Shown: positions 1 through 64,000 of the stretch, one piece after another
Numbering within the stretch: the stretch's first letter is position 1
How the letters are laid out: every line of letters begins with the position of its first letter
Assembly (NCBI RefSeq): GCF_007751715.1
Contig: NZ_CP036292.1
Location: 6,145,339-6,209,338 of the forward strand
Source of the DNA: Rosistilla oblonga
GTDB lineage: Bacteria > Planctomycetota > Planctomycetia > Pirellulales > Pirellulaceae
Direction: 5' to 3'
Length of the DNA: 64,000 nucleotides
Notes under the pieces: model-generated
Told to the model about the DNA's origin: nothing
Databases searched by the model: none
The model's input: only the letters and a program-made list of their open reading frames with translations
Translations under genes and position numbers: made by a program

Positions 1-379
1 TCGCTTTGCCAACGCCCCAATAATCTTTGATCTCGCCGCCACAGCTGTAGACGAAGTTGATTCCTTTGGCACAGTCCATCGAACTGCCGCCGCCGAGCCC
101 CACGATCAGGTCGGGTTTGACTCGCCGAGCGACTTCGACTCCCGCGTCGATAAAGTCGGTCGTCGGATTTTCGGTGAAGTCGTGGAAGGAATGGACCACC
201 AGCCCAGCGGCTTCCAGCGACAGCAGGCCGGTACCGAAGTGCCCCGCTTTGACGACGCCGGGGTCGGAAACCACCAACACGGTCCTGGCGCCAAGTTCGA
301 CGGCGAGGGGGCCAAGTTGCTCGATCACACCAGCGCCAAAGACGATCCGAGGGCGCAGCTGGAAGTCAAAAGGTTGCAT
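1..379 (-). CDS. Iron-containing alcohol dehydrogenase, N-terminal part (cut by window edge)
   Basis: The reverse strand reads open from an ATG at 377-379 to the window edge, giving the first 126 residues. The segment has the N-terminal fold of group III (iron-containing) alcohol dehydrogenases: a strand-rich start (MQPFDFQLRPRIVFGAG), a nucleotide-binding VLVVSDPGVVKAG at about 34-46, and the family signature GGGSSMDCAK at 96-105, which binds the NAD(P) pyrophosphate. The metal-binding His/Asp residues lie in the C-terminal half, outside the window. Members oxidise or reduce alcohols and aldehydes in the cytoplasm. The substrate cannot be told from this fragment; planctomycetes often carry several paralogues. 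The gene is divergent from the small basic protein gene at 684. Confidence 0.9.
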   Translation of the reverse strand, partial: MQPFDFQLRPRIVFGAGVIEQLGPLAVELGARTVLVVSDPGVVKAGHFGTGLLSLEAAGLVVHSFHDFTENPTTDFIDAGVEVARRVKPDLIVGLGGGSSMDCAKGINFVYSCGGEIKDYWGVGKA

Positions 380-683
380 CAGCAGGCGGGAAGTGGAGGG
401 GGAGGGGGGAAGACGCTTCGCAATTCGAGCCTCTTCGTATTGGGTCCGTTCTATTTTTTTAGACTACAGCAAATCTTAGCGGCGGGGAAAGGTCAGGGAA
501 CTGTCTCCAGTTGCCGATGTAGGAGATTGAGCGGATTGAAAACGGGCCAGCAGGGGAGTCTAGGCTTTCGGGCGAGCCCATTTTTTGATATTCTGCGAGG
601 CTTATAAATATGATCTGCTGAGCCGCAGGGCGCTCGCACGCGACGATATTCCGATCACAACTCACTTTGAAACGAATTAAATC
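380..683. other. Intergenic region between divergent genes
   Basis: This 304-base stretch separates the divergent dehydrogenase gene and the microprotein gene at 684. It holds a G-rich run just upstream of the dehydrogenase start and an AT-rich patch near 575-610. Promoters for both genes are expected here, but I cannot point to a clear sigma-70 pair with standard spacing. I see no coding potential or RNA gene. Confidence 0.5.
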
Positions 684-782
684 ATGGCAAAACCGCACCG
701 AAAACTGAAGAAAGCGAACCACGGCAAGCGTCCCGCCAACGCAAAGGCTCGCAAAGCGAAACGCAAAAAACTGCGTACCTAA
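684..782 (+). CDS. Very small basic protein, bL37-like (putative ribosomal microprotein)
   Basis: An ATG at 684 opens a 32-codon frame ending in TAA at 780-782. About half the residues are Lys or Arg, and there are no acidic residues. It starts MAKPHRKLKKANHGKRPANA and continues with a K/R/A-rich helix-like tail. The KANHGKRP core matches, from memory, the mycobacterial large-subunit protein bL37, a 24-residue protein seen in Mycobacterium ribosome structures and thought typical of Actinobacteria. Size, charge and motif fit a ribosomal or RNA-binding microprotein. No strong Shine-Dalgarno is visible. The FabZ-like gene follows 69 bases downstream, so the two may be co-transcribed. Seen: frame and motif. 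Recalled: the bL37 sequence. Inferred: the function. The alternative is an unrelated basic peptide. Confidence 0.6.
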   Translation: MAKPHRKLKKANHGKRPANAKARKAKRKKLRT

Positions 783-851
783 TCGCTAGCCGTCGCCCGT
801 AGGTTCTCCAGCTCGCCCGTTCGCCAAACTCTTTCGAAAAGCGTAAATCCT

Positions 852-1379
852 TTGGCTGCCAAAGATCTCATTTTCAATCTGGACGATCTCGATTTTGACG
901 CACCGATTGGCGATCTCGACGAAATCTGCAAGGTCAATCCCCAACGCCACGAGATGCTGCAATTGACAGCAATCGTGGGGGAAGACATGCAGCGAAATGC
1001 TTGCGCCGCCTACAAGGATCTCTCGCAAGACGAATTCTGGGTTCGCGGCCACATGCCTGGCATGCCGCTGATGCCGGGCGTCGTGATGCTCGAAGCCGCC
1101 GCTCAATTGTGCAGCTACTTCACCCAGAAGCACGATCTGCTGGGAGCCGACATGGTCGGTTTCGGTGGCGTCGATGAAGTCCGCTTCCGCGACCCCGTCC
1201 TCCCCGGCGACCGCCTGGTGCTGATGTGCGAACTAACACGCATTCGCCGCGGCCGGATGATCGTCGCTCGCTTCCAAGGAGTCGTTCGCGGCGGCTTGGC
1301 TGTCGAAGGGATCATCAAGGGGATTCCGATCCCGATCAGCGCTCTGAAAGAGACGCTTGCGGCGCGCAGCAACAGCTAG
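852..1379 (+). CDS. FabZ-like 3-hydroxyacyl-ACP dehydratase
   Basis: A 175-residue hot-dog-fold protein beginning at a TTG codon. The family signature is clear: GHMPGMPLMPGVVMLEAAAQ, with catalytic His67 and Glu81, and a GFGGVDEVRFRDPVLPGD stretch typical of FabZ beta-strands. FabZ enzymes dehydrate (3R)-hydroxyacyl-ACP to trans-2-enoyl-ACP in fatty-acid elongation in the cytoplasm. The chain is about 25 residues longer at the N-terminus than E. coli FabZ (151 residues). An ATG further in (residue 35) would remove part of the fold, so the TTG start is preferred. No other fab genes are nearby. A second, specialised dehydratase in lipid or polyketide synthesis is possible, since planctomycetes usually have several copies. 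Confidence 0.88.
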   Translation: MAAKDLIFNLDDLDFDAPIGDLDEICKVNPQRHEMLQLTAIVGEDMQRNACAAYKDLSQDEFWVRGHMPGMPLMPGVVMLEAAAQLCSYFTQKHDLLGADMVGFGGVDEVRFRDPVLPGDRLVLMCELTRIRRGRMIVARFQGVVRGGLAVEGIIKGIPIPISALKETLAARSNS

Positions 1380-1758
1380 CCCGCTCTCGGCAAATTCACT
1401 CTATCGCGCGCTGGCCATCTTCTTCCGCCGCGCGCTCGAAATCTCGCCGCTCTCGGTGGGAGCTCTTTTCGGCCGCGTTAGCGTTGCCGCAATCCCGCCC
1501 CCCCGGCACTGGCTAACACTCGCCTCGCCGAGCGCTCTATCATGGACTGGTGACCGATCGCAGCGGCGACAGTAACCACCCCCGCCGATGCAAATCGCAA
1601 GTCATTGCCCCGCGGCGACTTGCCGCGCCGCTGACCGCTATTGGCCTGGGATTTGCATAACCTGGCTCTGTTCGCTGTGACGTTGCAGATTTGGCAGAAT
1701 CTCATGTAAAAACGACACGGGGTTTACAATTCTACAAACGAATGAGGAGTAACATCCG
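1380..1758. other. Intergenic region upstream of the HtrA-type protease
   Basis: This 379-base gap has a GC-rich left half with no recognisable element and an AT-richer right half (1640-1755) that should hold the protease promoter. A TACAAT hexamer sits near 1724, but I see no convincing matching -35. The run AATGAGGAGT at 1741-1750 is a good ribosome-binding site for the ATG at 1759. No RNA gene or coding remnant is visible. Confidence 0.5.
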
Positions 1759-3249
1759 ATGGAAAGAATGTGGAAGGGTGTGTCTTTTATACTGGGCAGC
1801 CTGTTGGTCGGGACGCTGTTGAGCGGTGTGTTGTTGAGCTTGCCATCGGGCTTGCAGTCCAACGTATTGGCTCAACGCGACATCAATCCGCAAAATTTGC
1901 AGACGGCAAACGACCTCTCCACCACTTTTCGCCAGGTCGCAAATTCGATGCGGCCAAGCGTCGTCAGCATCAATTCGATGCAGAAGGCTCGCGTCGTCCG
2001 CGGCGGCACACGCGGGATCCCCGACGGAATCTTGGAAGGCTTGCCGCCAGAGATCCGCGACCAACTGTTTGGCAACGGATTTGGTGACAGCGGATCGACT
2101 CAGCCACAAAAGTCGGGAGTCGGCAGCGGAGTGATCATTCGCGCCGACGGCTACATCCTGACCAACAACCACGTCGTCGAAGGGGCTGATGCGTTGGAGG
2201 TCGAACTCTCGGACCGCCGCCGAATCGAAGCCACCATCGTCGGCACCGATCCGCAAACCGACCTGGCGGTGATCAAGATCGATGCCCCCAACCTCGAACC
2301 GGCGCCGCTGGGCGATTCCGATGCGATGCAGGTTGGCGATTGGGTGTTGGCGATGGGCAGCCCCTTCGGTCTGGACCAAACCGTCACCGCTGGCATCATC
2401 AGCGCCAAGAACCGCGTCCAGGGAATCGTTGGTCAGGGCGAAGGCTTTGAAGATTTCCTGCAGACCGACGCGGCGATCAACCCAGGCAACAGCGGCGGCC
2501 CGCTGGTCAATCTGCGTGGCGAGGTGATCGGCATCAACACAGCGATCGCGTCGCGGAGCGGCGGATACAACGGGATCGGGTTTACGATCCCCACCTCGCT
2601 GGCCGGTCCGATCGTCGACAGTTTGATCGAATCGGGGTCGGTTCGCCGCGGATTCCTCGGTGCCAAACTGGGACCGATCGATGAACAGCGGATGCAACAA
2701 CTGGGGCTGCCCAACATGGAGGGCGCCTACATCGACCAAGTGCTCGAGGGCCAACCGGCTCACCTCGGCGGCTTGCAACCTGGCGACGTGGTCGTCGAAG
2801 TCAACGGCCGCGAGATTCGCGACCTGTTGCAACTGCGGAACATCGTCGCGTTAACGCCTCCCAACGGAACCTTAAAGTTCAAAGTCATCCGCAACGCCGA
2901 ACCGGTCATGCTGACGATCGTGTTGGGCGAACGAACCAACGCTGCGCTGGCGCGGTTTAATCCCGCCGGCGAACTTTGGGGAGCCGACTTGGAACCGCTG
3001 ACCGAAGAGACAGCGCAGCAACTGGGAATGCGAAGCACAACTGGTTTACTGGTCACCAACGTCACCGAGGATAGCGTCGCGTCAGCCGCTGGACTCGACG
3101 CGGGCGATGTGATCCTGCGTGCCAACGGCCAACCGATCGGCAGCATCGATCAACTGAAACAGATGATCGCTCAAGCCGAGCAGGTCGGCCGACCGTTGCA
3201 GTTGGTCGTCAAGCGAGGCAACAGCCGCGGATTGGTGACGATCCAATAG
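1759..3249 (+). CDS. DegP/HtrA-type periplasmic serine protease with two PDZ domains
   Basis: A 496-residue envelope protease/chaperone of the Do family. Residues 1-38 form a signal peptide or membrane anchor (a hydrophobic run ending near SNVLAQ). The trypsin-like domain carries the full triad: His138 in TNNHVVEGAD, Asp168 in DPQTDLAVIKID, and Ser245 in INPGNSGGPLVN. Two PDZ domains follow, at about 297-390 and 400-496, each with a GL..GD(V/I) carboxylate-binding loop. Length and order match DegP/DegQ (about 450-500 residues). It should degrade misfolded envelope proteins. The ATG is preceded by a good GAGGAG site 8-14 bases upstream. It is monocistronic as far as can be seen; a convergent phosphoesterase gene follows. 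Confidence 0.95.
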   Translation: MERMWKGVSFILGSLLVGTLLSGVLLSLPSGLQSNVLAQRDINPQNLQTANDLSTTFRQVANSMRPSVVSINSMQKARVVRGGTRGIPDGILEGLPPEIRDQLFGNGFGDSGSTQPQKSGVGSGVIIRADGYILTNNHVVEGADALEVELSDRRRIEATIVGTDPQTDLAVIKIDAPNLEPAPLGDSDAMQVGDWVLAMGSPFGLDQTVTAGIISAKNRVQGIVGQGEGFEDFLQTDAAINPGNSGGPLVNLRGEVIGINTAIASRSGGYNGIGFTIPTSLAGPIVDSLIESGSVRRGFLGAKLGPIDEQRMQQLGLPNMEGAYIDQVLEGQPAHLGGLQPGDVVVEVNGREIRDLLQLRNIVALTPPNGTLKFKVIRNAEPVMLTIVLGERTNAALARFNPAGELWGADLEPLTEETAQQLGMRSTTGLLVTNVTEDSVASAAGLDAGDVILRANGQPIGSIDQLKQMIAQAEQVGRPLQLVVKRGNSRGLVTIQ

Positions 3250-3310
3250 AGCGGCGACGGACCTTCGAATTAGCTAGCCAGCGGGCAGCCGAAAACGGCT
3301 GTTCGTTGGC

Positions 3311-3913
3311 TTAATCGATCGTATGCCAAACGCCTCGCGGGCCAGCGTTGATCACGACCGAATCGCCGACGCGATCGGTCTGTTCCCAACTGTCGTGCAC
3401 ATGCCCGCAAACAACCAACCGCGGCTTGTTCGCTTCGATCGCTTGGCGGATCGTGGGGCTGCCGCGGTGCGTTCCCGAACCGTCGATATCGACGCAGTTC
3501 CACGGCGGCGAATGCGTCACCAAGACGTCCTGTTCCGCCATCGGTCGCAGCAGCTCAGCCGCCTCTTCTTCGCTGAAGTCGTAGCTCCAATCGCCGAAGG
3601 GAGTCGTTGGGATCCCGCCGCCGATACCGAAGAACGAGACTCCGGCTACGCTCGCGGCGGTGCCATGCAAAACGTGGGCCTGCGGCCAATCGCGACACGC
3701 CTGCGTCAACTCTTCGACCGATTCGCCGTTTCCCGGCACCAAGATCGCGGGACAGTCGGCGGTCCGCAGGATCTCGATCGTGTCGGCTAATCCTTTGCGT
3801 TTGATAGCAAAGTCTCCCGCGCCGATCATTACGTCGGCGTCTTTGGCCAGTTCGACCAACGCGGTGGCGGCGTCGCGATCGCGGTGCAGATCGCTGAATA
3901 GAAGTAATTTCAT
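3311..3913 (-). CDS. Calcineurin-like metallophosphoesterase
   Basis: A 200-residue protein with all five metal-binding motifs of the family: Asp8 and His10 in FSDLHRD, Asp34 in GAGDF, Asn62 in GNGE, His134 in VTHSPPW, and His171/His173 in GHVH. There is no signal peptide, so it is cytoplasmic. It is a single-domain enzyme close in size to YfcE-like and archaeal phosphodiesterases. Its substrate (a nucleotide or phosphodiester) cannot be predicted from the sequence. It is convergent with the protease gene, with 61 bases between their stops, and its start faces a palindromic repeat at 3973. Confidence 0.9.
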   Translation of the reverse strand: MKLLLFSDLHRDRDAATALVELAKDADVMIGAGDFAIKRKGLADTIEILRTADCPAILVPGNGESVEELTQACRDWPQAHVLHGTAASVAGVSFFGIGGGIPTTPFGDWSYDFSEEEAAELLRPMAEQDVLVTHSPPWNCVDIDGSGTHRGSPTIRQAIEANKPRLVVCGHVHDSWEQTDRVGDSVVINAGPRGVWHTID

Positions 3914-3972
3914 CGCGGTATCTCAATCGTTGCTAAGCGGGCAGGGGCTATTCAGTGTTTACATCCGCACAA

Positions 3973-4035
3973 ATCAGCCGCCAAGCGTTAGCGTCCGGTC
4001 CTCACGGCAACCGGACGCTAACGCGTGGCGGCTGA
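3973..4035. repeat. Palindromic repeat family A, short copy
   Basis: Left arm ATCAGCCGCCAAGCGTTAGC continues to CGTCCGGT at 3999. The right arm (4010-4035) is its near-perfect reverse complement and ends in GTGGCGGCTGAT. The arms are about 26 bases around a short spacer. The same arms recur near 15270, 24740 and 28180. It lies between divergent genes and resembles a REP/BIME-type extragenic palindrome. Confidence 0.85.
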
Positions 4036-4103
4036 TACCTATATCGCGCTGCCCATCGGATTACGGGCGTCTAATGTAGCGTCGCGCCTCGGGAACGGCT
4101 ACG

Positions 4104-5615
4104 ATGAACATCCCCCCAAATAGTACAGCCCCCTCGCCATTCCGTTACAGCGGGAGCATGTCCACGATGTTGCCTTCCCACCCTCACCGTAGCAATCGGC
4201 TATCGCGTCGCCAACTGCTCCGCTTCGGAGCCGCCGGACTCTCTGCGTCGAGCCTGTTGCAGATCCGATCGGCAGCGGCCGCCACGAAAACCGAACAAGC
4301 GCATCCAACAACAGGAACCACCAACGCGTTTGGCCGGGCGAAATCGTGTATCGTGCTGTTCGCGTGGGGCGGGATGAGCCACATCGATACGTTGGACGTG
4401 AAGCCCGACGCGTCGTCGGACATCCGCAGCATCTTCCATCCGATCGCGACTCGCACGCCGGGCTACTACGTTTCCGAACACCTGCCAAAAATTGCTCAAC
4501 AGACGCACCGGATGGCGATCGTTCGCAGCGTGCATCACAACGCGCCGTCGCATCGTTCGGGAGCCTACTGGAACCTGACAGGGCATGAGCCACCGAACCT
4601 GAGCGGAAACTGGGAAGCGTCGCGCGACGATTGGCCCTGCATTGGATCGATGGTCTGGGACGCCAAACTCAATCAACATGGCAGCGATCTGCAGCAGCGG
4701 CTCTCCGCCGATGGACTCTCCGGCGCCGTCTGTTTGCCCTACTCGATGTACGATGGCGGCCGCGCCAACGGTCAGGACGGCGGCTTCTTGGGCATGCATC
4801 GCGACCCGATGATCATCAAGCCGCGCGAAGGGAAACCGTACGACGGAGTCAGCCCTAGTTCCGGCCACATCGACTTGGAACTCGTCGAAGGGCTCGACCG
4901 CGAGCGCTTGTCGGCCCGCCGAAAACTACTGTCGCAGATCGATGCCAGCCGCGACGTGCGGACGAACGAAGGGATGCAGGGGATGGCCCGGCATCAGACT
5001 CAAGCGCTCGACATGCTGCTGAGCGAACGGGTGCAGCGAACGTTCGATCTGAACAGCGAACCCGCGGCGGTTCGCGAACGCTACGGAATGCACGTCTGCG
5101 GACAGAGCGTTCTGACGGCGAGGAAGCTGACTGAGGCGGGAGTCCCGCTGGTGACCGTCTACTGCAGCGCGGGCGATCTCAACGGCAGCGTTGGAGCCCA
5201 TTGGGACACGCACGGCGATGGCTTCAACCGACTCAAAAATCAAATGATTCCGCCTTGGGATCAAGCTTCGGCGGCGCTGCTGGACGACCTGTCCGCCAGC
5301 GGGCGATTGGATGAAACGCTAGTCGTCTGGTTGACCGAATTTGGCCGCACGCCGCGGGTCAATCCCGGCGGCGGCCGCGACCACTACCCGAACGTCTATT
5401 CGGTCGCATTTGCTGGCGCCGGCATCGCGGGAGGCTTGGTCTACGGCAAGAGCGACAGGAATGGAGCCGAACCGCTGGATCAGCCTTGCGGGCCAGCGGA
5501 TCTGCATGCGACGATCTTTCATTCGCTGGGAATTTCCGATCACTTCACGCTCTACGACACGTTGGGGCGACCGCTGACGGCCTGCGATGGCCGCCCGCTG
5601 CCGCTGTTCGCCTGA
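4104..5615 (+). CDS. DUF1501 family protein with Tat signal
   Basis: A 503-residue member of the DUF1501 (sulfatase-superfamily-like) group that is greatly expanded in planctomycetes. A twin-arginine signal is visible at residues 35-56 (SRRQLLRFGAAGLSASSLL), so the protein is exported folded. Family features are CIVLFAWGGMSHIDTLDVKP after the signal, SVHHNAPSHRSGAYWNLTG, and the C-terminal WLTEFGRTPRVNPGGGRDHY with metal-site-like Glu/Arg/Asp/His residues. The family usually sits beside a DUF1549/DUF1553 cytochrome-like partner; none is present here. Function is not established. The start may instead be the ATG at 4158, which leaves a more typical n-region before the RR pair. Confidence 0.92.
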   Translation: MNIPPNSTAPSPFRYSGSMSTMLPSHPHRSNRLSRRQLLRFGAAGLSASSLLQIRSAAAATKTEQAHPTTGTTNAFGRAKSCIVLFAWGGMSHIDTLDVKPDASSDIRSIFHPIATRTPGYYVSEHLPKIAQQTHRMAIVRSVHHNAPSHRSGAYWNLTGHEPPNLSGNWEASRDDWPCIGSMVWDAKLNQHGSDLQQRLSADGLSGAVCLPYSMYDGGRANGQDGGFLGMHRDPMIIKPREGKPYDGVSPSSGHIDLELVEGLDRERLSARRKLLSQIDASRDVRTNEGMQGMARHQTQALDMLLSERVQRTFDLNSEPAAVRERYGMHVCGQSVLTARKLTEAGVPLVTVYCSAGDLNGSVGAHWDTHGDGFNRLKNQMIPPWDQASAALLDDLSASGRLDETLVVWLTEFGRTPRVNPGGGRDHYPNVYSVAFAGAGIAGGLVYGKSDRNGAEPLDQPCGPADLHATIFHSLGISDHFTLYDTLGRPLTACDGRPLPLFA

Positions 5616-5712
5616 ACCATTGGGTACAGACGCTACTTGAGGTGGCATCGCCTTGCGATACACTCAGTGGACAGAATCTCTTTCCTGACCGCCCCTCAAG
5701 GATCCCCACGCA

Positions 5713-6561
5713 ATGGGTCTATACGATCGACCGTATTACCAGGACGAAGAACGCTCACACCTGCCTCCCTCGCTGGCGTCACAGTCGTTTGTGATCGTGT
5801 TGATCGTCATCAATGTCGCGGTATTTTTCGCCGACTTCATCTTCGGCGGCGAAGGCTTCGCGCTGCGAACGGCGATGGAGGTCACGCCGCAGACGATCGT
5901 CAAACCGTGGCTGTGGTGGCAGTTTGTGACCTACGGGTTTGCCCACGGCAACATGAACCACATCCTGTTCAACATGATCGGGCTGTTCTTCTTCGGGCGG
6001 ATCGTCGAACAGCGGCTGGGGAAAATCGAATTCCTGCGGTTCTATCTGGTCGCGATCATCCTTGGCGGAATCGCCTGGTCGCTGCGAGCTAACCTGACCG
6101 ACTCCCTTGCTCCCGGCGTGATCGGTGCCTCCGGCGGCGTTATCGCGGTCACGATGCTGTTCATCTTTTGGTACCCGCAGACCGAGATCTATCTGATGAT
6201 GGTCCTGCCGGTGAAAGCCTGGATCGTCGGCGTGCTGATGATCGCGGGCAACCTGTTTGGCATGGGGTCGGCAACGACAGCCTTCGACGTCCACTTGGTC
6301 GGCATCGCTTTTGCCAGCGCCTACTATTATTTCCACTGGAACCTCGCCTCGATCTCGCCGGCGGGGCTGTCGAAGCTAACCCGCCCGAGCACGCGATTGA
6401 AATTGCACGATCCCGATCGTCAGTCGCGGCAGGAGCGACGCGATGCGGAGGAGGCGGAGCGGATTCTGCAGAAGATCCACGAGCATGGCGAAGGGAGTTT
6501 GACCAACGCCGAACGGAAGGTGCTCGAGCGCCACAGTCGCCATCTGCGCGACCGACGCTAA
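5713..6561 (+). CDS. Rhomboid-family intramembrane serine protease
   Basis: A 282-residue multi-pass membrane protein. The rhomboid dyad is present: Ser140 in GVIGASGGV and His194 in FDVHLVGIAFASAYY, with the His83/Asn87 oxyanion pair in MNHILFNMIG on helix 2. Six or so hydrophobic segments run from 25 to 210. The soluble C-terminal tail (215-282) is charged and predicted helical, ending in an LTNAERKVLERHSRHLRDRR stretch that resembles the small C-terminal motif of several planctomycete rhomboids. It cleaves single-pass membrane proteins within the bilayer; the substrates are unknown. It follows the DUF1501 gene by 97 bases on the same strand and may share its transcript. Confidence 0.93.
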   Translation: MGLYDRPYYQDEERSHLPPSLASQSFVIVLIVINVAVFFADFIFGGEGFALRTAMEVTPQTIVKPWLWWQFVTYGFAHGNMNHILFNMIGLFFFGRIVEQRLGKIEFLRFYLVAIILGGIAWSLRANLTDSLAPGVIGASGGVIAVTMLFIFWYPQTEIYLMMVLPVKAWIVGVLMIAGNLFGMGSATTAFDVHLVGIAFASAYYYFHWNLASISPAGLSKLTRPSTRLKLHDPDRQSRQERRDAEEAERILQKIHEHGEGSLTNAERKVLERHSRHLRDRR

Positions 6562-6615
6562 CGGCGAGCGTCGATTCGCTTGAGCGTCGGCTTGCCGCTG
6601 ACGCTCGGCGGCGGT

Positions 6616-9600
6616 CTAACGCTTCCGGCTGTTCCAGATCTGGAACCCGGAGACTCTCTCGGTCGTTTCGCCGTCCGTTTCGCGATCCTTCTGCGGACTC
6701 GGCTGCGGCTTGTCGCGGTCGCTATCGCCGCGGAACCAGTTGACGATTCGCCGTCCCAAGCTCGGCTTGGCTTCCGGCTTGCCATCGCTCGCCTGATCGC
6801 GGCTCTCGCTCTGCTTCGACGGCGCGACCGCCTTCGCTGGCTTAAAGAGCTGCGGCCGCGTCGGTGCCGCGGTCGGCTCCGATCCGATCATCCCTAGTTC
6901 GAGGTCGTCCAAGATCGCGAGCGCCGATGCACGGCGGGCCTGACTTTGCGAAGACGCTTTGGTTTTGCGAGTTGCCGCGATCGCATTGGTCCGACGCGAG
7001 GAACCGCCCGGCGGAACGCGATCGAGTTGTGGGACCTGCGAGGACGCATCGGCGACTTCTCCCGGCGGCATCGTTGCCGGCGACCGACCGGCGTCGCTGA
7101 TCGACGCGGTCGCACCGCTGGACGCTTCCCCTGCGGGCAGCTCCGTTTTGGCGAGCACCACCGGCGTCTGATTTAGCAGCCTGTCGGATTCTTGCGACCG
7201 CTTCAACTGAAGATACGGACCAAACTCGCTCGACTCGACTCCCGCCAGCGCCACGTCGTGTCGACTCTCCAAATCGGCGATCTCCTCGCTCGTCAAAAAG
7301 CGATCGTAGATGGTGACATGGTCGACCCAAACTCGCCCGCCACCATGAACTTCGAAGCGGACCTGCAGACTGCTCTCGCGCTCGGTTGGGATCTCCAAGA
7401 TCTGGAATCCCGCCTGGCGGTAGGGCGTATCGGTCGGGATATCGTGTTCGTCGCGAACGCTTTTGGGGACCGAGCTATCGATCCAAATCGATTCTTGATA
7501 CGTCTGCTCACCAATCTGTCCCGAGACCACCATCTTCAACCGCGTCGTGGCAAAATCGTCTTCCGCTCGGACGCGGGCGATGCACAACATCCGTCCCGAT
7601 TCGGGAGCAGCAAAAGGCTTCGATCGCGCCCATCCGATCGGCGGCGTAGGCCAGCCCAACGGCGGTTCGGTCAGAATCAGCAGCGATTTGTCCGACTGCG
7701 AATCGTCGTTCTCCAACCGCAATCGCATCCCCGCACCGCGAGCCAATTCCCAACCGACAACCTGTCCGTTGGAGTCGCTTTCGGACAGATCGGCGTTGGG
7801 CAGCAACGACGCTTCTTCCAGCTGAAGGTTCTTGGCAGCATCGAGATGTCGCTTCAGCGTCGCGAGCCACTGACGCATCTGCTTCGAAGCGACGCGATCG
7901 CGCTGCATGCTCCAATCGCGAATCTGAACATCCGCCTTCGGCACGCGGAACGATACGATGTCGAAAGGAGCGACGCGAACCTGCCAGGTGTTTACATCCA
8001 GCGCCGCGGTCGTGGCGTCCGACGCCGTCTGCACCTCGGCGCCATCGAGATCATCGAACTCGATCAACACGTCGGTCGACCAGGCGGAGTTGTTGACGAC
8101 GTAGCCGTAGCGAGCGACAGTCGATGCAGCGGTCCGCACCATCACCGTCGGATCGTCGGTCTTGGAACTGTCGGCGGGCTCGAAGCGGCCGCTGGGCAGA
8201 GCTCCGATCGCTGTGAACAGGTTCCGGCGGGCTTCGATCTGCCCCAGGCTGAGATCGGGCAGCGGATGAACGACCCAATCGGCATCGCTTGCCGCGAACT
8301 GCCGAATCCAATCCGATCGGCCCGCGGCGCCGACAATCTGCACCGGTTGCTCGGGCGACAGCAACAAGCCGACCTGTTTGGCTAACCGCACAGGCTGCAA
8401 CAGCTGTTCCTCTTCATCGACCACGTCGCCGCCAGCTTGCCGTGTTGAACCAGCACCCGCTTCCGAATCGCCGATCCAAACGACTCCCGGCAGCTTGGTT
8501 TGCGAATCGGTAAACGCCTGTCGCAGTTCGCGATGAGCCGCGGTCGGCTGGCCGGTCCGATCGATCACAAACAGCCTGTGGTTCGATTTGTTCGCAGCCA
8601 ACGATTCTCCCAAGCCAGCCAACAGCAATCCCAATTGCACGTCGCGCCAACTGCGCAGCTCTTCGTCCGAAAGCGAGTCGGCTTTTGCATCGCGTTGCTC
8701 CGGCTTCTGCAATGCGACAGCCCGGTCGTGAGCCGCCGGATCGCAGCCCCATCGCTCGCCGGGAAACTGAAGGTAGGTCTGTTCGTCGATCACAACGGCG
8801 ACGCCGCCAAACGACGGATGCCGCGAGTACCCGTCGACCAATTCCTGCACGATCTGCCGAATCGCCGCTTGGACATCGGGATGGGCAGGGTTGTAATAAG
8901 GTCCCTGTGGCGGCGACGTCGGACTCGCCTCCCACCATGTTTCGTGCTGGTCGTTGCGGAGTCGCAGGCTGTGATCGCCGGCGAGGATCTGCGCCTCCAG
9001 CCCAGCCAACGGGAAATCGAACCGGACCGTTGGGATCAAGACCATCTGGTGGCGATCGTACATCTGGAACAACAATTCCAGCACGTCCTTCCGCGGCGAA
9101 CCTCCGCCATCGGGGAATTGCTCGCCATTGTCGAACAGCACCGACGGCTCGATCCAATTGCTCGGATAGATCGATCCGCCGCCACCGGCCACCGTGATCA
9201 TCGCCGCGGAATAGCCGGCGTTGTTCAGCAGTTGAGCCTGACGAGCGGTCGAATCCAGATAATATTGCCAGTCTTTCAGATCGGCAGCCGCGGGCGTTTG
9301 CACCTGCGTCGCGCCGAATCGCAGCCCCATCTCGGGCGAATCGAGGAACGCCGCTACGACGCGCTGTCCGCTGACGCCTCGCGAATTGACCGCCGGCAGC
9401 GTCTCGGGCCCCGCGTAGACTTTCATTTGCGTTGCCGACGCCTGCGACGAATCGCTTCGCCGCGTCACCTCGATGCCGACTTCGCCAGCTCCCGGCCAGA
9501 AGACCAACTGGTGGTTTGTGACTTTCCCCGACCGTTCATCGATCCGAAAAACGGATTCGACCATCGTATTGGCGTCGCCCGCATCAACTTGCAAAACCGA

Positions 9601-10704
9601 CACCTGATATTCCGCCGGCTCGCTCCCCTGACAGACGAGTTCGAGAATGTGAGGCTTCCCGGCGTCAGCACCTTCGATCCGTACGGCGCGAGTCGTCGCG
9701 TGACGCCCGCCACGGTCGGCGTCGGATTTGCGCGTCGAGTTGTCGACGGCAGCCAGTTGTTCCAGATCAACCTCTTGCAACAGCTCCCACGTCGTCGCGT
9801 CGACGACTTCGGTCAGCGGGCTGCCTTCTTCGAGGACCAGCAACTGCACTCGGCGGCGACTGTGCAAGATCGATCCGCCGCGCGATCCACCGACCGACGC
9901 GATCTGCAGATCGATCTCGTAAGCCCCTTCGGTCTCGGGCAGTGGGATCGCAAATTCTCGCAAATCCTGGAACTGTCCCAACGCGTCGGTCGTGATTTCC
10001 TGAACGACCTCCGACAGCGATTCGCCACCGCGGGCAGGCGTGAGCTTCGCGGTGAAACGCATCTGCGCATTGGCGCGAGTCGGCACTTCGTCCAACAACG
10101 CCTCGAACTGGAACATCTCTCCCGGCTGGAAGATCAGGTGGTTGCGTGGATAGATCAGCTTCGTTGGGACCGGTTCGACATGGGCGCTAACGCGCAGCGC
10201 ACCGGGCAGTTCGATGATCAACGGCTGCTCGCCGAGCGACGCCAGCGCGATCCGCTGCGTCTCGGCAGCATCTTCAGCCGCCTGGTCGCCTTGCAATCCA
10301 AACAACAGCGTCGTCTCGGCGGTCAGATCGGATTCGAACACGAACCCGCCGCGGGTATGCGCCGCAGCGGCAAAGATATCGATCTCGTCGCCGGCCTGCT
10401 GGACCGACGCGACCTCGTCACCGGCGGTACCCAGACGCGTGAAATTCAAGATCTCACTTCCGCGCAGCGCGAACTTACCGGTAACGCGCTGCGGCTGATC
10501 GCTCTCCCACTGAATCCAAACCCGCTGAAATCCGACCGAACGGACGGCGTCGGCCGCCGCCTGACGCTGTTGGCGAACCTGTTGGAACGGCGCCGCCGAA
10601 ACCTTGTGCTGGGCAACGCGCACCGGCGGATCGGCAAGCGCTGCCGATCGACCGATCAACAGCGCGATGATCAGCAGTCGTGTGATTTGAAACAATTGGT
10701 TCAT
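6616..10704 (-). CDS. Very large secreted protein with a glycoside-hydrolase-like middle region
   Basis: From ATG 10702-10704 the protein is 1362 residues. I chose this start because MNQLFQITRLLIIALLIGRSA is a good signal peptide; an in-frame ATG 27 codons upstream only adds a non-signal-like lead. Residues 25-470 look like beta-sandwich segments. Residues about 480-660 read like a TIM-barrel glycosidase: ARQAQLLNNAGYSAAMITVA, LLFQMYDRHQMVLIPTVRF, then PYYNPAHPDVQAAIRQIVQE and FGGVAVVIDEQTY. That order recalls GH10-like (GHL10/DUF187-type) proteins. A jelly-roll-like module with RVWVDHVTIYDRF is near 1130, and the last 200 residues are low-complexity and basic. It is probably exported and polysaccharide-related. 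No orthologue name is recognised. The gene is convergent with the rhomboid gene. Confidence 0.8.
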   Translation of the reverse strand: MNQLFQITRLLIIALLIGRSAALADPPVRVAQHKVSAAPFQQVRQQRQAAADAVRSVGFQRVWIQWESDQPQRVTGKFALRGSEILNFTRLGTAGDEVASVQQAGDEIDIFAAAAHTRGGFVFESDLTAETTLLFGLQGDQAAEDAAETQRIALASLGEQPLIIELPGALRVSAHVEPVPTKLIYPRNHLIFQPGEMFQFEALLDEVPTRANAQMRFTAKLTPARGGESLSEVVQEITTDALGQFQDLREFAIPLPETEGAYEIDLQIASVGGSRGGSILHSRRRVQLLVLEEGSPLTEVVDATTWELLQEVDLEQLAAVDNSTRKSDADRGGRHATTRAVRIEGADAGKPHILELVCQGSEPAEYQVSVLQVDAGDANTMVESVFRIDERSGKVTNHQLVFWPGAGEVGIEVTRRSDSSQASATQMKVYAGPETLPAVNSRGVSGQRVVAAFLDSPEMGLRFGATQVQTPAAADLKDWQYYLDSTARQAQLLNNAGYSAAMITVAGGGGSIYPSNWIEPSVLFDNGEQFPDGGGSPRKDVLELLFQMYDRHQMVLIPTVRFDFPLAGLEAQILAGDHSLRLRNDQHETWWEASPTSPPQGPYYNPAHPDVQAAIRQIVQELVDGYSRHPSFGGVAVVIDEQTYLQFPGERWGCDPAAHDRAVALQKPEQRDAKADSLSDEELRSWRDVQLGLLLAGLGESLAANKSNHRLFVIDRTGQPTAAHRELRQAFTDSQTKLPGVVWIGDSEAGAGSTRQAGGDVVDEEEQLLQPVRLAKQVGLLLSPEQPVQIVGAAGRSDWIRQFAASDADWVVHPLPDLSLGQIEARRNLFTAIGALPSGRFEPADSSKTDDPTVMVRTAASTVARYGYVVNNSAWSTDVLIEFDDLDGAEVQTASDATTAALDVNTWQVRVAPFDIVSFRVPKADVQIRDWSMQRDRVASKQMRQWLATLKRHLDAAKNLQLEEASLLPNADLSESDSNGQVVGWELARGAGMRLRLENDDSQSDKSLLILTEPPLGWPTPPIGWARSKPFAAPESGRMLCIARVRAEDDFATTRLKMVVSGQIGEQTYQESIWIDSSVPKSVRDEHDIPTDTPYRQAGFQILEIPTERESSLQVRFEVHGGGRVWVDHVTIYDRFLTSEEIADLESRHDVALAGVESSEFGPYLQLKRSQESDRLLNQTPVVLAKTELPAGEASSGATASISDAGRSPATMPPGEVADASSQVPQLDRVPPGGSSRRTNAIAATRKTKASSQSQARRASALAILDDLELGMIGSEPTAAPTRPQLFKPAKAVAPSKQSESRDQASDGKPEAKPSLGRRIVNWFRGDSDRDKPQPSPQKDRETDGETTERVSGFQIWNSRKR

Positions 10705-11136
10705 TACATTGCTACCCGTTCGGCGTATCGATCGCCAACACAACCCCACAGGGGGTGTCGCTATTAATCGATATCGTCGGCACAATCGGTGGCAAATCAG
10801 GCGAACTCGGTTCGTTCGCTACCATCCCTACCAGCGGTGGTTTGGGTCGTTCGGGTCAGGCAAGCTGTAATTTGCTAGCGATCGCGGCGCCGCGGCTGTG
10901 CGGTCCGTTTTTCCGCCAACCTTCCGATCCGCCCCCCGGCGATGAAGCCCAGCCACCGCCGCTGCGTCAGCCGTTCCAATCGCGAGATGCTACCGAGCAT
11001 CGACGTCCTTGGGGTGGCTTGCATCGGTCGCGCGATCGATCCGATAATAGGTCGCAGGGCTTTCAGTTGCAGTTGCCGCAGCTGGCGAAGCCGCAACAAC
11101 GACGCTGCACGATCGGCCACCATTGGTACCCGACGC
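10705..11136. other. Intergenic region between two divergent secreted-protein genes
   Basis: These 432 bases separate the 1362-residue protein gene and the LEGRRLLA protein gene. The right half (10920-11130) can be read in frame with the downstream gene but gives a non-signal-like, Arg/Ser-rich lead, so I treat it as untranslated. No clear promoter pair, repeat or RNA is visible. Confidence 0.45.
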
Positions 11137-12780
11137 ATGACACCAAAACGACAGCTTCGCTACGAATCGCTCGAAGGCCGCCGATTGCTTGCAACCGATC
11201 TGGGCGCAGACGCTGTTTTTCCCGGCGATCCGATCGATGTCGAACTCCGCAGCCATCCGCTGCTGGCGACGTCTCCCTTCGATTCGGCAGCGATTATTGC
11301 GGCGGGCGACTTCTCGTCCCAGGGAATGATCCATGAAAACGACGGCCGTGTCGTGGTCGTCGACAGCTCCCATCGCTCGGGTTTTGCCAGCCGGTTGTGG
11401 ATCTTCCAGCGCGGCGAGGACGGAGCGTTGGGGCCCGCGCGAGGTGTCATCGATCCCGGCTTCCACGTCGACCAGATGCTGATCCAAGGAGACCAAGCCG
11501 TTGTGTTTGGCACTCAGTGGTCCTGGGGCTCCGGCCAGACGGAAGCTCAATCGCCGGCGGTCGCCGACCAACCACAAACGCTTGTCGCGACGATCGATCT
11601 CGAATCTCAGCCCGATCCTACCCGCGCGGCGATCCAACAGACGGTGCCGGGGATCCTGAAGGAACTGCATCGCGCAGGGGAGCAATTGCTGATGGTGATG
11701 CATTCGCCGCCGTCGACGACCGAGTTCCCCTCCTCGCCAACATCGGCGGAAACCGTGCACGCATTCGCGCTCACCGAAGCCGGCTTACAAGAGATCGCGT
11801 CCCAGCAGATCGATCCCGGGATCGTACAGGTTCGCGGAGACCGCTTGCTGAATCTGACGACCTTCGGCGATTCGATCGATTCCCCGTCCGGTGCGTTCTC
11901 CGATCCGCTAGCGTCGCCGCACAACTGGATCACGCAATACGCGATCGGCGGCCAATCGATCGCCCCGGTTGCGCAGATCGACCTGGGCAGCGGATGGATC
12001 GGCAGCTTTCAAATCGCCAGCGACCAAACGGCGACAGCGATCCGCACCGATCGGTCCGACGATGCGACGATCGTCACCGCCGTCGATCTCCTGGACATCT
12101 CGGGAGACGAGATCCGGTTGTTCGATTCGTTACACGTCGCGAACTTTGCTGGCTACGCGATCGCCGCTCAGCCCGATTTTGTGTTGCTGTACGATCAAAC
12201 GACGCCCGACTGGTTGGTTCTCGTCGACACACAGACGCGATCGGCATCGTCGACCGAGCGAGTGCGGCGGATCGAGATCGATTCCGACTTGACGCTCCAC
12301 CCCGCCGGCCTGCGGTTGTCGAACGACCGCGTTGCGATCGCGGCGACGCGCCCACAACACGCCGACCCGATCGACCGCTTGCGCGACCTATCGCTCGATG
12401 CACAGCGATCCTCCGACCTGCTTCTGCTGACGATCTCGTTGCAGGATGCGACGCTGCAAGCGATCAGCCGATTGGGCAGCATCGTCGATCGACCTCAGTT
12501 ACACGCGATCGATGCGGACGCCGACCGGATCGGATTGTTTGTCGACCAATTTGAATCGGCCGCCACCGGCCCCGGGTTTCTGTTTGGCAGGCTGGACAGT
12601 CGCGGCAGATTTGTGGCCGATGGAATTCTCCGCGATCTGGAACCGCAAGACGACATCGACATCGACGCTTTGCGCCTACTGGCACGTCGCGACGGACGAC
12701 TCGTGCAGCACCGCTGGGATCAACCCGATCGACCGCAGATCGACCTGCCGCTGGATCCCGCCGATTATGGGGCGACCTGA
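11137..12780 (+). CDS. Secreted protein with LEGRRLLA planctomycete N-terminal motif, beta-propeller-like
   Basis: A 547-residue protein. The start at 11137 puts MTPKRQLRYESLEGRRLLAT at the N-terminus. This short motif recurs at the start of planctomycete extracellular proteins (the Planctomycete extracellular motif) and is taken as an export/sorting signal. The rest is repetitive beta-strand sequence with blocks such as GRVVVVDSSHRSG, RLWIFQRGEDG, DQAVVFGTQWSW and LVLVDTQTRSASS. These resemble the secreted beta-propeller domain family, but no catalytic motif is visible. The C-terminus lacks dockerin, PEP-CTERM or autotransporter signals. Its last 16 bases overlap the convergent carbinolamine dehydratase gene. 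Function unknown; it may bind surface ligands or anchor to the envelope. Confidence 0.75.
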   Translation: MTPKRQLRYESLEGRRLLATDLGADAVFPGDPIDVELRSHPLLATSPFDSAAIIAAGDFSSQGMIHENDGRVVVVDSSHRSGFASRLWIFQRGEDGALGPARGVIDPGFHVDQMLIQGDQAVVFGTQWSWGSGQTEAQSPAVADQPQTLVATIDLESQPDPTRAAIQQTVPGILKELHRAGEQLLMVMHSPPSTTEFPSSPTSAETVHAFALTEAGLQEIASQQIDPGIVQVRGDRLLNLTTFGDSIDSPSGAFSDPLASPHNWITQYAIGGQSIAPVAQIDLGSGWIGSFQIASDQTATAIRTDRSDDATIVTAVDLLDISGDEIRLFDSLHVANFAGYAIAAQPDFVLLYDQTTPDWLVLVDTQTRSASSTERVRRIEIDSDLTLHPAGLRLSNDRVAIAATRPQHADPIDRLRDLSLDAQRSSDLLLLTISLQDATLQAISRLGSIVDRPQLHAIDADADRIGLFVDQFESAATGPGFLFGRLDSRGRFVADGILRDLEPQDDIDIDALRLLARRDGRLVQHRWDQPDRPQIDLPLDPADYGAT

Positions 12781-13115
12781 TCGATCTTCGCCGCCAGGAT
12801 GAAATCGTTTTCGCTCAGCCCGCCGATCGCGTGGGTGCTCAGTTCGATGTTGACCTTTCGGTAGCCGATCAGGTGGACGTCGGGATGGTGCCCGTCCTGC
12901 TCGGCCACTTCCGCCACGCGGTTCAGGAACTCCATCCCCTGCACAAAGTGCTTCACATTCCACTGCTTGCGAATCCATTTCCCATCGTCGGACAGCTGCC
13001 AGCCCGGAAGGTTTTGCAGCTGGTCCTGGGCTTCGGCCGCCGAACAAGGGTCCACTCCCCCCTCGCACGGCTTGCATTTTTTCTTCGCCAATTGATCCAT
13101 TGAACTGATATCCAT
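12765..13115 (-). CDS. phhB: 4a-hydroxytetrahydrobiopterin dehydratase (pterin-4-alpha-carbinolamine dehydratase)
   Basis: A 116-residue protein with the full PCD signature: His76-His77-Pro and His81 in DGHHPDVHLIGYRKV, then the STHAIGGLSENDFILA block that ends the fold. It dehydrates 4a-hydroxytetrahydrobiopterin made by aromatic amino-acid hydroxylases, so that dihydropterin can be recycled; some homologues act in molybdopterin or pterin metabolism. The Cys-rich N-terminus (KCKPCEGGVDPC) is a known variant start in this family. No phenylalanine hydroxylase gene lies in the window. The 3' end overlaps the convergent gene by 16 bases. A shorter start at Met6 is possible. Confidence 0.93.
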   Translation of the reverse strand: MDISSMDQLAKKKCKPCEGGVDPCSAAEAQDQLQNLPGWQLSDDGKWIRKQWNVKHFVQGMEFLNRVAEVAEQDGHHPDVHLIGYRKVNIELSTHAIGGLSENDFILAAKIDQVAP

Positions 13116-13377
13116 CGAGGGAACCTTTCGATTGTGAGAGATGAACCGACCTATATCTCACTGTACGGCGATCCGGAAAGCCTTGGCAAGGATCTCGGCA
13201 CGAGATTCGCTCATGAATCTGGGCGGTTTGAAATCCGCATGCCAAATTGACACTTTCCACCGTTGCGCTACAATTTTGTTCTTCGATGGACAGTTCGACC
13301 AAGCATCGAATTTCTGAAACGCATGTTCTCAGAGGCGGCATCGGCTGCCTCGATCACACCCAACTGGAGTAGTAGTT

Positions 13378-13704
13378 ATGGCTGGAAACGTAGCCGAATT
13401 CACCGATCAAAATTTCGACACCGAAGTGCTCCAGTCGGACGCGCCTGTTCTGGTCGATTTCTGGGCGCCTTGGTGCGGTCCCTGCCGTCAGATCGCGCCG
13501 ATGATCGAAGAACTGGCTGGTGAAAACCCCGATCTGAAAATCGGTAAGGTCAACATCGACGAAAACCCCGGCGCTGCACAGAAGTACGGCGTCAGCAGCA
13601 TCCCGACCATCTTGGTCTTCAAGAATGGTGAGATCTCCGAAAGCTTCGTCGGCGTTCGCCCGAAGGGTTCGCTGCAAGCGGCACTGGATACCGCCAAGGC
13701 GTAA
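13378..13704 (+). CDS. trxA: Thioredoxin
   Basis: A 108-residue cytoplasmic thioredoxin. The active-site WCGPC is at 32-36 within VDFWAPWCGPCRQIAP. The buried Asp is in VLVDFW (residue 27), and the cis-Pro is in GVSSIPTILVFKNG. It reduces disulfides in ribonucleotide reductase, peroxiredoxins and other targets using electrons from thioredoxin reductase. Length and motif order are those of E. coli TrxA. The gene stands alone with its own promoter region (13116-13377). No reductase gene is nearby. Confidence 0.96.
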   Translation: MAGNVAEFTDQNFDTEVLQSDAPVLVDFWAPWCGPCRQIAPMIEELAGENPDLKIGKVNIDENPGAAQKYGVSSIPTILVFKNGEISESFVGVRPKGSLQAALDTAKA

Positions 13705-13795
13705 CGCCTGCGGAATCGATCGCCAAGCGGGAATGTGACCCGAGCGACATAATTGTGATCCCACGGAGAGAGACGGCCGCAGGCTGCTTTCTTCC

Positions 13796-15229
13796 GTGGC
13801 GTCACCGATTAGACTGTCCTCTGCTCACGTTGGGCTTTCGATTCCTCCTGCACAGGTGTATCCGACTGTGATCTCAACTCCCGCCTTCCCCTCCCTCCTT
13901 TCGTTCCGCTCCGCACCGTTTTCTACCTCGCTGCGTGTTGCGATTCTCGCCCTCCTTTGCCTGCCCAATTTCTCTGCGGCACAGGACAACCCCGCCGATA
14001 AACTGATCTCTGAAGGTCGCTTGCTGTTGCCAGCTGGAACGCTGGAGATCGACCAACCGCTGGAGATCGATCTGTCGAAGACGGGGCCGCTGCATATCGT
14101 TGGCCAAGGTCATTCGCGGATCGTGATGAATGGCCCAGGCCCCGCAATCCGGATCACTGGGACACTCAAAGGAACCGCCGCCCCGAAAACGATCAAGCCG
14201 CAGGTCTTTGAAAAAGAGAACGCACCGCTGATCGCCGGTTTCGAAATCATCGGCAATCACCCCGAAGCCGACGGGATCGAACTGGTCGGCGTGATGCAGC
14301 CAACGATCCGCGATCTGACGATTCGCAAATCGCGGCACGCGATCCGATTGACATCGCGGAACCGCAATCTGATCGTCAGCGATTGCCACCTGTATGAAAA
14401 CAGCGGCGCCGGCGTCTACTTCGACCACGTCAGTTTGCACCAAGCCAACATCGTCGGTTCGCACATCAGTTACAACGCTGCGGGAGGCGTCGTGATCCGC
14501 GGCGGCGATGTCCGCAACGTCCACATCTCCGGCTGCGACATCGAAGCGAACATGGGGACTCCCGACGCTCCGGCGGCCGCCAACGTGCTGCTGGATTCCG
14601 AAGAGGGAAGCATCGGCGAGGTGGCGATCACTGGCTGTACGATCCAACACACCCACCACGGCAAGGATTCGGCCAACATCTGGATCGACCTGCAAAGCAA
14701 CCGGCAGAAGTTCACCGAAGAACTGCGGCACGGCAACGTCACGATCTCCGGTAACATCCTGTCCGACGTCCAGCACAATATCTACGTCCAGAACACCCGC
14801 GGCGTGGCGATCACCGGCAACACGATCTGGAAGGGATACGACCGCAACATCCTGCTGAAAAACTGCGAAGCGGTTGTCGTCTCTGGGAACACCTTCGACC
14901 GCAACCCGCGATACGGTTACGGCGATGCCTCCGACGCCAAACTTGGCATCCGGCTGACCCAGTGCAGCGGATGCCTGCTGGTCGCCAACGCGATCAATGG
15001 CGTGGGCGATGTCGATGGAGCGATCGAACTGCACCGCTGCAGCCAGATTGTCGTCAGTCAATCGACGATCCGCGGCTTCCCGAAAGCGGGGGTCCTGTTG
15101 GACGAATGCGTCCAATCGATCGTTAACAACTGTATCGTCACCGAAGAAAATGCAGCCGCCGAAGCGATTCGCCAGCTGGGTGGCGAGGGGAATCGGATCG
15201 TGGAAAACATGGTCATCGAGACCCCCTGA
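13796..15229 (+). CDS. Secreted right-handed parallel beta-helix protein
   Basis: Read from GTG 13796, this is a 477-residue protein; a later GTG at 13869 would give a tighter signal peptide, so the start is uncertain. The hydrophobic run LRVAILALLCLPNFSAAQ is the export signal. From about residue 150 onward there are regular short strands with stacked Asn and hydrophobic positions (VSDCHLYENSGAGVYFDH, ITGNTIWKGYDRNILLKN, VVSGNTFDRNPRYGYGD). This is the pattern of pectate-lyase-like NosD/PbH1 beta-helices. Such proteins are often polysaccharide lyases or carbohydrate-binding scaffolds. No catalytic residues could be assigned, so the substrate is unknown. It is followed by a large palindromic repeat. 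Confidence 0.85.
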   Translation: MASPIRLSSAHVGLSIPPAQVYPTVISTPAFPSLLSFRSAPFSTSLRVAILALLCLPNFSAAQDNPADKLISEGRLLLPAGTLEIDQPLEIDLSKTGPLHIVGQGHSRIVMNGPGPAIRITGTLKGTAAPKTIKPQVFEKENAPLIAGFEIIGNHPEADGIELVGVMQPTIRDLTIRKSRHAIRLTSRNRNLIVSDCHLYENSGAGVYFDHVSLHQANIVGSHISYNAAGGVVIRGGDVRNVHISGCDIEANMGTPDAPAAANVLLDSEEGSIGEVAITGCTIQHTHHGKDSANIWIDLQSNRQKFTEELRHGNVTISGNILSDVQHNIYVQNTRGVAITGNTIWKGYDRNILLKNCEAVVVSGNTFDRNPRYGYGDASDAKLGIRLTQCSGCLLVANAINGVGDVDGAIELHRCSQIVVSQSTIRGFPKAGVLLDECVQSIVNNCIVTEENAAAEAIRQLGGEGNRIVENMVIETP

Positions 15230-15252
15230 ATTCCCCAACAGGGTTATCCAGC

Positions 15253-15436
15253 GTTTCAATTTGAGGTATCAGCCGCCACGCGCTAGCGTCCGGTCGGTTT
15301 AGTCACAACCAGCTTCCTTCCATTAGCCGTTTGGGCGTTAGCCCCGGTTCCGCCGCCACCAAACCGGGGCTAACGCCCAAACGGCTAATTAAACCGACAA
15401 GCCGCTAGCGCGTGGCGGTTAATTTGCCGAAGCGCA
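15253..15436. repeat. Palindromic repeat family A, long nested copy
   Basis: Outer arms are TATCAGCCGCCACGCGCTAG (from 15268) and the matching CTAGCGCGTGGCGG near 15405-15418. Inside lies a 28-base perfect inverted repeat: the left arm at 15322-15349 begins ATTAGCCGTTTGGGCG, and its exact complement is at 15362-15389. A TCAATTTGAGG lead (15257-15267) is shared with the copy at 28166. It sits between the beta-helix gene and hisA. Related copies at 20008 and 24738 reuse the inner arms. Confidence 0.9.
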
Positions 15437-15555
15437 AACATTTATTAGCCCTGATTCCCCAACACCCCAAGTTGTCGGTCTTTCGAGGGTGTGCGACAAT
15501 GCGTTCAGAAGGGACCTTCTGAATCCGAGATATTGCAAGCAGCGAGGAGCCGCGA

Positions 15556-16317
15556 GTGGAGATTTGGCCAGCGATTGATTTGCGTGGTGGCAAATGCGTT
15601 CGTTTGAAACAGGGTGATTACGCCCGCGAGACCGTCTTCAGCGACGAGCCGGCCACGATGGCGCGGCAGTGGGTCAGCCGAGGCGCCCAGTTCCTGCACC
15701 TGGTCGATCTGGACGCCGCTCGCGGCGCACCGATCCCCGAAAACCGGCAAGCGATCGCCGACATCCTGCACGCTGTCGATGTTCCCTGCCAATTGGGCGG
15801 CGGCGTTCGCGATGACGCAGCGATCGACGACCTGTTTGGTCTCGGACTGTCGCGTCTGATCGTCGGCAGTGCGGCGCTGAAGCAGCCCGATTGGTTCGCG
15901 CGGATGTGCGATCGTTATCCAAAACGACTGGCCGCTGGGATCGATGCCCGCGACGGCATGGTCGCTACCGATGGCTGGTTGGAAACAAGCCAACGATCGG
16001 CTGTCGATCTGGCGAAGGATCTTCGCAGTAAGACCGAAAACATCGCGGCGATCATCTACACCGACATCGCCAAAGACGGCATGTTGTCGGGCCCCAACCT
16101 GGAAGCTCTGGCGGAGATGCGTGCCGCGACCGACATCCCCGTGATCGCCAGCGGTGGCGTGACGACTGTCGAAGACGTTCGTCAACTGACGGCGCAAAAC
16201 ACGCACGCCTGCATCATCGGCCGCGCTCTCTACGATGGCTGCTTGGATCTGCCGGCGGCTCTGGCCGCTGTTACGGAAGTTCTGCAAGCATCCGGCGGCG
16301 ACTCTACAAACGCCTAA
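15556..16317 (+). CDS. hisA: Phosphoribosylformimino-5-aminoimidazole carboxamide ribotide isomerase
   Basis: A 253-residue (beta/alpha)8 enzyme of histidine biosynthesis that converts ProFAR to PRFAR. Catalytic Asp8 is in PAIDLRGGKCVRL and the second acid, Asp130, in AAGIDARDGMV. The phosphate-binding loops are GGGVR (81-85), IVGSAA and ASGGVT. Length matches the family (about 240-250). The start is GTG at 15556, in a GAGTGGAGATTTGG context. No other his genes are adjacent, so the pathway is dispersed in this genome. A weak hairpin (GCGGCACG at 16488 with its complement at 16506) lies about 170 bases past the stop. Confidence 0.95.
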   Translation: MEIWPAIDLRGGKCVRLKQGDYARETVFSDEPATMARQWVSRGAQFLHLVDLDAARGAPIPENRQAIADILHAVDVPCQLGGGVRDDAAIDDLFGLGLSRLIVGSAALKQPDWFARMCDRYPKRLAAGIDARDGMVATDGWLETSQRSAVDLAKDLRSKTENIAAIIYTDIAKDGMLSGPNLEALAEMRAATDIPVIASGGVTTVEDVRQLTAQNTHACIIGRALYDGCLDLPAALAAVTEVLQASGGDSTNA

Positions 16318-16705
16318 CGTTGCGTTACCACTCCAGGTTCGCGAGACCGCTCCGGCGGTCGCGTACCAAACGCACTACGCACTACGCAAAACATCGGGAA
16401 ACAGCCACAGTTTTCGTTTCGGAAACCGTGGCGGCTTCTAACATCTCGATGAACCAACGCGTCGGCGACGTCTATAAAAAGGAAAAGGCGGCACGCCTTA
16501 GTTGACGTGCCGCTCTTTGCAGACTCAGTGGGAATGAGTCCAGGCGGGAGATAAGTGAAGGGAATGCGATCAGGACGATCGCATCGTAGTGAGGTGGGAT
16601 TCGAACAAAGGTGGGAAAGTTAACTGGCGATGCGACCAGAACAGCCGCATCTCGGTAGGGTCTGATTCAAACATGGGCAACTGATTCATCAGGCGATAAA
16701 GCCGA
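16318..16705. other. Intergenic region with weak hairpin between convergent genes
   Basis: This 388-base gap contains an 8-base stem (16488-16495 with 16506-16513) followed by CTCTTTG, a possible weak hisA terminator. The GCGATGCGA/GATCGCATC-type words near 16565-16640 form partial palindromes, such as GCGATCAGGACGATCGC, and may be degraded repeats. No coding frame is convincing. Confidence 0.45.
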
Positions 16706-17167
16706 TCACTTCAACGGCCCTTCTAATTCAAAATCGACAGCGTTTTCGCCATCGCTGACTTCGGCCGTTAGGCCCGACATCTTGGAACTGCTGTATTTTG
16801 TCGGAACCAAAAGCTTCGGATCCGAAGCGGGATCTTCGGGAGACCCGGTGGCCAGCTCGATCGCAGAGATCGTCACAGCGTGCTTGCCAACGACAGCTCC
16901 ATCTTCGGGCTCGTAGGTCTTCAGGCTATAGCTGCCATCGGGCTGGATCTCTCCCGTCGCAGGCGGTCCACCGCCGCTGGGGATAAACATCACGGTCCCA
17001 GTTGTCACCGGGGCCCCCTTGTAGACAACTTTTCCTTTTACCGGTGCCGTGGCAACCCGTTTTTCAGCGGGCCCACAGCCGACGATGCACAGCAGAGCGA
17101 TCGCGGCACCGCTTGTGGCAAAGCGAACCAGCGAGGATCGGCCGGCGAAATAGTTCATGGACTTCAT
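16706..17167 (-). CDS. Small lipoprotein with transthyretin/carboxypeptidase-regulatory-like fold
   Basis: A 153-residue lipoprotein. The signal peptide ends in a lipobox (LLCIVGCG), with the lipidated Cys at about residue 31. The mature part has the planctomycete pattern PVKGKVVYKGAPVTTGTVMF, then TGEIQPDGSYSLKTYEPEDG and VGKHAVTISA. These are the strands of a transthyretin-like or CarboxypepD_reg domain that recurs hundreds of times in planctomycete genomes. It lies 40 bases downstream of the DUF1559 gene on the same strand, and this two-gene order is common in the phylum. The role is probably surface- or pseudopilus-related and is not established. Confidence 0.9.
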   Translation of the reverse strand: MKSMNYFAGRSSLVRFATSGAAIALLCIVGCGPAEKRVATAPVKGKVVYKGAPVTTGTVMFIPSGGGPPATGEIQPDGSYSLKTYEPEDGAVVGKHAVTISAIELATGSPEDPASDPKLLVPTKYSSSKMSGLTAEVSDGENAVDFELEGPLK

Positions 17168-17207
17168 TGGATAGCTTCCAAACTCTTAAAGACGGGTAAA
17201 CGAGAAA

Positions 17208-18164
17208 CTACTCGAACGAAACAACTTCACCACGAGCTCGGGTCGCCATGGCGTCCAACACGACGTAGTCCATCGTTTCGGTCAAGAAACGAACGCTGCC
17301 ATCGCACAGCGAGAACTGGGCACCGCCGGGATGAGCACTGCGATAAGCCGTCACGTTCGTTGACGTCGTCCCTTCGAAGTTGATCGGATACTGAAGGTTC
17401 TTGTTGTCCATCTGCAGGAAGCCCCCGGACGAGTAGGAATAATAGCCCCAAGTCCAAGGCAGAATCCCACCCCAACTGTTGAGCATCGAATCGGTCCAGC
17501 CCTGGCGATCGGAGCATTCGCCAACCAAGATCGTCGAACTCGTTCCGTCGGTGATGTGAGCAAATTTGACCTTGCTCTTCGGATAGATCACACCCGAGGT
17601 GCTGTAGTCTTGGCTCGAACTTGAAGTGTTGACCATGTCATAATTCACCGAACCGGCATTGGCGTTGTAGTGCAAGGTTCCTTGGTCGATGCTACCGATC
17701 TGACCTGCCGCTTTCGCAGTACCGCCCAACGGCGAAGAAGGACAGGCGAAGCTCGGCATCGGATCGGTGAAAATTTGATTGTCACCATAGTGCGGAGCCG
17801 TCGTGAATCGATACGGTTGCATGGTAACCAACGCGTTGGGGGACAATCCATCCATCGCGTCGATACGGTTCCCCTCTTCGATAAAATCAAAGATTCGGGC
17901 GGGCCAGCCGATCCGGTAACCGCCGACATCCAAACCACCTGGCGGAAATTTGAGATGCACATCGTGGTAGTTGTGCATCGCCAAACCAAGCTGCTTCATA
18001 TTGTTGCTGCACTGCATCCGGCGAGCGGCTTCGCGAGCGGCTTGTACCGCGGGCAACAGCAGTCCGACAAGGATGCCGATGATCGCAATCACGACTAACA
18101 ATTCGACAAGAGTGAACGCACGTTGTTTTCTTAGAGGTCTCAAGGCAGGGGTTCCAGGAAGCAA
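17208..18164 (-). CDS. DUF1559 pseudopilin-like protein
   Basis: A 318-residue protein with a type IV pilin-like leader: [20 protein letters not shown] followed by the N-terminal helix [20 protein letters not shown]. The prepilin peptidase should cut before Phe. The DUF1559 domain follows ([20 protein letters not shown]), and the C-terminal signature is [15 protein letters not shown], part of the H-x9-DG motif. Planctomycetes encode very many of these. They are thought to be pseudopilins or cell-surface proteins; the precise role is unknown. The start is TTG (18162-18164) or possibly TTG at 18141-18143, and neither has a clear ribosome-binding site. It precedes the lipoprotein gene in a likely operon. 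Confidence 0.93.
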
Positions 18165-18892
18165 GGCGAGAAAAACGGAGATCAGATCACAAGCAGATAA
18201 GCCTCGAGCGAGCTGAAAAGATCGACTCAGCGACGATCGAAGCTACTGCTCCCAATAAGCGACTGGCGTGCCAATCTCCCGCCAGCTCAATCGCTCTTCC
18301 CGTTTCCCCGTGATCTCCAAACACTTCCGCTCGCAGCGAAAGGCCATCCACGCGACACTACCAGCCATTTAGCGAAGGCATCCACTCACATTACAGCCCT
18401 TCACCCAAACCATGAACTTTGCGAGTTTTTTTCGCCAAAAGGCCTCCAACAACCCCTTCCGAACGTCACGCCGCACACCACAAGAGTGCCTCGCGTAGTA
18501 GCAAACCACCGTGTCCTTGCCCAACATCGCGGCACCACCAGCTAACATCGCGAGCGGATCTGCCGTTTAAAGAGACGCTGCAAACCGCCGGCATCGACCT
18601 GATCCAGACCGAGGTTCTATTAGCCCCGCTCGAGACGTTGCAGAAATGATCCGGAGAATCGGATCAGCAACACCGCATACGTTCCAACAGTCAAATCGCC
18701 CGCCAAACCGGACTGGCCGCAACGCGTCGGATAAATTTGCAGGACTCGAGATTGGCAGAATGATGAGGGCAGAATAATGTTGCGCGCCTCATCATCCTGC
18801 CACTCATCATTCTGCAGATTTCCGTCAACGACACACTCAGCAAGATGTGGTCTCGACGCGATGGGATCGCTCGGCGGAGTTGAGCGGCCACG
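18165..18892. other. Long gene-free stretch upstream of the DUF1559 gene
   Basis: No gene is supported in these 728 bases. The left part should hold the DUF1559 promoter. A short plus-strand frame near 18540-18649 reads LPFKETLQTAGIDLIQTEV and ends LAPLETLQK. It looks protein-like, but it lacks a credible start, so it may be a coding remnant. The right part carries a repeat of family B at 18749-18816. Confidence 0.45.
18749..18816. repeat. Composite repeat family B copy (imperfect palindrome)
   Basis: The left arm GGCAGAATGATGAGGGCAG is mirrored by CTGCCACTCATCATTCTGC on the right, around AATAATGTTGCGCGCC. The GGCAGAATGATG...GGCAGAATAATGTT core recurs near 21354, 28506, 28643 and 38015. It lies just downstream of the NHL-like gene's stop. 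Confidence 0.8.
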
Positions 18893-19885
18893 CTATTGAT
18901 CGGCAGATTCTGGGGTGGCGAGTGTTAAGCGATAGATCCAGTCAGCCTGCCCCCGGGCTTCGTGGCTGAACATGGCGATGTCCAATCCATCGGCGTGAGG
19001 CGTCAGGAAATAGGGGACAACTTTGCTGGGCAGCAGCGAACTCAGATCGTCCCACTTTCCCGTCTTCAAATCGTCCCAGGTCTTGAAGCGAATGAACTTG
19101 TTCTCGTCGCAATCTTCGTTCCCCGCATACGCTGGACAGAAGTAGCTGGTCGCATACCAATGCCCTTGATAGTAGTCGACGTCGTTGAGTACCAAGCCGG
19201 TGGTTAGCCAACTGCCAGCGACAGCGTTCTTCTTTTTCCCAAAGCTGGTGTGGATCTGGAAGGCCTGTTTTTCAAAGTCGGTCACTTCGACCACCACGCC
19301 ATGGCTCGAACCGATCACATACAACGTCCCGTTATCGATCGTCAACGCACGGGAATAGCCCAAGTGTTTCGAGAGATCCAACACCGCCACGTCACCGCCG
19401 CTCCCTTTAAACCGAAACACCTCGCTGCTATTGGGATTCAGAGCATACATCCAACCGGTTGCATCATCGAACACGATGTCGTGGGGGCGCTGTAGTTTGA
19501 TCCCGGCCAGCGAAGTCGCAAAAGTGTCCCATGTGTCGCTCGCCGGATCCGCAAAAGTGATCAAACGATGGTTGCCCGTATCGGTCGCGTAAAAAAGCTT
19601 TTCGACAGGATTAAAAACAACGCTGTGCGCGTCGACCAAAATATCGATCGGGGATCGAATCAGCGGCGACTGAGAATCGGTCCGATAGAACAGCCGATCG
19701 CTGCTAGTCACGATCTCCGTCTCGCCGTGACGAGCGATATGAGTACACGCAGGCAGCGACCCGCTCTGCGGCACGTACCTTTTAATCGAGACGCCATCCA
19801 ACACACTCCCCTGCTCATCCGCCTGTACAGAAAAGCAAAAGGAGCCGAGCAGCCCCAGGGCAACGATCGATTGAGAAATGTTCAT
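18893..19885 (-). CDS. Secreted NHL/beta-propeller-like protein
   Basis: A 330-residue protein with a signal peptide (MNISQSIVALGLLGSFCFSV, cleavage near QA-DE). Its repeating strands are typical of six-bladed propellers: DAHSVVFNPVEKLFYATDTG, NHRLITFADP, RPHDIVFDDATGWMYALN and SRALTIDNGTLYVIGSSHG. These match NHL-repeat or strictosidine-synthase-like proteins. The two Cys in FCPAYAGNEDCDEN suggest a disulfide in the mature protein. No catalytic motif can be assigned. Its neighbours give no functional clue. Its start is close to a long palindromic repeat at 20008. Confidence 0.8.
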   Translation of the reverse strand: MNISQSIVALGLLGSFCFSVQADEQGSVLDGVSIKRYVPQSGSLPACTHIARHGETEIVTSSDRLFYRTDSQSPLIRSPIDILVDAHSVVFNPVEKLFYATDTGNHRLITFADPASDTWDTFATSLAGIKLQRPHDIVFDDATGWMYALNPNSSEVFRFKGSGGDVAVLDLSKHLGYSRALTIDNGTLYVIGSSHGVVVEVTDFEKQAFQIHTSFGKKKNAVAGSWLTTGLVLNDVDYYQGHWYATSYFCPAYAGNEDCDENKFIRFKTWDDLKTGKWDDLSSLLPSKVVPYFLTPHADGLDIAMFSHEARGQADWIYRLTLATPESADQ

Positions 19886-20007
19886 GGGGAAAACGGTTTA
19901 CGAGGAACAAGGAAACATCCGCCAGCAGGCAGACCGATCGACATCATAACGCAAAGCCCCCCCCCACCAAAACACGGAAATGAAGAGATACCCCGCAGCG
20001 GACCTCG

Positions 20008-20137
20008 TCAACGGCTTGTCGATTTAGTCGAAACGAGCTTCCTTACATTAGCCGATTGGGCGTTAGCCCCGGTTCCGCCGCCACCAAACCGGGGCTAACG
20101 CCCAAACGGCTAATTCAACCGACAAGCCGTTGACGAC
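20008..20137. repeat. Palindromic repeat family A, nested copy
   Basis: Outer arms CGTCAACGGCTTGTCG (20008-) and CGACAAGCCGTTGACG (to 20135) enclose an inner inverted repeat: ATTAGCCGATTGGGCG... at 20047-20074 against its near-perfect complement at 20087-20114. The inner arms are the same as those at 15322 and 24777. It lies between the divergent NHL-like and MYG1-like genes. The rest of the 402-base gap shows nothing else. Confidence 0.88.
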
Positions 20138-20287
20138 TTCCGCTATGGCAATGACCGCCGCGGTCGCCAGCCCGTCTCTCTTCCTCGGGCGCGACCAGGT
20201 TCCCTCCATCGGTTTTGCCTGTATGTTTTGGGATCTGCTTCTTGATTTCAAATCCCCTCCCAAAAACAACCTGAATAGCGCGACCTT

Positions 20288-21166
20288 ATGGCGATACAGT
20301 TGATCGTGACCCATCCGGGCGGAGCCCACAAAGACGACTTCCTTGCTTGCAGCCTGCTGGCGCATCTGCACGGTGTCCCGATCCAACGCCGCGAGCCGAC
20401 GGAAGAGGATTTGGCCGACAGCACGATCTGCGTCGTCGATGTCGGCGAGGTGCACGATCCGGAACAAAACAACTTCGACCACCACCAGTTCCCGCGCGAT
20501 GCGCCGCCGCTGTGCGCCCTCTCGCTGGTGCTGCAGAACATGGGACTCTACGACGACGCCCTCTCGTTCTGCGCCTGGCTGCGCCCTGCGGAATGGCTCG
20601 ATACGCTGGGACCAAACGAAGCTGCCAAGCTGATGGGGATCCCACGCGCGGCGTTGGGAGCGCTCAACTCGCCGCTGGACATCACGCTGCTGAACCGCTT
20701 TGCCAGCCAAACCGAACTGCGTCCCGAGAGCCCGGTCTACCAGGTGATGTGCATGGTGGGTGAGGATATCGTCAACTACTTGCGCTCACTGCGCCAACGG
20801 TTGGACTACCTGAAAGAGCACGCTCAGTACTGGACGATCGAAAGCGATGGCGAATCGATCCAAGCGTTGTTCTTAGAAAAGAGCGACACGCTCGCAAGCG
20901 ATCCTTCGTTTGGAATCTACGCGTTCATCGAGAGCGAAGGCAAAGAGAACGAGATCCAGGCGACGGTCACTCCCGATCGCCGCGGCGACGGATACGGGCT
21001 GTCGCGATACAACGACAGCCAGCGTTTGGACTTTTCGCAAATCGAAACCCACGAAGAAGTTCGCTTCGCCCACAAACGTGGCTTCGTCGCAAAAGTCACC
21101 ACCAACGATCCGACCCGGCTGAAGGAACTTTTGAAAGACGCGATCGTGAAAAGCGAAGCGATGTAG
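20288..21166 (+). CDS. MYG1-family (UPF0160) DHH-superfamily protein
   Basis: A 292-residue cytoplasmic protein with the MYG1 signature: THPGGAHKDDFLACSLLA at 8-25, then the Asp-rich VVDVGEVHDPEQNNFDHHQF at 49-68, which holds the DHH metal ligands. Further conserved blocks are PAEWLDTLGP and ARAALGALNSP-like helices. Eukaryotic MYG1 is a 3'-5' RNA exonuclease, and the DHH fold binds Mn. In bacteria the function is assumed to be a phosphoesterase or nuclease but is not shown. Length is slightly short of the eukaryotic protein (about 340-380). It stands alone. Confidence 0.88.
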   Translation: MAIQLIVTHPGGAHKDDFLACSLLAHLHGVPIQRREPTEEDLADSTICVVDVGEVHDPEQNNFDHHQFPRDAPPLCALSLVLQNMGLYDDALSFCAWLRPAEWLDTLGPNEAAKLMGIPRAALGALNSPLDITLLNRFASQTELRPESPVYQVMCMVGEDIVNYLRSLRQRLDYLKEHAQYWTIESDGESIQALFLEKSDTLASDPSFGIYAFIESEGKENEIQATVTPDRRGDGYGLSRYNDSQRLDFSQIETHEEVRFAHKRGFVAKVTTNDPTRLKELLKDAIVKSEAM

Positions 21167-21269
21167 GCGTCACCTGTACTCACGCCCTGGCTCGGTATTG
21201 GTCTACTCAGTGCCGCGGGCACGGCAAGTGACGACTCGCAAATCGGCGCAGACATCATTTCCGAGTAGG

Positions 21270-21421
21270 CCAATCCCCGCCTTCCACGTCCAGCAGGCGA
21301 TTTTGGCACCACTCGAAAACATGCGCTGCCTCGGTTTTGTGGTCTCGAGGACTGGCAGAATGACGGGGACAGAATAATGTTTTTCCCGCATTATCATCCT
21401 GCCAAAGTCATTCCGAACGCA
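21270..21421. repeat. Diverged composite C-B repeat copy
   Basis: TTTTGGCACCACTCGAAAAC and ATGCGCTGCC (21300-21330) match the second half of repeat family C. They are followed by CTGGCAGAATGACGGGGACA and GAATAATGTTTTTCCCGCAT (21352-21391) of family B. The B part is again palindromic (GGCAGAATGAC... against ...GTCATTCCG). It sits between the convergent MYG1 and SGNH genes and could act as a terminator-like structure. Confidence 0.7.
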
Positions 21422-21437
21422 AATTAATTTTGTCGGT

Positions 21438-22169
21438 TCACTTCCCCGCCAGGCCAGCCTTCGCTGCGATGGATGCAAAGATCGCATCGGCGATGGCTTG
21501 CATCCCTTTGTCGCCCGGATGGGCTGCAACGCCGGCGTGCTGGAAATCCTGCTCCGCACTCGCTTGATACGACTTGTCATTACCCAGTGCAGAAATGTCG
21601 ACGAACGTCGCCCCGGCATCTGAGCTGACCTGGCGCATGATGCCATCCTTGACCGGACTCGGCCAGAACGAACTGCGCACGAAGATCACCGGATCGCCAG
21701 CCTGCTGAAGGGTTGCGAGCAACTGCCCGAACGCCGCGGCAAACGCCGCTTTGGCGGCATCGGTAGCTGGCGTGGTCACATTTTCTCCGATCGCCACGAT
21801 CACCAAGTCAGCCTGAAAGTCCAGCACGTCCTTGAGTCCTTTTGCGAGCTCGAACGTTTCGTACTCGCGTTCAAACGAAGCGAGGTTGCGAACCTTGATC
21901 TCCGGCTGCGAACCACTCGCCTTGGCAATGTCTGCGGTCAATAAATGAACGTAGTCTTTCTCTGCAGCACTGGCAGCCATTCCCCAGTTCCCGGTCCAGC
22001 CGATCTTGGGAGCGGGTCGGTGCAGGGTGATGCTGTTCCCAAGGTACAACACCCTGCCCACCGGCAACGAACCAACCGTTGGCTTCACAACATCCGAATC
22101 CGCTGCGTCCGCGACAGGGCCAACGACAACAGCGAAAGTAAATAAGACGAGCGAGCAAAGATATTTCAT
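21438..22169 (-). CDS. Secreted SGNH/GDSL-type hydrolase
   Basis: A 243-residue exported esterase-like protein. The signal peptide is MKYLCSLVLFTFAVVVGPVA, with cleavage near DAA. SGNH blocks are: Ser46 in LYLGNSITLH (block I), Asn130 in VIVAIGENVT (block III), and His217 in VAAHPGDKGM (block V). Block II Gly is probably within KIGWTGNWGM. Such enzymes hydrolyse acyl or acetyl esters on lipids and polysaccharides. The gene is downstream of, and on the same strand as, the FAD oxidoreductase gene, 335 bases apart, so shared regulation is possible but not shown. Confidence 0.88.
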   Translation of the reverse strand: MKYLCSLVLFTFAVVVGPVADAADSDVVKPTVGSLPVGRVLYLGNSITLHRPAPKIGWTGNWGMAASAAEKDYVHLLTADIAKASGSQPEIKVRNLASFEREYETFELAKGLKDVLDFQADLVIVAIGENVTTPATDAAKAAFAAAFGQLLATLQQAGDPVIFVRSSFWPSPVKDGIMRQVSSDAGATFVDISALGNDKSYQASAEQDFQHAGVAAHPGDKGMQAIADAIFASIAAKAGLAGK

Positions 22170-22504
22170 GGTGAGATCCTGAGCAGAGACAGAGCGAGAG
22201 GGTATCGCGAAACCGCTTCTTCGAATTCCACGACGCCCCCAGTCTCGTAGACCGGATTGCCGAAGTCAATTTGCCCGGCAAAAGCAAACAGCATCCGTGC
22301 AAAGCCCATCAGCCATTGGGTCGCCGCGACGGTGTCCACAGTTCTGCTTGAAATAAAGGCATTACCCTCGCAGGCACTTGCTGTCTGGCATCCGTTTCCC
22401 CGGACTCGCGATCCGATGACATCCCAGCATTTTGTTTTTTGCCAAACCGAGGCGTTGCAAAAGCTGCTGCTTTGTAAAAATGCCAGACGACAGGTCCACG
22501 CATT
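22170..22504. other. Intergenic region upstream of the SGNH hydrolase
   Basis: A 335-base gap between two same-strand genes. A promoter for the SGNH gene should lie here. I see no repeat, RNA gene or coding remnant. Confidence 0.4.
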
Positions 22505-24628
22505 TTATTGTGGCAACAACTGGATCGCGTCGACGATCACATGGCCGTCGGTTCCCTTGTTGCCGATCTCGATGGTGGCGTCGCCCGCGGGAAATTCAAA
22601 CTCGCCGACGGAAGCGAAGGATCCGTGCGGGGGAGCTTTCTTTTGGTTGCAGGTGGCTGACTGGGTTTTCCCACCCGCACGAATCGTGATCGGGACATTG
22701 GTCGCTCGATTGGCGTTTGCGGTATATGCGATTCGCACGTCATAGCTGCCTGGTGTTTTGATCTTCACCGGAAAGCGAATGCTCTGATGTCCCTTGTCGT
22801 TGTCGCCGTCATGACGATAGCCGGTTCCAACAAACGGACCAACAACTTGGCTGATTGCGTCAAAGCCGGTGCGAGCAGCCGCTTCATCGTCGACGACGAT
22901 TCCCTTTAACGTCTTGGGATCAATCGATGCCGCCGGCTTCTTTACTGGTCCCGTCCACGTCAGCACTTGGCTGTCGTCCAGTAGTTTCTGCCGCAGCGCG
23001 TCGTAGTCGATCGCTTGCACGGCGCGATCGGTCCTAATCGCTTGCATCGCAGCCGTGGCCGACGACTGGCCCAGAACCATAAAGACAGGTTCCATGCGGA
23101 TGGAGCCAAAGGCGATGTGCGATGCGCTCAAGCAAACCGGAACGAGCAGGTTTTCGCATTGCTCCGCTTTCGGAGTCAACGCGCCATACGAGATCTCATA
23201 AGGCGAGAAGCCTCCGACTTCGACATCGCCTTCGTTGCGGACGTGTCCGTTGGCATCGACATACCGTTGGGTGTTGTGGGAATCCATCGTGTAGGCGGCC
23301 AATCCGATGGAGTCGTCGACCGTCTGGCGTCCTTGGCAGTGATGTTGCGTCATCACGGTAGCGCCCACCATCCGCCGGGCTTCGCGAATATACAGCTGCT
23401 GTTGCCAACCATCGGCGCGCTCAAACTCATCCCGGCACGTGCCCCATCGCGCAACTTCGCCGCGAATGTGATCGGGCACGCGGGGGTGATTGGCTAGCGT
23501 CCACATCAATCCTTGTTGATAGGTGCGGTGGCGTGCGACAATCGATTCCCGCTGGTCATAGCTCGCCTCGGCGTAGTCGTAGTTCTGGCCGATAAAATCG
23601 GTCGAGAAGGCGGTTCGGTTGTTGGTATCGGTTTTACGATTGGGCATGCTGGAATTGATCCAAGGCATCCCCTTCTCGCCCGCTTCGAAATTGCGTAGCA
23701 GCAATTCGAAGACGAGCGGGTCATAGCCGTCGGGTTTCGCAAACGGAATACGATTTTCCGGGTGATCTGTCAGGCACATCCGAAAACAGAAAGCTTGTGC
23801 GCGGGCGTCGCCGCTCCCCTCTTCGCCGGGGCCGTCGGCATCGATGCCTGGCAACAAGCCGCTGGACTTGTCCCCTGGGACCACAAACGGATCGACTCCC
23901 GGCACAAATTGATGGTACTTCGCATGCCGTGTCTGGACGCCGTTGAGCGTTTCGTCATAGACCGCATTCGCTTCACGGCCGACGGTGAACGAGACGCCAG
24001 CGGCGGCCAACAGGTCTCCTTCATAAGTCGCATCGATGAACATCCGGCCTCGATAAAGCTGGCCCCCTTCCATCGCGATTGCCACGATCCGTCCGTTCTC
24101 AAGCGTCACGCCGCGGGCACGATGACCGGCATCTGCCAACGGGGTCCGATCCAGTCGCTGTTCAAAGACGACGGGGATCTCGTACTCGCGAACCAGATCG
24201 CGCATGATCGCCAGCGCCGCCGAGGGCTCGAAGGTCCACATGGTTGCTTCAGCGGAACTCGTACGCGTTTGTCCGCTGTCTCGATAGGAGGTCGGTTTTT
24301 GCCATTTCCAAGCCTCGGGTCGATCGTAATAGGCGCGCACTCGTTGATAGAACTCCCGCGCGATGCCGCCGATCGCGGCTTTGTTGCCGATGTCGGTCTG
24401 CCCCAGTCCGCCGGTCGTCAAACCGCCGATCCTGCGACTCGGTTCGATCACGATGACCGATCCTCCCATCCGCCGCACCTGCACCGCCGCAGCGATCCCC
24501 GCCGACGAACCGCCATAGATCACAACGTCGTACGATTTCTCCTCCGGCTCCGCGGCGAAGGTCGATGGAAACGGAAGACTCATCAGAGCAAAAACAGCAA
24601 GTAGCGGCAGTAATCGACGGCGATTCAT
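22505..24628 (-). CDS. Secreted FAD-dependent oxidoreductase with C-terminal golvesin-like domain
   Basis: A 707-residue protein. The signal peptide is MNRRRLLPLLAVFALMSLPF, with cleavage near TFAAEP. The FAD-binding Rossmann motif is VVIYGGSSAGIAAAVQ at 35-50 (GGSSAG), followed by IEPSRRIGGLTTGGLG, the typical FAD_oxidored (PF12831-type) stretch of planctomycete and Bacteroidetes proteins. The C-terminal 130 residues (GPFVGTGYRHDGDNDKGHQS, then SYDVRIAYTANANRATNVPI) form a golvesin/Xly carbohydrate-binding-like sandwich. The combination suggests sugar or polysaccharide oxidation outside the cytoplasm. The substrate is unknown. The start is a good ATG beside a GGATCCCCC stretch. Confidence 0.9.
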   Translation of the reverse strand: MNRRRLLPLLAVFALMSLPFPSTFAAEPEEKSYDVVIYGGSSAGIAAAVQVRRMGGSVIVIEPSRRIGGLTTGGLGQTDIGNKAAIGGIAREFYQRVRAYYDRPEAWKWQKPTSYRDSGQTRTSSAEATMWTFEPSAALAIMRDLVREYEIPVVFEQRLDRTPLADAGHRARGVTLENGRIVAIAMEGGQLYRGRMFIDATYEGDLLAAAGVSFTVGREANAVYDETLNGVQTRHAKYHQFVPGVDPFVVPGDKSSGLLPGIDADGPGEEGSGDARAQAFCFRMCLTDHPENRIPFAKPDGYDPLVFELLLRNFEAGEKGMPWINSSMPNRKTDTNNRTAFSTDFIGQNYDYAEASYDQRESIVARHRTYQQGLMWTLANHPRVPDHIRGEVARWGTCRDEFERADGWQQQLYIREARRMVGATVMTQHHCQGRQTVDDSIGLAAYTMDSHNTQRYVDANGHVRNEGDVEVGGFSPYEISYGALTPKAEQCENLLVPVCLSASHIAFGSIRMEPVFMVLGQSSATAAMQAIRTDRAVQAIDYDALRQKLLDDSQVLTWTGPVKKPAASIDPKTLKGIVVDDEAAARTGFDAISQVVGPFVGTGYRHDGDNDKGHQSIRFPVKIKTPGSYDVRIAYTANANRATNVPITIRAGGKTQSATCNQKKAPPHGSFASVGEFEFPAGDATIEIGNKGTDGHVIVDAIQLLPQ

Positions 24629-24737
24629 GGGGGATCCTGAACGGGGAACTATCGAGCGTTGTTATATAGATATTAACCTATCGCGACGCCATCGTTCATC
24701 AGGCGAGGTGCAGGACGATTCCGTTTTTCAAACGGAG

Positions 24738-24926
24738 TTATCAGCCGCCATGCGTTGGCGGCTTGTCGGTTTAATCAGCCGTTTGGGCGTTAGCCCCGGT
24801 TCCGCTGCCACGAAACCGGGGCTAACGCCCAAACGGCTAATCCAAGGAAGCTCGTTGTGACTAAACCGACAAGCCGCTAGCGTCCGGTTGTCCAAGGGAA
24901 CCGGACACTGGAGCGTGGCGGCTGAT
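24738..24926. repeat. Palindromic repeat family A, long compound copy
   Basis: Begins TTATCAGCCGCCATGCGTTG and ends GAGCGTGGCGGCTGAT. In between are AGCCGTTTGGGCGTTAGCCC (24777-) and its complement to 24837, plus GGCTTGTCGGTTTA (24760-) against TAAACCGACAAGCC (24862-24875). Three nested inverted repeats are therefore packed into 190 bases. It lies in the 518-base gap between the divergent FAD and Gfo/Idh genes, which holds no other gene. Confidence 0.88.
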
Positions 24927-25051
24927 TCGTTTAAACTCAAATACGGGATTTGCCTTAAGGCAAAGTGCGAGACACGGCGGCGGTTTCCGATTCGGGCCTA
25001 ACGAGATGTGTTTGCGTTGCGGCCGCTGGGGTGAGGTGCGAATCCATCGAT

Positions 25052-25128
25052 GCCAATTGGGGACAGGCACAACTTTTGAGGCAGGGGATGCTGTCACAAT
25101 CTGAACACATGCCCTGGCCCCCTTTCAC
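25052..25128 (+). repeat. Repeat family C copy upstream of the Gfo/Idh gene
   Basis: Starts CCAATTGGGGACAGGCACAA and ends ACACATGCCCTGGCCCC. The same lead and tail recur at 26108, 28404, 28541, 37887 and 37916, always in the same orientation. GGGGACAGGCAC-type words are seen in many genomes next to REP-associated transposase genes, but no transposase is present here. Confidence 0.75.
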
Positions 25129-25146
25129 AGCGATGGAGTAGAAAAT

Positions 25147-26103
25147 TTGACGATTCGATGGGGACTGGTGGGTGTCGGTGACATTGCCAATAAACGTGTT
25201 GCCGCGGCGATTCAGAGCGATCCAAATTCGGAACTAGTCGCGGTTTGCCGTCGCAGTGAACCGCAATTAGATCAGTTTGCGGATCAATTTGGTGTGCCGC
25301 ACCGATTTACCAATGCAGATGATTTGATCGCTTCACCCAATTTGGATGCCGTCTACATCGCAACTCCAGTCGACTGCCATTGCCCGCAAACGATCGCGGC
25401 TGCCCGAGCTGGCAAGCACGTTCTCGTCGAAAAGCCAATGGCTCTCAATCCCGCCGAGTGCGATCAAATGATCTCCGCGTGCGACCAGGCAGGCGTCTCT
25501 CTTGGTGTCGCTTATTACCGACGATTCTATCCCGTCGTGCTGCGAATCCAGCAACTGATCGAAGCGAAGCAATTGGGCCGAATCCTTTCCATCGGGTGTG
25601 TGACCGGGAATCCCAACCGATTCCCGGCGGATGATTGGCGAGTGATCCGGTCGCGCGGAGGCGGAGGGCCGTTGATGGATATCGGAAGTCATCGATTGGA
25701 TGTCTTCCTGCAACTGCTGGGAGATGTCGCAACAGTCAAAGCGAGCGTGATCGATTCACCCGACTACGAAGCTGAACAGGCGGCAACGCTGCTGGTGCAA
25801 TTCAACTCGGGCGCCCATGGAATCCTGCAGTGCTACTTCGGCACCGTGGAGACGCCAGATCGATTGGAGATCATCGGAACCGAAGGACGGATCACCGTCG
25901 AAGACCTGAACCATGGCGACCTAATGCTCTCCACGTCCGAAGGGCAACAGTTGGAATCGCATCCGCCAGCAGACAACCTGCACGCTCCGCTGATCTCAGA
26001 TTTTACCGCAGCGGTGCTGGAGCATCGCTCGCCCACAATCAGCGGCCCCGTCGGGAAACGAACCAACGATCTCATCCGTCTGGCATACGAGGACGCCCAG
26101 TAG
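25147..26103 (+). CDS. Gfo/Idh/MocA-family oxidoreductase
   Basis: A 318-residue NAD(P)-dependent dehydrogenase. The Rossmann fold begins at IRWGLVGVGDIANKRVAAAI, with GVGDIA at 9-14. The EKP motif of the family is at 95-97 (VLVEKPMALN), and the active-site region is GGPLMDIGSHRLDVFLQLLG. It should oxidise or epimerise a sugar, inositol or related polyol, but the substrate is not predictable. No signal peptide, so cytoplasmic. The start is TTG at 25147. A repeat of family C lies 18 bases upstream of the start and another 5 bases past the stop. It has no operon partner. Confidence 0.92.
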   Translation: MTIRWGLVGVGDIANKRVAAAIQSDPNSELVAVCRRSEPQLDQFADQFGVPHRFTNADDLIASPNLDAVYIATPVDCHCPQTIAAARAGKHVLVEKPMALNPAECDQMISACDQAGVSLGVAYYRRFYPVVLRIQQLIEAKQLGRILSIGCVTGNPNRFPADDWRVIRSRGGGGPLMDIGSHRLDVFLQLLGDVATVKASVIDSPDYEAEQAATLLVQFNSGAHGILQCYFGTVETPDRLEIIGTEGRITVEDLNHGDLMLSTSEGQQLESHPPADNLHAPLISDFTAAVLEHRSPTISGPVGKRTNDLIRLAYEDAQ

Positions 26104-26107
26104 CGGA

Positions 26108-26207
26108 CCAATTGGGGACAGGCACAATTCCCGGAGAGGTCGACACCCAACATCACGTCCCACAGGCGACGCTGACACGACTCGAAAACATGTCCTGGCA
26201 CCTTTCG
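26108..26207 (+). repeat. Repeat family C copy downstream of the Gfo/Idh gene
   Basis: CCAATTGGGGACAGGCACAA is followed by TTCCCGGAGAGGTCGACACC and ends ACATGTCCTGGCACC. It lies in direct orientation to the copy at 25052, so the two bracket the oxidoreductase gene. It begins only 5 bases past the stop codon. Confidence 0.75.
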
Positions 26208-26355
26208 TAATATCTGTTAATGCCTGTGCTCTGATTCGGAATGTGCGAAGCATTTCGGAGGTGGTTGGTTTTGCGTTAGGATGCGGTGATCAAGCGATGC
26301 GGTCGGGATCGCATTTTCATCTCTTGCATCTCTGTCCACAGAAAGCATTCAGGCA

Positions 26356-27165
26356 ATGGCTCAACCGCGAAAACACGCTTACACAACAGCTCCCCAAGAT
26401 CCCAATCCTGCGGCGGAGACGACGTTTGCCGAGCGCGCTCGAACGATGCTGTCGCTGAGTCAGGTGGGTGTCATCTCCACCCACTCGGTCCACTGCAAAG
26501 GGTTTCCGTTTGGGTCGACGATGCCGTACGCATTGGATGCGATCGGCCGGCCGCTGTTTCTGATCAGCGCGATGGCGATGCACACGAAGAACCTCCGAGA
26601 GGATCCCCGCGCTTCGTTATTTGTCACCGATCCTTCAGCCGATCGCGATCCGCTGGGTGCAGGGCGTTTGACGCTGGTCGGCAACACCGAACCGGTGCCC
26701 GATGAAGAGCTGGATGAAACCCGCGCTCTGTATCTCAGCCGCCATGAGAACGCGAGTTACTACGTCGACTTTGCCGATTTCTCATTCTGGCGTCTCAATC
26801 CTACGGAGCTCTATTTTGTTGGAGGATTTGGAGTGATGGGCTGGATCCAGGCGGATGATTTCCAGCGTGCGGTTGCAGATCCATTGGCTGAATCTGCGGC
26901 GGGTATCCTGCAACACATGAACGACGATCATGCCGCTGCGATGCTCGATATCGCTTTTGCGGAAAAAGAGATCGTCGCCTCCGAAGCAAAGATGACCGCC
27001 GTCGACCGCCTCGGTTTTCATTTGCGGCTCAAAACACCCGAGCGTGTCCAATCGGTTCGGATTGGATTCCCGCAGGAAGTCCGGAGTTCCGATGAATGCC
27101 GTCAAGCGATTGTTGCGATGGTGAAGCAGGCGCGCAGCGACAAAGAATCCAAAAACGAGAATTGA
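26356..27165 (+). CDS. HugZ-like / pyridoxamine-phosphate-oxidase-fold haem protein
   Basis: A 269-residue protein in two parts. Residues 25-175 form a split beta-barrel of the PNPOx/FMN-binding type (GVISTHSVHCKGFPFGSTMP, RASLFVTDPSADRDPLGAG). Residues 185-265 form the DUF2470 domain with HMNDDHAAAMLDIAFAEKE, the His region that binds haem in HugZ. HugZ proteins degrade haem to release iron; other members bind F420 or FMN. Length and domain order match HugZ. No signal peptide. No haem-uptake genes are adjacent. Haem oxygenase activity is inferred from the family only. Confidence 0.85.
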   Translation: MAQPRKHAYTTAPQDPNPAAETTFAERARTMLSLSQVGVISTHSVHCKGFPFGSTMPYALDAIGRPLFLISAMAMHTKNLREDPRASLFVTDPSADRDPLGAGRLTLVGNTEPVPDEELDETRALYLSRHENASYYVDFADFSFWRLNPTELYFVGGFGVMGWIQADDFQRAVADPLAESAAGILQHMNDDHAAAMLDIAFAEKEIVASEAKMTAVDRLGFHLRLKTPERVQSVRIGFPQEVRSSDECRQAIVAMVKQARSDKESKNEN

Positions 27166-27221
27166 TCGCTCGGGGGCGTGATGAGCGCCCCCGCGTGCGA
27201 TCGACACCGGTGCAGAGGATT

Positions 27222-28001
27222 CTACTCCTCGATAACTTTTGCCGTCTGTTCTGGCGTGGTGATGCCCGGGGGCAGTTCGAGGATTCGTATGTTGCGGAAG
27301 TGAATTTCCGAGCCTTCGGACTCCAGACAGAGATAGCCTTTGCGGACCGACGAATCGCGAATGGAATTGACGAACTTGCCATTGATCGCCAGCTTGACCG
27401 TGCCGTCGACGCAAACGACATCGTAGACGTTCCATTGCCCCACACCCTTGCAACGCAGTTCGACCGACATACTGCGTCTGCCGCGCGGGTTGTCGGGCGT
27501 GGCGGTGAGTCCGCCGGCACCAAACAATTCGCCCGAGATGTACCCGATATGGTTCGGCTCCCCGTTCTTCAACGGATGCTGATTGACCCAGTCCAATTCG
27601 AGCATCTGGACTTCCATTCCCTTGGGAAGCCGGCTCCCCTCAGGGACGAATCCCTCACTCCACGCAAACACGCCGGAATTGCCCCCGGCCTTCATGTGCC
27701 GCCACTCGATATGCAGGATGAAGTTCTCGTATTGCTTCTCCGATCGCATCACACCGATCGGCTTACCGCTGCATACCAGCAGGCCGTCCTTGACCGACCA
27801 GGTATCTGGTTCGGTGTTGACGTTCGCCCATCCCGACAAATCGCGGCCGTTAAACAGATCGACCCACTGAGGGATTTCGGGAGTCGCGTCCGCAGCGGGT
27901 GGCTCCGCCCCCAAGTCGGCCTCGAATGCCAGCGATACAAGCAGCCCCGCAATCATACAAGGGAGCATCCCCAAAACGTTAATTCGTGAAGTCATTCTCA
28001 T
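27222..28001 (-). CDS. Secreted DUF1080 (3-keto-disaccharide hydrolase-like) protein
   Basis: A 259-residue protein from ATG 27999-28001, chosen because [20 protein letters not shown] is a proper signal peptide; an upstream ATG adds a non-signal lead. The DUF1080 jelly-roll domain is complete: [17 protein letters not shown] at the start, [30 protein letters not shown], and the closing [20 protein letters not shown], then [14 protein letters not shown]. Characterised relatives hydrolyse 3-keto-glycosides or bind glycans outside the cytoplasm; planctomycetes have dozens. It is convergent with the HugZ-like gene. Confidence 0.92.
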
Positions 28002-28165
28002 TGGTGGCTCGTAAGTTCTAGGAGTTAAATTAGCGATCGATAGAACGATCGGAGGCAAGCACAATCGTCGATTCCATGGAGCCCGGCGGCTCTCGACAGC
28101 GTGAGATTGTACCACGCCTGGACGAGAACATACCCTAGCACCGCATGGCAGTCAGGACTGTTCAG

Positions 28166-28260
28166 CGCTTCAATTTGAGGTATCAGCCGCCACGCGTTAG
28201 CGTCCGGTTACCCTGGAGAACGCCGCGCTAGCGCGTGGCGGCTCATTTGCCTAGGCACAA
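28166..28260. repeat. Palindromic repeat family A, short copy
   Basis: GCTTCAATTTGAGGTATCAG, then CCGCCACGCGTTAGCGTCCG, and the return arm GCTAGCGCGTGGCGGCTCA ending near 28243. The TCAATTTGAGGTATCAGCCG lead is identical to that at 15257. It is 165 bases upstream of the DUF1080 start and just outside the island repeat at 28404. Confidence 0.85.
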
Positions 28261-28403
28261 ACACGGCTCAGCCCCGCAATGGCATGCTCAGTGCCGCAGG
28301 CATGGCATGCACTAGCCATGGACGCAAGTCCATGATGACAAGCCAACCGAACAGAATAAGTGCCGAAGGCACGACAGACTCCTTCCCATTCTTTAGGTAC
28401 AGA

Positions 28404-28710
28404 GCCAATCGAGGGCAGGAACAATTCCCGGCGACATCCACCATCGATTTACAGCTGGCGATGCTGACACCACCTAAAAATAGACTCTGCCTCCGTCCAG
28501 TAAATTGGCAGAATGATGGAGGCAGAATAATGTTTCGGAAACCAATCGGGGGCAGGAACAATTCCCGGCGACATCCACCATCCATATACCGCCAGCGATG
28601 CTGACACCACCTGACAATAGACTCTGCCTCCGCCTGGTAAATTGGCAGAATGATGGAGGCAGAATAATGTTTCGCGCCGCCAGTTAAGTCTCTACCTCGA
28701 GGCGAGGCAA
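28404..28710 (+). repeat. Tandem composite C-B repeat at the left edge of the defence island
   Basis: Two units with a 137-base period. Each begins CCAATCG(A/G)GGGCAGGAACA (28405 and 28542), passes through GCGACATCCACCATC and CTGACACCACCT, and ends GGCAGAATGATGGAGGCAG then AATAATGTTTCG. The second unit runs on into CGCGCCGCCAGTTAAGTCTC and TACCTCGAGGCGAGG. The same unit, with the same CGCGCCGCCAGTT...TCGAGGCGA extension, occurs in direct orientation at 37887-38080. The island genes lie between. The rest of 28002-28777 shows no gene. Confidence 0.85.
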
Positions 28711-28777
28711 CCAATCTGGGAAAGCCATTCTTCCGGCTCGTTCTTCGGCTTGGCTTTTACGCGACATCGGACTACGA

Positions 28778-29143
28778 ATGATTCGACGGAGCATCGAATT
28801 GATCACGCTGAACGAAGCACTGATCAATGCGATGAGCAAAGATGAAGCGGCAGAGGCAATTGCCAGTGCCGACTTTGAACTTGATGGCCAGTTGCCCAGA
28901 GATCTCGTCGATCAGCTTTTGCCGATTCATCGCATCCACTTTGTCGGATCATCGCGGGCGTACACCTCGGTTCGCGGTTTCGCTTCGTACACAATCGGCA
29001 ACATCCTTCAGGGTTGCATCGTCACACTTCGCAAGGGCGCGAAAAACCTCAGGCTGATCGAGAATACGGCGACAGATGGATTCAGGAATCCGGCCTGCCA
29101 TGAGCAGCAGCTCTTCTTCGTCTCCATCGAGCGTTTCCGCTAG
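28778..29143 (+). CDS. Doubtful small frame, partly antisense to the XRE gene
   Basis: The plus strand is open for 121 codons. Only the first 57 (MIRRSIELITLNEALINAMS, then a KDEAAEAIASADFELDGQL stretch) lie outside the regulator gene. That part looks protein-like, being amphipathic with mixed charge. The rest is the antisense of the XRE coding sequence. No family is recognised and no clear ribosome-binding site is visible. It may be the remnant of an older gene truncated by the regulator, or chance. Confidence 0.25.
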   Translation: MIRRSIELITLNEALINAMSKDEAAEAIASADFELDGQLPRDLVDQLLPIHRIHFVGSSRAYTSVRGFASYTIGNILQGCIVTLRKGAKNLRLIENTATDGFRNPACHEQQLFFVSIERFR

Positions 29144-29305
29144 ACGGTGAATCAATGCTTCTGAAGGCGAGTCGCCGAAGTCCAACTTGCTGTTTTCGAC
29201 TTTGCTCAAGTAGCTGTAGCCAACACCAACCATCGGCGCGAGCGTTCGAAGCGAAAAGCCCTTGCCTTTGCGAAGCTCACGTATTTTTTCGCCAAAGGCG
29301 TTCAT
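28949..29305 (-). CDS. XRE-family HTH transcriptional regulator
   Basis: A 118-residue protein from ATG 29303-29305. The N-terminal Cro/C1-type HTH is clear: FGEKIRELRKGKGFSLRTLA, then PMVGVGYSYLSKVENSKLDF, where the SYLSKVEN recognition helix is standard. The C-terminal half (IHRLAETLDGDEEELLLMAG) is the usual helical extension of regulators related to SinR and R-M controllers. It is divergent from the hsdM remnant, with 123 bases between starts, the layout of a controller for a restriction-modification locus. An upstream in-frame ATG adds 36 residues but starts in a non-HTH lead. Confidence 0.9.
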   Translation of the reverse strand: MNAFGEKIRELRKGKGFSLRTLAPMVGVGYSYLSKVENSKLDFGDSPSEALIHRLAETLDGDEEELLLMAGRIPESICRRILDQPEVFRALAKCDDATLKDVADCVRSETANRGVRPR

Positions 29306-29428
29306 GGGTGCCTGCCTGCTTGTTTGCGGTGCACTGAAACCATACGATCGTTGCAGGTAAAAGGCAACAGTACGAAAGGGGCATGACGACATGCCTCTTT
29401 GACGGTTTCTCAACGCAAAGTATGAGCT

Positions 29429-30486
29429 ATGTCAGAGGCGGACGGCCAGAAGCCCCTCAAGGATCTCGATAAGAAACTTTGGACTGCGGCGGACAGATTG
29501 CGTGCCAACTTGGACGCCGCCGTTTACAAGCACGCTGTTCTCGGTCTGATCTTCCTGAAATACGTTTCCGACGCGTTTGAACTTCGTCAGCGGGCACTTG
29601 AAGATCAGTTGCGTGACGCGGGGCACGCCTACTACATCGATCCGGCAAGCTATTCGGACGACGAGTACCGGGAGACGATTCAACAGGAACTGGAGGTGCG
29701 GGACTACTATCTGGAGGAGAACGTATTCTGGGTTCCAGCGGTCGCTCGCTGGAAGACGATTCAGGAGAATGCCGCTCTGCCGGCCGGAACTGAGATTGAA
29801 ATCGCGGGCGGCAAGAAAGCGACCTACAAGATCACGTCGATCGGCAAGCTGATCGACGATGCGCTGACCGCCGTTGAGCAGGACAACCCAAAACTGAAGG
29901 GCGTACTCAACAAGAACTACACCCAGCTCCAGCTTCCCGCCGAAAGCCTCACCGGCTTGATCGACCTGATCGCAGAGATCCCCTTCCAGCACGAATCGCT
30001 TGACGCCAAAGACATCCTTGGCCACGTCTACGAATATTTTCTGGGGCAATTCGCACTCGACGAAGGCAAGAAGGGCGGTCAGTACGACACGCCCAACTCC
30101 ATCGACAACCTAATCGTCGAAATGCTCGAACCGTTCAAAGGGCGAGTCTACGACCCCGCGATGGGCTACATGGTGGACCGAGTCCTCCGGGCCTTCACCG
30201 ACAAAGACGCCAAAAAGATCGTCAGCACCTTTCATACGTGGAAGCGAGGCCCCATCCTTTCACCCTCCCTCGGGGAGGGTCGAGGAGTAGGAACGACGAC
30301 GAGGGGAGGGAATGCTGAACAAGTCGGCTACCGCGACATCCCCGGCTTCTGCAAGAGCGCGACGTTGGACGAGATCGCCGAACATGGCTACGTGCTCACG
30401 CCCGCGGTCGCTACGTGGGAGCCGAAGAGGTGGAAGGCGATGGCGTCCCCGTCGCCGAACAGATGGAGGGCCCCACCCGCGAGTAA
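29429..30486 (+). pseudogene. hsdM: Type I restriction-modification methyltransferase HsdM, core deleted and frameshifted
   Basis: The N-terminal HsdM helical domain is intact (KKLWTAADRLRANLDAAVYK, then HAVLGLIFLKYVSDAFELRQ), through QYDTPNSIDNLIVEML. The SAM-binding motif I should read VYDPACGSGG, but it reads VYDPAMGYMVDRV. The reading jumps from motif I to the C-terminal MVDRVLRAFTDKD block, so the catalytic core with the NPPF motif is missing. The join near 30160 is in frame. A hairpin-bearing insert follows (30250-30311). Then DIPGFCKSATLDEIAEHGYV, the normal HsdM tail, appears. Two extra bases near 30404 break the frame of the tail (VGAEEVEGDGVPVAEQMEG), whose own stop is at 30484. It cannot methylate DNA. 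Confidence 0.88.
30250..30311. repeat. Hairpin-bearing insert within the hsdM remnant
   Basis: Between the HsdM FHTWKRG and QVGYRDIPGFCK blocks lies extra sequence with a perfect hairpin ACCCTCCC-TCG-GGGAGGGT (30262-30280) and then GAGTAGGAACGACGACGAGG. It keeps the reading frame. It resembles the small GC-rich stem elements elsewhere in the window (45363-45395), and may be a short dispersed repeat that inserted here. Confidence 0.55.
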
Positions 30487-30533
30487 GCCACTCAATTTCA
30501 CCGTGCCGTCGCCGCGTAGCTTGGGTCAGCAAT

Positions 30534-33500
30534 ATGTCACTTCTCAATGATACTTCGGGTCAAGCACATCCTTATTGGTATGAATGGTTTGTTGGCCTTA
30601 TTGAGGTCGTGAAACTACTGAACCCCGATGAAGGGATAACACAAGTCGCGTTCCAAGTTCCCTCGATCCAAGGGTGGGACGATGTTGTCGTCACGCATAC
30701 AAACGGGAAAAGACTTTACCAAGTCAAACACACGCGTGAAAAAAACAACCTGACGTTTGGAACCCTCGTTGAGGTCGATGACAAAGGCAACTCGCTTCTT
30801 GGGAGTCTGTTCGAGGGGGGAAAGTACAGCGGATTGATCGACCCCACAAATGAATTGATCCTTTACACGAATCGCGAAGATGGTTCGCGTTGGTCTACTC
30901 GCGGCAACGGCAAACGCCGTCCTCCGCTATTGGAGTTTTGGAACTGGTTAAAGAGCGAACTCGAAACAAAAGAATTATCAGGCATCTCACTTCCTGCTGT
31001 TGACGACGACACACTCGACTACGCCGATGCTTGGGCCGAATGGCTAGCCTGCTATAAGGGCGATGACGAGGAAGCAACCAAATTCCTCCGTCAACTTACC
31101 ATCCGTACTAAGGAAGATGACCTCGATGGCCTCGAATCTCGCGTCCGTGAATCGCTTGCCGTTGCATTTGGCATAACAGAACAAAAAACAGCCCCGCTCT
31201 TTGACGCTCTGTGCCGAGAACTACGGTCATGGACTACCGGACACGCGGGCGTGACCGTTGAAGTACTATGTAACGCGTTAACTGTCGAACCCGCCCCGAA
31301 AGAGTTTGCGCCCGCGCCCCCACCGCCATCACCATTCTTTCCGACTCGTCTGCCGATAGCCGAACAACTCCAGACAGACTTACTCGACGAAAAAGAGGCT
31401 CCCATTGTTTTTCTCACGGGTGAGCCGGGATCAGGAAAAACGAGCGCAGTGAGTTGGTTGGCAAATCGCCGCACGCATAATGCTTTTCAGGGCATCATTG
31501 GTATTCGCTTCTTCTGTTTTGAGCCAATTCGGCCAGAGCATCCATTCATCTCTCCCGACTCATCCCGGGTGAAGCCCGAAGAGCTCTGGTTCAGCCTGTT
31601 GACCCAACTGCGACGCGGACTTGCGACGCGGCTTTTTGAGCTGAAGGTTCCGCTTAGAAACGACTTCCTGACGTGGGCTGAAGCGCGAGACCACGTGCTG
31701 CGATTGTCCGACGTGATTGGACAAGAACTCGGTAGAAGGTTTGTCATCTCAATCGACGGAATCGACCATGCTGCACGTGCCTCGCAGGTAATGCCAGAAC
31801 AGATCGCAGAATTTTTCGCCTCTTTGCCGTCACCGGATTCTATTGCGAACAAGCAGATTCGTCTTTTGATTGCTGGACAACCGCCTGAGTACTACGCGGA
31901 TGAGTACCCAACGTGGTTAACGATGGAAAACGAGAAGGTCCGCCGAATCGATTTGCCTAAGCTCGAAGGAGAAGACATTAAGTGTCTTCTTATGAAGTCA
32001 AGCACATCGACTGGCGAAGAGCACATCGACGAAGCTGTGCGACTAATCGACGAGTTGTCCAAAGGAAACACGCTGGCCGTAGTGTTTGCAGTTGCGGAAT
32101 CAGAGCTCTGCGATTCACTCGAAGAACTTGAGAACAAACTCAAAGATCGGTTACTCGGCGAGGGGTTGTTGAGTTACTACGACTCGATTTGGAAGCATGT
32201 TCTTAGGGAAGCTCGTGAGCTGAGCTGTTCGCTCGCCGGCATGATTTCGTTGGCGAGAACGCCGGTAACCGCCAATCAACTCGCAACGGTATTCTCGTCT
32301 TGGCAGAAGCCGTCACCATGGTGGAAACAGGTACTCATCGACCTAGGTCCGTTGCTGACGCGACAAGGGGAGAGCTTCCTGATTCGGCACAATGATGTCC
32401 GGGTATTCCTTGCGTCAAAATACAAAAGCTTCCCTGAGGAAGATCAAAAGGCGGTTGCATCGCAACTCATAGACTATTTCAGTACCAAAGAAGCGGATCG
32501 TCTAACAGCGCATCTGCAGCTGTTTCCTCTGCTGAACCTGGCTGATCGGTCGATTGAAGCGGCAAGTCTGTTTGATGTTGATTGGGTACTTGAGGGGGCA
32601 ACTCTTGGCTTGGAAATGGATGCGTTGCTTCAGGAAGGCGAAATGGCCGTAGCACAGCTTTCCAAAGCCAGGAATTGGTCTAACGTTGTGACGGTCTCGT
32701 GTGCTTGTGACACACTCGATCGCGTCAGTGAATTCATAGAACATCAAATCGCAATTGAGAAATGGGAAAAGGATTTACCCCCATTCCTACCTGCGGAGGC
32801 AAACGTACGACCCTTTGTGCAATGGACAAAGGACGACTTTCATCAACTTGTGTGGGACGCTCATGAATTGGTGGAAGGCGGCGATCCCGAACGAGCCCGA
32901 GGCCTATTGGACCGGTGGCTTGATGGACTTGGAATCGAACAGGTCATTCAGACTGTACCGGATTTTGAGTCGGACCGGATGCATCGAATTCGTGATGGCG
33001 AAGAACCAAGACTCGATGAAGTCGCCGTAAGCGATTTTGAAGTACTGGGGCGTCTTTCAGCGAGAATTCAATGGCAATTCTGGGGCGAGCTTAGCAGAGA
33101 ATCACCTCGATTAGAGACTGACGCGTTTTACAGTTTTGAAAAGGGCTACGTGGATGAATTAACGACTGCTCCAAACTTGGAGTCAGCGGATGAATTGTTC
33201 GCCCACCACGCCGTAAGATTCTATTCAAATCAGGAGTTGGCGGTTCGCAATCTAGCAAAGGCGGGCTCATGGTCGCTGGTCGCAGACTTGCTCCAATCAA
33301 TGGAGGAAAATCGAGAGTCATTTAGCGACGCGTTTCGACTGGAGGCATCGTGGTATGCACTACGCTCTGGAATGCCTGCGGAATCAGCGTGGGTAATTGC
33401 CCCGGACGATCTACAAGAAATTTTGCCTGAAGTTTCCAAGTACTATCGGGTAGAGAACATCAACTTATTGCAGTTCATTAATTCGGCGATGGCGTTTGGC

Positions 33501-36278
33501 TGGACGCGTCACAGTTGGGACCCGGGCGACATTGCCGATCGGATTTTTGAATCATTTGAAGCCCCCGACGAAGCAAGCGTCGAAAACGCGATGAAGCTCG
33601 TCTTTCGTGCCGCAGCGGTCGTCGGGAGGCTGGAGAGTCACCTAGCGAAAGCCAATCGCGAATCTGCTGCAGCATCATTTCCGCCCGACCACATTCGGCA
33701 GTTACTCTCGGCGTTGTGGGGAGATGTAATCAACCGCGCTGGCTATCGGTTTGAGGGCCGAAGGGAAGCGGCGGAGCTTGCGGAAAGATTGACGATAATC
33801 TGTGGAGAGCTAGGTGGTGATTTAGATTCCGCAGCCTTTGAAGCGGCGTTGCCGTTTGCTCAGGAGTATGCACTTGGCTTCCGTTTGAGTGCGATCTGGA
33901 ACGTTGTCAATCGACACGGCAAGGTTGATATTCTTCGTGCGTGGCTTAACAACTACATATCCGAAGATGGTTCCGCGTGGGCGTGGGCACCAGAAAACGC
34001 GAGAGAGACTGCTGATGATCTGGTTCCATACGCACGATCAATCGGGATGGATGATCTTGCAGACTACGCTGAAGGACGCGCGAGCAGACTAATCGTCGGT
34101 TATCGAACCCATAAAGAATACTCGTTTGAGCGAGCTAACGACTGGTTTCAGGAAGCGGCAAAAAACGACCCCAACATTTGGTCGGTTGAAGGTTGGATGC
34201 TTTGGGAGATATGCAGAATCTGTGATGAAAGGGATGGGGACAACCGTCTCGAACCTGACATTTTGAAAGGAATCAGTGCTGCCGCAATCCGTGCTGGCAA
34301 AACGACGAGTTGGTGGCGCCTAGTTTCAACAACACTCCCGAAAAAATGCGAGCGCGACTGGCATTTTCAAATCAGGCAGCAGTTCGTCGAAGGGCACATC
34401 GAAGCGCTGACACAAGGGCTCACGGTTAATGACGAAGAGGTGCTACAGATCTGGAGCATCGCTCTATCATTGAGTTATTGGTTCAACAACGGTGATACAT
34501 CGTCGCTGCTGGAATTGAAGGAATTGCTTCTGAACGGTGTTGCTACTGAGCGAAAGACCGAGATTGCCGCGGCAATGGAATCAGTCAGCCCAATCGTGAA
34601 AGTTAAGCGAGATAATGAAAATGCAGAACAGCCGAGGGCGACTCGCGAAGTAGCTCCACAAAATGACCCTCTTGAGGAAGACGGCTGGTGGAATGAAATC
34701 GACCATTTTCTTCAGAACAAAGATGACGAAGAGTATCGGTACGTCGGATACGCGAGCGGCCTTATGTCGGTTGCCCTGCGACGGGCTCGTCAGCACGGCA
34801 ATGAGGAACTGCTGAAGGGGCTGGATATTCAACTCGACATGCATCTGCGCTGGGCTTTCGGCGGCGAACCGCTCGATTCGATTTCGCTACCGCAAATTGC
34901 AGAATCTGAATTGGCGTCAACGGATGACGTCTTCATTGATCTAATCAAAGTCCTTTTTGAAACCTACAGCGTTGAGGTAACTGTCGCTGCCTTAGAGGGG
35001 CTCCACAGCTACGTGTCGCAAGATCCAACAATAATCCCGCGTGTATTGGAAGAAGTTTCAAGTGAGTGGCCTCGACGATGGCTGCTAAGCGCCGCAGAGT
35101 CTTGGGCGGTCCTGCATCCTGATGAGGTTCACAATGCCAATTCGACGTTAAGTTCTGTGATGGAATCGGCTGATCTAGACTGCCGTCTTCAGGCTTGGAT
35201 TGTTCTGACGCGAAATGCACAAACACGAGGAGTCGATCCTCCTATTTTTCCGCTACCTTCAGAACCAGAGCTTTCAATTGACGAGGTGGAAGCGGTGGAA
35301 GTCGCGTTACTCGAAATCCCTCCGACCATTCTGGGTTCGACCCGATTTGCGAACAAGTTTTCGTCCGTTCATATGCTTGTCGAATATTGTGGGCGTTTCG
35401 GTTTGAATTTTGAGAAACTCGAAGGCCTTATGGCAAAGGAACTAATCGGAAATGCTGTTACCTTTGATCCAGACTTGCGAAAACGCGGCCCTCACCGCTA
35501 CGCAGACTTCACGTATGTTCCAGCTGAGGCGGAAAGGGCTTTCGGCAATGCAATTTGTTCGATTCTAAGCTCCCGTTGGTGTGGCAATCCGCAGCTTGCA
35601 AAGATTTGTCAAGCCACACTGTCAAACGAAGACGCGTGGATTCATCGAACACGGCCGACAGCGATTCGCTCTTCGGACGATTGGCCTGCGGATTCGGAAT
35701 ATGGTGGAGAAGAAACGGATACGACAACGCGAAAACAGCAGATGCTAAATGCCGCTAAGTGTGCTTCTGTTGATGACGAGTCGATCGTATTTGCTGCGCG
35801 AATCCGAGACTTCACGTGGAAAGAGGATTTTGACGTGCATTTCTGGTTCGAGGAAGCGGGAGACACTCTACTGATTTCGGCACCCAGAATCCCAAAATGC
35901 CCCAGCGGACGGTCATTCATTTGGTGGATCGGGGAGCCTTTGGACCTCCGTAGTCGATTTGTTTCAGGGCGATTTGTCGGTGGTCACCAACGACTTTCAC
36001 ATTGCCATTTTGAAATCCGACCTCCGGTGAATTGGCGCGACAAGTTTGGTTGGAGTCCAAATCCACTGAACGCACTTGAATGGCTTCTCGACGACAAAGT
36101 TGTCGCCAGATACGAAAGAGTTCACGGTGTTCTTCGAGATGCGACGCACGGCCCAAAGTACCGCCAGCCCATAATTGACCGCTGGGTCATCACCAAAGAG
36201 GCATTTGCTGCAGTGAAAGAGAAGTATCCGCATCTTCGCGAACGAGATACCTTCGAGGTTCAACAGTTCAAAGAGTAA
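30534..36278 (+). CDS. Cap4/DUF4297-like nuclease - STAND NTPase - long helical sensor protein (Avs-like)
   Basis: A 1914-residue protein starting at ATG 30534. Residues 1-200 resemble the Cap4/DUF4297 PD-(D/E)xK nuclease: YEWFVGLIEVVKLLNPDEGI, GWDDVVVTHTNGKRLYQVKH, where Asp50, Gln63 and Lys65 match the D...QxK site. A Pro-rich linker (EPAPKEFAPAPPPPSPF) is at 252-268. The STAND NTPase has a Walker A at 296-303 (GEPGSGKT) and a Walker B at 402-412 (RFVISIDGIDH). After about 650, amphipathic helices run to the C-terminus (WWNEIDHFLQNKDDEEY and similar), as in TPR/alpha-solenoid sensors. This is the architecture of Avs2-type antiphage proteins: ligand binding, oligomerisation, DNA cleavage. 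The DNA is visibly more AT-rich than neighbouring genes, suggesting transfer. Homology to a named Avs family is inferred, not shown. Confidence 0.85.
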   Translation: MSLLNDTSGQAHPYWYEWFVGLIEVVKLLNPDEGITQVAFQVPSIQGWDDVVVTHTNGKRLYQVKHTREKNNLTFGTLVEVDDKGNSLLGSLFEGGKYSGLIDPTNELILYTNREDGSRWSTRGNGKRRPPLLEFWNWLKSELETKELSGISLPAVDDDTLDYADAWAEWLACYKGDDEEATKFLRQLTIRTKEDDLDGLESRVRESLAVAFGITEQKTAPLFDALCRELRSWTTGHAGVTVEVLCNALTVEPAPKEFAPAPPPPSPFFPTRLPIAEQLQTDLLDEKEAPIVFLTGEPGSGKTSAVSWLANRRTHNAFQGIIGIRFFCFEPIRPEHPFISPDSSRVKPEELWFSLLTQLRRGLATRLFELKVPLRNDFLTWAEARDHVLRLSDVIGQELGRRFVISIDGIDHAARASQVMPEQIAEFFASLPSPDSIANKQIRLLIAGQPPEYYADEYPTWLTMENEKVRRIDLPKLEGEDIKCLLMKSSTSTGEEHIDEAVRLIDELSKGNTLAVVFAVAESELCDSLEELENKLKDRLLGEGLLSYYDSIWKHVLREARELSCSLAGMISLARTPVTANQLATVFSSWQKPSPWWKQVLIDLGPLLTRQGESFLIRHNDVRVFLASKYKSFPEEDQKAVASQLIDYFSTKEADRLTAHLQLFPLLNLADRSIEAASLFDVDWVLEGATLGLEMDALLQEGEMAVAQLSKARNWSNVVTVSCACDTLDRVSEFIEHQIAIEKWEKDLPPFLPAEANVRPFVQWTKDDFHQLVWDAHELVEGGDPERARGLLDRWLDGLGIEQVIQTVPDFESDRMHRIRDGEEPRLDEVAVSDFEVLGRLSARIQWQFWGELSRESPRLETDAFYSFEKGYVDELTTAPNLESADELFAHHAVRFYSNQELAVRNLAKAGSWSLVADLLQSMEENRESFSDAFRLEASWYALRSGMPAESAWVIAPDDLQEILPEVSKYYRVENINLLQFINSAMAFGWTRHSWDPGDIADRIFESFEAPDEASVENAMKLVFRAAAVVGRLESHLAKANRESAAASFPPDHIRQLLSALWGDVINRAGYRFEGRREAAELAERLTIICGELGGDLDSAAFEAALPFAQEYALGFRLSAIWNVVNRHGKVDILRAWLNNYISEDGSAWAWAPENARETADDLVPYARSIGMDDLADYAEGRASRLIVGYRTHKEYSFERANDWFQEAAKNDPNIWSVEGWMLWEICRICDERDGDNRLEPDILKGISAAAIRAGKTTSWWRLVSTTLPKKCERDWHFQIRQQFVEGHIEALTQGLTVNDEEVLQIWSIALSLSYWFNNGDTSSLLELKELLLNGVATERKTEIAAAMESVSPIVKVKRDNENAEQPRATREVAPQNDPLEEDGWWNEIDHFLQNKDDEEYRYVGYASGLMSVALRRARQHGNEELLKGLDIQLDMHLRWAFGGEPLDSISLPQIAESELASTDDVFIDLIKVLFETYSVEVTVAALEGLHSYVSQDPTIIPRVLEEVSSEWPRRWLLSAAESWAVLHPDEVHNANSTLSSVMESADLDCRLQAWIVLTRNAQTRGVDPPIFPLPSEPELSIDEVEAVEVALLEIPPTILGSTRFANKFSSVHMLVEYCGRFGLNFEKLEGLMAKELIGNAVTFDPDLRKRGPHRYADFTYVPAEAERAFGNAICSILSSRWCGNPQLAKICQATLSNEDAWIHRTRPTAIRSSDDWPADSEYGGEETDTTTRKQQMLNAAKCASVDDESIVFAARIRDFTWKEDFDVHFWFEEAGDTLLISAPRIPKCPSGRSFIWWIGEPLDLRSRFVSGRFVGGHQRLSHCHFEIRPPVNWRDKFGWSPNPLNALEWLLDDKVVARYERVHGVLRDATHGPKYRQPIIDRWVITKEAFAAVKEKYPHLRERDTFEVQQFKE

Positions 36279-36520
36279 TCCTGAGCTGTTTCTGGATTAT
36301 ATGCTGTACTTCGTCCTGCTTGAAGACGAAGGGTACTCGCTCATCAAAAAGATCGCCGGTTACCATCCGCTCCATGGCGTCCGCGTCATCACGATCGCGG
36401 CTGCCGATTCCGACGACGACGCCCTCCGCGAAAGCCGAACCATCAACAGCCGCCAAACGACGGAATCCAGCCTGAAATCGGCCTGAAACACCGAGATTCT
36501 TGTTTAGGCGCAAACCGCAG

Positions 36521-36853
36521 ATGATGTCCGAAGGCCAACTCGAACAACTTTCCCTCGACGGGTTCCACGAGACCGGCTGGGAATACGCCAACGGCGTGGA
36601 CATCTCCCCCAACGGGGACGATCCAGAGCGGGATGACTACCGAGTTGTCGTCTTGAAAGATCGCGTGGCCGTAGCGGACGCGTGGGCGAATCAAGACCGG
36701 CTCCAACTCGGTGCCCGCTGTCGTCACGCGGGTTGGAGGGACAGCGGCGTGATGATTTGGAAACGCAGAGACGACATGCCGCAGAAAACCTCCGCGCCTC
36801 CGCGTTTCAAACACCTACAATGGCGGGCTTACCAAACGACAAGAGAGGTTTGA
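36521..36853 (+). pseudogene. hsdR: Type I restriction endonuclease HsdR, 5' remnant
   Basis: From ATG 36521 the first 45 residues read like the start of HsdR: MMSEGQLEQLSLDGFHETGW, then EYANGVDISPNGDDPERDDY and RVVVLKDR. In intact HsdR the next words are LxDALxRxNP; here the sequence becomes unrelated from about 36665, and the frame runs on to a TGA at 36851. None of the nuclease or helicase motifs is present. It follows the Avs-like gene by 242 bases, so an hsdM...hsdR pair once flanked that position. The stretch between (36279-36520), with a frame MLYFVLLEDEGYSLIKKI at 36301, is not recognised. Confidence 0.65.
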
Positions 36854-37750
36854 ATGAGCTGGCTATTGTTTATGGATGAAAGCGGGCACGACCACAAACA
36901 GATGCCCTACGAAGTACGCGGCGGCATCGCGTTGCAAGACCGAAAAGCCTGGCCGTTCATTCGTGCTGTTGCAAGCCTTGAAGAGAATTGTTTCGGGGTT
37001 CGCCTTGCCGATTTCAAGAAAGAGTTCAAAGGCTCTAAACTTCTCGACAAAGATCGAATCAAATGGGCCGAACAAGGCCCACCGCAAGGAGATGCTGAAC
37101 GAAAACGAAACGCTCGTGCTTTTCTCTCCAAAGGCCTGCAGAAGCAACCTCAACGCCGCGACGAGTTTACTGGCTACGGCCAAGCATGCCTCGAATTGGC
37201 TCGAGGCATCTTCCGTCTACTTCGCGACCATGACGCCAAGCTGTTTGCTTCGGTGATTCCACGGGGAGTCAAACCGCCTGAAACCTTTGAAGCGAAAGAG
37301 TACTTGCGAAAGGATCATGTCTTTCTGCTGGAACGGTTTTATCACTTTGTTCGCAAGCAGCAGGAACAAGGCTTGATCGTGATGGATCAAGTCGAAGAAC
37401 AAAACGACATTCGCTTTGTGCGAAAACTTGAACGCTACTTCGTTAGAACAAACAAGGGTGCCCAACGCGCTGACTGGATTGTCCCCGCACCATTTTTCTC
37501 GTCGTCCTACTTGAGCATTCCAATTCAGGTTGCCGACGTTTGCATCTACTGTCTGAATTGGGGCTTCCGACGCCCCCAGTGGAATATGGACGCGGAAACG
37601 AGATCGCGAATCGAACAAGACTTCAGCGGTTGGATCAAACGTCTTGAGTTTCGGCAGAAAACCAAGAATGCCGATGGTACGCTCAAGAACCTTTTTGGGA
37701 TTGCATTCGTGCAAAACCCTTACGGGAGCGGACGTGATAGAAGCGCATAA
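36854..37750 (+). CDS. DUF3800 family protein
   Basis: A 298-residue protein. The DUF3800 signature is present: LLFMDESGHDHKQMPYEVRG at 4-23, with Asp8 and Glu9, then the second block QVADVCIYCLNWGF near residue 225, with its Asp. The family is predicted to have an RNase H-like fold with a metal site and is common in phages, plasmids and defence islands. Function is unproven. The start codon begins one base after the hsdR remnant's stop (TGAATG), and AGAGAGG lies 7-14 bases upstream as a good ribosome-binding site. It is intact, unlike its R-M neighbours, so it may be kept by selection. Confidence 0.88.
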   Translation: MSWLLFMDESGHDHKQMPYEVRGGIALQDRKAWPFIRAVASLEENCFGVRLADFKKEFKGSKLLDKDRIKWAEQGPPQGDAERKRNARAFLSKGLQKQPQRRDEFTGYGQACLELARGIFRLLRDHDAKLFASVIPRGVKPPETFEAKEYLRKDHVFLLERFYHFVRKQQEQGLIVMDQVEEQNDIRFVRKLERYFVRTNKGAQRADWIVPAPFFSSSYLSIPIQVADVCIYCLNWGFRRPQWNMDAETRSRIEQDFSGWIKRLEFRQKTKNADGTLKNLFGIAFVQNPYGSGRDRSA

Positions 37751-37886
37751 AAAAGGAGACAAAATCCTTCCCGACGGCCACAAGGGCTCCCGGTCCGGCC
37801 GAGTCTCCACACGAAGTATCGGCTGACGCAGCCCAGAAGTCAAGAGATTCCCTCTATGAAGGCGTTCAAAGCCGACTTTTTAGTAA

Positions 37887-38080
37887 CAAATCGGGGACAG
37901 GCACAATTCCCAAATCAATCGGGGACAGGCACAATTCCCGGCGACATCCACCATCCACATCCCGCTGGCGGTGTTGGCCCCACCTGAAAACATGCTCTGG
38001 CCACGTCTGGCGAATTGGCTGAATGATGGGGGCAGAATAATGTTTCGCGCCGCCAGTTCCGCCTCGACTTCGAGGCGATG
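37887..38080 (+). repeat. Composite C-B repeat at the right edge of the defence island
   Basis: A partial unit (AATCGGGGACAGGCACAATT at 37889) is followed by a full unit from 37917: GGGGACAGGCACAATTCCCG, GCGACATCCACCATCC, CACCTGAAAACATGCTCTGG, GAATTGGCTGAATGATGGGG, GCAGAATAATGTTTCGCGCC. It continues CGCCAGTTCCGCCTCGACTT CGAGGCGA. Order, orientation and extension match the left-edge copy at 28404-28710. Confidence 0.85.
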
Positions 38081-38175
38081 TAGGACCGCCCCGTTGGGGC
38101 TTTGCCGCCGCGTCTCGCATTAATGGTCCCAGGGCGTTGCCCTGGGCTGACGTAGGACTGCCCCAATTGGGGCGA
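38081..38175. repeat. GC-rich hairpin repeats
   Basis: Three small palindromes in a row: GCCCCGTTGGGGC-type (38089-), CCCAGGGCGTTGCCCTGGG at 38128-38146, and GCCCCAATTGGGGC at 38160-38173. Strings of this type are common extragenic repeats in planctomycete genomes. They directly follow the island-edge repeat. The rest of 38176-38267 has no recognisable feature. Confidence 0.65.
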
Positions 38176-38267
38176 TGGACGTTACGTCGCTGGGCTTTGC
38201 GAGGTATGGCGGGATGCTGCAGCTAACGAAGCTCACTCGACGGAGCCGACCGCCACGGCGGCGCACG

Positions 38268-38312
38268 AAAAAAGCCCTGGCGTCGCGTTTAGTACGCGAA
38301 CCAGGGCTTTTT
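38268..38312 (-). terminator. Intrinsic terminator of the tRNA gene
   Basis: AAAAAAGCCCTGG (38268-38280) pairs with CCAGGGCTTTTTT (38301-38312), extended inside by TCGCGT/ACGCGA around TTAGT. On the minus strand the stem is followed by a T run. It lies just past the 3' end of the leftward tRNA; the T/A runs on both sides make it potentially bidirectional. Confidence 0.9.
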
Positions 38313-38321
38313 GTTTGGCAG

Positions 38322-38395
38322 TAGCGGCAGAGGGACTCGAACCCCCGACACGCGGATTATGATTCCGCTGCTCTAACCGGCTGAGCTATGCCGCC
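38322..38395 (-). tRNA. tRNA-Met (CAT), elongator type
   Basis: The minus strand folds as a cloverleaf. Acceptor GGCGGCA pairs with TGCCGCT and the discriminator is A. The D arm is GCTCAGCCGGTTAGAGC and the anticodon stem is GCGGA/TCCGC with loop ATCATAA, giving anticodon CAT. The T arm is GGGGGTTCGAGTCCCTC. The anticodon stem lacks the three G-C pairs of the initiator tRNA. The GGAATCATAATCC context fits elongator Met rather than the lysidine-modified Ile tRNA, though Ile cannot be fully excluded. CCA is not encoded. The 3' end points towards the defence island. Confidence 0.92.
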
Positions 38396-38532
38396 AAGTT
38401 GTTTCAAGGCAATGGTTTACATCCAATCGACCGGCAACGCAAGCGGGGCCTGCCGATGTGGATAACTCCCAAAACCTCGCAGATTGTATATCGCCATTTC
38501 CGATTGGGAAAGCCACCTCAAAGAGCAAAAAA

Positions 38533-40200
38533 TTACCGATCCGGTTCGCTGCTCCCCTGACGCAACTGGTTGAAATATTGCTCGGTATGCTCTCGCTCGG
38601 CCCTGGGGAGCGGACGATCCTCCAGCGGGTCGCTCTCCTCCTGCATCGCGTTAATCACCGCACTCTTGATCTCCTCCCGCGTCACCCCTTTGCGATTGGG
38701 GCCGTTGGCAAATCCGGCGGCGATCCCGCTGCCGTTTTTCGGTTTGGTGCGGACCTGCGATTCGTAGTTCCCCGTCTCGGTCTCCTCCTCGGGACGGTCG
38801 CCTTTCCCTCCTTCGCCTTCGCCCATTCCGTCGCCTCCCTCGCCTTTGCCTCCCCCCTTGCCCGGAAACTGCCCCGATCCCTGACACTGCTGGCAGCCAC
38901 TGCCCTGACAGCTCTGGCATCGCATCTGCTGCTTGGTTTGCGACAACTGGTCCATCATCTCTTCCAATTGATCCATCTCGTTCTGCATCTCACCCAGCTC
39001 TTCGGCCAGCTGTTCCAAGGACTCCGCCGCACTCGACGCGTCCCCTTTTTGCATCGCCTCTTTTGCTTGAGCTAGCCCCTCAGCCATCTGCTGCATCTGT
39101 TGCATTTGCTGGTCCATCTGTTGCATCTGCTGCAACTCCTTCTCCAGCTTTTCCGCATCCTCGCTGCGGCCTTCCTGCTTGGCTTGGTCGATTTTCTTTT
39201 GCAGATCCTGCTTCGCCTGTTCGTGCTTTTCGACAGCCTTCTCGATCGCCTCCTGCATCTTGGCGATCTGATTCTCCAACTGCTTCTGTTCGGCCTTGGT
39301 CATCGTGCCGTCGTTGAGCTTCTTGACAAGTTTCTTGATCTCGTCTTCCGCTTTCCCCAGCTCTCCCCGCTGCATCGCCGACACCAACTTGTCAGCCGGT
39401 CCGCGTTGCATGTCCTTTAAACCAGCCAGCTGCTTCCGCATCTCTTCCTTCGAACCCATTTGATCGCGGCGTTCTTGCAGTTGCTTCTTGATGTCGTTGA
39501 GCGCAACCATCGCCTGTTTCTGGTTCATGTCCTTGCGCTGCGACAGCTGATCCAGATCGGCTTCGATCTTCTTAAACAGATCGCCGGCATCTTTGAGCCC
39601 CTGCGCCTCGGCGCGTTTGCGCCGCACCGCGAGCTTCTTCTTCAGTTCATCCGCAGCGGTTTTAATCTGCTGTTGCGATGCGGTGTCGACGCTCGCTTGA
39701 GCTTGGTTGTCCTGAGTCGCATCGGGAATGAACAGCAACACGGCCATCACAGCGCAGGGAGCCAGCGGCAGCAGCGCGATGCGTTGCACCCGGTGGCGAA
39801 AGTGCTCCGACACATCCAACTTCTCCGCTCGGCGAGCCGCGTCGGCCAACAGCGCCTTGCCGATCTCTGAATCGAGCTCCGCTTCGCTCATCGACAGCGA
39901 ACTGCTGATCCGCTCCTTGAGCCCAAACTGCTGATCGATCGCGATCGCCGCGTCGTTCATGCTCGGCGCGGTCCACCGCGTCACCACGCCCGCGATCACC
40001 ACCGCAGCGGCAACCGCGGCAGCCAACCAAGACAATCGCCAGGTGTCCAAATCGAACGACAGCGCCCACAGCTTCGGCACCGCCAGAGCTAACAGCGCGA
40101 TACACAAAGCGGCAAAAAGCGACCAGCAGAAAATGCTTGCAAATTTTTGCAGCATCAACCGCCGGCGGACTCGAGCAACTTGATGGCGAACGTGGTCCAT
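38533..40200 (-). CDS. Planctomycete membrane protein with long coiled coil and DnaJ-like zinc motif
   Basis: A 555-residue protein. Two transmembrane segments lie near residues 20-45 and 58-76, with a third near 144-160. Residues about 175-410 are a continuous Glu/Lys/Gln-rich coiled coil with QQM-type repeats (LQQMQQMDQQMQQMQQMAEG). Then comes MRCQSCQGSGCQQCQGSG, two CxxCxGxG motifs as in the zinc-binding region of DnaJ, followed by a Gly-rich linker and an acidic tail. The repeats suggest a peripheral scaffold on the cytoplasmic or periplasmic face. The family is known to me only as an uncharacterised planctomycete membrane protein. It faces away from the LarA-like gene across a repeat region. 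Confidence 0.82.
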   Translation of the reverse strand: MDHVRHQVARVRRRLMLQKFASIFCWSLFAALCIALLALAVPKLWALSFDLDTWRLSWLAAAVAAAVVIAGVVTRWTAPSMNDAAIAIDQQFGLKERISSSLSMSEAELDSEIGKALLADAARRAEKLDVSEHFRHRVQRIALLPLAPCAVMAVLLFIPDATQDNQAQASVDTASQQQIKTAADELKKKLAVRRKRAEAQGLKDAGDLFKKIEADLDQLSQRKDMNQKQAMVALNDIKKQLQERRDQMGSKEEMRKQLAGLKDMQRGPADKLVSAMQRGELGKAEDEIKKLVKKLNDGTMTKAEQKQLENQIAKMQEAIEKAVEKHEQAKQDLQKKIDQAKQEGRSEDAEKLEKELQQMQQMDQQMQQMQQMAEGLAQAKEAMQKGDASSAAESLEQLAEELGEMQNEMDQLEEMMDQLSQTKQQMRCQSCQGSGCQQCQGSGQFPGKGGGKGEGGDGMGEGEGGKGDRPEEETETGNYESQVRTKPKNGSGIAAGFANGPNRKGVTREEIKSAVINAMQEESDPLEDRPLPRAEREHTEQYFNQLRQGSSEPDR

Positions 40201-40377
40201 GATCGGATTCCTCGGATAAGCAGCGTTTCCGGCGGTCTACGCAACACCACGACCACCGACGGATCGCAGCGGCGGGAAAGAGCTGCGGCGAACTCATACC
40301 GAATTCTAGCAGTTTGTGACGCAATGTCGGGCAGGAAATTTTGAATCGCTAAAACACAGCTCACCCGGCAGCCCCAT

Positions 40378-40533
40378 CGTTTAACCGCGCGGGCAACGCC
40401 CCGCGCGTTCGTGCGAGCCAGAAGCGTACCCCAATTCACCCCCAGGACGCGCGGCCCGATGGGCACGCGGTTAAACGAAAGCGTCCCGGCGACGATCCCC
40501 GTCGTTTAACCGCACGGGCAACGCCCCGCGCGT
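40378..40533. repeat. Two direct copies and one inverted partial copy of a GTTTAACCG element
   Basis: CGTTTAACCGCGCGGGCAAC with GCCCCGCGCGT occurs at 40378-40408, and CGTTTAACCGCACGGGCAAC with the same tail at 40503-40533. An inverted partner GGGCACGCGGTTAAACG is at 40460-40476. GGGCAACGCCCCGCGCG is itself palindromic. It fills most of the 377-base gap between the membrane protein gene and the LarA-like gene. Confidence 0.75.
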
Positions 40534-40577
40534 CCATGCAAGACAAAACCGCGGCGGGGCTTGAGCGGGCTTCTAAA

Positions 40578-41840
40578 CTAAAAAACTTCCAACAACTGAT
40601 CGTCGGCATCAAAGCGGATCGGTTCGGGCGGATGGACGATCTGCAAGTTCGGCCGATCGGCGACTTGGTTCCAGTAGGCTTCGGAGCACATCACCTCGGA
40701 GATCTCCAGCGTATTGGGAGCCCACATCCAGCGGACGTCTGCCGGCGCGACGAGTCCCGCCTGCGTGATCGCCGCTGCCAAGACTTCGCGATCGGTGGGG
40801 AAATGGATCGGCACCATCGCCGCGGTCACGTGGCCGCCGGTCAGGCAATTGATCCGCGTGGCGACGGGATCCATCTGGTCGACAAGTCGTTGATGGCAAT
40901 ATTCGGCGATCCCGACGCCGGTCGCATTCCCGGCCGTCGCTGCGGTGAGGCCGCGGGCGTAGATCTGGTGGATCTTGGGAAATTCGTCCTCGCGAGCCAC
41001 ATGGTCGTTGTATTTGCGGCCGACGATGTTCGTGTCCATCCCGGCACCGCTGATGTCCTTGCCGATCTTGTCGACGATCAATAGATCGGCGCGATCGAAG
41101 GGGAGGGCGGGCATCATCGCGCGGGCTCGCAGCAGCAGTTCCCGTTCATGCGATTCAAACCGTTGTGGCTCGACCGCTTGGATCGCTGCGGTCTCGTCGT
41201 ACCCGTTCTCTAGGATTGCGACCCCAAGTGCGATCGGGCAACGATTCAAAACCTCACCGGCCACACTGCGAATGATCTGCCCAAAGCTGAAGTTCTGAAT
41301 CGCTTGATGGTAGACCACCGCACCGTTGCGTTTGCCTAAACCGATCAACAGCATCTTCATCAGCCCGCTCTCGATCTCACCGACAAATCGCGTGTGCGGC
41401 TTGATCCGATTGCAGACGATCACATGATCGGCGGTCGAAGCGTGCCGGTCGAAGTGGACATCAAAACCCTCTTTCGCCTGAGCAACGACAACCGTCTCCA
41501 TGCTGCTGCGGATCTCGCATCCCATCGCCGCGTCGGTCACGCCGTATCGTCCCAAGAGTGCCGCTTGTCCTTCAGCGGTCCCGCCGCCGTGGCTGCCCAT
41601 GGCGGGAACGATAAAGGGAACGCCGCCCAAGGATTTGACATAGTCGACGATTGCGCGAACGATCTCCGCGATGTTGGCGATCCCGCGGCTGCCGACCGAG
41701 ATCGCCACGCTCTGCCCCGGCCGCACCTTCGCCGCCAGCGACGATCCACTCAACTGCTCCGCGACCGAATCTGGTATCGAAGCGACACGCGTGTCATCAA
41801 ACGTTTGACGAACGCGGAACATACGAGGGAATTCGGACAT
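40578..41840 (-). CDS. LarA-like (DUF2088) nickel-pincer racemase/epimerase-type protein
   Basis: A 420-residue cytoplasmic protein of the lactate racemase A fold. Family motifs are VPAMGSHGGGTAEGQ (His84), CNRIKPHTRFVGEIESGLMK (His149, with Lys162 nearby) and NGAVVYHQAIQ (His178). These correspond to the His/Lys residues that hold the nickel pincer nucleotide in LarA. The sequence is divergent from lactate racemase itself (about 425 residues), so the substrate may be another 2-hydroxy acid or sugar. It is downstream of larC on the same strand, 118 bases apart, so cofactor assembly and use are linked. LarB and LarE genes are not in the window. Confidence 0.85.
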   Translation of the reverse strand: MSEFPRMFRVRQTFDDTRVASIPDSVAEQLSGSSLAAKVRPGQSVAISVGSRGIANIAEIVRAIVDYVKSLGGVPFIVPAMGSHGGGTAEGQAALLGRYGVTDAAMGCEIRSSMETVVVAQAKEGFDVHFDRHASTADHVIVCNRIKPHTRFVGEIESGLMKMLLIGLGKRNGAVVYHQAIQNFSFGQIIRSVAGEVLNRCPIALGVAILENGYDETAAIQAVEPQRFESHERELLLRARAMMPALPFDRADLLIVDKIGKDISGAGMDTNIVGRKYNDHVAREDEFPKIHQIYARGLTAATAGNATGVGIAEYCHQRLVDQMDPVATRINCLTGGHVTAAMVPIHFPTDREVLAAAITQAGLVAPADVRWMWAPNTLEISEVMCSEAYWNQVADRPNLQIVHPPEPIRFDADDQLLEVF

Positions 41841-41958
41841 CGTTCGCCAAACGGAATTGAGTTCGTGAGTGAAACGCGGAAAGCTAACTCGAGATGCGTT
41901 GCAGTTGACGCAGCAGACATATACGTCCAGCCGCCGAAGGCTCCTCTAACAACATCGA

Positions 41959-43167
41959 CTACGGAGCCGAAAGACCGCTCGCGTCGAAGGCCTTTATTGC
42001 TGCGTCGCGGACGGCGTGGAGACTGACTTGTTTTTCGGCGGCCAATCGGCGGAGCGATTCGTGTTCGGGAGTGAATCGCCACTGCGATGAAGGGAGCCAG
42101 ACGCATTTCCCTTGCACGCTGCCAAACGAGGTTTCGACGGCATGCGCTCGGCGGATCAGCTTCGTCCGCCGCGCGGCCCAACTGCGGACTCCGATCGCCG
42201 ACGAACATCCCAGCAGCACCGACTCGATCGTGGCGGTGCGGTCGGGAGCGGCCAAGACGGTGATCTTCGTGCCGCTGCGTCCCTTCTTCATCATCGTGGG
42301 CGTTTGGTAGACGTCCAACGCTCCGGCATCAAACAACTGGTCGACGCACCACGCCAACTCTTCGGCCGTCGAATCGTCGACGTTCGTCTCGGTGATCACG
42401 ATCTGATCGGTCTCGAACTGCCCGGCAGCTTGCTCAGCGGACGGTTGGCCGTCGCTGTCGCCGATCAGCACGCGCAAGATATTCGCCTGCTTCTCCAAAT
42501 CCATCGTCCCCGAACCGCAACCGATCGCGGAGATCTGCATCGCGGGAATCGGGCCAAACGCCTTGCATGTCGTCTTCAGAATCGCCGCTCCGGTCGGCGT
42601 CGTCAGCTCAGCCTGGATGTCGCTCGGAGCGATCGGGATCCCGGCCAGCAACAGCGCGGTCGCGGGAGCGGGAACCCCGACGCGGCCGTGGGCGATCTGG
42701 ATCGTTCCGCCACCGGTGGGGACGGGGGACGCCTCGACTCGCTCAATACCTAGTTCGGTCAGGGCGATCGCCACGCCGGTGATATCGGCGATCGAATCGA
42801 TGGCTCCCACTTCGTGGAAGTGGACTTTTTCGAGCGTCGAACCGTGAACCTGCGCCTCGGCTTCGCCTAAATTACGAAAAATCAGCTTGGCCAAATCGCG
42901 AGCTTCGGCCGAAATATCCCCTTTATCGAGCATCGCTTCGATGTGATGGAGATGCCGATGAGCATGTTCTGGCGGATGCGAGATCGTGACCTGCGTCGCA
43001 CGAAACCCGTATTTCTTAATGTTTTCCGCGGTAATCGAGATCTCGCCGAGCCCCATCGATCGAACACCGGCTTGGATTCGGTCGATACTGGCCCCGGCGT
43101 CGATCAGCGCCCCCAGGGTCATATCACCACTGATTCCGCTGGTGCAGTCGAAGTATGCGATACGCAA
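41959..43167 (-). CDS. larC: Nickel insertion protein for pincer cofactor, LarC
   Basis: A 402-residue protein with TTG start at 43165-43167 and a good GGAGCTTTTC ribosome-binding site. LarC (DUF111) hallmarks are the start RIAYFDCTSGISGDMTLGAL, the His-rich segment PEHAHRHLHHIEAML, VHFHEVGAIDSIADITGVAI, ELTTPTGAAIL and ETNVDDSTAEELAWCVDQLF. It inserts nickel into the pincer nucleotide made by LarB and LarE. In Lactobacillus, larC needs a programmed frameshift; here one continuous frame encodes the whole protein. Its neighbour is a LarA-like protein, which supports a role in activating it. Confidence 0.93.
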   Translation of the reverse strand: MRIAYFDCTSGISGDMTLGALIDAGASIDRIQAGVRSMGLGEISITAENIKKYGFRATQVTISHPPEHAHRHLHHIEAMLDKGDISAEARDLAKLIFRNLGEAEAQVHGSTLEKVHFHEVGAIDSIADITGVAIALTELGIERVEASPVPTGGGTIQIAHGRVGVPAPATALLLAGIPIAPSDIQAELTTPTGAAILKTTCKAFGPIPAMQISAIGCGSGTMDLEKQANILRVLIGDSDGQPSAEQAAGQFETDQIVITETNVDDSTAEELAWCVDQLFDAGALDVYQTPTMMKKGRSGTKITVLAAPDRTATIESVLLGCSSAIGVRSWAARRTKLIRRAHAVETSFGSVQGKCVWLPSSQWRFTPEHESLRRLAAEKQVSLHAVRDAAIKAFDASGLSAP

Positions 43168-43312
43168 AGAAAAGCTCCTGGTAAAATGGCGTTGCAGTTA
43201 AATCAAGAACGGATAAAATGTGCAGCCCTTGATGAACCGAAGAAACATCAGACTGCCAACGGCACGCAGTGTAAACCGTTGCTAGCATAATATTGTTAAG
43301 AAAGTTGGATCC

Positions 43313-43465
43313 ATGAAAGTTGTAAGCTCGATCGGCACGCTGAAGAATCGTCACCCCGACTGCCAAGTCGTCAAGCGTCGTGGCCGAATCTACGTGATTT
43401 GCAAAAGCAATCCGAAGTTCAAGGTCCGCCAAGGTGGTGCGAAGTCCAAGAAGGCTCGCCGCTAA
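43313..43465 (+). CDS. rpmJ: 50S ribosomal protein L36, zinc-ligand-poor (C-) type
   Basis: A 50-residue protein: [20 protein letters not shown], then [20 protein letters not shown] and a basic tail [10 protein letters not shown]. The [18 protein letters not shown]...[11 protein letters not shown] pattern is the type-B L36 family. Canonical C+ L36 has Cys-x2-Cys-x12-Cys-x4-His; here only Cys17 and Cys30 remain and the His is replaced, so zinc binding is probably lost. Paralogues of this kind (YkgO) replace the zinc form under zinc limitation, but in some bacteria this is the only copy. The gene overlaps the convergent EVE gene by 4 bases. Confidence 0.93.
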
Positions 43466-43941
43466 GCTTTGTTTTTGGCCGCTTCGGCCATCTTCAACAC
43501 GACCTCAAATTCCGATTCGGTGACCGGCTGGACACTCAATCGGCTTCCTTTGCGGAGCAGTTCCATCTGCTCCAGTTGGGGTTCGTTGCGCATCTGCGAA
43601 AGCGTCACTGGCTGCTCAAACGCTTTGTCTAACTGCACGTCGACCATAAACCAGCGCGGGTTTTCGGGGCTGCTCTTCGGGTCGTAATACTTGCTGCCCG
43701 AATCCCACGCAAAGTGATCGGGATAGGCTCCCTTGGCAATCTTGGCAGTTCCCACAACCGCGGGGTCTTTCCCACCCGAGTGGTAGAAGAGAACGCGATC
43801 CCCTTTCTTAAAATCATCGCGCATCATATTGCGAGCCTGGTAATTGCGGACGCCTTCCCAGCAGGTCGTCTTCCGCTTCTCTTTCGCCAGATCTTCGATC
43901 GAATAGGTCCCCGGTTCGGTCTTCATCAGCCAGTACTTCAT
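43462..43941 (-). CDS. EVE-domain protein (Thyn1-like)
   Basis: A 159-residue protein that is one complete EVE domain: [20 protein letters not shown] at the start, [40 protein letters not shown], and [20 protein letters not shown]. The EVE fold is PUA-related and binds modified bases in DNA or RNA; human THYN1 is the eukaryotic relative. In bacteria it sometimes accompanies modification-dependent defence, but no such partner is adjacent here. It is cytoplasmic, and convergent with rpmJ with a 4-base overlap. Confidence 0.93.
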
Positions 43942-44300
43942 GCGTGTTCCCTACAGATTGTTCGTGAATCGATAAATTGACCGGTATTGTCAACGCGCTG
44001 GCGATGATAGTTCAAGGGCGGATCGGGATGATGAGTAAATTAGTGTGGCGGCGAAACGGCGGCAAATGTTTACTCCCCAGTCTGTAGCGCTAGAATAGTT
44101 AATAGCAGGCATTCGAGGGACAGCGATTGGACATGCGGCTTGAGTGGAACTTTTTCGCTTTCTGGTTGGAGACGCGATTGTATCGCGCTCTTGCAGAAAG
44201 GGATTTTTTGCTCCACCCGCCAGCTGAGAAAAATGCTACGTTCCCGTTTGGTGGCTCGAAGGGACACACTGCACCTCCCAACCGTGAAAGAGGGTGAGAA
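43942..44300. other. Intergenic region between divergent EVE and DUF1571 genes
   Basis: A 359-base gap that should hold two promoters. A short palindrome GCGATTGTATCGC is at about 44174-44186. No repeat of the other families and no coding remnant is visible. Confidence 0.45.
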
Positions 44301-45206
44301 ATGCGACGACAATCGCGACAACAAGAAACAAACACCACGATGATTGCACTGCTGCTAATTTGCCTGCTGCCAACACTGGCAACTGCCGAGGAATCGGCGA
44401 GCCTCGGAACCGCCCCAGCCAAAAAAGCGACAGCTGCGCCGACGTCGGCGCACCCGCTGGATCGCGTGATCGAAATCGCGACCAAGGGGCTGCAGCGAAC
44501 TGATGAAGAAGTCAAAGAGTATTCGTGCCTGCTGATCAAGCGCGAACGGATCGACGGCGAACTGACGGCTCGCCAGTACATGCAAGCCAAAGTCCGCCAC
44601 CGCCATTTTGCCGACGGCAAGCTGGTCACGCCGATGAGCGTCTACCTGAAGTTCCTCAAGCCGAGCGAACTGGCTGGCCGCGAGGTGTTGTACGTCGAAG
44701 GCGAACGCGACGGCAACGTCTTGGCGCGGCGCGGTGGGCCACGACTGGCAAACATCACCGTCGAACTGAACCCCAAGGGGCATTGGGCGATGCAGGGGAA
44801 CCTGCACCCGATCACCGAATTTGGTTTCCGCAACCTGATCTTCCGCCTGCTGGAGAAGATGCGTAGCGACCTGGCGTCGAGCGATATCGACGTCAAGTTC
44901 TACGACAACGCCAAGCTGGGTGATCGGGAATGCGAACACATTCAAGTCACGCAGACCAATCGCAGCGCGACCGCCGATTACCACATCGCTCGGATTTTCA
45001 TCGACAAGGAACTGCAGGTCCCCGTCTACTTCGCTTCCTACGATTGGCCGGAAGCCGACGGCGAACCGCCGCTGAAGGAAGAGTACATCTTTGCCAACGT
45101 CGACCTGAATCCAAACTTCGTCGCGATGGACTTCGATGCCGACAACCCCGACTACGCCTTCGAACCGATCGCGTCGCAGGAATCGTTAGCTCAAGTCGAA
45201 CCCTAG
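44301..45206 (+). CDS. Secreted DUF1571 protein
   Basis: A 301-residue exported protein. ATG 44301 has a good AGAGGGTGAGAA site; the signal is MIALLLICLLPTLATAEE after a basic lead, and an alternative ATG at 44340 starts directly at the hydrophobic core. DUF1571 features include VKEYSCLLIKRERIDGELTA, MSVYLKFLKPSELAGREVLY and VYFASYDWPEADGEPPLKEE, the lipoprotein-like LolA/LppX-related fold that handles hydrophobic ligands. The family is planctomycete-enriched and of unknown function. Neighbours give no clue. Confidence 0.88.
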   Translation: MRRQSRQQETNTTMIALLLICLLPTLATAEESASLGTAPAKKATAAPTSAHPLDRVIEIATKGLQRTDEEVKEYSCLLIKRERIDGELTARQYMQAKVRHRHFADGKLVTPMSVYLKFLKPSELAGREVLYVEGERDGNVLARRGGPRLANITVELNPKGHWAMQGNLHPITEFGFRNLIFRLLEKMRSDLASSDIDVKFYDNAKLGDRECEHIQVTQTNRSATADYHIARIFIDKELQVPVYFASYDWPEADGEPPLKEEYIFANVDLNPNFVAMDFDADNPDYAFEPIASQESLAQVEP

Positions 45207-45280
45207 CCGGCAGCAACTCGCTGCACTTTACCCGCTCGACGCAAGTCGGGAGGGTCGGAAAACGAGCGCCGAGCTAGTTT

Positions 45281-45395
45281 TTCGGGGAGGGCAGTACCCC
45301 GGGATCAAGCACTGCGGATTTACCGCGCGACGCACCTCCCCGAACTACGCTTCGCTCGTTCGACCCTCCGCTTCAAACTTCGTTTGGCGGAGGGT
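45281..45395. repeat. Hairpin repeats between convergent genes
   Basis: TTCGGGGAGG (45281) is inverted at 45335-45344, and ACCCTCCGC (45363) pairs with GCGGAGGGT (45387-45395) around TTCAAACTTCGTTTG. They lie between the convergent DUF1571 and lipase-like genes and could terminate both, though U tracts are weak. Related GC-rich stems occur in the hsdM remnant. Confidence 0.55.
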
Positions 45396-45421
45396 GAAGT
45401 GTCGCACTTCCCCCGCCCGGC

Positions 45422-46414
45422 TCAGGGCAGCGGGTTGCGTTGGCCGTCGTCCGCGAAGGCGCCGGTCTCTAGAAACCGTAGCGTCAACTCTTGGACGTCT
45501 TTGTCGTCCATCAAAAACGAATGCAACACCGGCACGATCACAAAGTCGTTCGCTCCCGAAAGCTTCGCCTCTTCAACGCTGACGATCAGATCGCTGTCAC
45601 CATCGACTAAGGGATTGCGAAAACGTCCCATCTCAAACGCGCCAGCAATGATCCCGAACTCGCACGGCGGCGTCGCCAGATGTTGCTGCAGTTCGTCCCA
45701 ATTGATCCCCAACTGCACGCCGCTGGTTCCGGTGATGATTTCGAACACCGTTGTCGACTGCAACCGCTTGGCGATCTGAGCGCCCTGATTCGGCGGCCCC
45801 TGCATCACAAATCGCCCCAGTCGATCCAAGACGCCCGCCGGATCGCCCTCGGTTTGCCAATCGCCGATCGCATGCCGAGCGACGATGTTCCCCATGCTGT
45901 GACCGACCAAATCGATCTGCGGTTGGCCGGGCAGGCTCTCGATCAGCCCTCGAAGCGCGCGAGCGTGCTGGCTGACCGGAGCGCGTGTGCTCGCATAGCC
46001 GAAGTGGATGACTGTCGCCGGCGTTTCCTTTTCGATCCGTTTTCCTAAGGAGGCAAACGAGCGATGGGTCCGCATCAGGCCGTGCAGACAAATGACGACT
46101 CGCTGCGGTGGCTCGGGCCAAGGACCGTCGCTAACGATCTCCGCCAACCGCGCGTCGCAGGCCTCTCGCGAACCGGAGAAGTGGCGAATGTTCGATGGAT
46201 TCAGCAGGCGGCACTGATCGGTCAATTTGTTCTGCTGGATTCGCCAACCGTACCACCAACGCAGATCGGTCCAGAACTGGACGCCTCCCAAGGTCGGAAG
46301 CTTTAAATTCGCGACAAACCCTGCGGATTCAGGAACCGGTTCGTCGGCGTGATTGGTGGATTGGTTCATGATCGCGACCAGCAATATCAGCCAGATTGAG
46401 AACTTCGTACGCAT
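45422..46414 (-). CDS. Alpha/beta hydrolase, lipase-like, exported
   Basis: A 330-residue protein. The signal peptide is MRTKFSIWLILLVAIMNQST. The nucleophile Ser173 is in DLVGHSMGNIVAR (GxSxG). The oxyanion His-Gly is at 111-112 (VICLHGLMRTHRS). The catalytic His is probably in IVPVLHSFLMDDKDVQELTL near residue 299, and the Asp in DGDSDLIVSVEEAK. The fold resembles the PGAP1/triacylglycerol-lipase-like esterases found beside secreted proteins. The substrate is unknown. It is divergent from the membrane protein gene, with only 15 bases between start codons. Confidence 0.85.
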   Translation of the reverse strand: MRTKFSIWLILLVAIMNQSTNHADEPVPESAGFVANLKLPTLGGVQFWTDLRWWYGWRIQQNKLTDQCRLLNPSNIRHFSGSREACDARLAEIVSDGPWPEPPQRVVICLHGLMRTHRSFASLGKRIEKETPATVIHFGYASTRAPVSQHARALRGLIESLPGQPQIDLVGHSMGNIVARHAIGDWQTEGDPAGVLDRLGRFVMQGPPNQGAQIAKRLQSTTVFEIITGTSGVQLGINWDELQQHLATPPCEFGIIAGAFEMGRFRNPLVDGDSDLIVSVEEAKLSGANDFVIVPVLHSFLMDDKDVQELTLRFLETGAFADDGQRNPLP

Positions 46415-46429
46415 TTCAGTCTCCTTGAT

Positions 46430-47314
46430 ATGGGATTCTCAATGAAGAGCCCATCCAAAGCGAGAGGGTTTGCTGGCCAAGATCTTTCGGTAGAATCCGA
46501 ACAGCTCGATGATCTTTTCAAAGCCCCCACTGTCTCGCCGGAGTCCCCTATGAGCGAAGCCCCGTATCAATCCCAACCAGCCGATTCGTTTGACCCACCC
46601 AAGTCTTCGGGCAGCTGTTGGCTCTACGGTTGCCTCGGATCGATCGCCCTGCTGTCCATCTTAGTGGTCTGCGGCGGCGTGGGGACCTATTGGTTTGTAA
46701 ACAATCAGATCCAGAAATACACCTCCGAAACCGCCGCCGATCTGCCCGTCGTCGAGATCGGCGAAGAGCGACTGGCCGAACTGGAATCGCGGGTCGACGG
46801 TTTCAAGACCGCGGTGGAAGCCGAATCGACGCCGCCCGAACTGATCCTGACCGCCGACGAGATCAACGCGATGATCGCCAAGCAGGATGACCTCCGCGGC
46901 CGCGTGTTCGTGAAAATCGCCGAGGGGCAAGTCGAAGGCGATGTCAGCATCCCGGTCGCCGGACGATTCTTTAACGGTTCGGCAACCTTCGATGTCAAGC
47001 TGGTCGACGGCATGCTGTTCGTCAACTTGAAAGCCGCCACGATCAAAGGCGAACCGGTTCCCGATATGGCGATCGAAGCGATCGGTAAAGAGAACTTGGC
47101 GAAAGAGCTGAACACAGATCCCGATATGGCAAAATTTATCAAGAGCTTGGACAGCGTCCGCATCGAAGGTGATAAGATCATCCTGTCGCCAAAGGTCGCC
47201 GAGGCGGACGTGGAGCCAGCACCCGACAACAATGACAACGCGACAGGCGAATCGGCTGGAACCGACGATAAATCGGCTCAAAGTCCCAGCGATTCAGACG
47301 CTAACTCCCAATAG
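46430..47314 (+). CDS. Single-pass membrane protein with acidic tail, uncharacterised
   Basis: A 294-residue protein from ATG 46430. An in-frame ATG at 46550 would give 255 residues, and its upstream context is no worse, so the start is unsure. One transmembrane helix (YGCLGSIALLSILVVCGGVG) lies near residues 66-85. The outside part has regular beta strands (ILTADEINAMIAKQDDLRGR, FVKIAEGQVEGDVSIPVAGR) like lipid-binding or LppX-type domains. The C-terminus is acidic and low-complexity. No family is recognised. It is divergent from the lipase-like gene with just 15 bases between starts, so they may share regulation. Confidence 0.7.
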   Translation: MGFSMKSPSKARGFAGQDLSVESEQLDDLFKAPTVSPESPMSEAPYQSQPADSFDPPKSSGSCWLYGCLGSIALLSILVVCGGVGTYWFVNNQIQKYTSETAADLPVVEIGEERLAELESRVDGFKTAVEAESTPPELILTADEINAMIAKQDDLRGRVFVKIAEGQVEGDVSIPVAGRFFNGSATFDVKLVDGMLFVNLKAATIKGEPVPDMAIEAIGKENLAKELNTDPDMAKFIKSLDSVRIEGDKIILSPKVAEADVEPAPDNNDNATGESAGTDDKSAQSPSDSDANSQ

Positions 47315-47435
47315 CAAGCGGAGAAGGCGGCCAGAAACGCCACGTCCAATTTGAATCGATCGGCAGTGGATTCGGACATGCGTGCAACTGTTTTTCTACG
47401 CGAATTTTCACTAGCACTAGAGTCTCTTGACTTTC

Positions 47436-49079
47436 ATGAATGATTCCACTGGCAATCGAAATTCCCCTCCGGGGCAACGCCTTCAGGCGCAGGGGTTCCG
47501 CGTCGAACAACTACTTGCCGATACCGCAACTGGCCGCGTGCGCGTGCCCAATTTTCAGCGTCCACTGCGGTGGCGTGCGCGGCATGTCATCGACTTTTTT
47601 GATTCCATTCGCCGTGGTTTCCCGGTTGGCAACCTTTTGCTCTCCCGAGATTACGCACCGGCTGGCGTCGTGAAATTTGGCCCAATTGAGTTCGATTCAG
47701 CCGAACAGCACAGTGCCTTGTGGGTTGTTGATGGACAGCAGCGGATCATGGCGTTAACAGCCACGCTACTGCGACGGGAAGTCATCCCACGGAGCGACTA
47801 CTGGTCGATCTGGTACGACTTAGAACGAGAGGAGTTTCGTCAATTACTAAAGAAGGAGCCTCCTGCAGGCTGGCTCCCGCTAAATGTTATTGCCAACTCA
47901 GTCGACCTTTTGAAATGGATTCGGAATTGGCCGCTCGGCTTGGAACACGAAGATTTGGTAGATCGTGCACTGGAGCTTGGCAAGGCGGTACGAGAGTATG
48001 AGGTTCCAGCGTATATTGTCGAAGGAACCAGCGAGGAGCAATTGCGTCTGATCTTCACGCGAGTTAACACCGCTGGAGTCGACATGCGAGAGTCAGAGAT
48101 TTTCGAAGCTTTGTACCGAACCGACGAAGAGCGTCCGATTCGATCGGCGGTCTCGCGGCTTTGCGATCTAGAATTTGGCTCACTGGACAAAGACCTTTTT
48201 CTGCGCTGCCTGCGAGCGGCATGCGGTACATCGGTCCGTGCATCCAGCGAATCACCGGATGAACTCCCCGACCATTCGATTGAACGCACCGAACGAGCGC
48301 TCCGCCGTGCTGTCGACGCCATTAAGCTATCCGCAGGAATTCCGCACTGGAAACTGCTGCCCTATCGCCTGCCATTGATCGTACTGACGGCTTTCTACGA
48401 CCTCTATCCAGCCGAAGATTCCCGCATCGATCGACTCGTAGCCCATTGGATCTGGCGCGGTGCATTGACTGGCGATCACGAGAAAGTTTCCGATGCACGC
48501 GTCGATCGAATTGTGAAGCAGATACGCGAAGCGACGTCCGCGAGCCAAGCGATTATGGCGCTGCTTGCAGACCTCGCACCGTTGCAGAGCAATGATGCAC
48601 TGCCAAACCATCCAAGGCACGAGCTTGATCAACCGCTATCGCTGGGACGCGCGACTGGCAAGATTTTCATCATCGCGATGCTCGCTGCGGGGCCGCGACA
48701 AATCGGAGCAACAAACCAGTCGATGCTTTGGGACGTCGATGAAGAACTAGACACACCTGCTGTTCCGACAGCGGGATCACCAGATCAGCCGAAGTTCTAT
48801 TGGTCGATAACCAAGCAAGGAAATTTGGGGATCGACACAATCATCAAACTTCCGGGAATGAAGAAAAGGGACATCCTGTCAGCTCCCCCCGAAGTGCTGG
48901 ATTCGTTCCTGCTAAACCTTGAGTTGATCGAACATCTGAATCATGACCGGATCGATCAATACCGTGAATGCAGGCGAATACTTCTCCTCGATTGGTTTTC
49001 GCATTTTGTCGTCGACCGTCTTGGAGACCGCGCTGATTTGCGGCCCAACATTCAATCGATCCTCGAGGCAAACGTCTGA
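47436..49079 (+). CDS. DUF262 (GmrS/ParB-like nuclease fold) protein
   Basis: A 547-residue protein from ATG 47436; a TTG three codons upstream also opens the frame. The DUF262 domain is clear: RVRVPNFQRPLRWRARHVID (VPNFQRP at 37-43) and LWVVDGQQRIMALTATLL (VVDGQQR at 97-103), then LIFTRVNTAGVDMRESEIFE. This ParB/Srx-like fold is found in GmrSD modification-dependent nucleases, in DndB-like proteins and in other defence systems; it can hydrolyse NTP. A C-terminal DUF1524 HNH domain is not visible. The stop overlaps the HipA-type gene's start (TGATG, shared base 49079), so the two are translationally coupled. DNA is visibly more AT-rich than neighbouring genes. Confidence 0.88.
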   Translation: MNDSTGNRNSPPGQRLQAQGFRVEQLLADTATGRVRVPNFQRPLRWRARHVIDFFDSIRRGFPVGNLLLSRDYAPAGVVKFGPIEFDSAEQHSALWVVDGQQRIMALTATLLRREVIPRSDYWSIWYDLEREEFRQLLKKEPPAGWLPLNVIANSVDLLKWIRNWPLGLEHEDLVDRALELGKAVREYEVPAYIVEGTSEEQLRLIFTRVNTAGVDMRESEIFEALYRTDEERPIRSAVSRLCDLEFGSLDKDLFLRCLRAACGTSVRASSESPDELPDHSIERTERALRRAVDAIKLSAGIPHWKLLPYRLPLIVLTAFYDLYPAEDSRIDRLVAHWIWRGALTGDHEKVSDARVDRIVKQIREATSASQAIMALLADLAPLQSNDALPNHPRHELDQPLSLGRATGKIFIIAMLAAGPRQIGATNQSMLWDVDEELDTPAVPTAGSPDQPKFYWSITKQGNLGIDTIIKLPGMKKRDILSAPPEVLDSFLLNLELIEHLNHDRIDQYRECRRILLLDWFSHFVVDRLGDRADLRPNIQSILEANV

Positions 49080-50293
49080 TGAGCGCGCTTGCAGTCAACA
49101 TCAGCGACACGCGTGTCGGAATCCTTGAGCAATTTGAAGAAGAACGCCAGCGTTTCAGCTTTTGCGAGCAGTACGTAACTGCGTTACTGGAATCACGCCC
49201 CGTGTTGGGGCAGATTTTTGAAGACCGCTTTCCAAATTCAATCTCTGTCGATGGACCGATTTGTTGGTTTACACACCTGCTGCCTCAAGGTGCGATGTTG
49301 CGATGGCGTTCCGAGTTGCTGGGGATCGATCAGGATGACGTCTTTGAATTACTAAAGTACCTCGGCGGAGACCTGCCAGGTGCGGTAACGTTGACTCCCT
49401 GCGACTCGCAGTTGCGTCCTAAACAGACAGACCACCGCTCCCCAGCCCCCCCGAAAACGAAAGACGCGACACGTTTTCGTTTTTCATTGGCGGGGGCTCA
49501 GTGGAAGCTATCTGCTCGTGCTGCTGGACGAGGATTGACAACGCGGGCAACCTTCGACGGAACTGCGCTGATCGCAAAGTTCCATTCCCCCGAGTACCCA
49601 GGCTTGCCACGGTGCGAATTTGCCACGATGACTTGGGCCCAAGCCTCAGGACTCTTAACTCCCGCGTTCGCCCTGCGCAAGGTATCTGACTTCGACGAGA
49701 TTCCCGAAGAAATGAACACTGGGGATGGGAATGTGTTTGTTATCGATCGATTTGATCGCACTTCAACGCGTAGAATTCACATTGAAGACTTTGGCCAAAT
49801 CCTCGATCGACCGCCGGGGCACTCGCAATACCAGGGCACATACGAGGAACTTGGCAGCGTCATCCGTTGGATCGCCCCCGAGAGTGCCCACGAGTTCCTA
49901 CGTTCAGTGGTTTTTCACGTGGTTGCGGGGAACGGAGATGCCCATCTGAAGAACTTTTCGGTGATCTATCCTGATGGCAGAAACGCGGCATTATCCCCGG
50001 CGTACGACGTCGTCTCGACCGTTCTCTATTTTCCTCCGAGCAAAAACAAATTGGCGCTTCAACTCGACGGCCAGGGGGAATTCAAATCTGTCACTCTGGG
50101 CAGCTTCTCCAGGCTGATCGATTGTCTGGGTATTGAACCGTCAATCGGAAGAGCAATAGTTTGTGACTTCGTTGATGCCGCGTTCGCGGCCTGGAACGAT
50201 GTCAATGTTCAAAACAATTTTGATAGCGCTCAAGTCGAACGCCTTCAGGCCCACATCGATTCGTTGCCACTTTCCAAGCTGCGAGGCAGTTGA
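49079..50293 (+). CDS. HipA-type serine/threonine kinase without HipB
   Basis: A 404-residue protein with HipA motifs in order: GDLPGAV at 97-103, the ATP-binding FSLAGAQWKLSA at 135-146 (VAGAQEK in E. coli), FVIDRFDRTSTRRIHIEDFG at 220-239, the catalytic GNGDAHLKNFSVIY at 284-297 (Asp287, Asn292), and the metal Asp310 in LSPAYDVVST. E. coli HipA is 440 residues and phosphorylates GltX to slow growth; HipB normally neutralises it. Here no HipB-like HTH gene is adjacent. The start overlaps the DUF262 gene stop by one base, so the pair is produced together. The kinase may be inhibited by, or act through, the DUF262 protein. Its substrate is unknown. Confidence 0.9.
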   Translation: MSALAVNISDTRVGILEQFEEERQRFSFCEQYVTALLESRPVLGQIFEDRFPNSISVDGPICWFTHLLPQGAMLRWRSELLGIDQDDVFELLKYLGGDLPGAVTLTPCDSQLRPKQTDHRSPAPPKTKDATRFRFSLAGAQWKLSARAAGRGLTTRATFDGTALIAKFHSPEYPGLPRCEFATMTWAQASGLLTPAFALRKVSDFDEIPEEMNTGDGNVFVIDRFDRTSTRRIHIEDFGQILDRPPGHSQYQGTYEELGSVIRWIAPESAHEFLRSVVFHVVAGNGDAHLKNFSVIYPDGRNAALSPAYDVVSTVLYFPPSKNKLALQLDGQGEFKSVTLGSFSRLIDCLGIEPSIGRAIVCDFVDAAFAAWNDVNVQNNFDSAQVERLQAHIDSLPLSKLRGS

Positions 50294-50457
50294 ACGGGGC
50301 GGGCGACTGCGGGGCGGATAGATATCATGAGCATGGCCACAGCTTCGACTGTAAACTCGTTAAAACGATTTCTGATAAGATCCACCAAGCCAGCTAGATT
50401 TATTGCATCTAATTTCAAATCCTGTCGCTCGATTGGCGTCGGTTGGGAGAGTTTTGA

Positions 50458-51351
50458 TTGAATACCACCGCAACCGCCACGCCTTTGTTATCGCCCGAGA
50501 TGCTGGGGCGGTTGGAGCGGATGGAATTGGTCAGCCGCAAGGTCTTCCGCGGCCGGATGAAAGGGGAACGACGCAGTCGCCGCAAAGGGCAGAGCGTTGA
50601 ATTCGCCGACTTCCGCAACTACGTCCCCGGTGACGACCTGCGGTTCATCGACTGGAACATGTACGCGCGGCTGGACAAGCTGTTCCTGAAACTGTTCCTG
50701 GAAGAGGAAGACCTGCATTTCTATGCGTTGATCGATGCCAGCGCGTCGATGAGCTTTGGCGATCCGACGAAACTACACGTCGCCAAACAACTTGCCGCCG
50801 CGCTCGGTTACGTCGGCATGTGCCGCGCCGACCGCGTCCGTGTCGCCGCACTGGGACCGCCCGGTGCCGCCGCGCCAACGCTGCGTGGCAAAGCCAGCCT
50901 GTGGAAGATGCTGAACTACTTGGATACCGTCCAACCGGTTCACAACGTTTCGCTGGCCGACGGCGTCAAAGATTTTGTGCTCCGCAATCCAGGGACCGGG
51001 ATCGTTGTCCTGCTGACCGACCTGATGGACAAGCAGGGCTACGAAGCCGCATTGCGGATGTTGCTGGGCCGCCGAATGGATGTCTTTGTCGTCCACATCT
51101 TGGCTCCCGAAGAGATCGATCCGCCGCTGCAAGGCGATCTGAAGCTGATCGATGTCGAAGACGCTGACGAAGCCGAAGTGACCGTCAACGGCGCGTTGCT
51201 GCAACGCTACAAACAAACCGTCGACGCCTTCATCGATCAATCGCGGACCTTCTGCAGCCAACGCGACATGACCTATCTATTGACGCGGACCGACCAGAGC
51301 GTCGAAGAACTGGTCACCAAATATCTGCGACAGCGAGGCGTGGTGCGATGA
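50458..51351 (+). CDS. DUF58 domain protein
   Basis: A 297-residue protein starting at TTG 50458, with GGGAGAG about 7 bases upstream. DUF58 is complete: RRKGQSVEFADFRNYVPGDD at about 41-60, LRFIDWNMYARLDKLFLKLF, then the von Willebrand-like stretch YALIDASASMSFGDPTKLHV. It is cytoplasmic with no membrane helix. DUF58 proteins belong to MoxR/BatA-type operons that assemble or stress-protect envelope complexes. A MoxR ATPase gene is not in the window. The stop overlaps the next gene's start by 4 bases (ATGA), so both are translated together. Confidence 0.93.
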   Translation: MNTTATATPLLSPEMLGRLERMELVSRKVFRGRMKGERRSRRKGQSVEFADFRNYVPGDDLRFIDWNMYARLDKLFLKLFLEEEDLHFYALIDASASMSFGDPTKLHVAKQLAAALGYVGMCRADRVRVAALGPPGAAAPTLRGKASLWKMLNYLDTVQPVHNVSLADGVKDFVLRNPGTGIVVLLTDLMDKQGYEAALRMLLGRRMDVFVVHILAPEEIDPPLQGDLKLIDVEDADEAEVTVNGALLQRYKQTVDAFIDQSRTFCSQRDMTYLLTRTDQSVEELVTKYLRQRGVVR

Positions 51352-53330
51352 ACTTTTTGCCCGCGCTGCATGCATGGCAATGGGGTCTGTTGGGGCTGAT
51401 CCCAATCGGCATCATCCTGCTCTATTTCCTGAAGCTACGTCGCCAACCGATCGAAGTCCCCAGCACCTACCTGTGGACCCGCACGATCGAAGACATGCAC
51501 GTCAACAGCCTGCTGCAGCGGTTGCGGCGGAACCTCTTGCTGTTTCTGCAGCTGTTATTCATCGCGTTGGCGGCGCTGGCGCTGCTGCGGCCGGGTTGGC
51601 AAGCGAGCAGCCAGAGCGGCCGCCGGATGGTGCTGCTGTTGGATGCTTCGGCCAGCATGCAGTCGACCGATGTGAAACCTTCGCGTTTCGAACAGGCCAA
51701 GGAACTGTTGGCTCAACAGATCGACAACATGGACGGCAGCGATTCGGCGATGCTGATCGCGTTCAGCGATGAACCCGACGTATTGCAAGGCTTTACGTCC
51801 GACCGACGCCGGTTGCGCGATGCCTTGGATTTAGCGCAGCCGACCAATCGGACGACCAACATGCTCGATTCGCTGAAAGCCGCGGCGGGGCTGGCGAATC
51901 CAAACCGCACCAGCCAAGCAGCCGATGTGAACGACATCCAGGTCGCCGACGCGCTCCCGGCGACGCTGTACATCTACAGCGATGGACGGGTCGGTGCGAT
52001 CAACGATTTCGACTTGGGCAACCTAACGCCCAAGTTCATCCCGATCGGATCGGGGAGCGCCAACAACATGGCGATCACCGCCTTTAGCGCCGAACGGAAT
52101 CCCGAGGATCCGTCGCAGGTTCAAGCCTTTGCGACGATCGCCAACCTCGGGGCGCAGCCGCAAGCGGTCACGGCGACGCTAACGCGCGACGGCGAATTCC
52201 TCGATGCTTCGGCCGTCGAACTGGATCCCGGGGAAGAGGAGGGACTCTCGTTTGCGCTGCAGATCGATGACGACGCCGGCTTGAAACTGAGCCTCGACCA
52301 GACCGACGACTTGGCGATCGATAACGTCGCCTACACCGGACTCTCGCCGCTGCACAGCGTCGCCGTGTTGGTTGTCACGCCGGGAAACGAACCGCTGAAG
52401 ACGGCGATGCAAACGCCTCGCGCATCGCGATTGGGGAGGCTAGAGTTTGTCGAACCTAGCTACCTCGAATCGGCGGAATACAAAAAAAGAGCGGCCGACG
52501 GCAGCGACGACTTGATCGTCTACGACCGCTGCGCGCCCGAGACGATGCCGCTGGCCAGCACTTGGTTTATCGGCAGCCTGCCGCCACAAGATTGGGAAGC
52601 GGGGGACCTGTCGTCGGCGGTGTTTGTGGTCGACGTCGATCGGACCCATCCGATCATGCGGTTCTTAGAATTGTTTGCGATCAAAATTGTCGAAGGGAAA
52701 ACGCTGACCGGGCCGTCGGGAACGCAGACTCTGATGACCAGCGATTCGGGACCGATCCTGGCCTTGGCTTCGCGACGCGGTTACCAAGACCTGGTGCTCG
52801 GTTTTGAGATCGCTTCGCAAAGCGAGGATGGGGGCGAAGCTTACAACACCGACTGGCCGATCCAACGCAGCTGGCCAGTCTTCGTTTACAACGTCTTGCG
52901 ATATTTGGGCGGAGCGATCGACACGACCGGCGCGCCGTCGTACCGCCCGGGGCAACCGATCACGCTGCGAACGGAAAACCGATTGACTGAAGTTGAATTA
53001 CGATTGCCTTCGGGCGAGACCGAAACGCTGACCGCCGGTGTCGGTGGTCAGACTGGATTTTCGGATACCGAAGCGGTTGGGCTGTACCAGTTGTTCGCTG
53101 GCGATCGGCTGCTGCAGATGTTCACCATCAATTTGTTCGACGCTCAAGAGAGCAAGATCCCCGCGACCGAAACGATCGAGTTGGGGTACGAAACCGCCGA
53201 GACGATCGCTGGCGAGCAGAACCGCCGCAGCGAAGCGTGGCGTTGGATCTTGCTAGCCGCTCTGCTGCTGCTGGTCCTCGAATGGATCACCTACAGCCGC
53301 CGCGTCTGGGTCTCCCCCGCCCGCGGTTAG
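51348..53330 (+). CDS. BatA/von Willebrand factor A domain membrane protein
   Basis: A 660-residue protein. N-terminal transmembrane helices are LLGLIPIGIILLYFLKLRRQ (14-33) and LLFLQLLFIALAALALLRPG (64-83), the aerotolerance BatA-type N-domain. The vWA domain follows with the MIDAS motif DASAS in MVLLLDASASMQSTDVKP near residue 98-102. A C-terminal membrane helix (WILLAALLLLVLEWITYSRR) anchors the end. Middle residues 240-560 are beta-rich and probably extracytoplasmic. It is coupled to the DUF58 gene by a 4-base overlap. The pair is expected to act with a MoxR AAA+ ATPase encoded elsewhere. Confidence 0.9.
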   Translation: MNFLPALHAWQWGLLGLIPIGIILLYFLKLRRQPIEVPSTYLWTRTIEDMHVNSLLQRLRRNLLLFLQLLFIALAALALLRPGWQASSQSGRRMVLLLDASASMQSTDVKPSRFEQAKELLAQQIDNMDGSDSAMLIAFSDEPDVLQGFTSDRRRLRDALDLAQPTNRTTNMLDSLKAAAGLANPNRTSQAADVNDIQVADALPATLYIYSDGRVGAINDFDLGNLTPKFIPIGSGSANNMAITAFSAERNPEDPSQVQAFATIANLGAQPQAVTATLTRDGEFLDASAVELDPGEEEGLSFALQIDDDAGLKLSLDQTDDLAIDNVAYTGLSPLHSVAVLVVTPGNEPLKTAMQTPRASRLGRLEFVEPSYLESAEYKKRAADGSDDLIVYDRCAPETMPLASTWFIGSLPPQDWEAGDLSSAVFVVDVDRTHPIMRFLELFAIKIVEGKTLTGPSGTQTLMTSDSGPILALASRRGYQDLVLGFEIASQSEDGGEAYNTDWPIQRSWPVFVYNVLRYLGGAIDTTGAPSYRPGQPITLRTENRLTEVELRLPSGETETLTAGVGGQTGFSDTEAVGLYQLFAGDRLLQMFTINLFDAQESKIPATETIELGYETAETIAGEQNRRSEAWRWILLAALLLLVLEWITYSRRVWVSPARG

Positions 53331-53567
53331 CGCAGCCGAAACTGCAGCCAGGAATGTTTGCGGTCACAACGTCCAACTGCACGAACTGATGGAACGACAG
53401 GACGATAGCGCGTCGCCACACTGCGGCAACGAAGCCCAAACGCCGCCAGCGGTTGTTGCGGGTGCCTGGACGGTGCTCTGGTTTTGACTTACCTTGAATC
53501 GTGACTTTACGAATCAACAGGACGGTCAAGCGAACCTGCCGTCGCGTCCCCGCAGGAACTCCCGTCG

Positions 53568-56024
53568 ATGCAGTGCATCCAATCTATTGGACTTCTCCCG
53601 GCAGCTGTCCGCGCGTTGACTATCGCTGTAGTCCTCTCGGGCCTACTGCCTTCGATTGATGCCTCCGAATCGCTGACGCCACTGGGACGCGAGACGACCG
53701 ATCGCCAAGGCGACCTGCAACGGCGGCTGCTGGAATCGGGACTGGCCGCGATCGCCGAACAGATCTGCCGCCAGAAACTGGCCGATGCCAAACCGGGATC
53801 CGACGAATCGGCGACTTGGACGATCCGATTAAGCAACGCGATGCTGCAACGCGGGATCGAACAACGACCGATCGATCCATCGACATGGAACCGTTCGTCG
53901 GAACTGTTAGACGGTTGGTTAGTCGGATATGAAACCAGCCGCCGCGCCGATTGGATCCGACTGGCCCGCGCGATGGTCGACTTTCGTCGCAGCCAGACCG
54001 CCACGCTCAGCGTGCTGGCTTCGCCCGAGAGCTCGCCATTGCGACAGGCAGCGTTGGCGGCGATCCGCGATTGCGAAGACCGGCTGACTCAGTTAGCCGA
54101 TGCGCTGCAAGAGACGATCCCGCTGGCCGATTTGAAACGCGACGACCGCTTGGCCCCGGCGGCTGAGCTGCGCGTTGTACAGGGAACCGTCCAACGCCAA
54201 TTGGTGCGAACCCTCTTGGCCCGAGCCGATCTCTATCCGCCCGACAGCGACGATGCCTTGGCGGCGGCGGCTGATGCGGCGGCGCAAGCCGAGACGCTGC
54301 TTCGCAAGACTCCCGCCGACGATCCGAGCTTTGGCGACGTCGTGCGGTTGTTGGCCGAATCGTGGCTGCGCGTCGGCGACACACACAAAGCGACTCTCGC
54401 CTTGCGGCCGCTGTTGCCGGCCAACGAATCGGAAGAGGGCGATCCGACGCCCTCGACAGCCACCGCTTCGATCTGGGATATCGTCCCCGAAACCGGAGCG
54501 ATGCTGGTCCGGATCGCGATCGCCGAAGGCAAACGCAGCGAGGCTCAGCAGTGGCTGGACGCTTATTACTCGCCGAACGATTACACCAAGACCGTCCGCA
54601 CCGCACCGCCAACGCTCGACCTGGCTCGGTTGGAGTTCTTGCTCTCCGGTAAAAATCCCGATGTCCAAGCGGCAGCCGACTGGGCCGAAGCGATCGAAGC
54701 GCGGCATGGTGCATTTTATGGACGGACGGCGAGTTTGCGGTTGATCGATCTCGGCGATTCGGACGCGGGAAGCGACCCGCGCGTGATGGCGACCGCGGCG
54801 GCGGCGATGCTGCGTCGCGGCGAGTTTGCGGCAGCGGCGGGTCAGTATGCGGAAGCCGCCAACCGCGAAGCGAAAAGCGGCGAGGCGGAATCCGCGTTCC
54901 AACATCGATTGCAGGCCGGAGCCGCCTATCGCAAAGCGGGCGACTTGGACGCGGCCAGCCAACAGCTAGCTCAAGCCGGCGAAGGACTGACCTCACATCG
55001 CTTGGCTCAGGCGGCTCATTTGCAAGCTGCGTTTTTGTTGGTCGAAGCGGGGTGGCCAGGAGATTCGCCACGACAGCGGCGATATCAAAAGCTGTTGGAA
55101 ACCCAGTTGCGACTGTGGCCCGAGGGGGCTCAAACGCCGCAAGCCCGGCAGATGCTGAGCCAGCTGTTTGAGAACCGCCAGGCCTGGGCCGATGCCGCGA
55201 GGCTGTGGACTCTAGCGGCCGGCGATTCGACGCGCGCGGCCAGCCTGTGGCGGAAGGCGTTACGAACAGAGAAGGAACCGGATCAACAAGCAGACTTGCT
55301 ACAGGAAGCGGTTGCTCAATTGCCAGCCGATGGCGAGCAAGCGTTATTGGTCGCGCTGTGGGGCGACCGGACGCGGCTGCTGAAGTTTGAATGGGATTCG
55401 CTCAACGAACAGCTTCGCCAAGCGGACTTTCCCGCAGCCGATAAGGCTCGCTTTGCGGCGGCGCTCGCTCAACTGCGACTTGGCAAAACGAGCACCCTCG
55501 ACCTGGACTTCTTGTCAGCGAATCCCGACGAGCCGTGGCCGCTGGATCTGACCGAACGCTTGGGTCGAGACGCACAGCAGCATTCGGTCGATCGAAAACG
55601 CTTGGGGACGGTGATCGTTGCGGTCGCCGATCGCATCGCAAGGGAAACACGAACATTGCCCGATCAGTTGGCGATTCTCAAGGCGATGGTCGCCAGCGAG
55701 CAATCGAACCGGGCGATGGAAGTGATCGGGCAGTTCCCCGAACCACGATCGGGAAGCCTCGCTCGGGAGCTGGCTCAAATGCTGCTGCACAGCGACGTGC
55801 CGGATGATCGTCGGCAGGGGATTGAGCGGATGTTGCAGTACGGCCGCGGAATGAAGAAGGGGAGCGACGATTGGTTCGCCGTTCAGCTGGAAATTTGCCA
55901 GGCCTATCTGACCGTCAACGACTCGCAAGCCGCGGCGAAGCTGGCAAACTATCTGCTGTTAACGTCGCCGCCGAGCGATCCGCAGCAGCTGGCGCGGCTG
56001 CGGGAATTTGCTCAAGCGAATTAG
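53568..56024 (+). CDS. Secreted helical-repeat (TPR-like) protein
   Basis: An 818-residue protein. The signal peptide is AVRALTIAVVLSGLLPSIDA (about 12-32). The rest is nearly all amphipathic helices with Ala/Leu/Gln-rich TPR-like spacing (RRGEFAAAAGQYAEAANREA, GAAYRKAGDLDAASQQLAQA). These give a superhelical scaffold rather than an enzyme. It follows the BatA gene after 237 bases, in the usual planctomycete order DUF58-BatA-TPR, suggesting a common envelope complex. The last 4 bases overlap the convergent outer-membrane protein gene. Confidence 0.82.
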   Translation: MQCIQSIGLLPAAVRALTIAVVLSGLLPSIDASESLTPLGRETTDRQGDLQRRLLESGLAAIAEQICRQKLADAKPGSDESATWTIRLSNAMLQRGIEQRPIDPSTWNRSSELLDGWLVGYETSRRADWIRLARAMVDFRRSQTATLSVLASPESSPLRQAALAAIRDCEDRLTQLADALQETIPLADLKRDDRLAPAAELRVVQGTVQRQLVRTLLARADLYPPDSDDALAAAADAAAQAETLLRKTPADDPSFGDVVRLLAESWLRVGDTHKATLALRPLLPANESEEGDPTPSTATASIWDIVPETGAMLVRIAIAEGKRSEAQQWLDAYYSPNDYTKTVRTAPPTLDLARLEFLLSGKNPDVQAAADWAEAIEARHGAFYGRTASLRLIDLGDSDAGSDPRVMATAAAAMLRRGEFAAAAGQYAEAANREAKSGEAESAFQHRLQAGAAYRKAGDLDAASQQLAQAGEGLTSHRLAQAAHLQAAFLLVEAGWPGDSPRQRRYQKLLETQLRLWPEGAQTPQARQMLSQLFENRQAWADAARLWTLAAGDSTRAASLWRKALRTEKEPDQQADLLQEAVAQLPADGEQALLVALWGDRTRLLKFEWDSLNEQLRQADFPAADKARFAAALAQLRLGKTSTLDLDFLSANPDEPWPLDLTERLGRDAQQHSVDRKRLGTVIVAVADRIARETRTLPDQLAILKAMVASEQSNRAMEVIGQFPEPRSGSLARELAQMLLHSDVPDDRRQGIERMLQYGRGMKKGSDDWFAVQLEICQAYLTVNDSQAAAKLANYLLLTSPPSDPQQLARLREFAQAN

Positions 56025-57787
56025 CGTGAGAAGCCCATGAAGAAGCTGAAGACCTGGCGATCGTCGGTGTCGGCGTGGGCGACGGGGAAGGCAAAGTCGA
56101 AGGCCAGCGGAGCAGGTCCCAAGGCGGGCATGCTGACGCGGAAACCAAAACCGGGAGCGACGCGGAAGTTCTCGCGCTTGATCTCGATCTCGCGTTCGAC
56201 CGTACCGTAATCGACAAACACGACGCCCTTGGTGGCATCATCGGCGGTCAATGGGAACTGGTATTCGACCGATCCCAACACGCTCAAACGACCACCGACC
56301 TGCACGTTGTCCGAACCGTTGGAGAGGACGGGGCTAGCACCGCGGAAATCGAAACCACGCATGGTGCTGTAACCACCGGCGAAGAAATTCTCGAAGATCG
56401 GCGTGTCAGCGCCGCTAAAGCCAACGCTATTGGTGACCGCAATCGTATGACGTCCCGAGTGATCGGCTCGCTCGCGAAGCAGGTAGTAGTTCCGCAGATC
56501 GGCTTGGATCCGCGAGTAGTCGTACGATCCAAAGGTTTGTTCAAACGTCACTTCAAACAGATGCCCTTCGGTCGGCGCGAACGGGATATCGCGGGTATCG
56601 TGCGACAAGCGGACGCTGCCCGAATAGAGTTCGTGGTCGCCGACGAATTGATCGACGTAAGGAATTCCAGGGACGCGAACATCGCCAAAGTCGACGTTTT
56701 CGGCGCGGATCGCTGTCGAGAGCGACAGTTCATTGGTAACGCGATAGCCCAGTTGGACACGGCCACCCAAACGCGATTCATCCCAGTCGCGGTACTGACG
56801 GTCGAACAAGAAGCCTTGCACCGAAAGACTCAGCGGCAGGTATCCAAACAGATACGGTTGGCCAAACGACATCATGTAACGCTGGAAATCGCTACCGGGA
56901 ACAGCTTCCAAACGAAATGTTTGACCGGCACCTCGGAAGGCGTAACCGGAGAACAAGTCTTGGAAGCTGCGTGGGAATCGCAAGATGTCAAAGTTGCGTT
57001 CGTCCAACACGATCTGACCGGTCACACCGGCGTCGCTGTTGACGGCACCACCGACCATGAACCGACCGGTTCGGGCGGGCGTTACGAAGACGTCGACGGG
57101 AACGGTTCGCACGCGAGGCATCACCAACGGTGGCGGTTCGTTCGACAACGGATCGACAAAGTTCGGATTGATCGGTTCGATCGGCGCACCGATCATGCCG
57201 GGCTGCGGCGCAACGGGAGCTTGCCCAAACGTCTGCTGGTTCGGGACAACCGGTTGATTATTGTAGTTCTGATAGTTGGGCTGCGGTGCAGGCAGACCGT
57301 AGCTAGGCGCCGGCTGGACCGGCTCTTGATATCCACCGACACCGTTTTGAGCGACGCGTGGATCGGTCGCTTGCGTGCCATAAGCACCACCAACCCCGGC
57401 GGTCGCTTGAGGTTGTACCAAAGGGGGTTGGACGTTTTGGCCGCTGACGGGAACCGGACCACGGGTGAATCCGCCGCCGCCAGGAGATGGTGTTGGAGCG
57501 GTCGCGGCGACGCCTGGTGGCAACGCGTATCCGGGATCTTGACCGCGGATCGTAAACGATTCATCGGCCGCCATCGATTCATCGGCTGGCGTTTGATCGG
57601 ATGCCGGCTGTGCGGCGGTTGGCGTGGGCGAGATACCGAGCTGGCCGAAGTCGACCGATTCGGGAGGTGTATTGTTGCCGGTGAGGTTTTGTTTTTGCAG
57701 CGTTTGTGCGCAACCGCCAAGCAGCAGGCAGGCCAAAAGGCACAGCCCGGTTGCGACATTCGATGGACCAGAAAGAGAACGATTCAT
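56021..57787 (-). CDS. BamA-type beta-barrel lipoprotein
   Basis: A 588-residue protein from ATG 57785-57787, chosen because it gives a signal with lipobox (LLACLLLGGCAQ). Residues 25-250 are a disordered Pro/Gln/Gly-rich linker (NYQNYNNQPVVPNQQTFGQA). Residues 250-588 form a BamA/TamA-like (bacterial surface antigen) barrel: QDLFSGYAFRGAGQTFRLEA, GGRVQLGYRVTNELSLSTAI, the FAGGYSTMRGFDFRG strand-turn typical of lid/barrel closure, and the C-terminal strand ending in Phe-Ser-Arg (VFSFFMGFSR). It has no POTRA domains; those are in the separate upstream gene 57915-59330, on the same strand. Together they would make one outer-membrane assembly machine. Confidence 0.85.
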   Translation of the reverse strand: MNRSLSGPSNVATGLCLLACLLLGGCAQTLQKQNLTGNNTPPESVDFGQLGISPTPTAAQPASDQTPADESMAADESFTIRGQDPGYALPPGVAATAPTPSPGGGGFTRGPVPVSGQNVQPPLVQPQATAGVGGAYGTQATDPRVAQNGVGGYQEPVQPAPSYGLPAPQPNYQNYNNQPVVPNQQTFGQAPVAPQPGMIGAPIEPINPNFVDPLSNEPPPLVMPRVRTVPVDVFVTPARTGRFMVGGAVNSDAGVTGQIVLDERNFDILRFPRSFQDLFSGYAFRGAGQTFRLEAVPGSDFQRYMMSFGQPYLFGYLPLSLSVQGFLFDRQYRDWDESRLGGRVQLGYRVTNELSLSTAIRAENVDFGDVRVPGIPYVDQFVGDHELYSGSVRLSHDTRDIPFAPTEGHLFEVTFEQTFGSYDYSRIQADLRNYYLLRERADHSGRHTIAVTNSVGFSGADTPIFENFFAGGYSTMRGFDFRGASPVLSNGSDNVQVGGRLSVLGSVEYQFPLTADDATKGVVFVDYGTVEREIEIKRENFRVAPGFGFRVSMPALGPAPLAFDFAFPVAHADTDDRQVFSFFMGFSR

Positions 57788-57914
57788 AAATATGCCCGGT
57801 TTCGGTCCCGAAAGCTTTTCACTGCAAGTGGCTGAAAGTAGCACGATGCAGTCTCTGTAAGAAAGACCGCCGAATCGTGCGACACCAGTTCGAGCAATGT
57901 CGATAAAATTCTTC

Positions 57915-59330
57915 TTAGTATTCATCCGCAGCCGCTTCCAGATCGACCAGCTTGGGTTGTTCGACAACAATTCGCGGAACTGCGCCTTCGGCCGGATTGG
58001 TAATAAAAATCTGCGTCGACTTCAACAACCGTTCGCTGCGGTCCAGCTTCTTGCGATCGAGCATCTCACCCGGAGCAAACTCCAAGCGGTTTTCGACCAC
58101 ATGCTCGGCCACCAGATGGTCGTCGCCGTCGACATGGATGCGAATCTCACCACACTTGTACTGATCTCCCTCGGCGATCCGATAGACCAAATCGAGTTGC
58201 CCCGGTTCGTCCAAGACGGTTGGCCGCGGTTGCACGTCGGCGAAGATAAATCCGACCGATCCCAGCCCGTAGCGGATCTCGGTCACATCGGCTTGCAATT
58301 TACCGCGATCAAACGCGTCGCCCGGCTTCAACCGCAAACGCTCTTTCAAACTGGCGGTGTCGACAAATTGATTCCCGATCAGTTCGACATTGCGGACGTA
58401 ATAGCGAGGTCCCTCTTTGATCACAAATCGCAGGTTCAGATATTTCCCCGATTCGTCGTACCGCATCATCTTGCCCACCTCCGCTTCGAAGAAGCCAAGG
58501 TCGCGGTAGTAGCTGGTTAGTTTTTCGAGATCTTGTTGCAAGATGTCCATCTTGGCGCGGTTGCCAAAATTGAAGATTCCCAAAAACGCATCGCGGCTCT
58601 TGATGATCTTTTCCAACCGAGCCGAACTGACAAACGTGTTGCCGACGATCTCGATCGAACCGATCCGTTCCAAAGGCCCTTCGTTGATCCGATAGATCAC
58701 CGCGTTGGGATATCCGGTCTTGCCGATCACCGTTTCGATCGTGGCCTGATTAAACCCTTCCTCGTGGTAATAATCGACAAGCCGTGAGCGAGCTGATTCG
58801 ATCGAGAACTGGTTCAACGGATCGCCGGGTGCGATCCCCGCACGCCCTTTGAGTTCGCGGTCGTTGATTCCGCGGTTGCCAGCAAATTCGACAGCTTGCA
58901 CGATCGGGCGCTCCCGTACGACAAACGTCACATGGACACCCTCGGGCGTTTCAACGATCTCCGGTTGGATGTGCTCGAAAGCACCAAACTTATGCAACCG
59001 GCGAACATCTTCCATGACCAAATTGAAGTCGTAGACGCGGCCTTCGCGCGTCTGCACCTTGGCCATGATACGATCCAGACCGACGCTACGATTACCTTTT
59101 ACCGAAACGCCCGCCACCAATTGATCGCCGGTCTCGCGCTGCACGCGCATCGATCCCTGCTGAAACATATGGTCGCGGAACTTCGGTTTTTCTACGCCAG
59201 GAGGGGCGGGCGCATTGCCACCACCTCCACCTCCCATGCCGCCACCAAATTGCCCGTGAGCAACCGATAGCGACGCGAAGACGCAGACCAAGCATAGGCT
59301 TCGGCGAAGCATGTTCACTCTCTGACGCAT
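57915..59330 (-). CDS. POTRA-domain protein (BamA periplasmic part)
   Basis: A 471-residue protein from ATG 59328-59330 with an AAGGAA site 4-9 bases upstream. The signal MLRRSLCLVCVFASLSVAHG and a Gly-rich linker precede four or five POTRA domains. Repeat starts include VKGNRSVGLDRIMAKVQTRE, VEFAGNRGINDRELKGRAGI, IEIVGNTFVSSARLEKIIKS and VELIGNQFVDTASLKERLRL, each in the beta-alpha-alpha-beta-beta register of POTRA. No membrane barrel follows; the protein ends at the domain edge. It is 127 bases upstream of the barrel lipoprotein gene, so a split BamA encoded as an operon is likely. POTRA domains bind nascent outer-membrane proteins in the periplasm. Confidence 0.9.
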   Translation of the reverse strand: MRQRVNMLRRSLCLVCVFASLSVAHGQFGGGMGGGGGGNAPAPPGVEKPKFRDHMFQQGSMRVQRETGDQLVAGVSVKGNRSVGLDRIMAKVQTREGRVYDFNLVMEDVRRLHKFGAFEHIQPEIVETPEGVHVTFVVRERPIVQAVEFAGNRGINDRELKGRAGIAPGDPLNQFSIESARSRLVDYYHEEGFNQATIETVIGKTGYPNAVIYRINEGPLERIGSIEIVGNTFVSSARLEKIIKSRDAFLGIFNFGNRAKMDILQQDLEKLTSYYRDLGFFEAEVGKMMRYDESGKYLNLRFVIKEGPRYYVRNVELIGNQFVDTASLKERLRLKPGDAFDRGKLQADVTEIRYGLGSVGFIFADVQPRPTVLDEPGQLDLVYRIAEGDQYKCGEIRIHVDGDDHLVAEHVVENRLEFAPGEMLDRKKLDRSERLLKSTQIFITNPAEGAVPRIVVEQPKLVDLEAAADEY

Positions 59331-59824
59331 GGATTCCTTTCCTCTGCGTAATTCATTCACGGATCCCAAAATCAAGCCAAGGCGTTTAACGCCCCGCCAG
59401 CGGCGAAAACCGCGCGGTTTTACGATCCGGCTCGCCTCGAAATTCAGACTCATTGTGGTTAACTAACCAATTCGGGCTTGTCGTCACAAGCCGAGTTCTG
59501 CCGGCAGGTACCCCTAGAATCGTTAATATCGATAGAATCCGACCGCCAGCAAAACTATGAATTCCTAAATAGAGTCGCTTTGAGCATTATTTCTCGCTTA
59601 ATTGAGCTGTACGTTGCCGACCGTTTCCGATAACCAGGAATGAGGGAGTTCTCGGCTGGGAGCATTTCAGCGAGGACGTGACACGACTTTTAGCAGGCGG
59701 TTTTCGAGAGTAGCACTATCATTCGACTATAAATTTCTAAAATCACGTCCTCGTCGGGTGCCAGCAAACCCGGCCGCAGGAACACCCAGTCTTTCACAGA
59801 CACCAAACCAAGAAGGGGGAGGTC
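59331..59824. other. Long leader region between the POTRA gene and a secreted-protein gene
   Basis: A 494-base gap between divergent genes. It should carry two promoters. It holds an 11-base perfect inverted repeat, CGAGGACGTGA at 59671-59681 and TCACGTCCTCG at 59743-59753, 61 bases apart. Upstream of the plus gene is AAGAAGGGGGAGG, a strong ribosome-binding site. No coding frame or RNA family is recognised otherwise. Confidence 0.5.
59671..59753 (+). promoter_or_regulatory. Long-range inverted repeat in the 5' leader of the 59825 gene
   Basis: CGAGGACGTGA (59671) and TCACGTCCTCG (59743) are perfect complements and could close an 83-base stem-loop about 70 bases before the start codon. The loop is AT-rich, with GCGGTTTTCGAGAGTAGC. 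It could be a regulatory leader structure, an operator or a small RNA. There is no match I recognise. Confidence 0.45.
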
Positions 59825-60796
59825 ATGAGGTGGTCCATCGCGAAGGCCGTTATTATCGGCTTAGTTTTGCTATCAAACGTCGCCGTCGCTCAGCCGCTAG
59901 CTGAGGAGAGTCTGATTCTCTCGACCGAGTGCGGTCGCTTTCAGCTGGTCTTGGGGCGAATTAAGTTGGATTGCTTTCATTACAAGAAAGTCCGACTGCA
60001 CCAAGCGACAGCCGCTCCCAGCGAAGACGAAGAGTTCCTCTTTGTAACCGCCAACCACGGGACTCCCTCGCTGCACTACGTCCGCCATCTCGGACAATCC
60101 AAGGTGACGATCGATACGACGCAAAACGATTGCATACGTATCGAAGCGAAGCACCAGTTGCCCGCCGATCGGACTGAAACGCTGCTGATTCAACAACAGG
60201 CGAGCGGCCCGATCGAGATCACCCACGAGATCGGGGAACAGAGTCGGCAGATTCAAACCGCCAGCTTCTGGCATTTGATAGCGGAAGAACCCGAGTTGTT
60301 CGAAACGGCTGTCGCCCCGCTGTTGTCGCTGATGTTCGACCGCTATCGGATGGATGAATTTTCCGATGCGATCGACCAGCGTTTGCGAGCCCAAGCGGCG
60401 CGGTCGCCGGAGATCACCAAGGCATCGGTTGAACAAGCGGTCGGGCAACTGGCAGATCCCAACCGACGTCAGCGGCTTGCGGCGCAGCGGCAACTGGCAT
60501 CCGCCGGCGTCGGAATTTTGCCGCTGTTGAATCAAATCGACAGCAAGCGACTCGACGCCGAACAACGGCAATTGATCGGCAAGCTGAAGCAGCGACTGAC
60601 GATCGACCGCCACGACACGCCCGACCGCGTCGCCGCATGGCTAGCAACCGACCGCGGTTATTGGCTTCGAGTCTCCCAAGACTGGACGCCGCAGCAGCGC
60701 GGTGATGCCCACCGCTATCTGGTCGCAACGTGCGGCCGAGGGCTGGATGTCGATCCGAGCGCGGTCGCGGTGCGAGCGCCGATCGCAGGCCACTGA
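59825..60796 (+). CDS. Secreted protein of unknown function
   Basis: A 323-residue protein with a strong GGGGGAGG ribosome-binding site. The signal peptide is MRWSIAKAVIIGLVLLSNVA, with cleavage near VAQP. The mature part has a beta-rich first half (FQLVLGRIKLDCFHYKKVRL, EEFLFVTANHGTPSLHYVRH). A helical second half is rich in Arg/Gln/Ala (PNRRQRLAAQRQLASAGVGI), like a HEAT-type repeat. Two Cys in the mature N-terminal part may pair. No family or catalytic motif is recognised. It has a long structured leader and is convergent with amt. Confidence 0.65.
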   Translation: MRWSIAKAVIIGLVLLSNVAVAQPLAEESLILSTECGRFQLVLGRIKLDCFHYKKVRLHQATAAPSEDEEFLFVTANHGTPSLHYVRHLGQSKVTIDTTQNDCIRIEAKHQLPADRTETLLIQQQASGPIEITHEIGEQSRQIQTASFWHLIAEEPELFETAVAPLLSLMFDRYRMDEFSDAIDQRLRAQAARSPEITKASVEQAVGQLADPNRRQRLAAQRQLASAGVGILPLLNQIDSKRLDAEQRQLIGKLKQRLTIDRHDTPDRVAAWLATDRGYWLRVSQDWTPQQRGDAHRYLVATCGRGLDVDPSAVAVRAPIAGH

Positions 60797-60854
60797 CCGG
60801 CCGAGCGACTGGCGGTAACGGGAACCGAAGAGAGCGGAGACCGCTACAAAAAAA

Positions 60855-60896
60855 AGAGGCATCGACTGCGCTGAGATCCACGCAGGCGATGCCTCT
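60855..60896 (-). terminator. Intrinsic terminator of amt
   Basis: AGAGGCATCG (60855-60864) pairs with CGATGCCTCT (60887-60896), extended by CTGCG/CGCAG. On the minus strand the stem is followed by an eight-T run, 60 bases past the amt stop. On the plus strand no T run follows, so it serves amt. Confidence 0.9.
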
Positions 60897-60955
60897 AAAA
60901 AATCAGATCGCGACGCCCGATCGGCTGTGCCAGCCAATCGGGCCTCTCGAATCGA

Positions 60956-62395
60956 TCAGTTCAACACATACGCTTCTTCGCCGTGCAGCGAGATGTCGAG
61001 CCCCTGCTCTTCATCGTTTGCTTCGACACGCAGACCGATCGTCATCTTGATCAGCAGCAGCAACACGATGCTGCCGATACCGGCGTAGACGTAGGTGACG
61101 ACAACGGCGGCGACTTGTCCAGCCAATACGTTGCCCCCTTCGAACAGTCCCAACTTGGCTCCTTCGCCGATATCCCAACAGGCGCGGGTCGCGAAGAGTC
61201 CCGTCAGGACAGCCCCCACCGTGCCGCCGACTCCATGAACGCCAAACGCATCCAAGGCGTCGTCGTAGCGGAAGATGTGCTTCAACTTGGCACACGACCA
61301 ATAACAAGCCACCCCCGCGATCGCTCCCATGATCAGCGCCGGCATCGGGTTCACAAACCCAGCCGCTGGCGTGATGCAAACAAGTCCCGCCACGGCGCCG
61401 CTGCAGGCGCCTAGAACTGTCGGTTTGCCGCGCAACAGCCATTCACAAGCTGCCCACGCCACCGCGCCGGCGGCAGCGGAGAAGTGCGTGACAGCAAACG
61501 CACTGCTGGTCAATGCGTCGGACGCCAGTTCGCTGCCAGCGTTGAAGCCGAACCAACCGAACCACAACATCGCCGAACCGACGGCGGTGAAGGTCAAGTT
61601 ATGTGGCGGCAACGGCAACTTTCCAAATCCCATCCGCGGACCGATCATGATCGCCGCAACCAGTGCCGAGACTCCGCTACTGATATGGACCACGGTCCCT
61701 CCGGCGAAATCGAGCGCGCCCCCTAAGACCGCTTGATCGCCGTCGTAGGCCAGGATTCCGCCATCCCAAACCCAGTGAGCCAGCGGACAATAGATGAACG
61801 TTCCCCAGAGGACTGAATAGACGACCATCGCACTGAACTTCATCCGCTCGGCAAATGCACCGCAGATCAGCGCCGGCGTGATGATAAAGAACATCCCTTG
61901 GAACAACATGTGAGTCAGCCGTGGGATCTCACCCTCCATCGGCGTGAAGGGCGCGCCGGCGGCTTCGTCCCAAGTCCGCGAGACATTGTTCATCATCAGA
62001 TATTCGCCGTTGCCGATCAGATGCGACAGATAGCTTTCGCCGGGCGTGCCGCCAAATGCTAACGAATAGCCGTACAGTGACCAAATCACCGTCATCAGCC
62101 CCATCAGGAAAATGCACTGCATCATCACGCTCAACACATTCTTCCGGCGGACCAGCCCACCGTAGAACAATGCCAGCCCGGGGGCGGTCATGAACAACAC
62201 CAACGCACAGGATGTCAACATCCACGCGTTGTGGCCAGCCAACGCGGCCGCGTCGATGCTCGCTTGCATCTCGTCCAACTTGGCGGTGCTGTAGGCGGTA
62301 GTGTCCGGTGGCGGCACAGCCTCTTGGCCAACGCAGATCGTTGCCACGCAGGACAACATTAAGAAACACAAAATTTGCTGGGGGAAACGGATCAC
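60956..62395 (-). CDS. amt: Ammonium transporter (Amt family)
   Basis: A 479-residue membrane protein starting at GTG 62393-62395. A cleavable signal (MIRFPQQILCFLMLSCVATI) precedes eleven transmembrane helices. The twin-His pore residues are in LDFAGGTVVHISSGVSALVA and ALDAFGVHGVGGTVGAVLTG. The Amt signature is visible in helix 5 (HMLFQGMFFIITPALICGAF, AERMKFSAM). It imports ammonium/ammonia across the inner membrane. No glnK (PII) gene is adjacent, which is unusual since amtB-glnK is the common pair. A strong terminator lies downstream. Confidence 0.95.
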   Translation of the reverse strand: MIRFPQQILCFLMLSCVATICVGQEAVPPPDTTAYSTAKLDEMQASIDAAALAGHNAWMLTSCALVLFMTAPGLALFYGGLVRRKNVLSVMMQCIFLMGLMTVIWSLYGYSLAFGGTPGESYLSHLIGNGEYLMMNNVSRTWDEAAGAPFTPMEGEIPRLTHMLFQGMFFIITPALICGAFAERMKFSAMVVYSVLWGTFIYCPLAHWVWDGGILAYDGDQAVLGGALDFAGGTVVHISSGVSALVAAIMIGPRMGFGKLPLPPHNLTFTAVGSAMLWFGWFGFNAGSELASDALTSSAFAVTHFSAAAGAVAWAACEWLLRGKPTVLGACSGAVAGLVCITPAAGFVNPMPALIMGAIAGVACYWSCAKLKHIFRYDDALDAFGVHGVGGTVGAVLTGLFATRACWDIGEGAKLGLFEGGNVLAGQVAAVVVTYVYAGIGSIVLLLLIKMTIGLRVEANDEEQGLDISLHGEEAYVLN

Positions 62396-62759
62396 TTCTC
62401 GCCTCTTCTGTCGCGACTAGGGGGTGGAAATTACGCACCTGGCCGATGACAGACTCCACTTGCCGCCTTCCCCCAACAAAACAGAGGAACAAATGAATTC
62501 GTGGTGCATCCGCAAGTGCAATCGGAAACGCCGCTGCGGATCGCACGCGACGCATCGACGTCAAAATGGTAGTTGATCGGGATACGTTTTGGGAGTGCCA
62601 CGTCTTGACATGGGGCCTAGATCCTTCGCTGTACGGGGTTTTGGGAGAAATGGGGAGACGTTCGCCCAACGCTCCCCCTCCAGCAAAGAAGATCGCTCGG
62701 GGCTCCACTGCAGCAGCATTCCGAGGTTAGAATGCTCTCTTTGAGCGATTCCCCCCAGC
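62396..62759. other. Intergenic region between divergent amt and kinase genes
   Basis: These 364 bases separate two divergent genes and should hold both promoters. I see no repeat, RNA gene or other coding potential. A nitrogen-regulated promoter (sigma-54 -24/-12) was looked for upstream of amt, but no GG-N10-GC match is convincing. Confidence 0.4.
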
Positions 62760-64000
62760 ATGTCAGCGATCATGATCGATTTCGAACACCTCGGACCATA
62801 TAAAGTTCTCGACAAGCTGGGGCAGGGGGGCATGGGCGCGGTCTATCGCGGGGAGCACACCAAGTCGCAGGAGCGTGTTGCGATCAAGGTGATCGCTCCG
62901 CAAATCGCCGACCAACCTCGCTTCCGACGTCGTTTCGCCACCGAGATCGAAACGCTTAAAAAGCTGAATCACCCGAACATCGTGCGGTTGATCGGTTACG
63001 GCGAGGAGGAGGGGCATCTGTTCTATTCGATGGAACTGGTCGACGGCCCCAGTCTGCAGCAGCAGATCCGCTCGCTGAAACGACTCCCTTGGCGCGACGT
63101 CGTCCGCTACGGGATCGACATCTGCGGAGCCCTCAAGCACGCCCACGACTTTGGTGTGATCCACCGCGATCTTAAACCGGCCAACCTGTTGATCGCGGAA
63201 GATCAATCGATGAAGTTGACCGATTTTGGAATCGCCAAACTGTGGTTGGGGGATGACATGACCGCGGTCGGCGCGATGCTGGGGACCGCCGACTACATGG
63301 CTCCCGAACAAGCTGGCGATGGCCCGATCACGCCGCGAACCGATTTGTACGCGTTGGGAAATGTTCTGTATGCCTGCTTGGCGGGTCGTCCGCCCTTTGC
63401 CGGGAAAGACCTGACGCGAGTCATCACAAGTCTACACACCGACCCGCCACCGCCTCTCGATTTGATCCTTCCCGAATTGCCGATGGAGCTTGTTTCGCTG
63501 ATCCATCAGTTGTTGGAGAAGGGGCCGAAAGATCGACCTCCGACGGCGCTGGCGGTTGGAAATCGGTTGCGAGCGATCTTGGCCGACGACCTGCAAATTG
63601 GTTCGCTGACATTCGATGCCGACCGGCCGACGATCGACAACGCACCGACACTTGGTGGCGGCGCCGATGAATCGTTGGATCTCGGAGCCTCCTCGGCGAT
63701 TCCCACCGACCAACGGCCGACGCTCGACGCGACCGATCTTCCCGACGGCGGCACGGGCAGCCAGTTCGGATTTGAAGATACGATCAATTCCGAGGTCCAG
63801 GAATTTCCCGAAACGGCGACGCTTGCTCCGCTGACCCATTTCCGCACCGTCGATCAAGAGGAACGCAACCGCGCGTCGGCACCGCTAACGGCCGACGCTC
63901 AAGAGTCGACGCAGCGGGAGAGCCTGCTGTCGATCCTGCTGCTGATCGGGTTACTGTTGCTGCTGGTGACCGCGGCGTTGTGGATGATGCAACCGCCGTC
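62760..64000 (+). CDS. PknB-like serine/threonine protein kinase (cut by window edge)
   Basis: Open from ATG 62760 to the window end, at least 413 residues. The kinase domain is complete: glycine loop LGQGGMGAVYRG at 20-31, Lys43 in VAIKVI, catalytic HRDLKPANL with Asp137, DFG Asp155, then GTADYMAPEQAGDG activation and P+1 region. The juxtamembrane part (280-390) is Ser/Thr-rich and acidic. A transmembrane helix begins at LSILLLIGLLLLLVTAALWM near the right edge, so a periplasmic sensor domain should follow outside the window. Planctomycetes have many such kinases. Substrate unknown. Confidence 0.93.
   Translation, partial: MSAIMIDFEHLGPYKVLDKLGQGGMGAVYRGEHTKSQERVAIKVIAPQIADQPRFRRRFATEIETLKKLNHPNIVRLIGYGEEEGHLFYSMELVDGPSLQQQIRSLKRLPWRDVVRYGIDICGALKHAHDFGVIHRDLKPANLLIAEDQSMKLTDFGIAKLWLGDDMTAVGAMLGTADYMAPEQAGDGPITPRTDLYALGNVLYACLAGRPPFAGKDLTRVITSLHTDPPPPLDLILPELPMELVSLIHQLLEKGPKDRPPTALAVGNRLRAILADDLQIGSLTFDADRPTIDNAPTLGGGADESLDLGASSAIPTDQRPTLDATDLPDGGTGSQFGFEDTINSEVQEFPETATLAPLTHFRTVDQEERNRASAPLTADAQESTQRESLLSILLLIGLLLLLVTAALWMMQPP

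Follow-up and report, generated by a model that had tools for sequence, protein, structure and literature searches.

Avs2 proteins are laid out as effector, STAND NTPase and sensor, and Avs3 proteins combine a Cap4-type nuclease, a STAND NTPase and a long helical sensor. PMC12931631 describes Avs1-4 as nuclease-effector STAND proteins with the order effector, STAND, sensor, which are triggered by terminase, portal or Ksap1 and then cut both the phage and the host genome. For Avs1, PMC12799240 reports a trypsin-like protease fused at the N-terminus of the STAND protein and a separate MBL nuclease partner.

The window analyzed here is a stretch of 64,000 nucleotides from Rosistilla oblonga. For one of its genes the initial annotation had proposed a Cap4-like nuclease, a STAND NTPase and a long sensor, and hence an Avs-like protein. 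At the level of architecture this class call was upheld by domain matches, structure models and similarity to the Avs3 structure 8dgc. We consider it likely that its product acts on its own as an NLR-like anti-phage receptor, and that the gene is carried on a small island which this lineage probably gained. The gene and its parts are as follows.

30534-36278 (+): nuclease-STAND-sensor gene, 1914 aa; open frame, start conserved in relatives
30573-31283 (+): Cap4/DUF4297-type PD-(D/E)xK nuclease domain, about residues 14-250; PADLOC LmuA, sub-cutoff Pfam Cap4_nuclease, AlphaFold2 (AF2) model
30681-30728 (+): nuclease active site D50 ... Q63-x-K65; kept in 11 out of 11 aligned rows
31338-32513 (+): STAND NTPase and winged-helix region, about residues 269-660; Pfam AAA_22, Foldseek
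31419-31442 (+): Walker A GEPGSGKT, residues 296-303; GxGKT core in 11 out of 11 rows
31737-31769 (+): Walker B / DGIDH signature, residues 402-412; DGIDHAAR followed by A or S in 11 out of 11 rows
32388-32396 (+): HND motif, residues 619-621; 11 out of 11 rows
32514-35780 (+): helical solenoid, predicted sensor, residues 661-1749; AF2 models, 8dgc match, least conserved part
35781-36278 (+): C-terminal strand-containing region, residues 1750-1914; AF2, low to moderate confidence

Translation of the window confirmed the single frame of 1914 residues that had been claimed, 30534-36278 on the plus strand being free of stops over 1914 codons. The mechanically derived ORF begins upstream at 30312 and comprises 1988 aa. 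Since the relatives begin at the equivalent of 30534 (MAKDTSG... in a paralogue, MTSPGIG... in a Leptospira protein), this start is preferred and the one at 30312 was rejected. The motif residues named beforehand (D50, Q63-x-K65, Walker A at 296-303 and Walker B at 402-412) were all found in place. A second copy of 38% identity in the same genome (the paralogue, locus L008) and long relatives elsewhere argue that the gene is not a chance frame. Searching the PDB by sequence gave no meaningful match, with best E-values of 0.28 for the single protein and 0.011 for the family profile.

The N-terminal domain is matched by the PADLOC model LmuA over residues 20-235 (E 6.6e-11). Pfam Cap4_nuclease scored 18.5 bits (E 0.0025) on the window protein and thus stayed under its cutoff of 26.2; it was found at E 0.01 or better in 3 out of 11 family members, and the divergent relative L047 exceeded the cutoff with 35.4 bits. 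LmuA was matched by 9 and the SAVED/PDDEXK effector model PDLC02005 by 10 of the 11 members in PADLOC. In an alignment of 8 full-length and 3 partial rows (L011, L015 and L016, which cover this region), D50, Q63 and K65 are invariant. The AF2 model places them in an alpha/beta nuclease core, where D50 precedes strand 51-55 and Q63-x-K65 lies within strand 60-65. A PD-(D/E)xK site had been postulated, and its absence from a structure had been named as the finding that would speak against it; the modelled strand layout suits a PD-(D/E)xK-type core.

The adjoining NTPase exceeded the Pfam cutoff for AAA_22 (E 2.3e-7, 31.6 versus 27 bits), and the matches to AAA_16 and NPHP3_N fell below theirs. 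Walker A and Walker B, which an AVAST/Avs protein should possess, are intact in all 11 rows, the first G of Walker A being replaced by A in L010 and L012. A GQ motif is likewise invariant throughout the 11 rows. We take the HND motif at residues 619-621 to stand where STAND proteins have their MHD-type motif.

AlphaFold2 was run on two overlapping halves. For residues 1-1190 (mean pLDDT 79.4, pTM 0.48) it predicted the nuclease, the NTPase with a winged helix and then a solenoid; for residues 715-1914 the mean pLDDT was 67.8 and the pTM 0.46, with 281 of the 1200 residues under pLDDT 50. The C-terminus had been described as helical, which holds to about residue 1749, and the last ~165 residues contain strands in the low to moderate confidence part of the model. 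In Foldseek searches against the PDB, 8dgc, which is Avs3 bound to the terminase of phage PhiV-1, came first for the N-terminal half (E 4.4e-14, next distinct entry 1.3e-6, among the best 50 of 937 matches) and for the C-terminal half (E 6.3e-8, next 4.8e-4, among the best 50 of 817). Within the same best 50, the entries that followed in the N-terminal search were archaeal STAND ATPases, plant NLR resistosomes, the Dark apoptosome and ORC; in the C-terminal search they were generic solenoids. Solenoids resemble many proteins, which weakens the C-terminal match. By query length, TM-scores to 8dgc were 0.19-0.23 for the N-terminal and 0.38-0.40 for the C-terminal half, with rmsd values of 43-48 and about 18. 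Because the TM-scores are low and the rmsd values large, these matches reflect a common architecture and not a close superposition. Resemblance of the C-terminus to a non-defence family had been regarded as counter-evidence in advance; its best PDB match is instead an Avs protein. Likeness to Avs3 consists in the length of about 2000 residues, the top rank of 8dgc among the best 50 for both halves and the common layout of Cap4-type nuclease, STAND NTPase and long helical sensor, whereas identity in the structural alignments is 11-13% and the window protein ends in a strand-containing region.

By prediction, the protein has the tripartite layout of the broad AVAST/Avs group, with effector, STAND NTPase and C-terminal repeat sensor. 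It is Avs-like in layout and predicted fold and forms a family of its own by sequence, set apart by comparison with Avs1 and Avs2. Scanning the 11 members with PADLOC at a threshold of E 0.01 gave matches to 9 families, among which Avs1b (PDLC02159) was the only Avs name and Avs2, Avs3 and Avs4 were absent. Avs1b was matched by 3 of the 11 members, the window protein not being one of them; in the two members with coordinates shown, L017 (5.7e-12) and L013 (7.8e-10), the match covers residues 269-546, which is the NTPase. Many genomes gave only short matches to the Avs1b model at about positions 15-110, as a common protease domain would give. Unlike Avs1, the window protein carries a Cap4-type nuclease and not a protease as its head, and no MBL domain was found by Pfam among the 10 window proteins scanned; membership in Avs1 was rejected on these grounds.

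The initial annotation had drawn the comparison with Avs2, and here the domain layout agrees. Membership itself was not borne out, because none of the 11 members matched the PADLOC Avs2 models (PDLC02162/02163/02165) at E 0.01 and profile alignment was restricted to the NTPase. For the latter, a profile built from five Avs2 proteins of genomes matched by these models was compared with the family by hhalign, which aligned 88 columns with a probability of 33%. The family genomes G393 and G421 were also unmatched by the Avs2 model, and the closest solved structure is that of Avs3. No match named Avs3 was obtained from PADLOC or NCBIfam, libraries which may hold no Avs3 model, and in NCBIfam neither the window protein nor the paralogue nor the Leptospira protein had a relevant match. 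The separate sensor subfamily that had been suggested is consistent with these data, Avs1b being the only Avs name among the PADLOC families matched and the Avs2 profile aligning in the NTPase alone. No paper evidently describing this receptor family was found in the literature searched, which omits most subscription journals. The family is a new one of a kind already known. It adds a multi-phylum group of NLR-like receptors in which effector and switch are recognizable and the sensor lies outside the Avs models matched or tested.

Conservation falls along the protein. For the 8 full-length rows, pairwise identity averages 0.38 over the nuclease and 0.45 over the NTPase core; it is 0.32 for the winged-helix region and 0.21-0.24 for the C-terminal two thirds. 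For the two copies in this genome the corresponding values are 0.47, 0.57, 0.42 and 0.29-0.34. This gradient, which is a comparison of identities and not a test of selection, would be expected if effector and switch stayed constant and the sensor changed.

The gene lies on a small island adjoining a tRNA gene, with the following further features.

28397-28705 (no strand): two overlapping copies of a ~172-nt repeat, left island edge; repeat search
36854-37750 (+): gene of a DUF3800 protein, on the island downstream of the receptor; Pfam DUF3800 1.5e-13
37907-38078 (no strand): third copy of the ~172-nt repeat, right island edge; repeat search
38321-38395 (-): tRNA-Met adjoining the insertion site

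The island spans ~9.2 kb (28706-37906) with a GC content of 0.526 compared to 0.586 in the rest of the window. The receptor gene itself has a GC of 0.512 and a GC3 of 0.511, which agrees with the earlier remark that the region is AT-richer than its neighbours. GC3 is 0.535 in the DUF3800 gene and 0.563-0.745 in the eight genes measured outside the island. Among 23 matches of the repeat in the genome, only the three copies at the island are longer than 100 bases, the other 20 measuring 27-75 bases. The same-genus genome G797 aligns with 97% identity up to 28145 and again from 38260 with 95%. Tandem repeat copies lie in between, and the island interior gave no blastn alignment (E 1e-10) to this genome. 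In a second genome of the genus, G798, the island is likewise absent and about 4.5 kb of different DNA occupies the site. The receptor gene was not found elsewhere in G797 or G798. Since both sisters lack the island, either this lineage gained it or each sister lost it; gain is simpler, and the island was probably acquired by this lineage.

Support for the receptor reading comes from the domain matches, 8dgc, the invariant catalytic residues, the defence genes found near family members and the absence of the island from the sisters. By analogy to the Avs proteins, the resting protein would hold its Cap4-type nuclease inactive. A phage protein may bind the C-terminal sensor, upon which the STAND NTPase would bind or hydrolyse ATP and oligomerize. 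The nuclease heads would then converge and presumably cut double-stranded DNA of both phage and host, so that the infected cell would stop or die before phage release (abortive infection). Trigger, oligomerization, DNA cutting and abortive outcome are all inferred.

The remnant of an R-M (restriction-modification) gene is found directly upstream of the receptor.

29429-30550 (+): hsdM remnant whose open frame shares 17 bases with the receptor gene; HsdM_N and the beginning of N6_Mtase recognized, catalytic domain mostly missing

It lies within the island, and its GC3 of 0.732 is like that of the flanking genes and differs from the 0.511 of the receptor, and the two therefore need not share an origin. 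A hairpin inside the remnant (30240-30325) is no more stable than shuffled sequences (z -0.30). An upstream gene was visible at 18 loci of the family and its relatives (the window, L005 and L006 counted as one, L008, L009, L010, L012-L016, L018, L019 and L042-L047), leaving aside L004 (short match), L007 (interrupted N-terminus), L011 and L017 (contig edge) and L020 and L021 (fragments). At 8 of these 18 loci a restriction-modification (R-M), BREX or DISARM gene lies just upstream on the same strand, a count for which no null model was run. These are the window with its hsdM remnant, L009, L012, L014, L016, L019, L045 and L046. The number becomes 7 if the near-identical L045 and L046 are taken once, and 5 out of 14 when L009, L045, L046 and L047 are omitted as divergent relatives. 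L009 adjoins DISARM DrmA/B/C. L012 has a REase_I-like gene upstream with one gene between and a gap of about 0.5 kb, and L019 a C5 methylase and a Bsp6I-like endonuclease with one ORF of no recognized family between. L014 stands beside a type I and L016 beside a type III R-M system. L045 and L046, whose receptors are 94% identical and represent one event, stand beside BREX.

This company of R-M, BREX and DISARM genes is a pattern among the neighbours scanned and does not amount to a demonstrated enrichment, so that a link to restriction systems is suggestive and unproven. It could be explained if the nuclease receptor guarded DNA-modification systems and fired when a neighbouring R-M, BREX or DISARM system was blocked by a phage anti-restriction protein. 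Such a guard overlaps with the receptor reading preferred here and differs in its trigger, as it would not be a free-standing detector of packaging proteins. The Avs-type family would then act as a portable guard behind type I, II and III R-M, BREX and DISARM, its sensor reading counter-defence, a possibility that we consider unlikely. In its favour, besides the 8 out of 18 loci and as the most telling case, the receptors of L014 and L016 are 82% identical over 1716 aligned residues despite their different R-M types. Precedents are PrrC, which guards EcoPrrI, and PARIS, both R-M guardians according to PMC12707154, and PD-(D/E)xK backup effectors in BREX loci, some of them fused to sensory modules, in PMC12839542. 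Because backup effectors are described there in BREX loci, that article may cover the BREX-linked relatives. The effector gene beside restriction systems is shared with PrrC and PARIS, whereas sensor and effector differ and guarding is hypothetical here. However, defence genes cluster anyway, with R-M as the commonest kind. No gene of this sort was found among the scanned neighbours of the paralogue, L010 and L013, and in the window the methylase has collapsed while the receptor frame is open, with the divergent GC3 noted above. The common receptor beside different R-M types in L014 and L016 makes the idea directly testable. If the link is functional, Avs-type receptors would be tied to the guarding of restriction.

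Readings in which the protein is no receptor of a phage protein are far less probable. A large STAND regulator without a role in defence, similar to MalT, is suggested by 8bob_C of the maltose system among the Foldseek matches (E 3.1e-6). MalT-type proteins carry a DNA-binding domain and not a nuclease, and the nuclease residues invariant in all 11 rows, the defence neighbours and the patchy distribution make this reading very unlikely. Still less likely is a Cap4-like CBASS effector, in which a cyclic oligonucleotide would activate the nuclease. Lamassu LmuA and CBASS Cap4 carry nuclease heads of the same superfamily, PDLC02005 was matched by 10 out of 11 members, and Cap4 (6vm5) appeared at Foldseek rank 44 (E 7.6e-3). 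Yet the matches to effector models end by about residue 235 where coordinates are shown, the remainder being STAND and solenoid; the protein has no SAVED domain in Pfam, and no CD-NTase was found among the ten window proteins scanned. The least probable reading is Lamassu, with the window protein as LmuA and the product of a coiled-coil gene at 38533-40200 (-) as LmuB. The nuclease matches LmuA at 6.6e-11 and the coiled-coil protein LmuB at 3.6e-5, but the latter match spans residues 165-426 and the N-terminus resembles DUF4175 below cutoff. We know of no LmuA with a 1600-residue STAND/sensor part. The island has no LmuB partner, and the coiled-coil gene lies outside it on the opposite strand and persists in G797 and G798, where the island is absent; Lamassu was rejected on this synteny. 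Points that weigh against the preferred receptor reading itself are the sub-cutoff Pfam Cap4 match, the low TM-scores and large rmsd values, the lack of a recognized defence gene among the scanned neighbours of L008, L010 and L013, and the rarity of the family.

The family is rare and spread over several phyla, with relatives in Planctomycetes, Verrucomicrobia, Firmicutes and on Leptospira plasmids. From 92 pattern matches in genome contigs, 12 loci were confirmed, located in Gemmataceae, Pirellulaceae, Opitutae, Verrucomicrobiales, Paenibacillus, Domibacillus, Oscillibacter, Clostridia and a Bacteroidales bin. The nearest named relatives are Gemmataceae and Pirellulaceae bins, which agrees with the planctomycete label of the initial annotation. 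L018 and L019 run into a contig edge, and in both L020, from the Bacteroidales bin, and L021 only 44 residues match. Furthermore, 11 Leptospira plasmids gave matches, with no place covering 80% of the query; the Leptospira protein of L005 (1963 residues) aligns along the full length. In its own phylum, 3 out of 392 sampled genomes carry the family, the R. oblonga genome included (G279 being a 48-residue match). In the phylum to which the Paenibacillus genome G393 (L013) belongs, the count is 7 out of 398, G393 included, with G427, G450 and G628 matching in pieces only. Among the 20 nearest relatives the only carrier is the R. oblonga genome itself. Viral contigs searched with two pattern sets gave no match for the first and 87 matches for the second, none of which was confirmed, and 50,697 phage records contained no relative at the sensitivity used. 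A viral origin was rejected at this search sensitivity.

Neighbours of other kinds were also seen at the remaining loci. AbiEii lies upstream of L015, and at L043 Thoeris ThsA/ThsB are found 2.5 kb downstream and serine-recombinase pieces upstream. L042 is preceded by a hydrolase-like gene and followed by a second STAND protein. Among the neighbours scanned, no recognized defence gene was present at L008, L010 and L013, the last having a protein kinase downstream, and only genes of no recognized family at L005, L018, L044 and L047. Some copies are broken or shortened: L015 contains an in-frame stop and L011 frame breaks, in L. noguchii the L007 gene is split into two CDS in the annotation, and the CDS of L006 comprises 614 residues, with an IS3-like element 130 bases further on.

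The island carrying the receptor gene is bordered by a repeat of about 170 nt, which was also found at another locus, L055:

window 28397-28705 and 37907-38078, ~170-nt repeat
L055 14375-14712, ~170-nt repeat

The repeat marks an insertion site adjoining tRNA-Met. It is present in tandem in the sister genome G797, and the other sister genome, G798, carries different DNA at this site. A coiled-coil gene lies outside the island and is kept in both sister genomes:

window 38533-40200, (-), coiled-coil protein, weakly DUF4175-like, with weak LmuB matches

Further features were noted at loci that hold relatives of the receptor:

L008 7168-8247 and 8547-9626, two tandem ORFs beside the paralogue
L042 14641-18453, (+), second STAND protein (nSTAND3) with LmuA-like head and sub-cutoff HEAT repeats
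L045 3159-9200, (-), and L046 6592-12630, (+), divergent NACHT/STAND protein of about 2010 aa
L007 6037-11075, on a Leptospira noguchii plasmid, and L006 5989-9110, receptor relatives

The ORFs beside the paralogue are equal in length (359 aa each) and identical in their first 25 residues; the scanned member gave a sub-cutoff match to an IS200-like transposase. At L042 the receptor is followed on the same strand by the second STAND protein. In both L045 and L046 a BrxL gene is located 23 bases ahead of the divergent gene, and methylase genes and a PglZ-like gene (sub-cutoff) were found further upstream in L046. The copy on the Leptospira noguchii plasmid (L007) is split by the annotation into two consecutive CDS, and that of L006 is short and followed by an IS3-like element.

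At L012, positions 1-7474 form one run of ORFs upstream of the receptor. Two of them, one reverse-transcriptase-like and one nitrilase-like, gave sub-cutoff matches; the others encode a nuclease of the pPIWI-associated type and proteins resembling REase_I and GIY-YIG/DUF2924.
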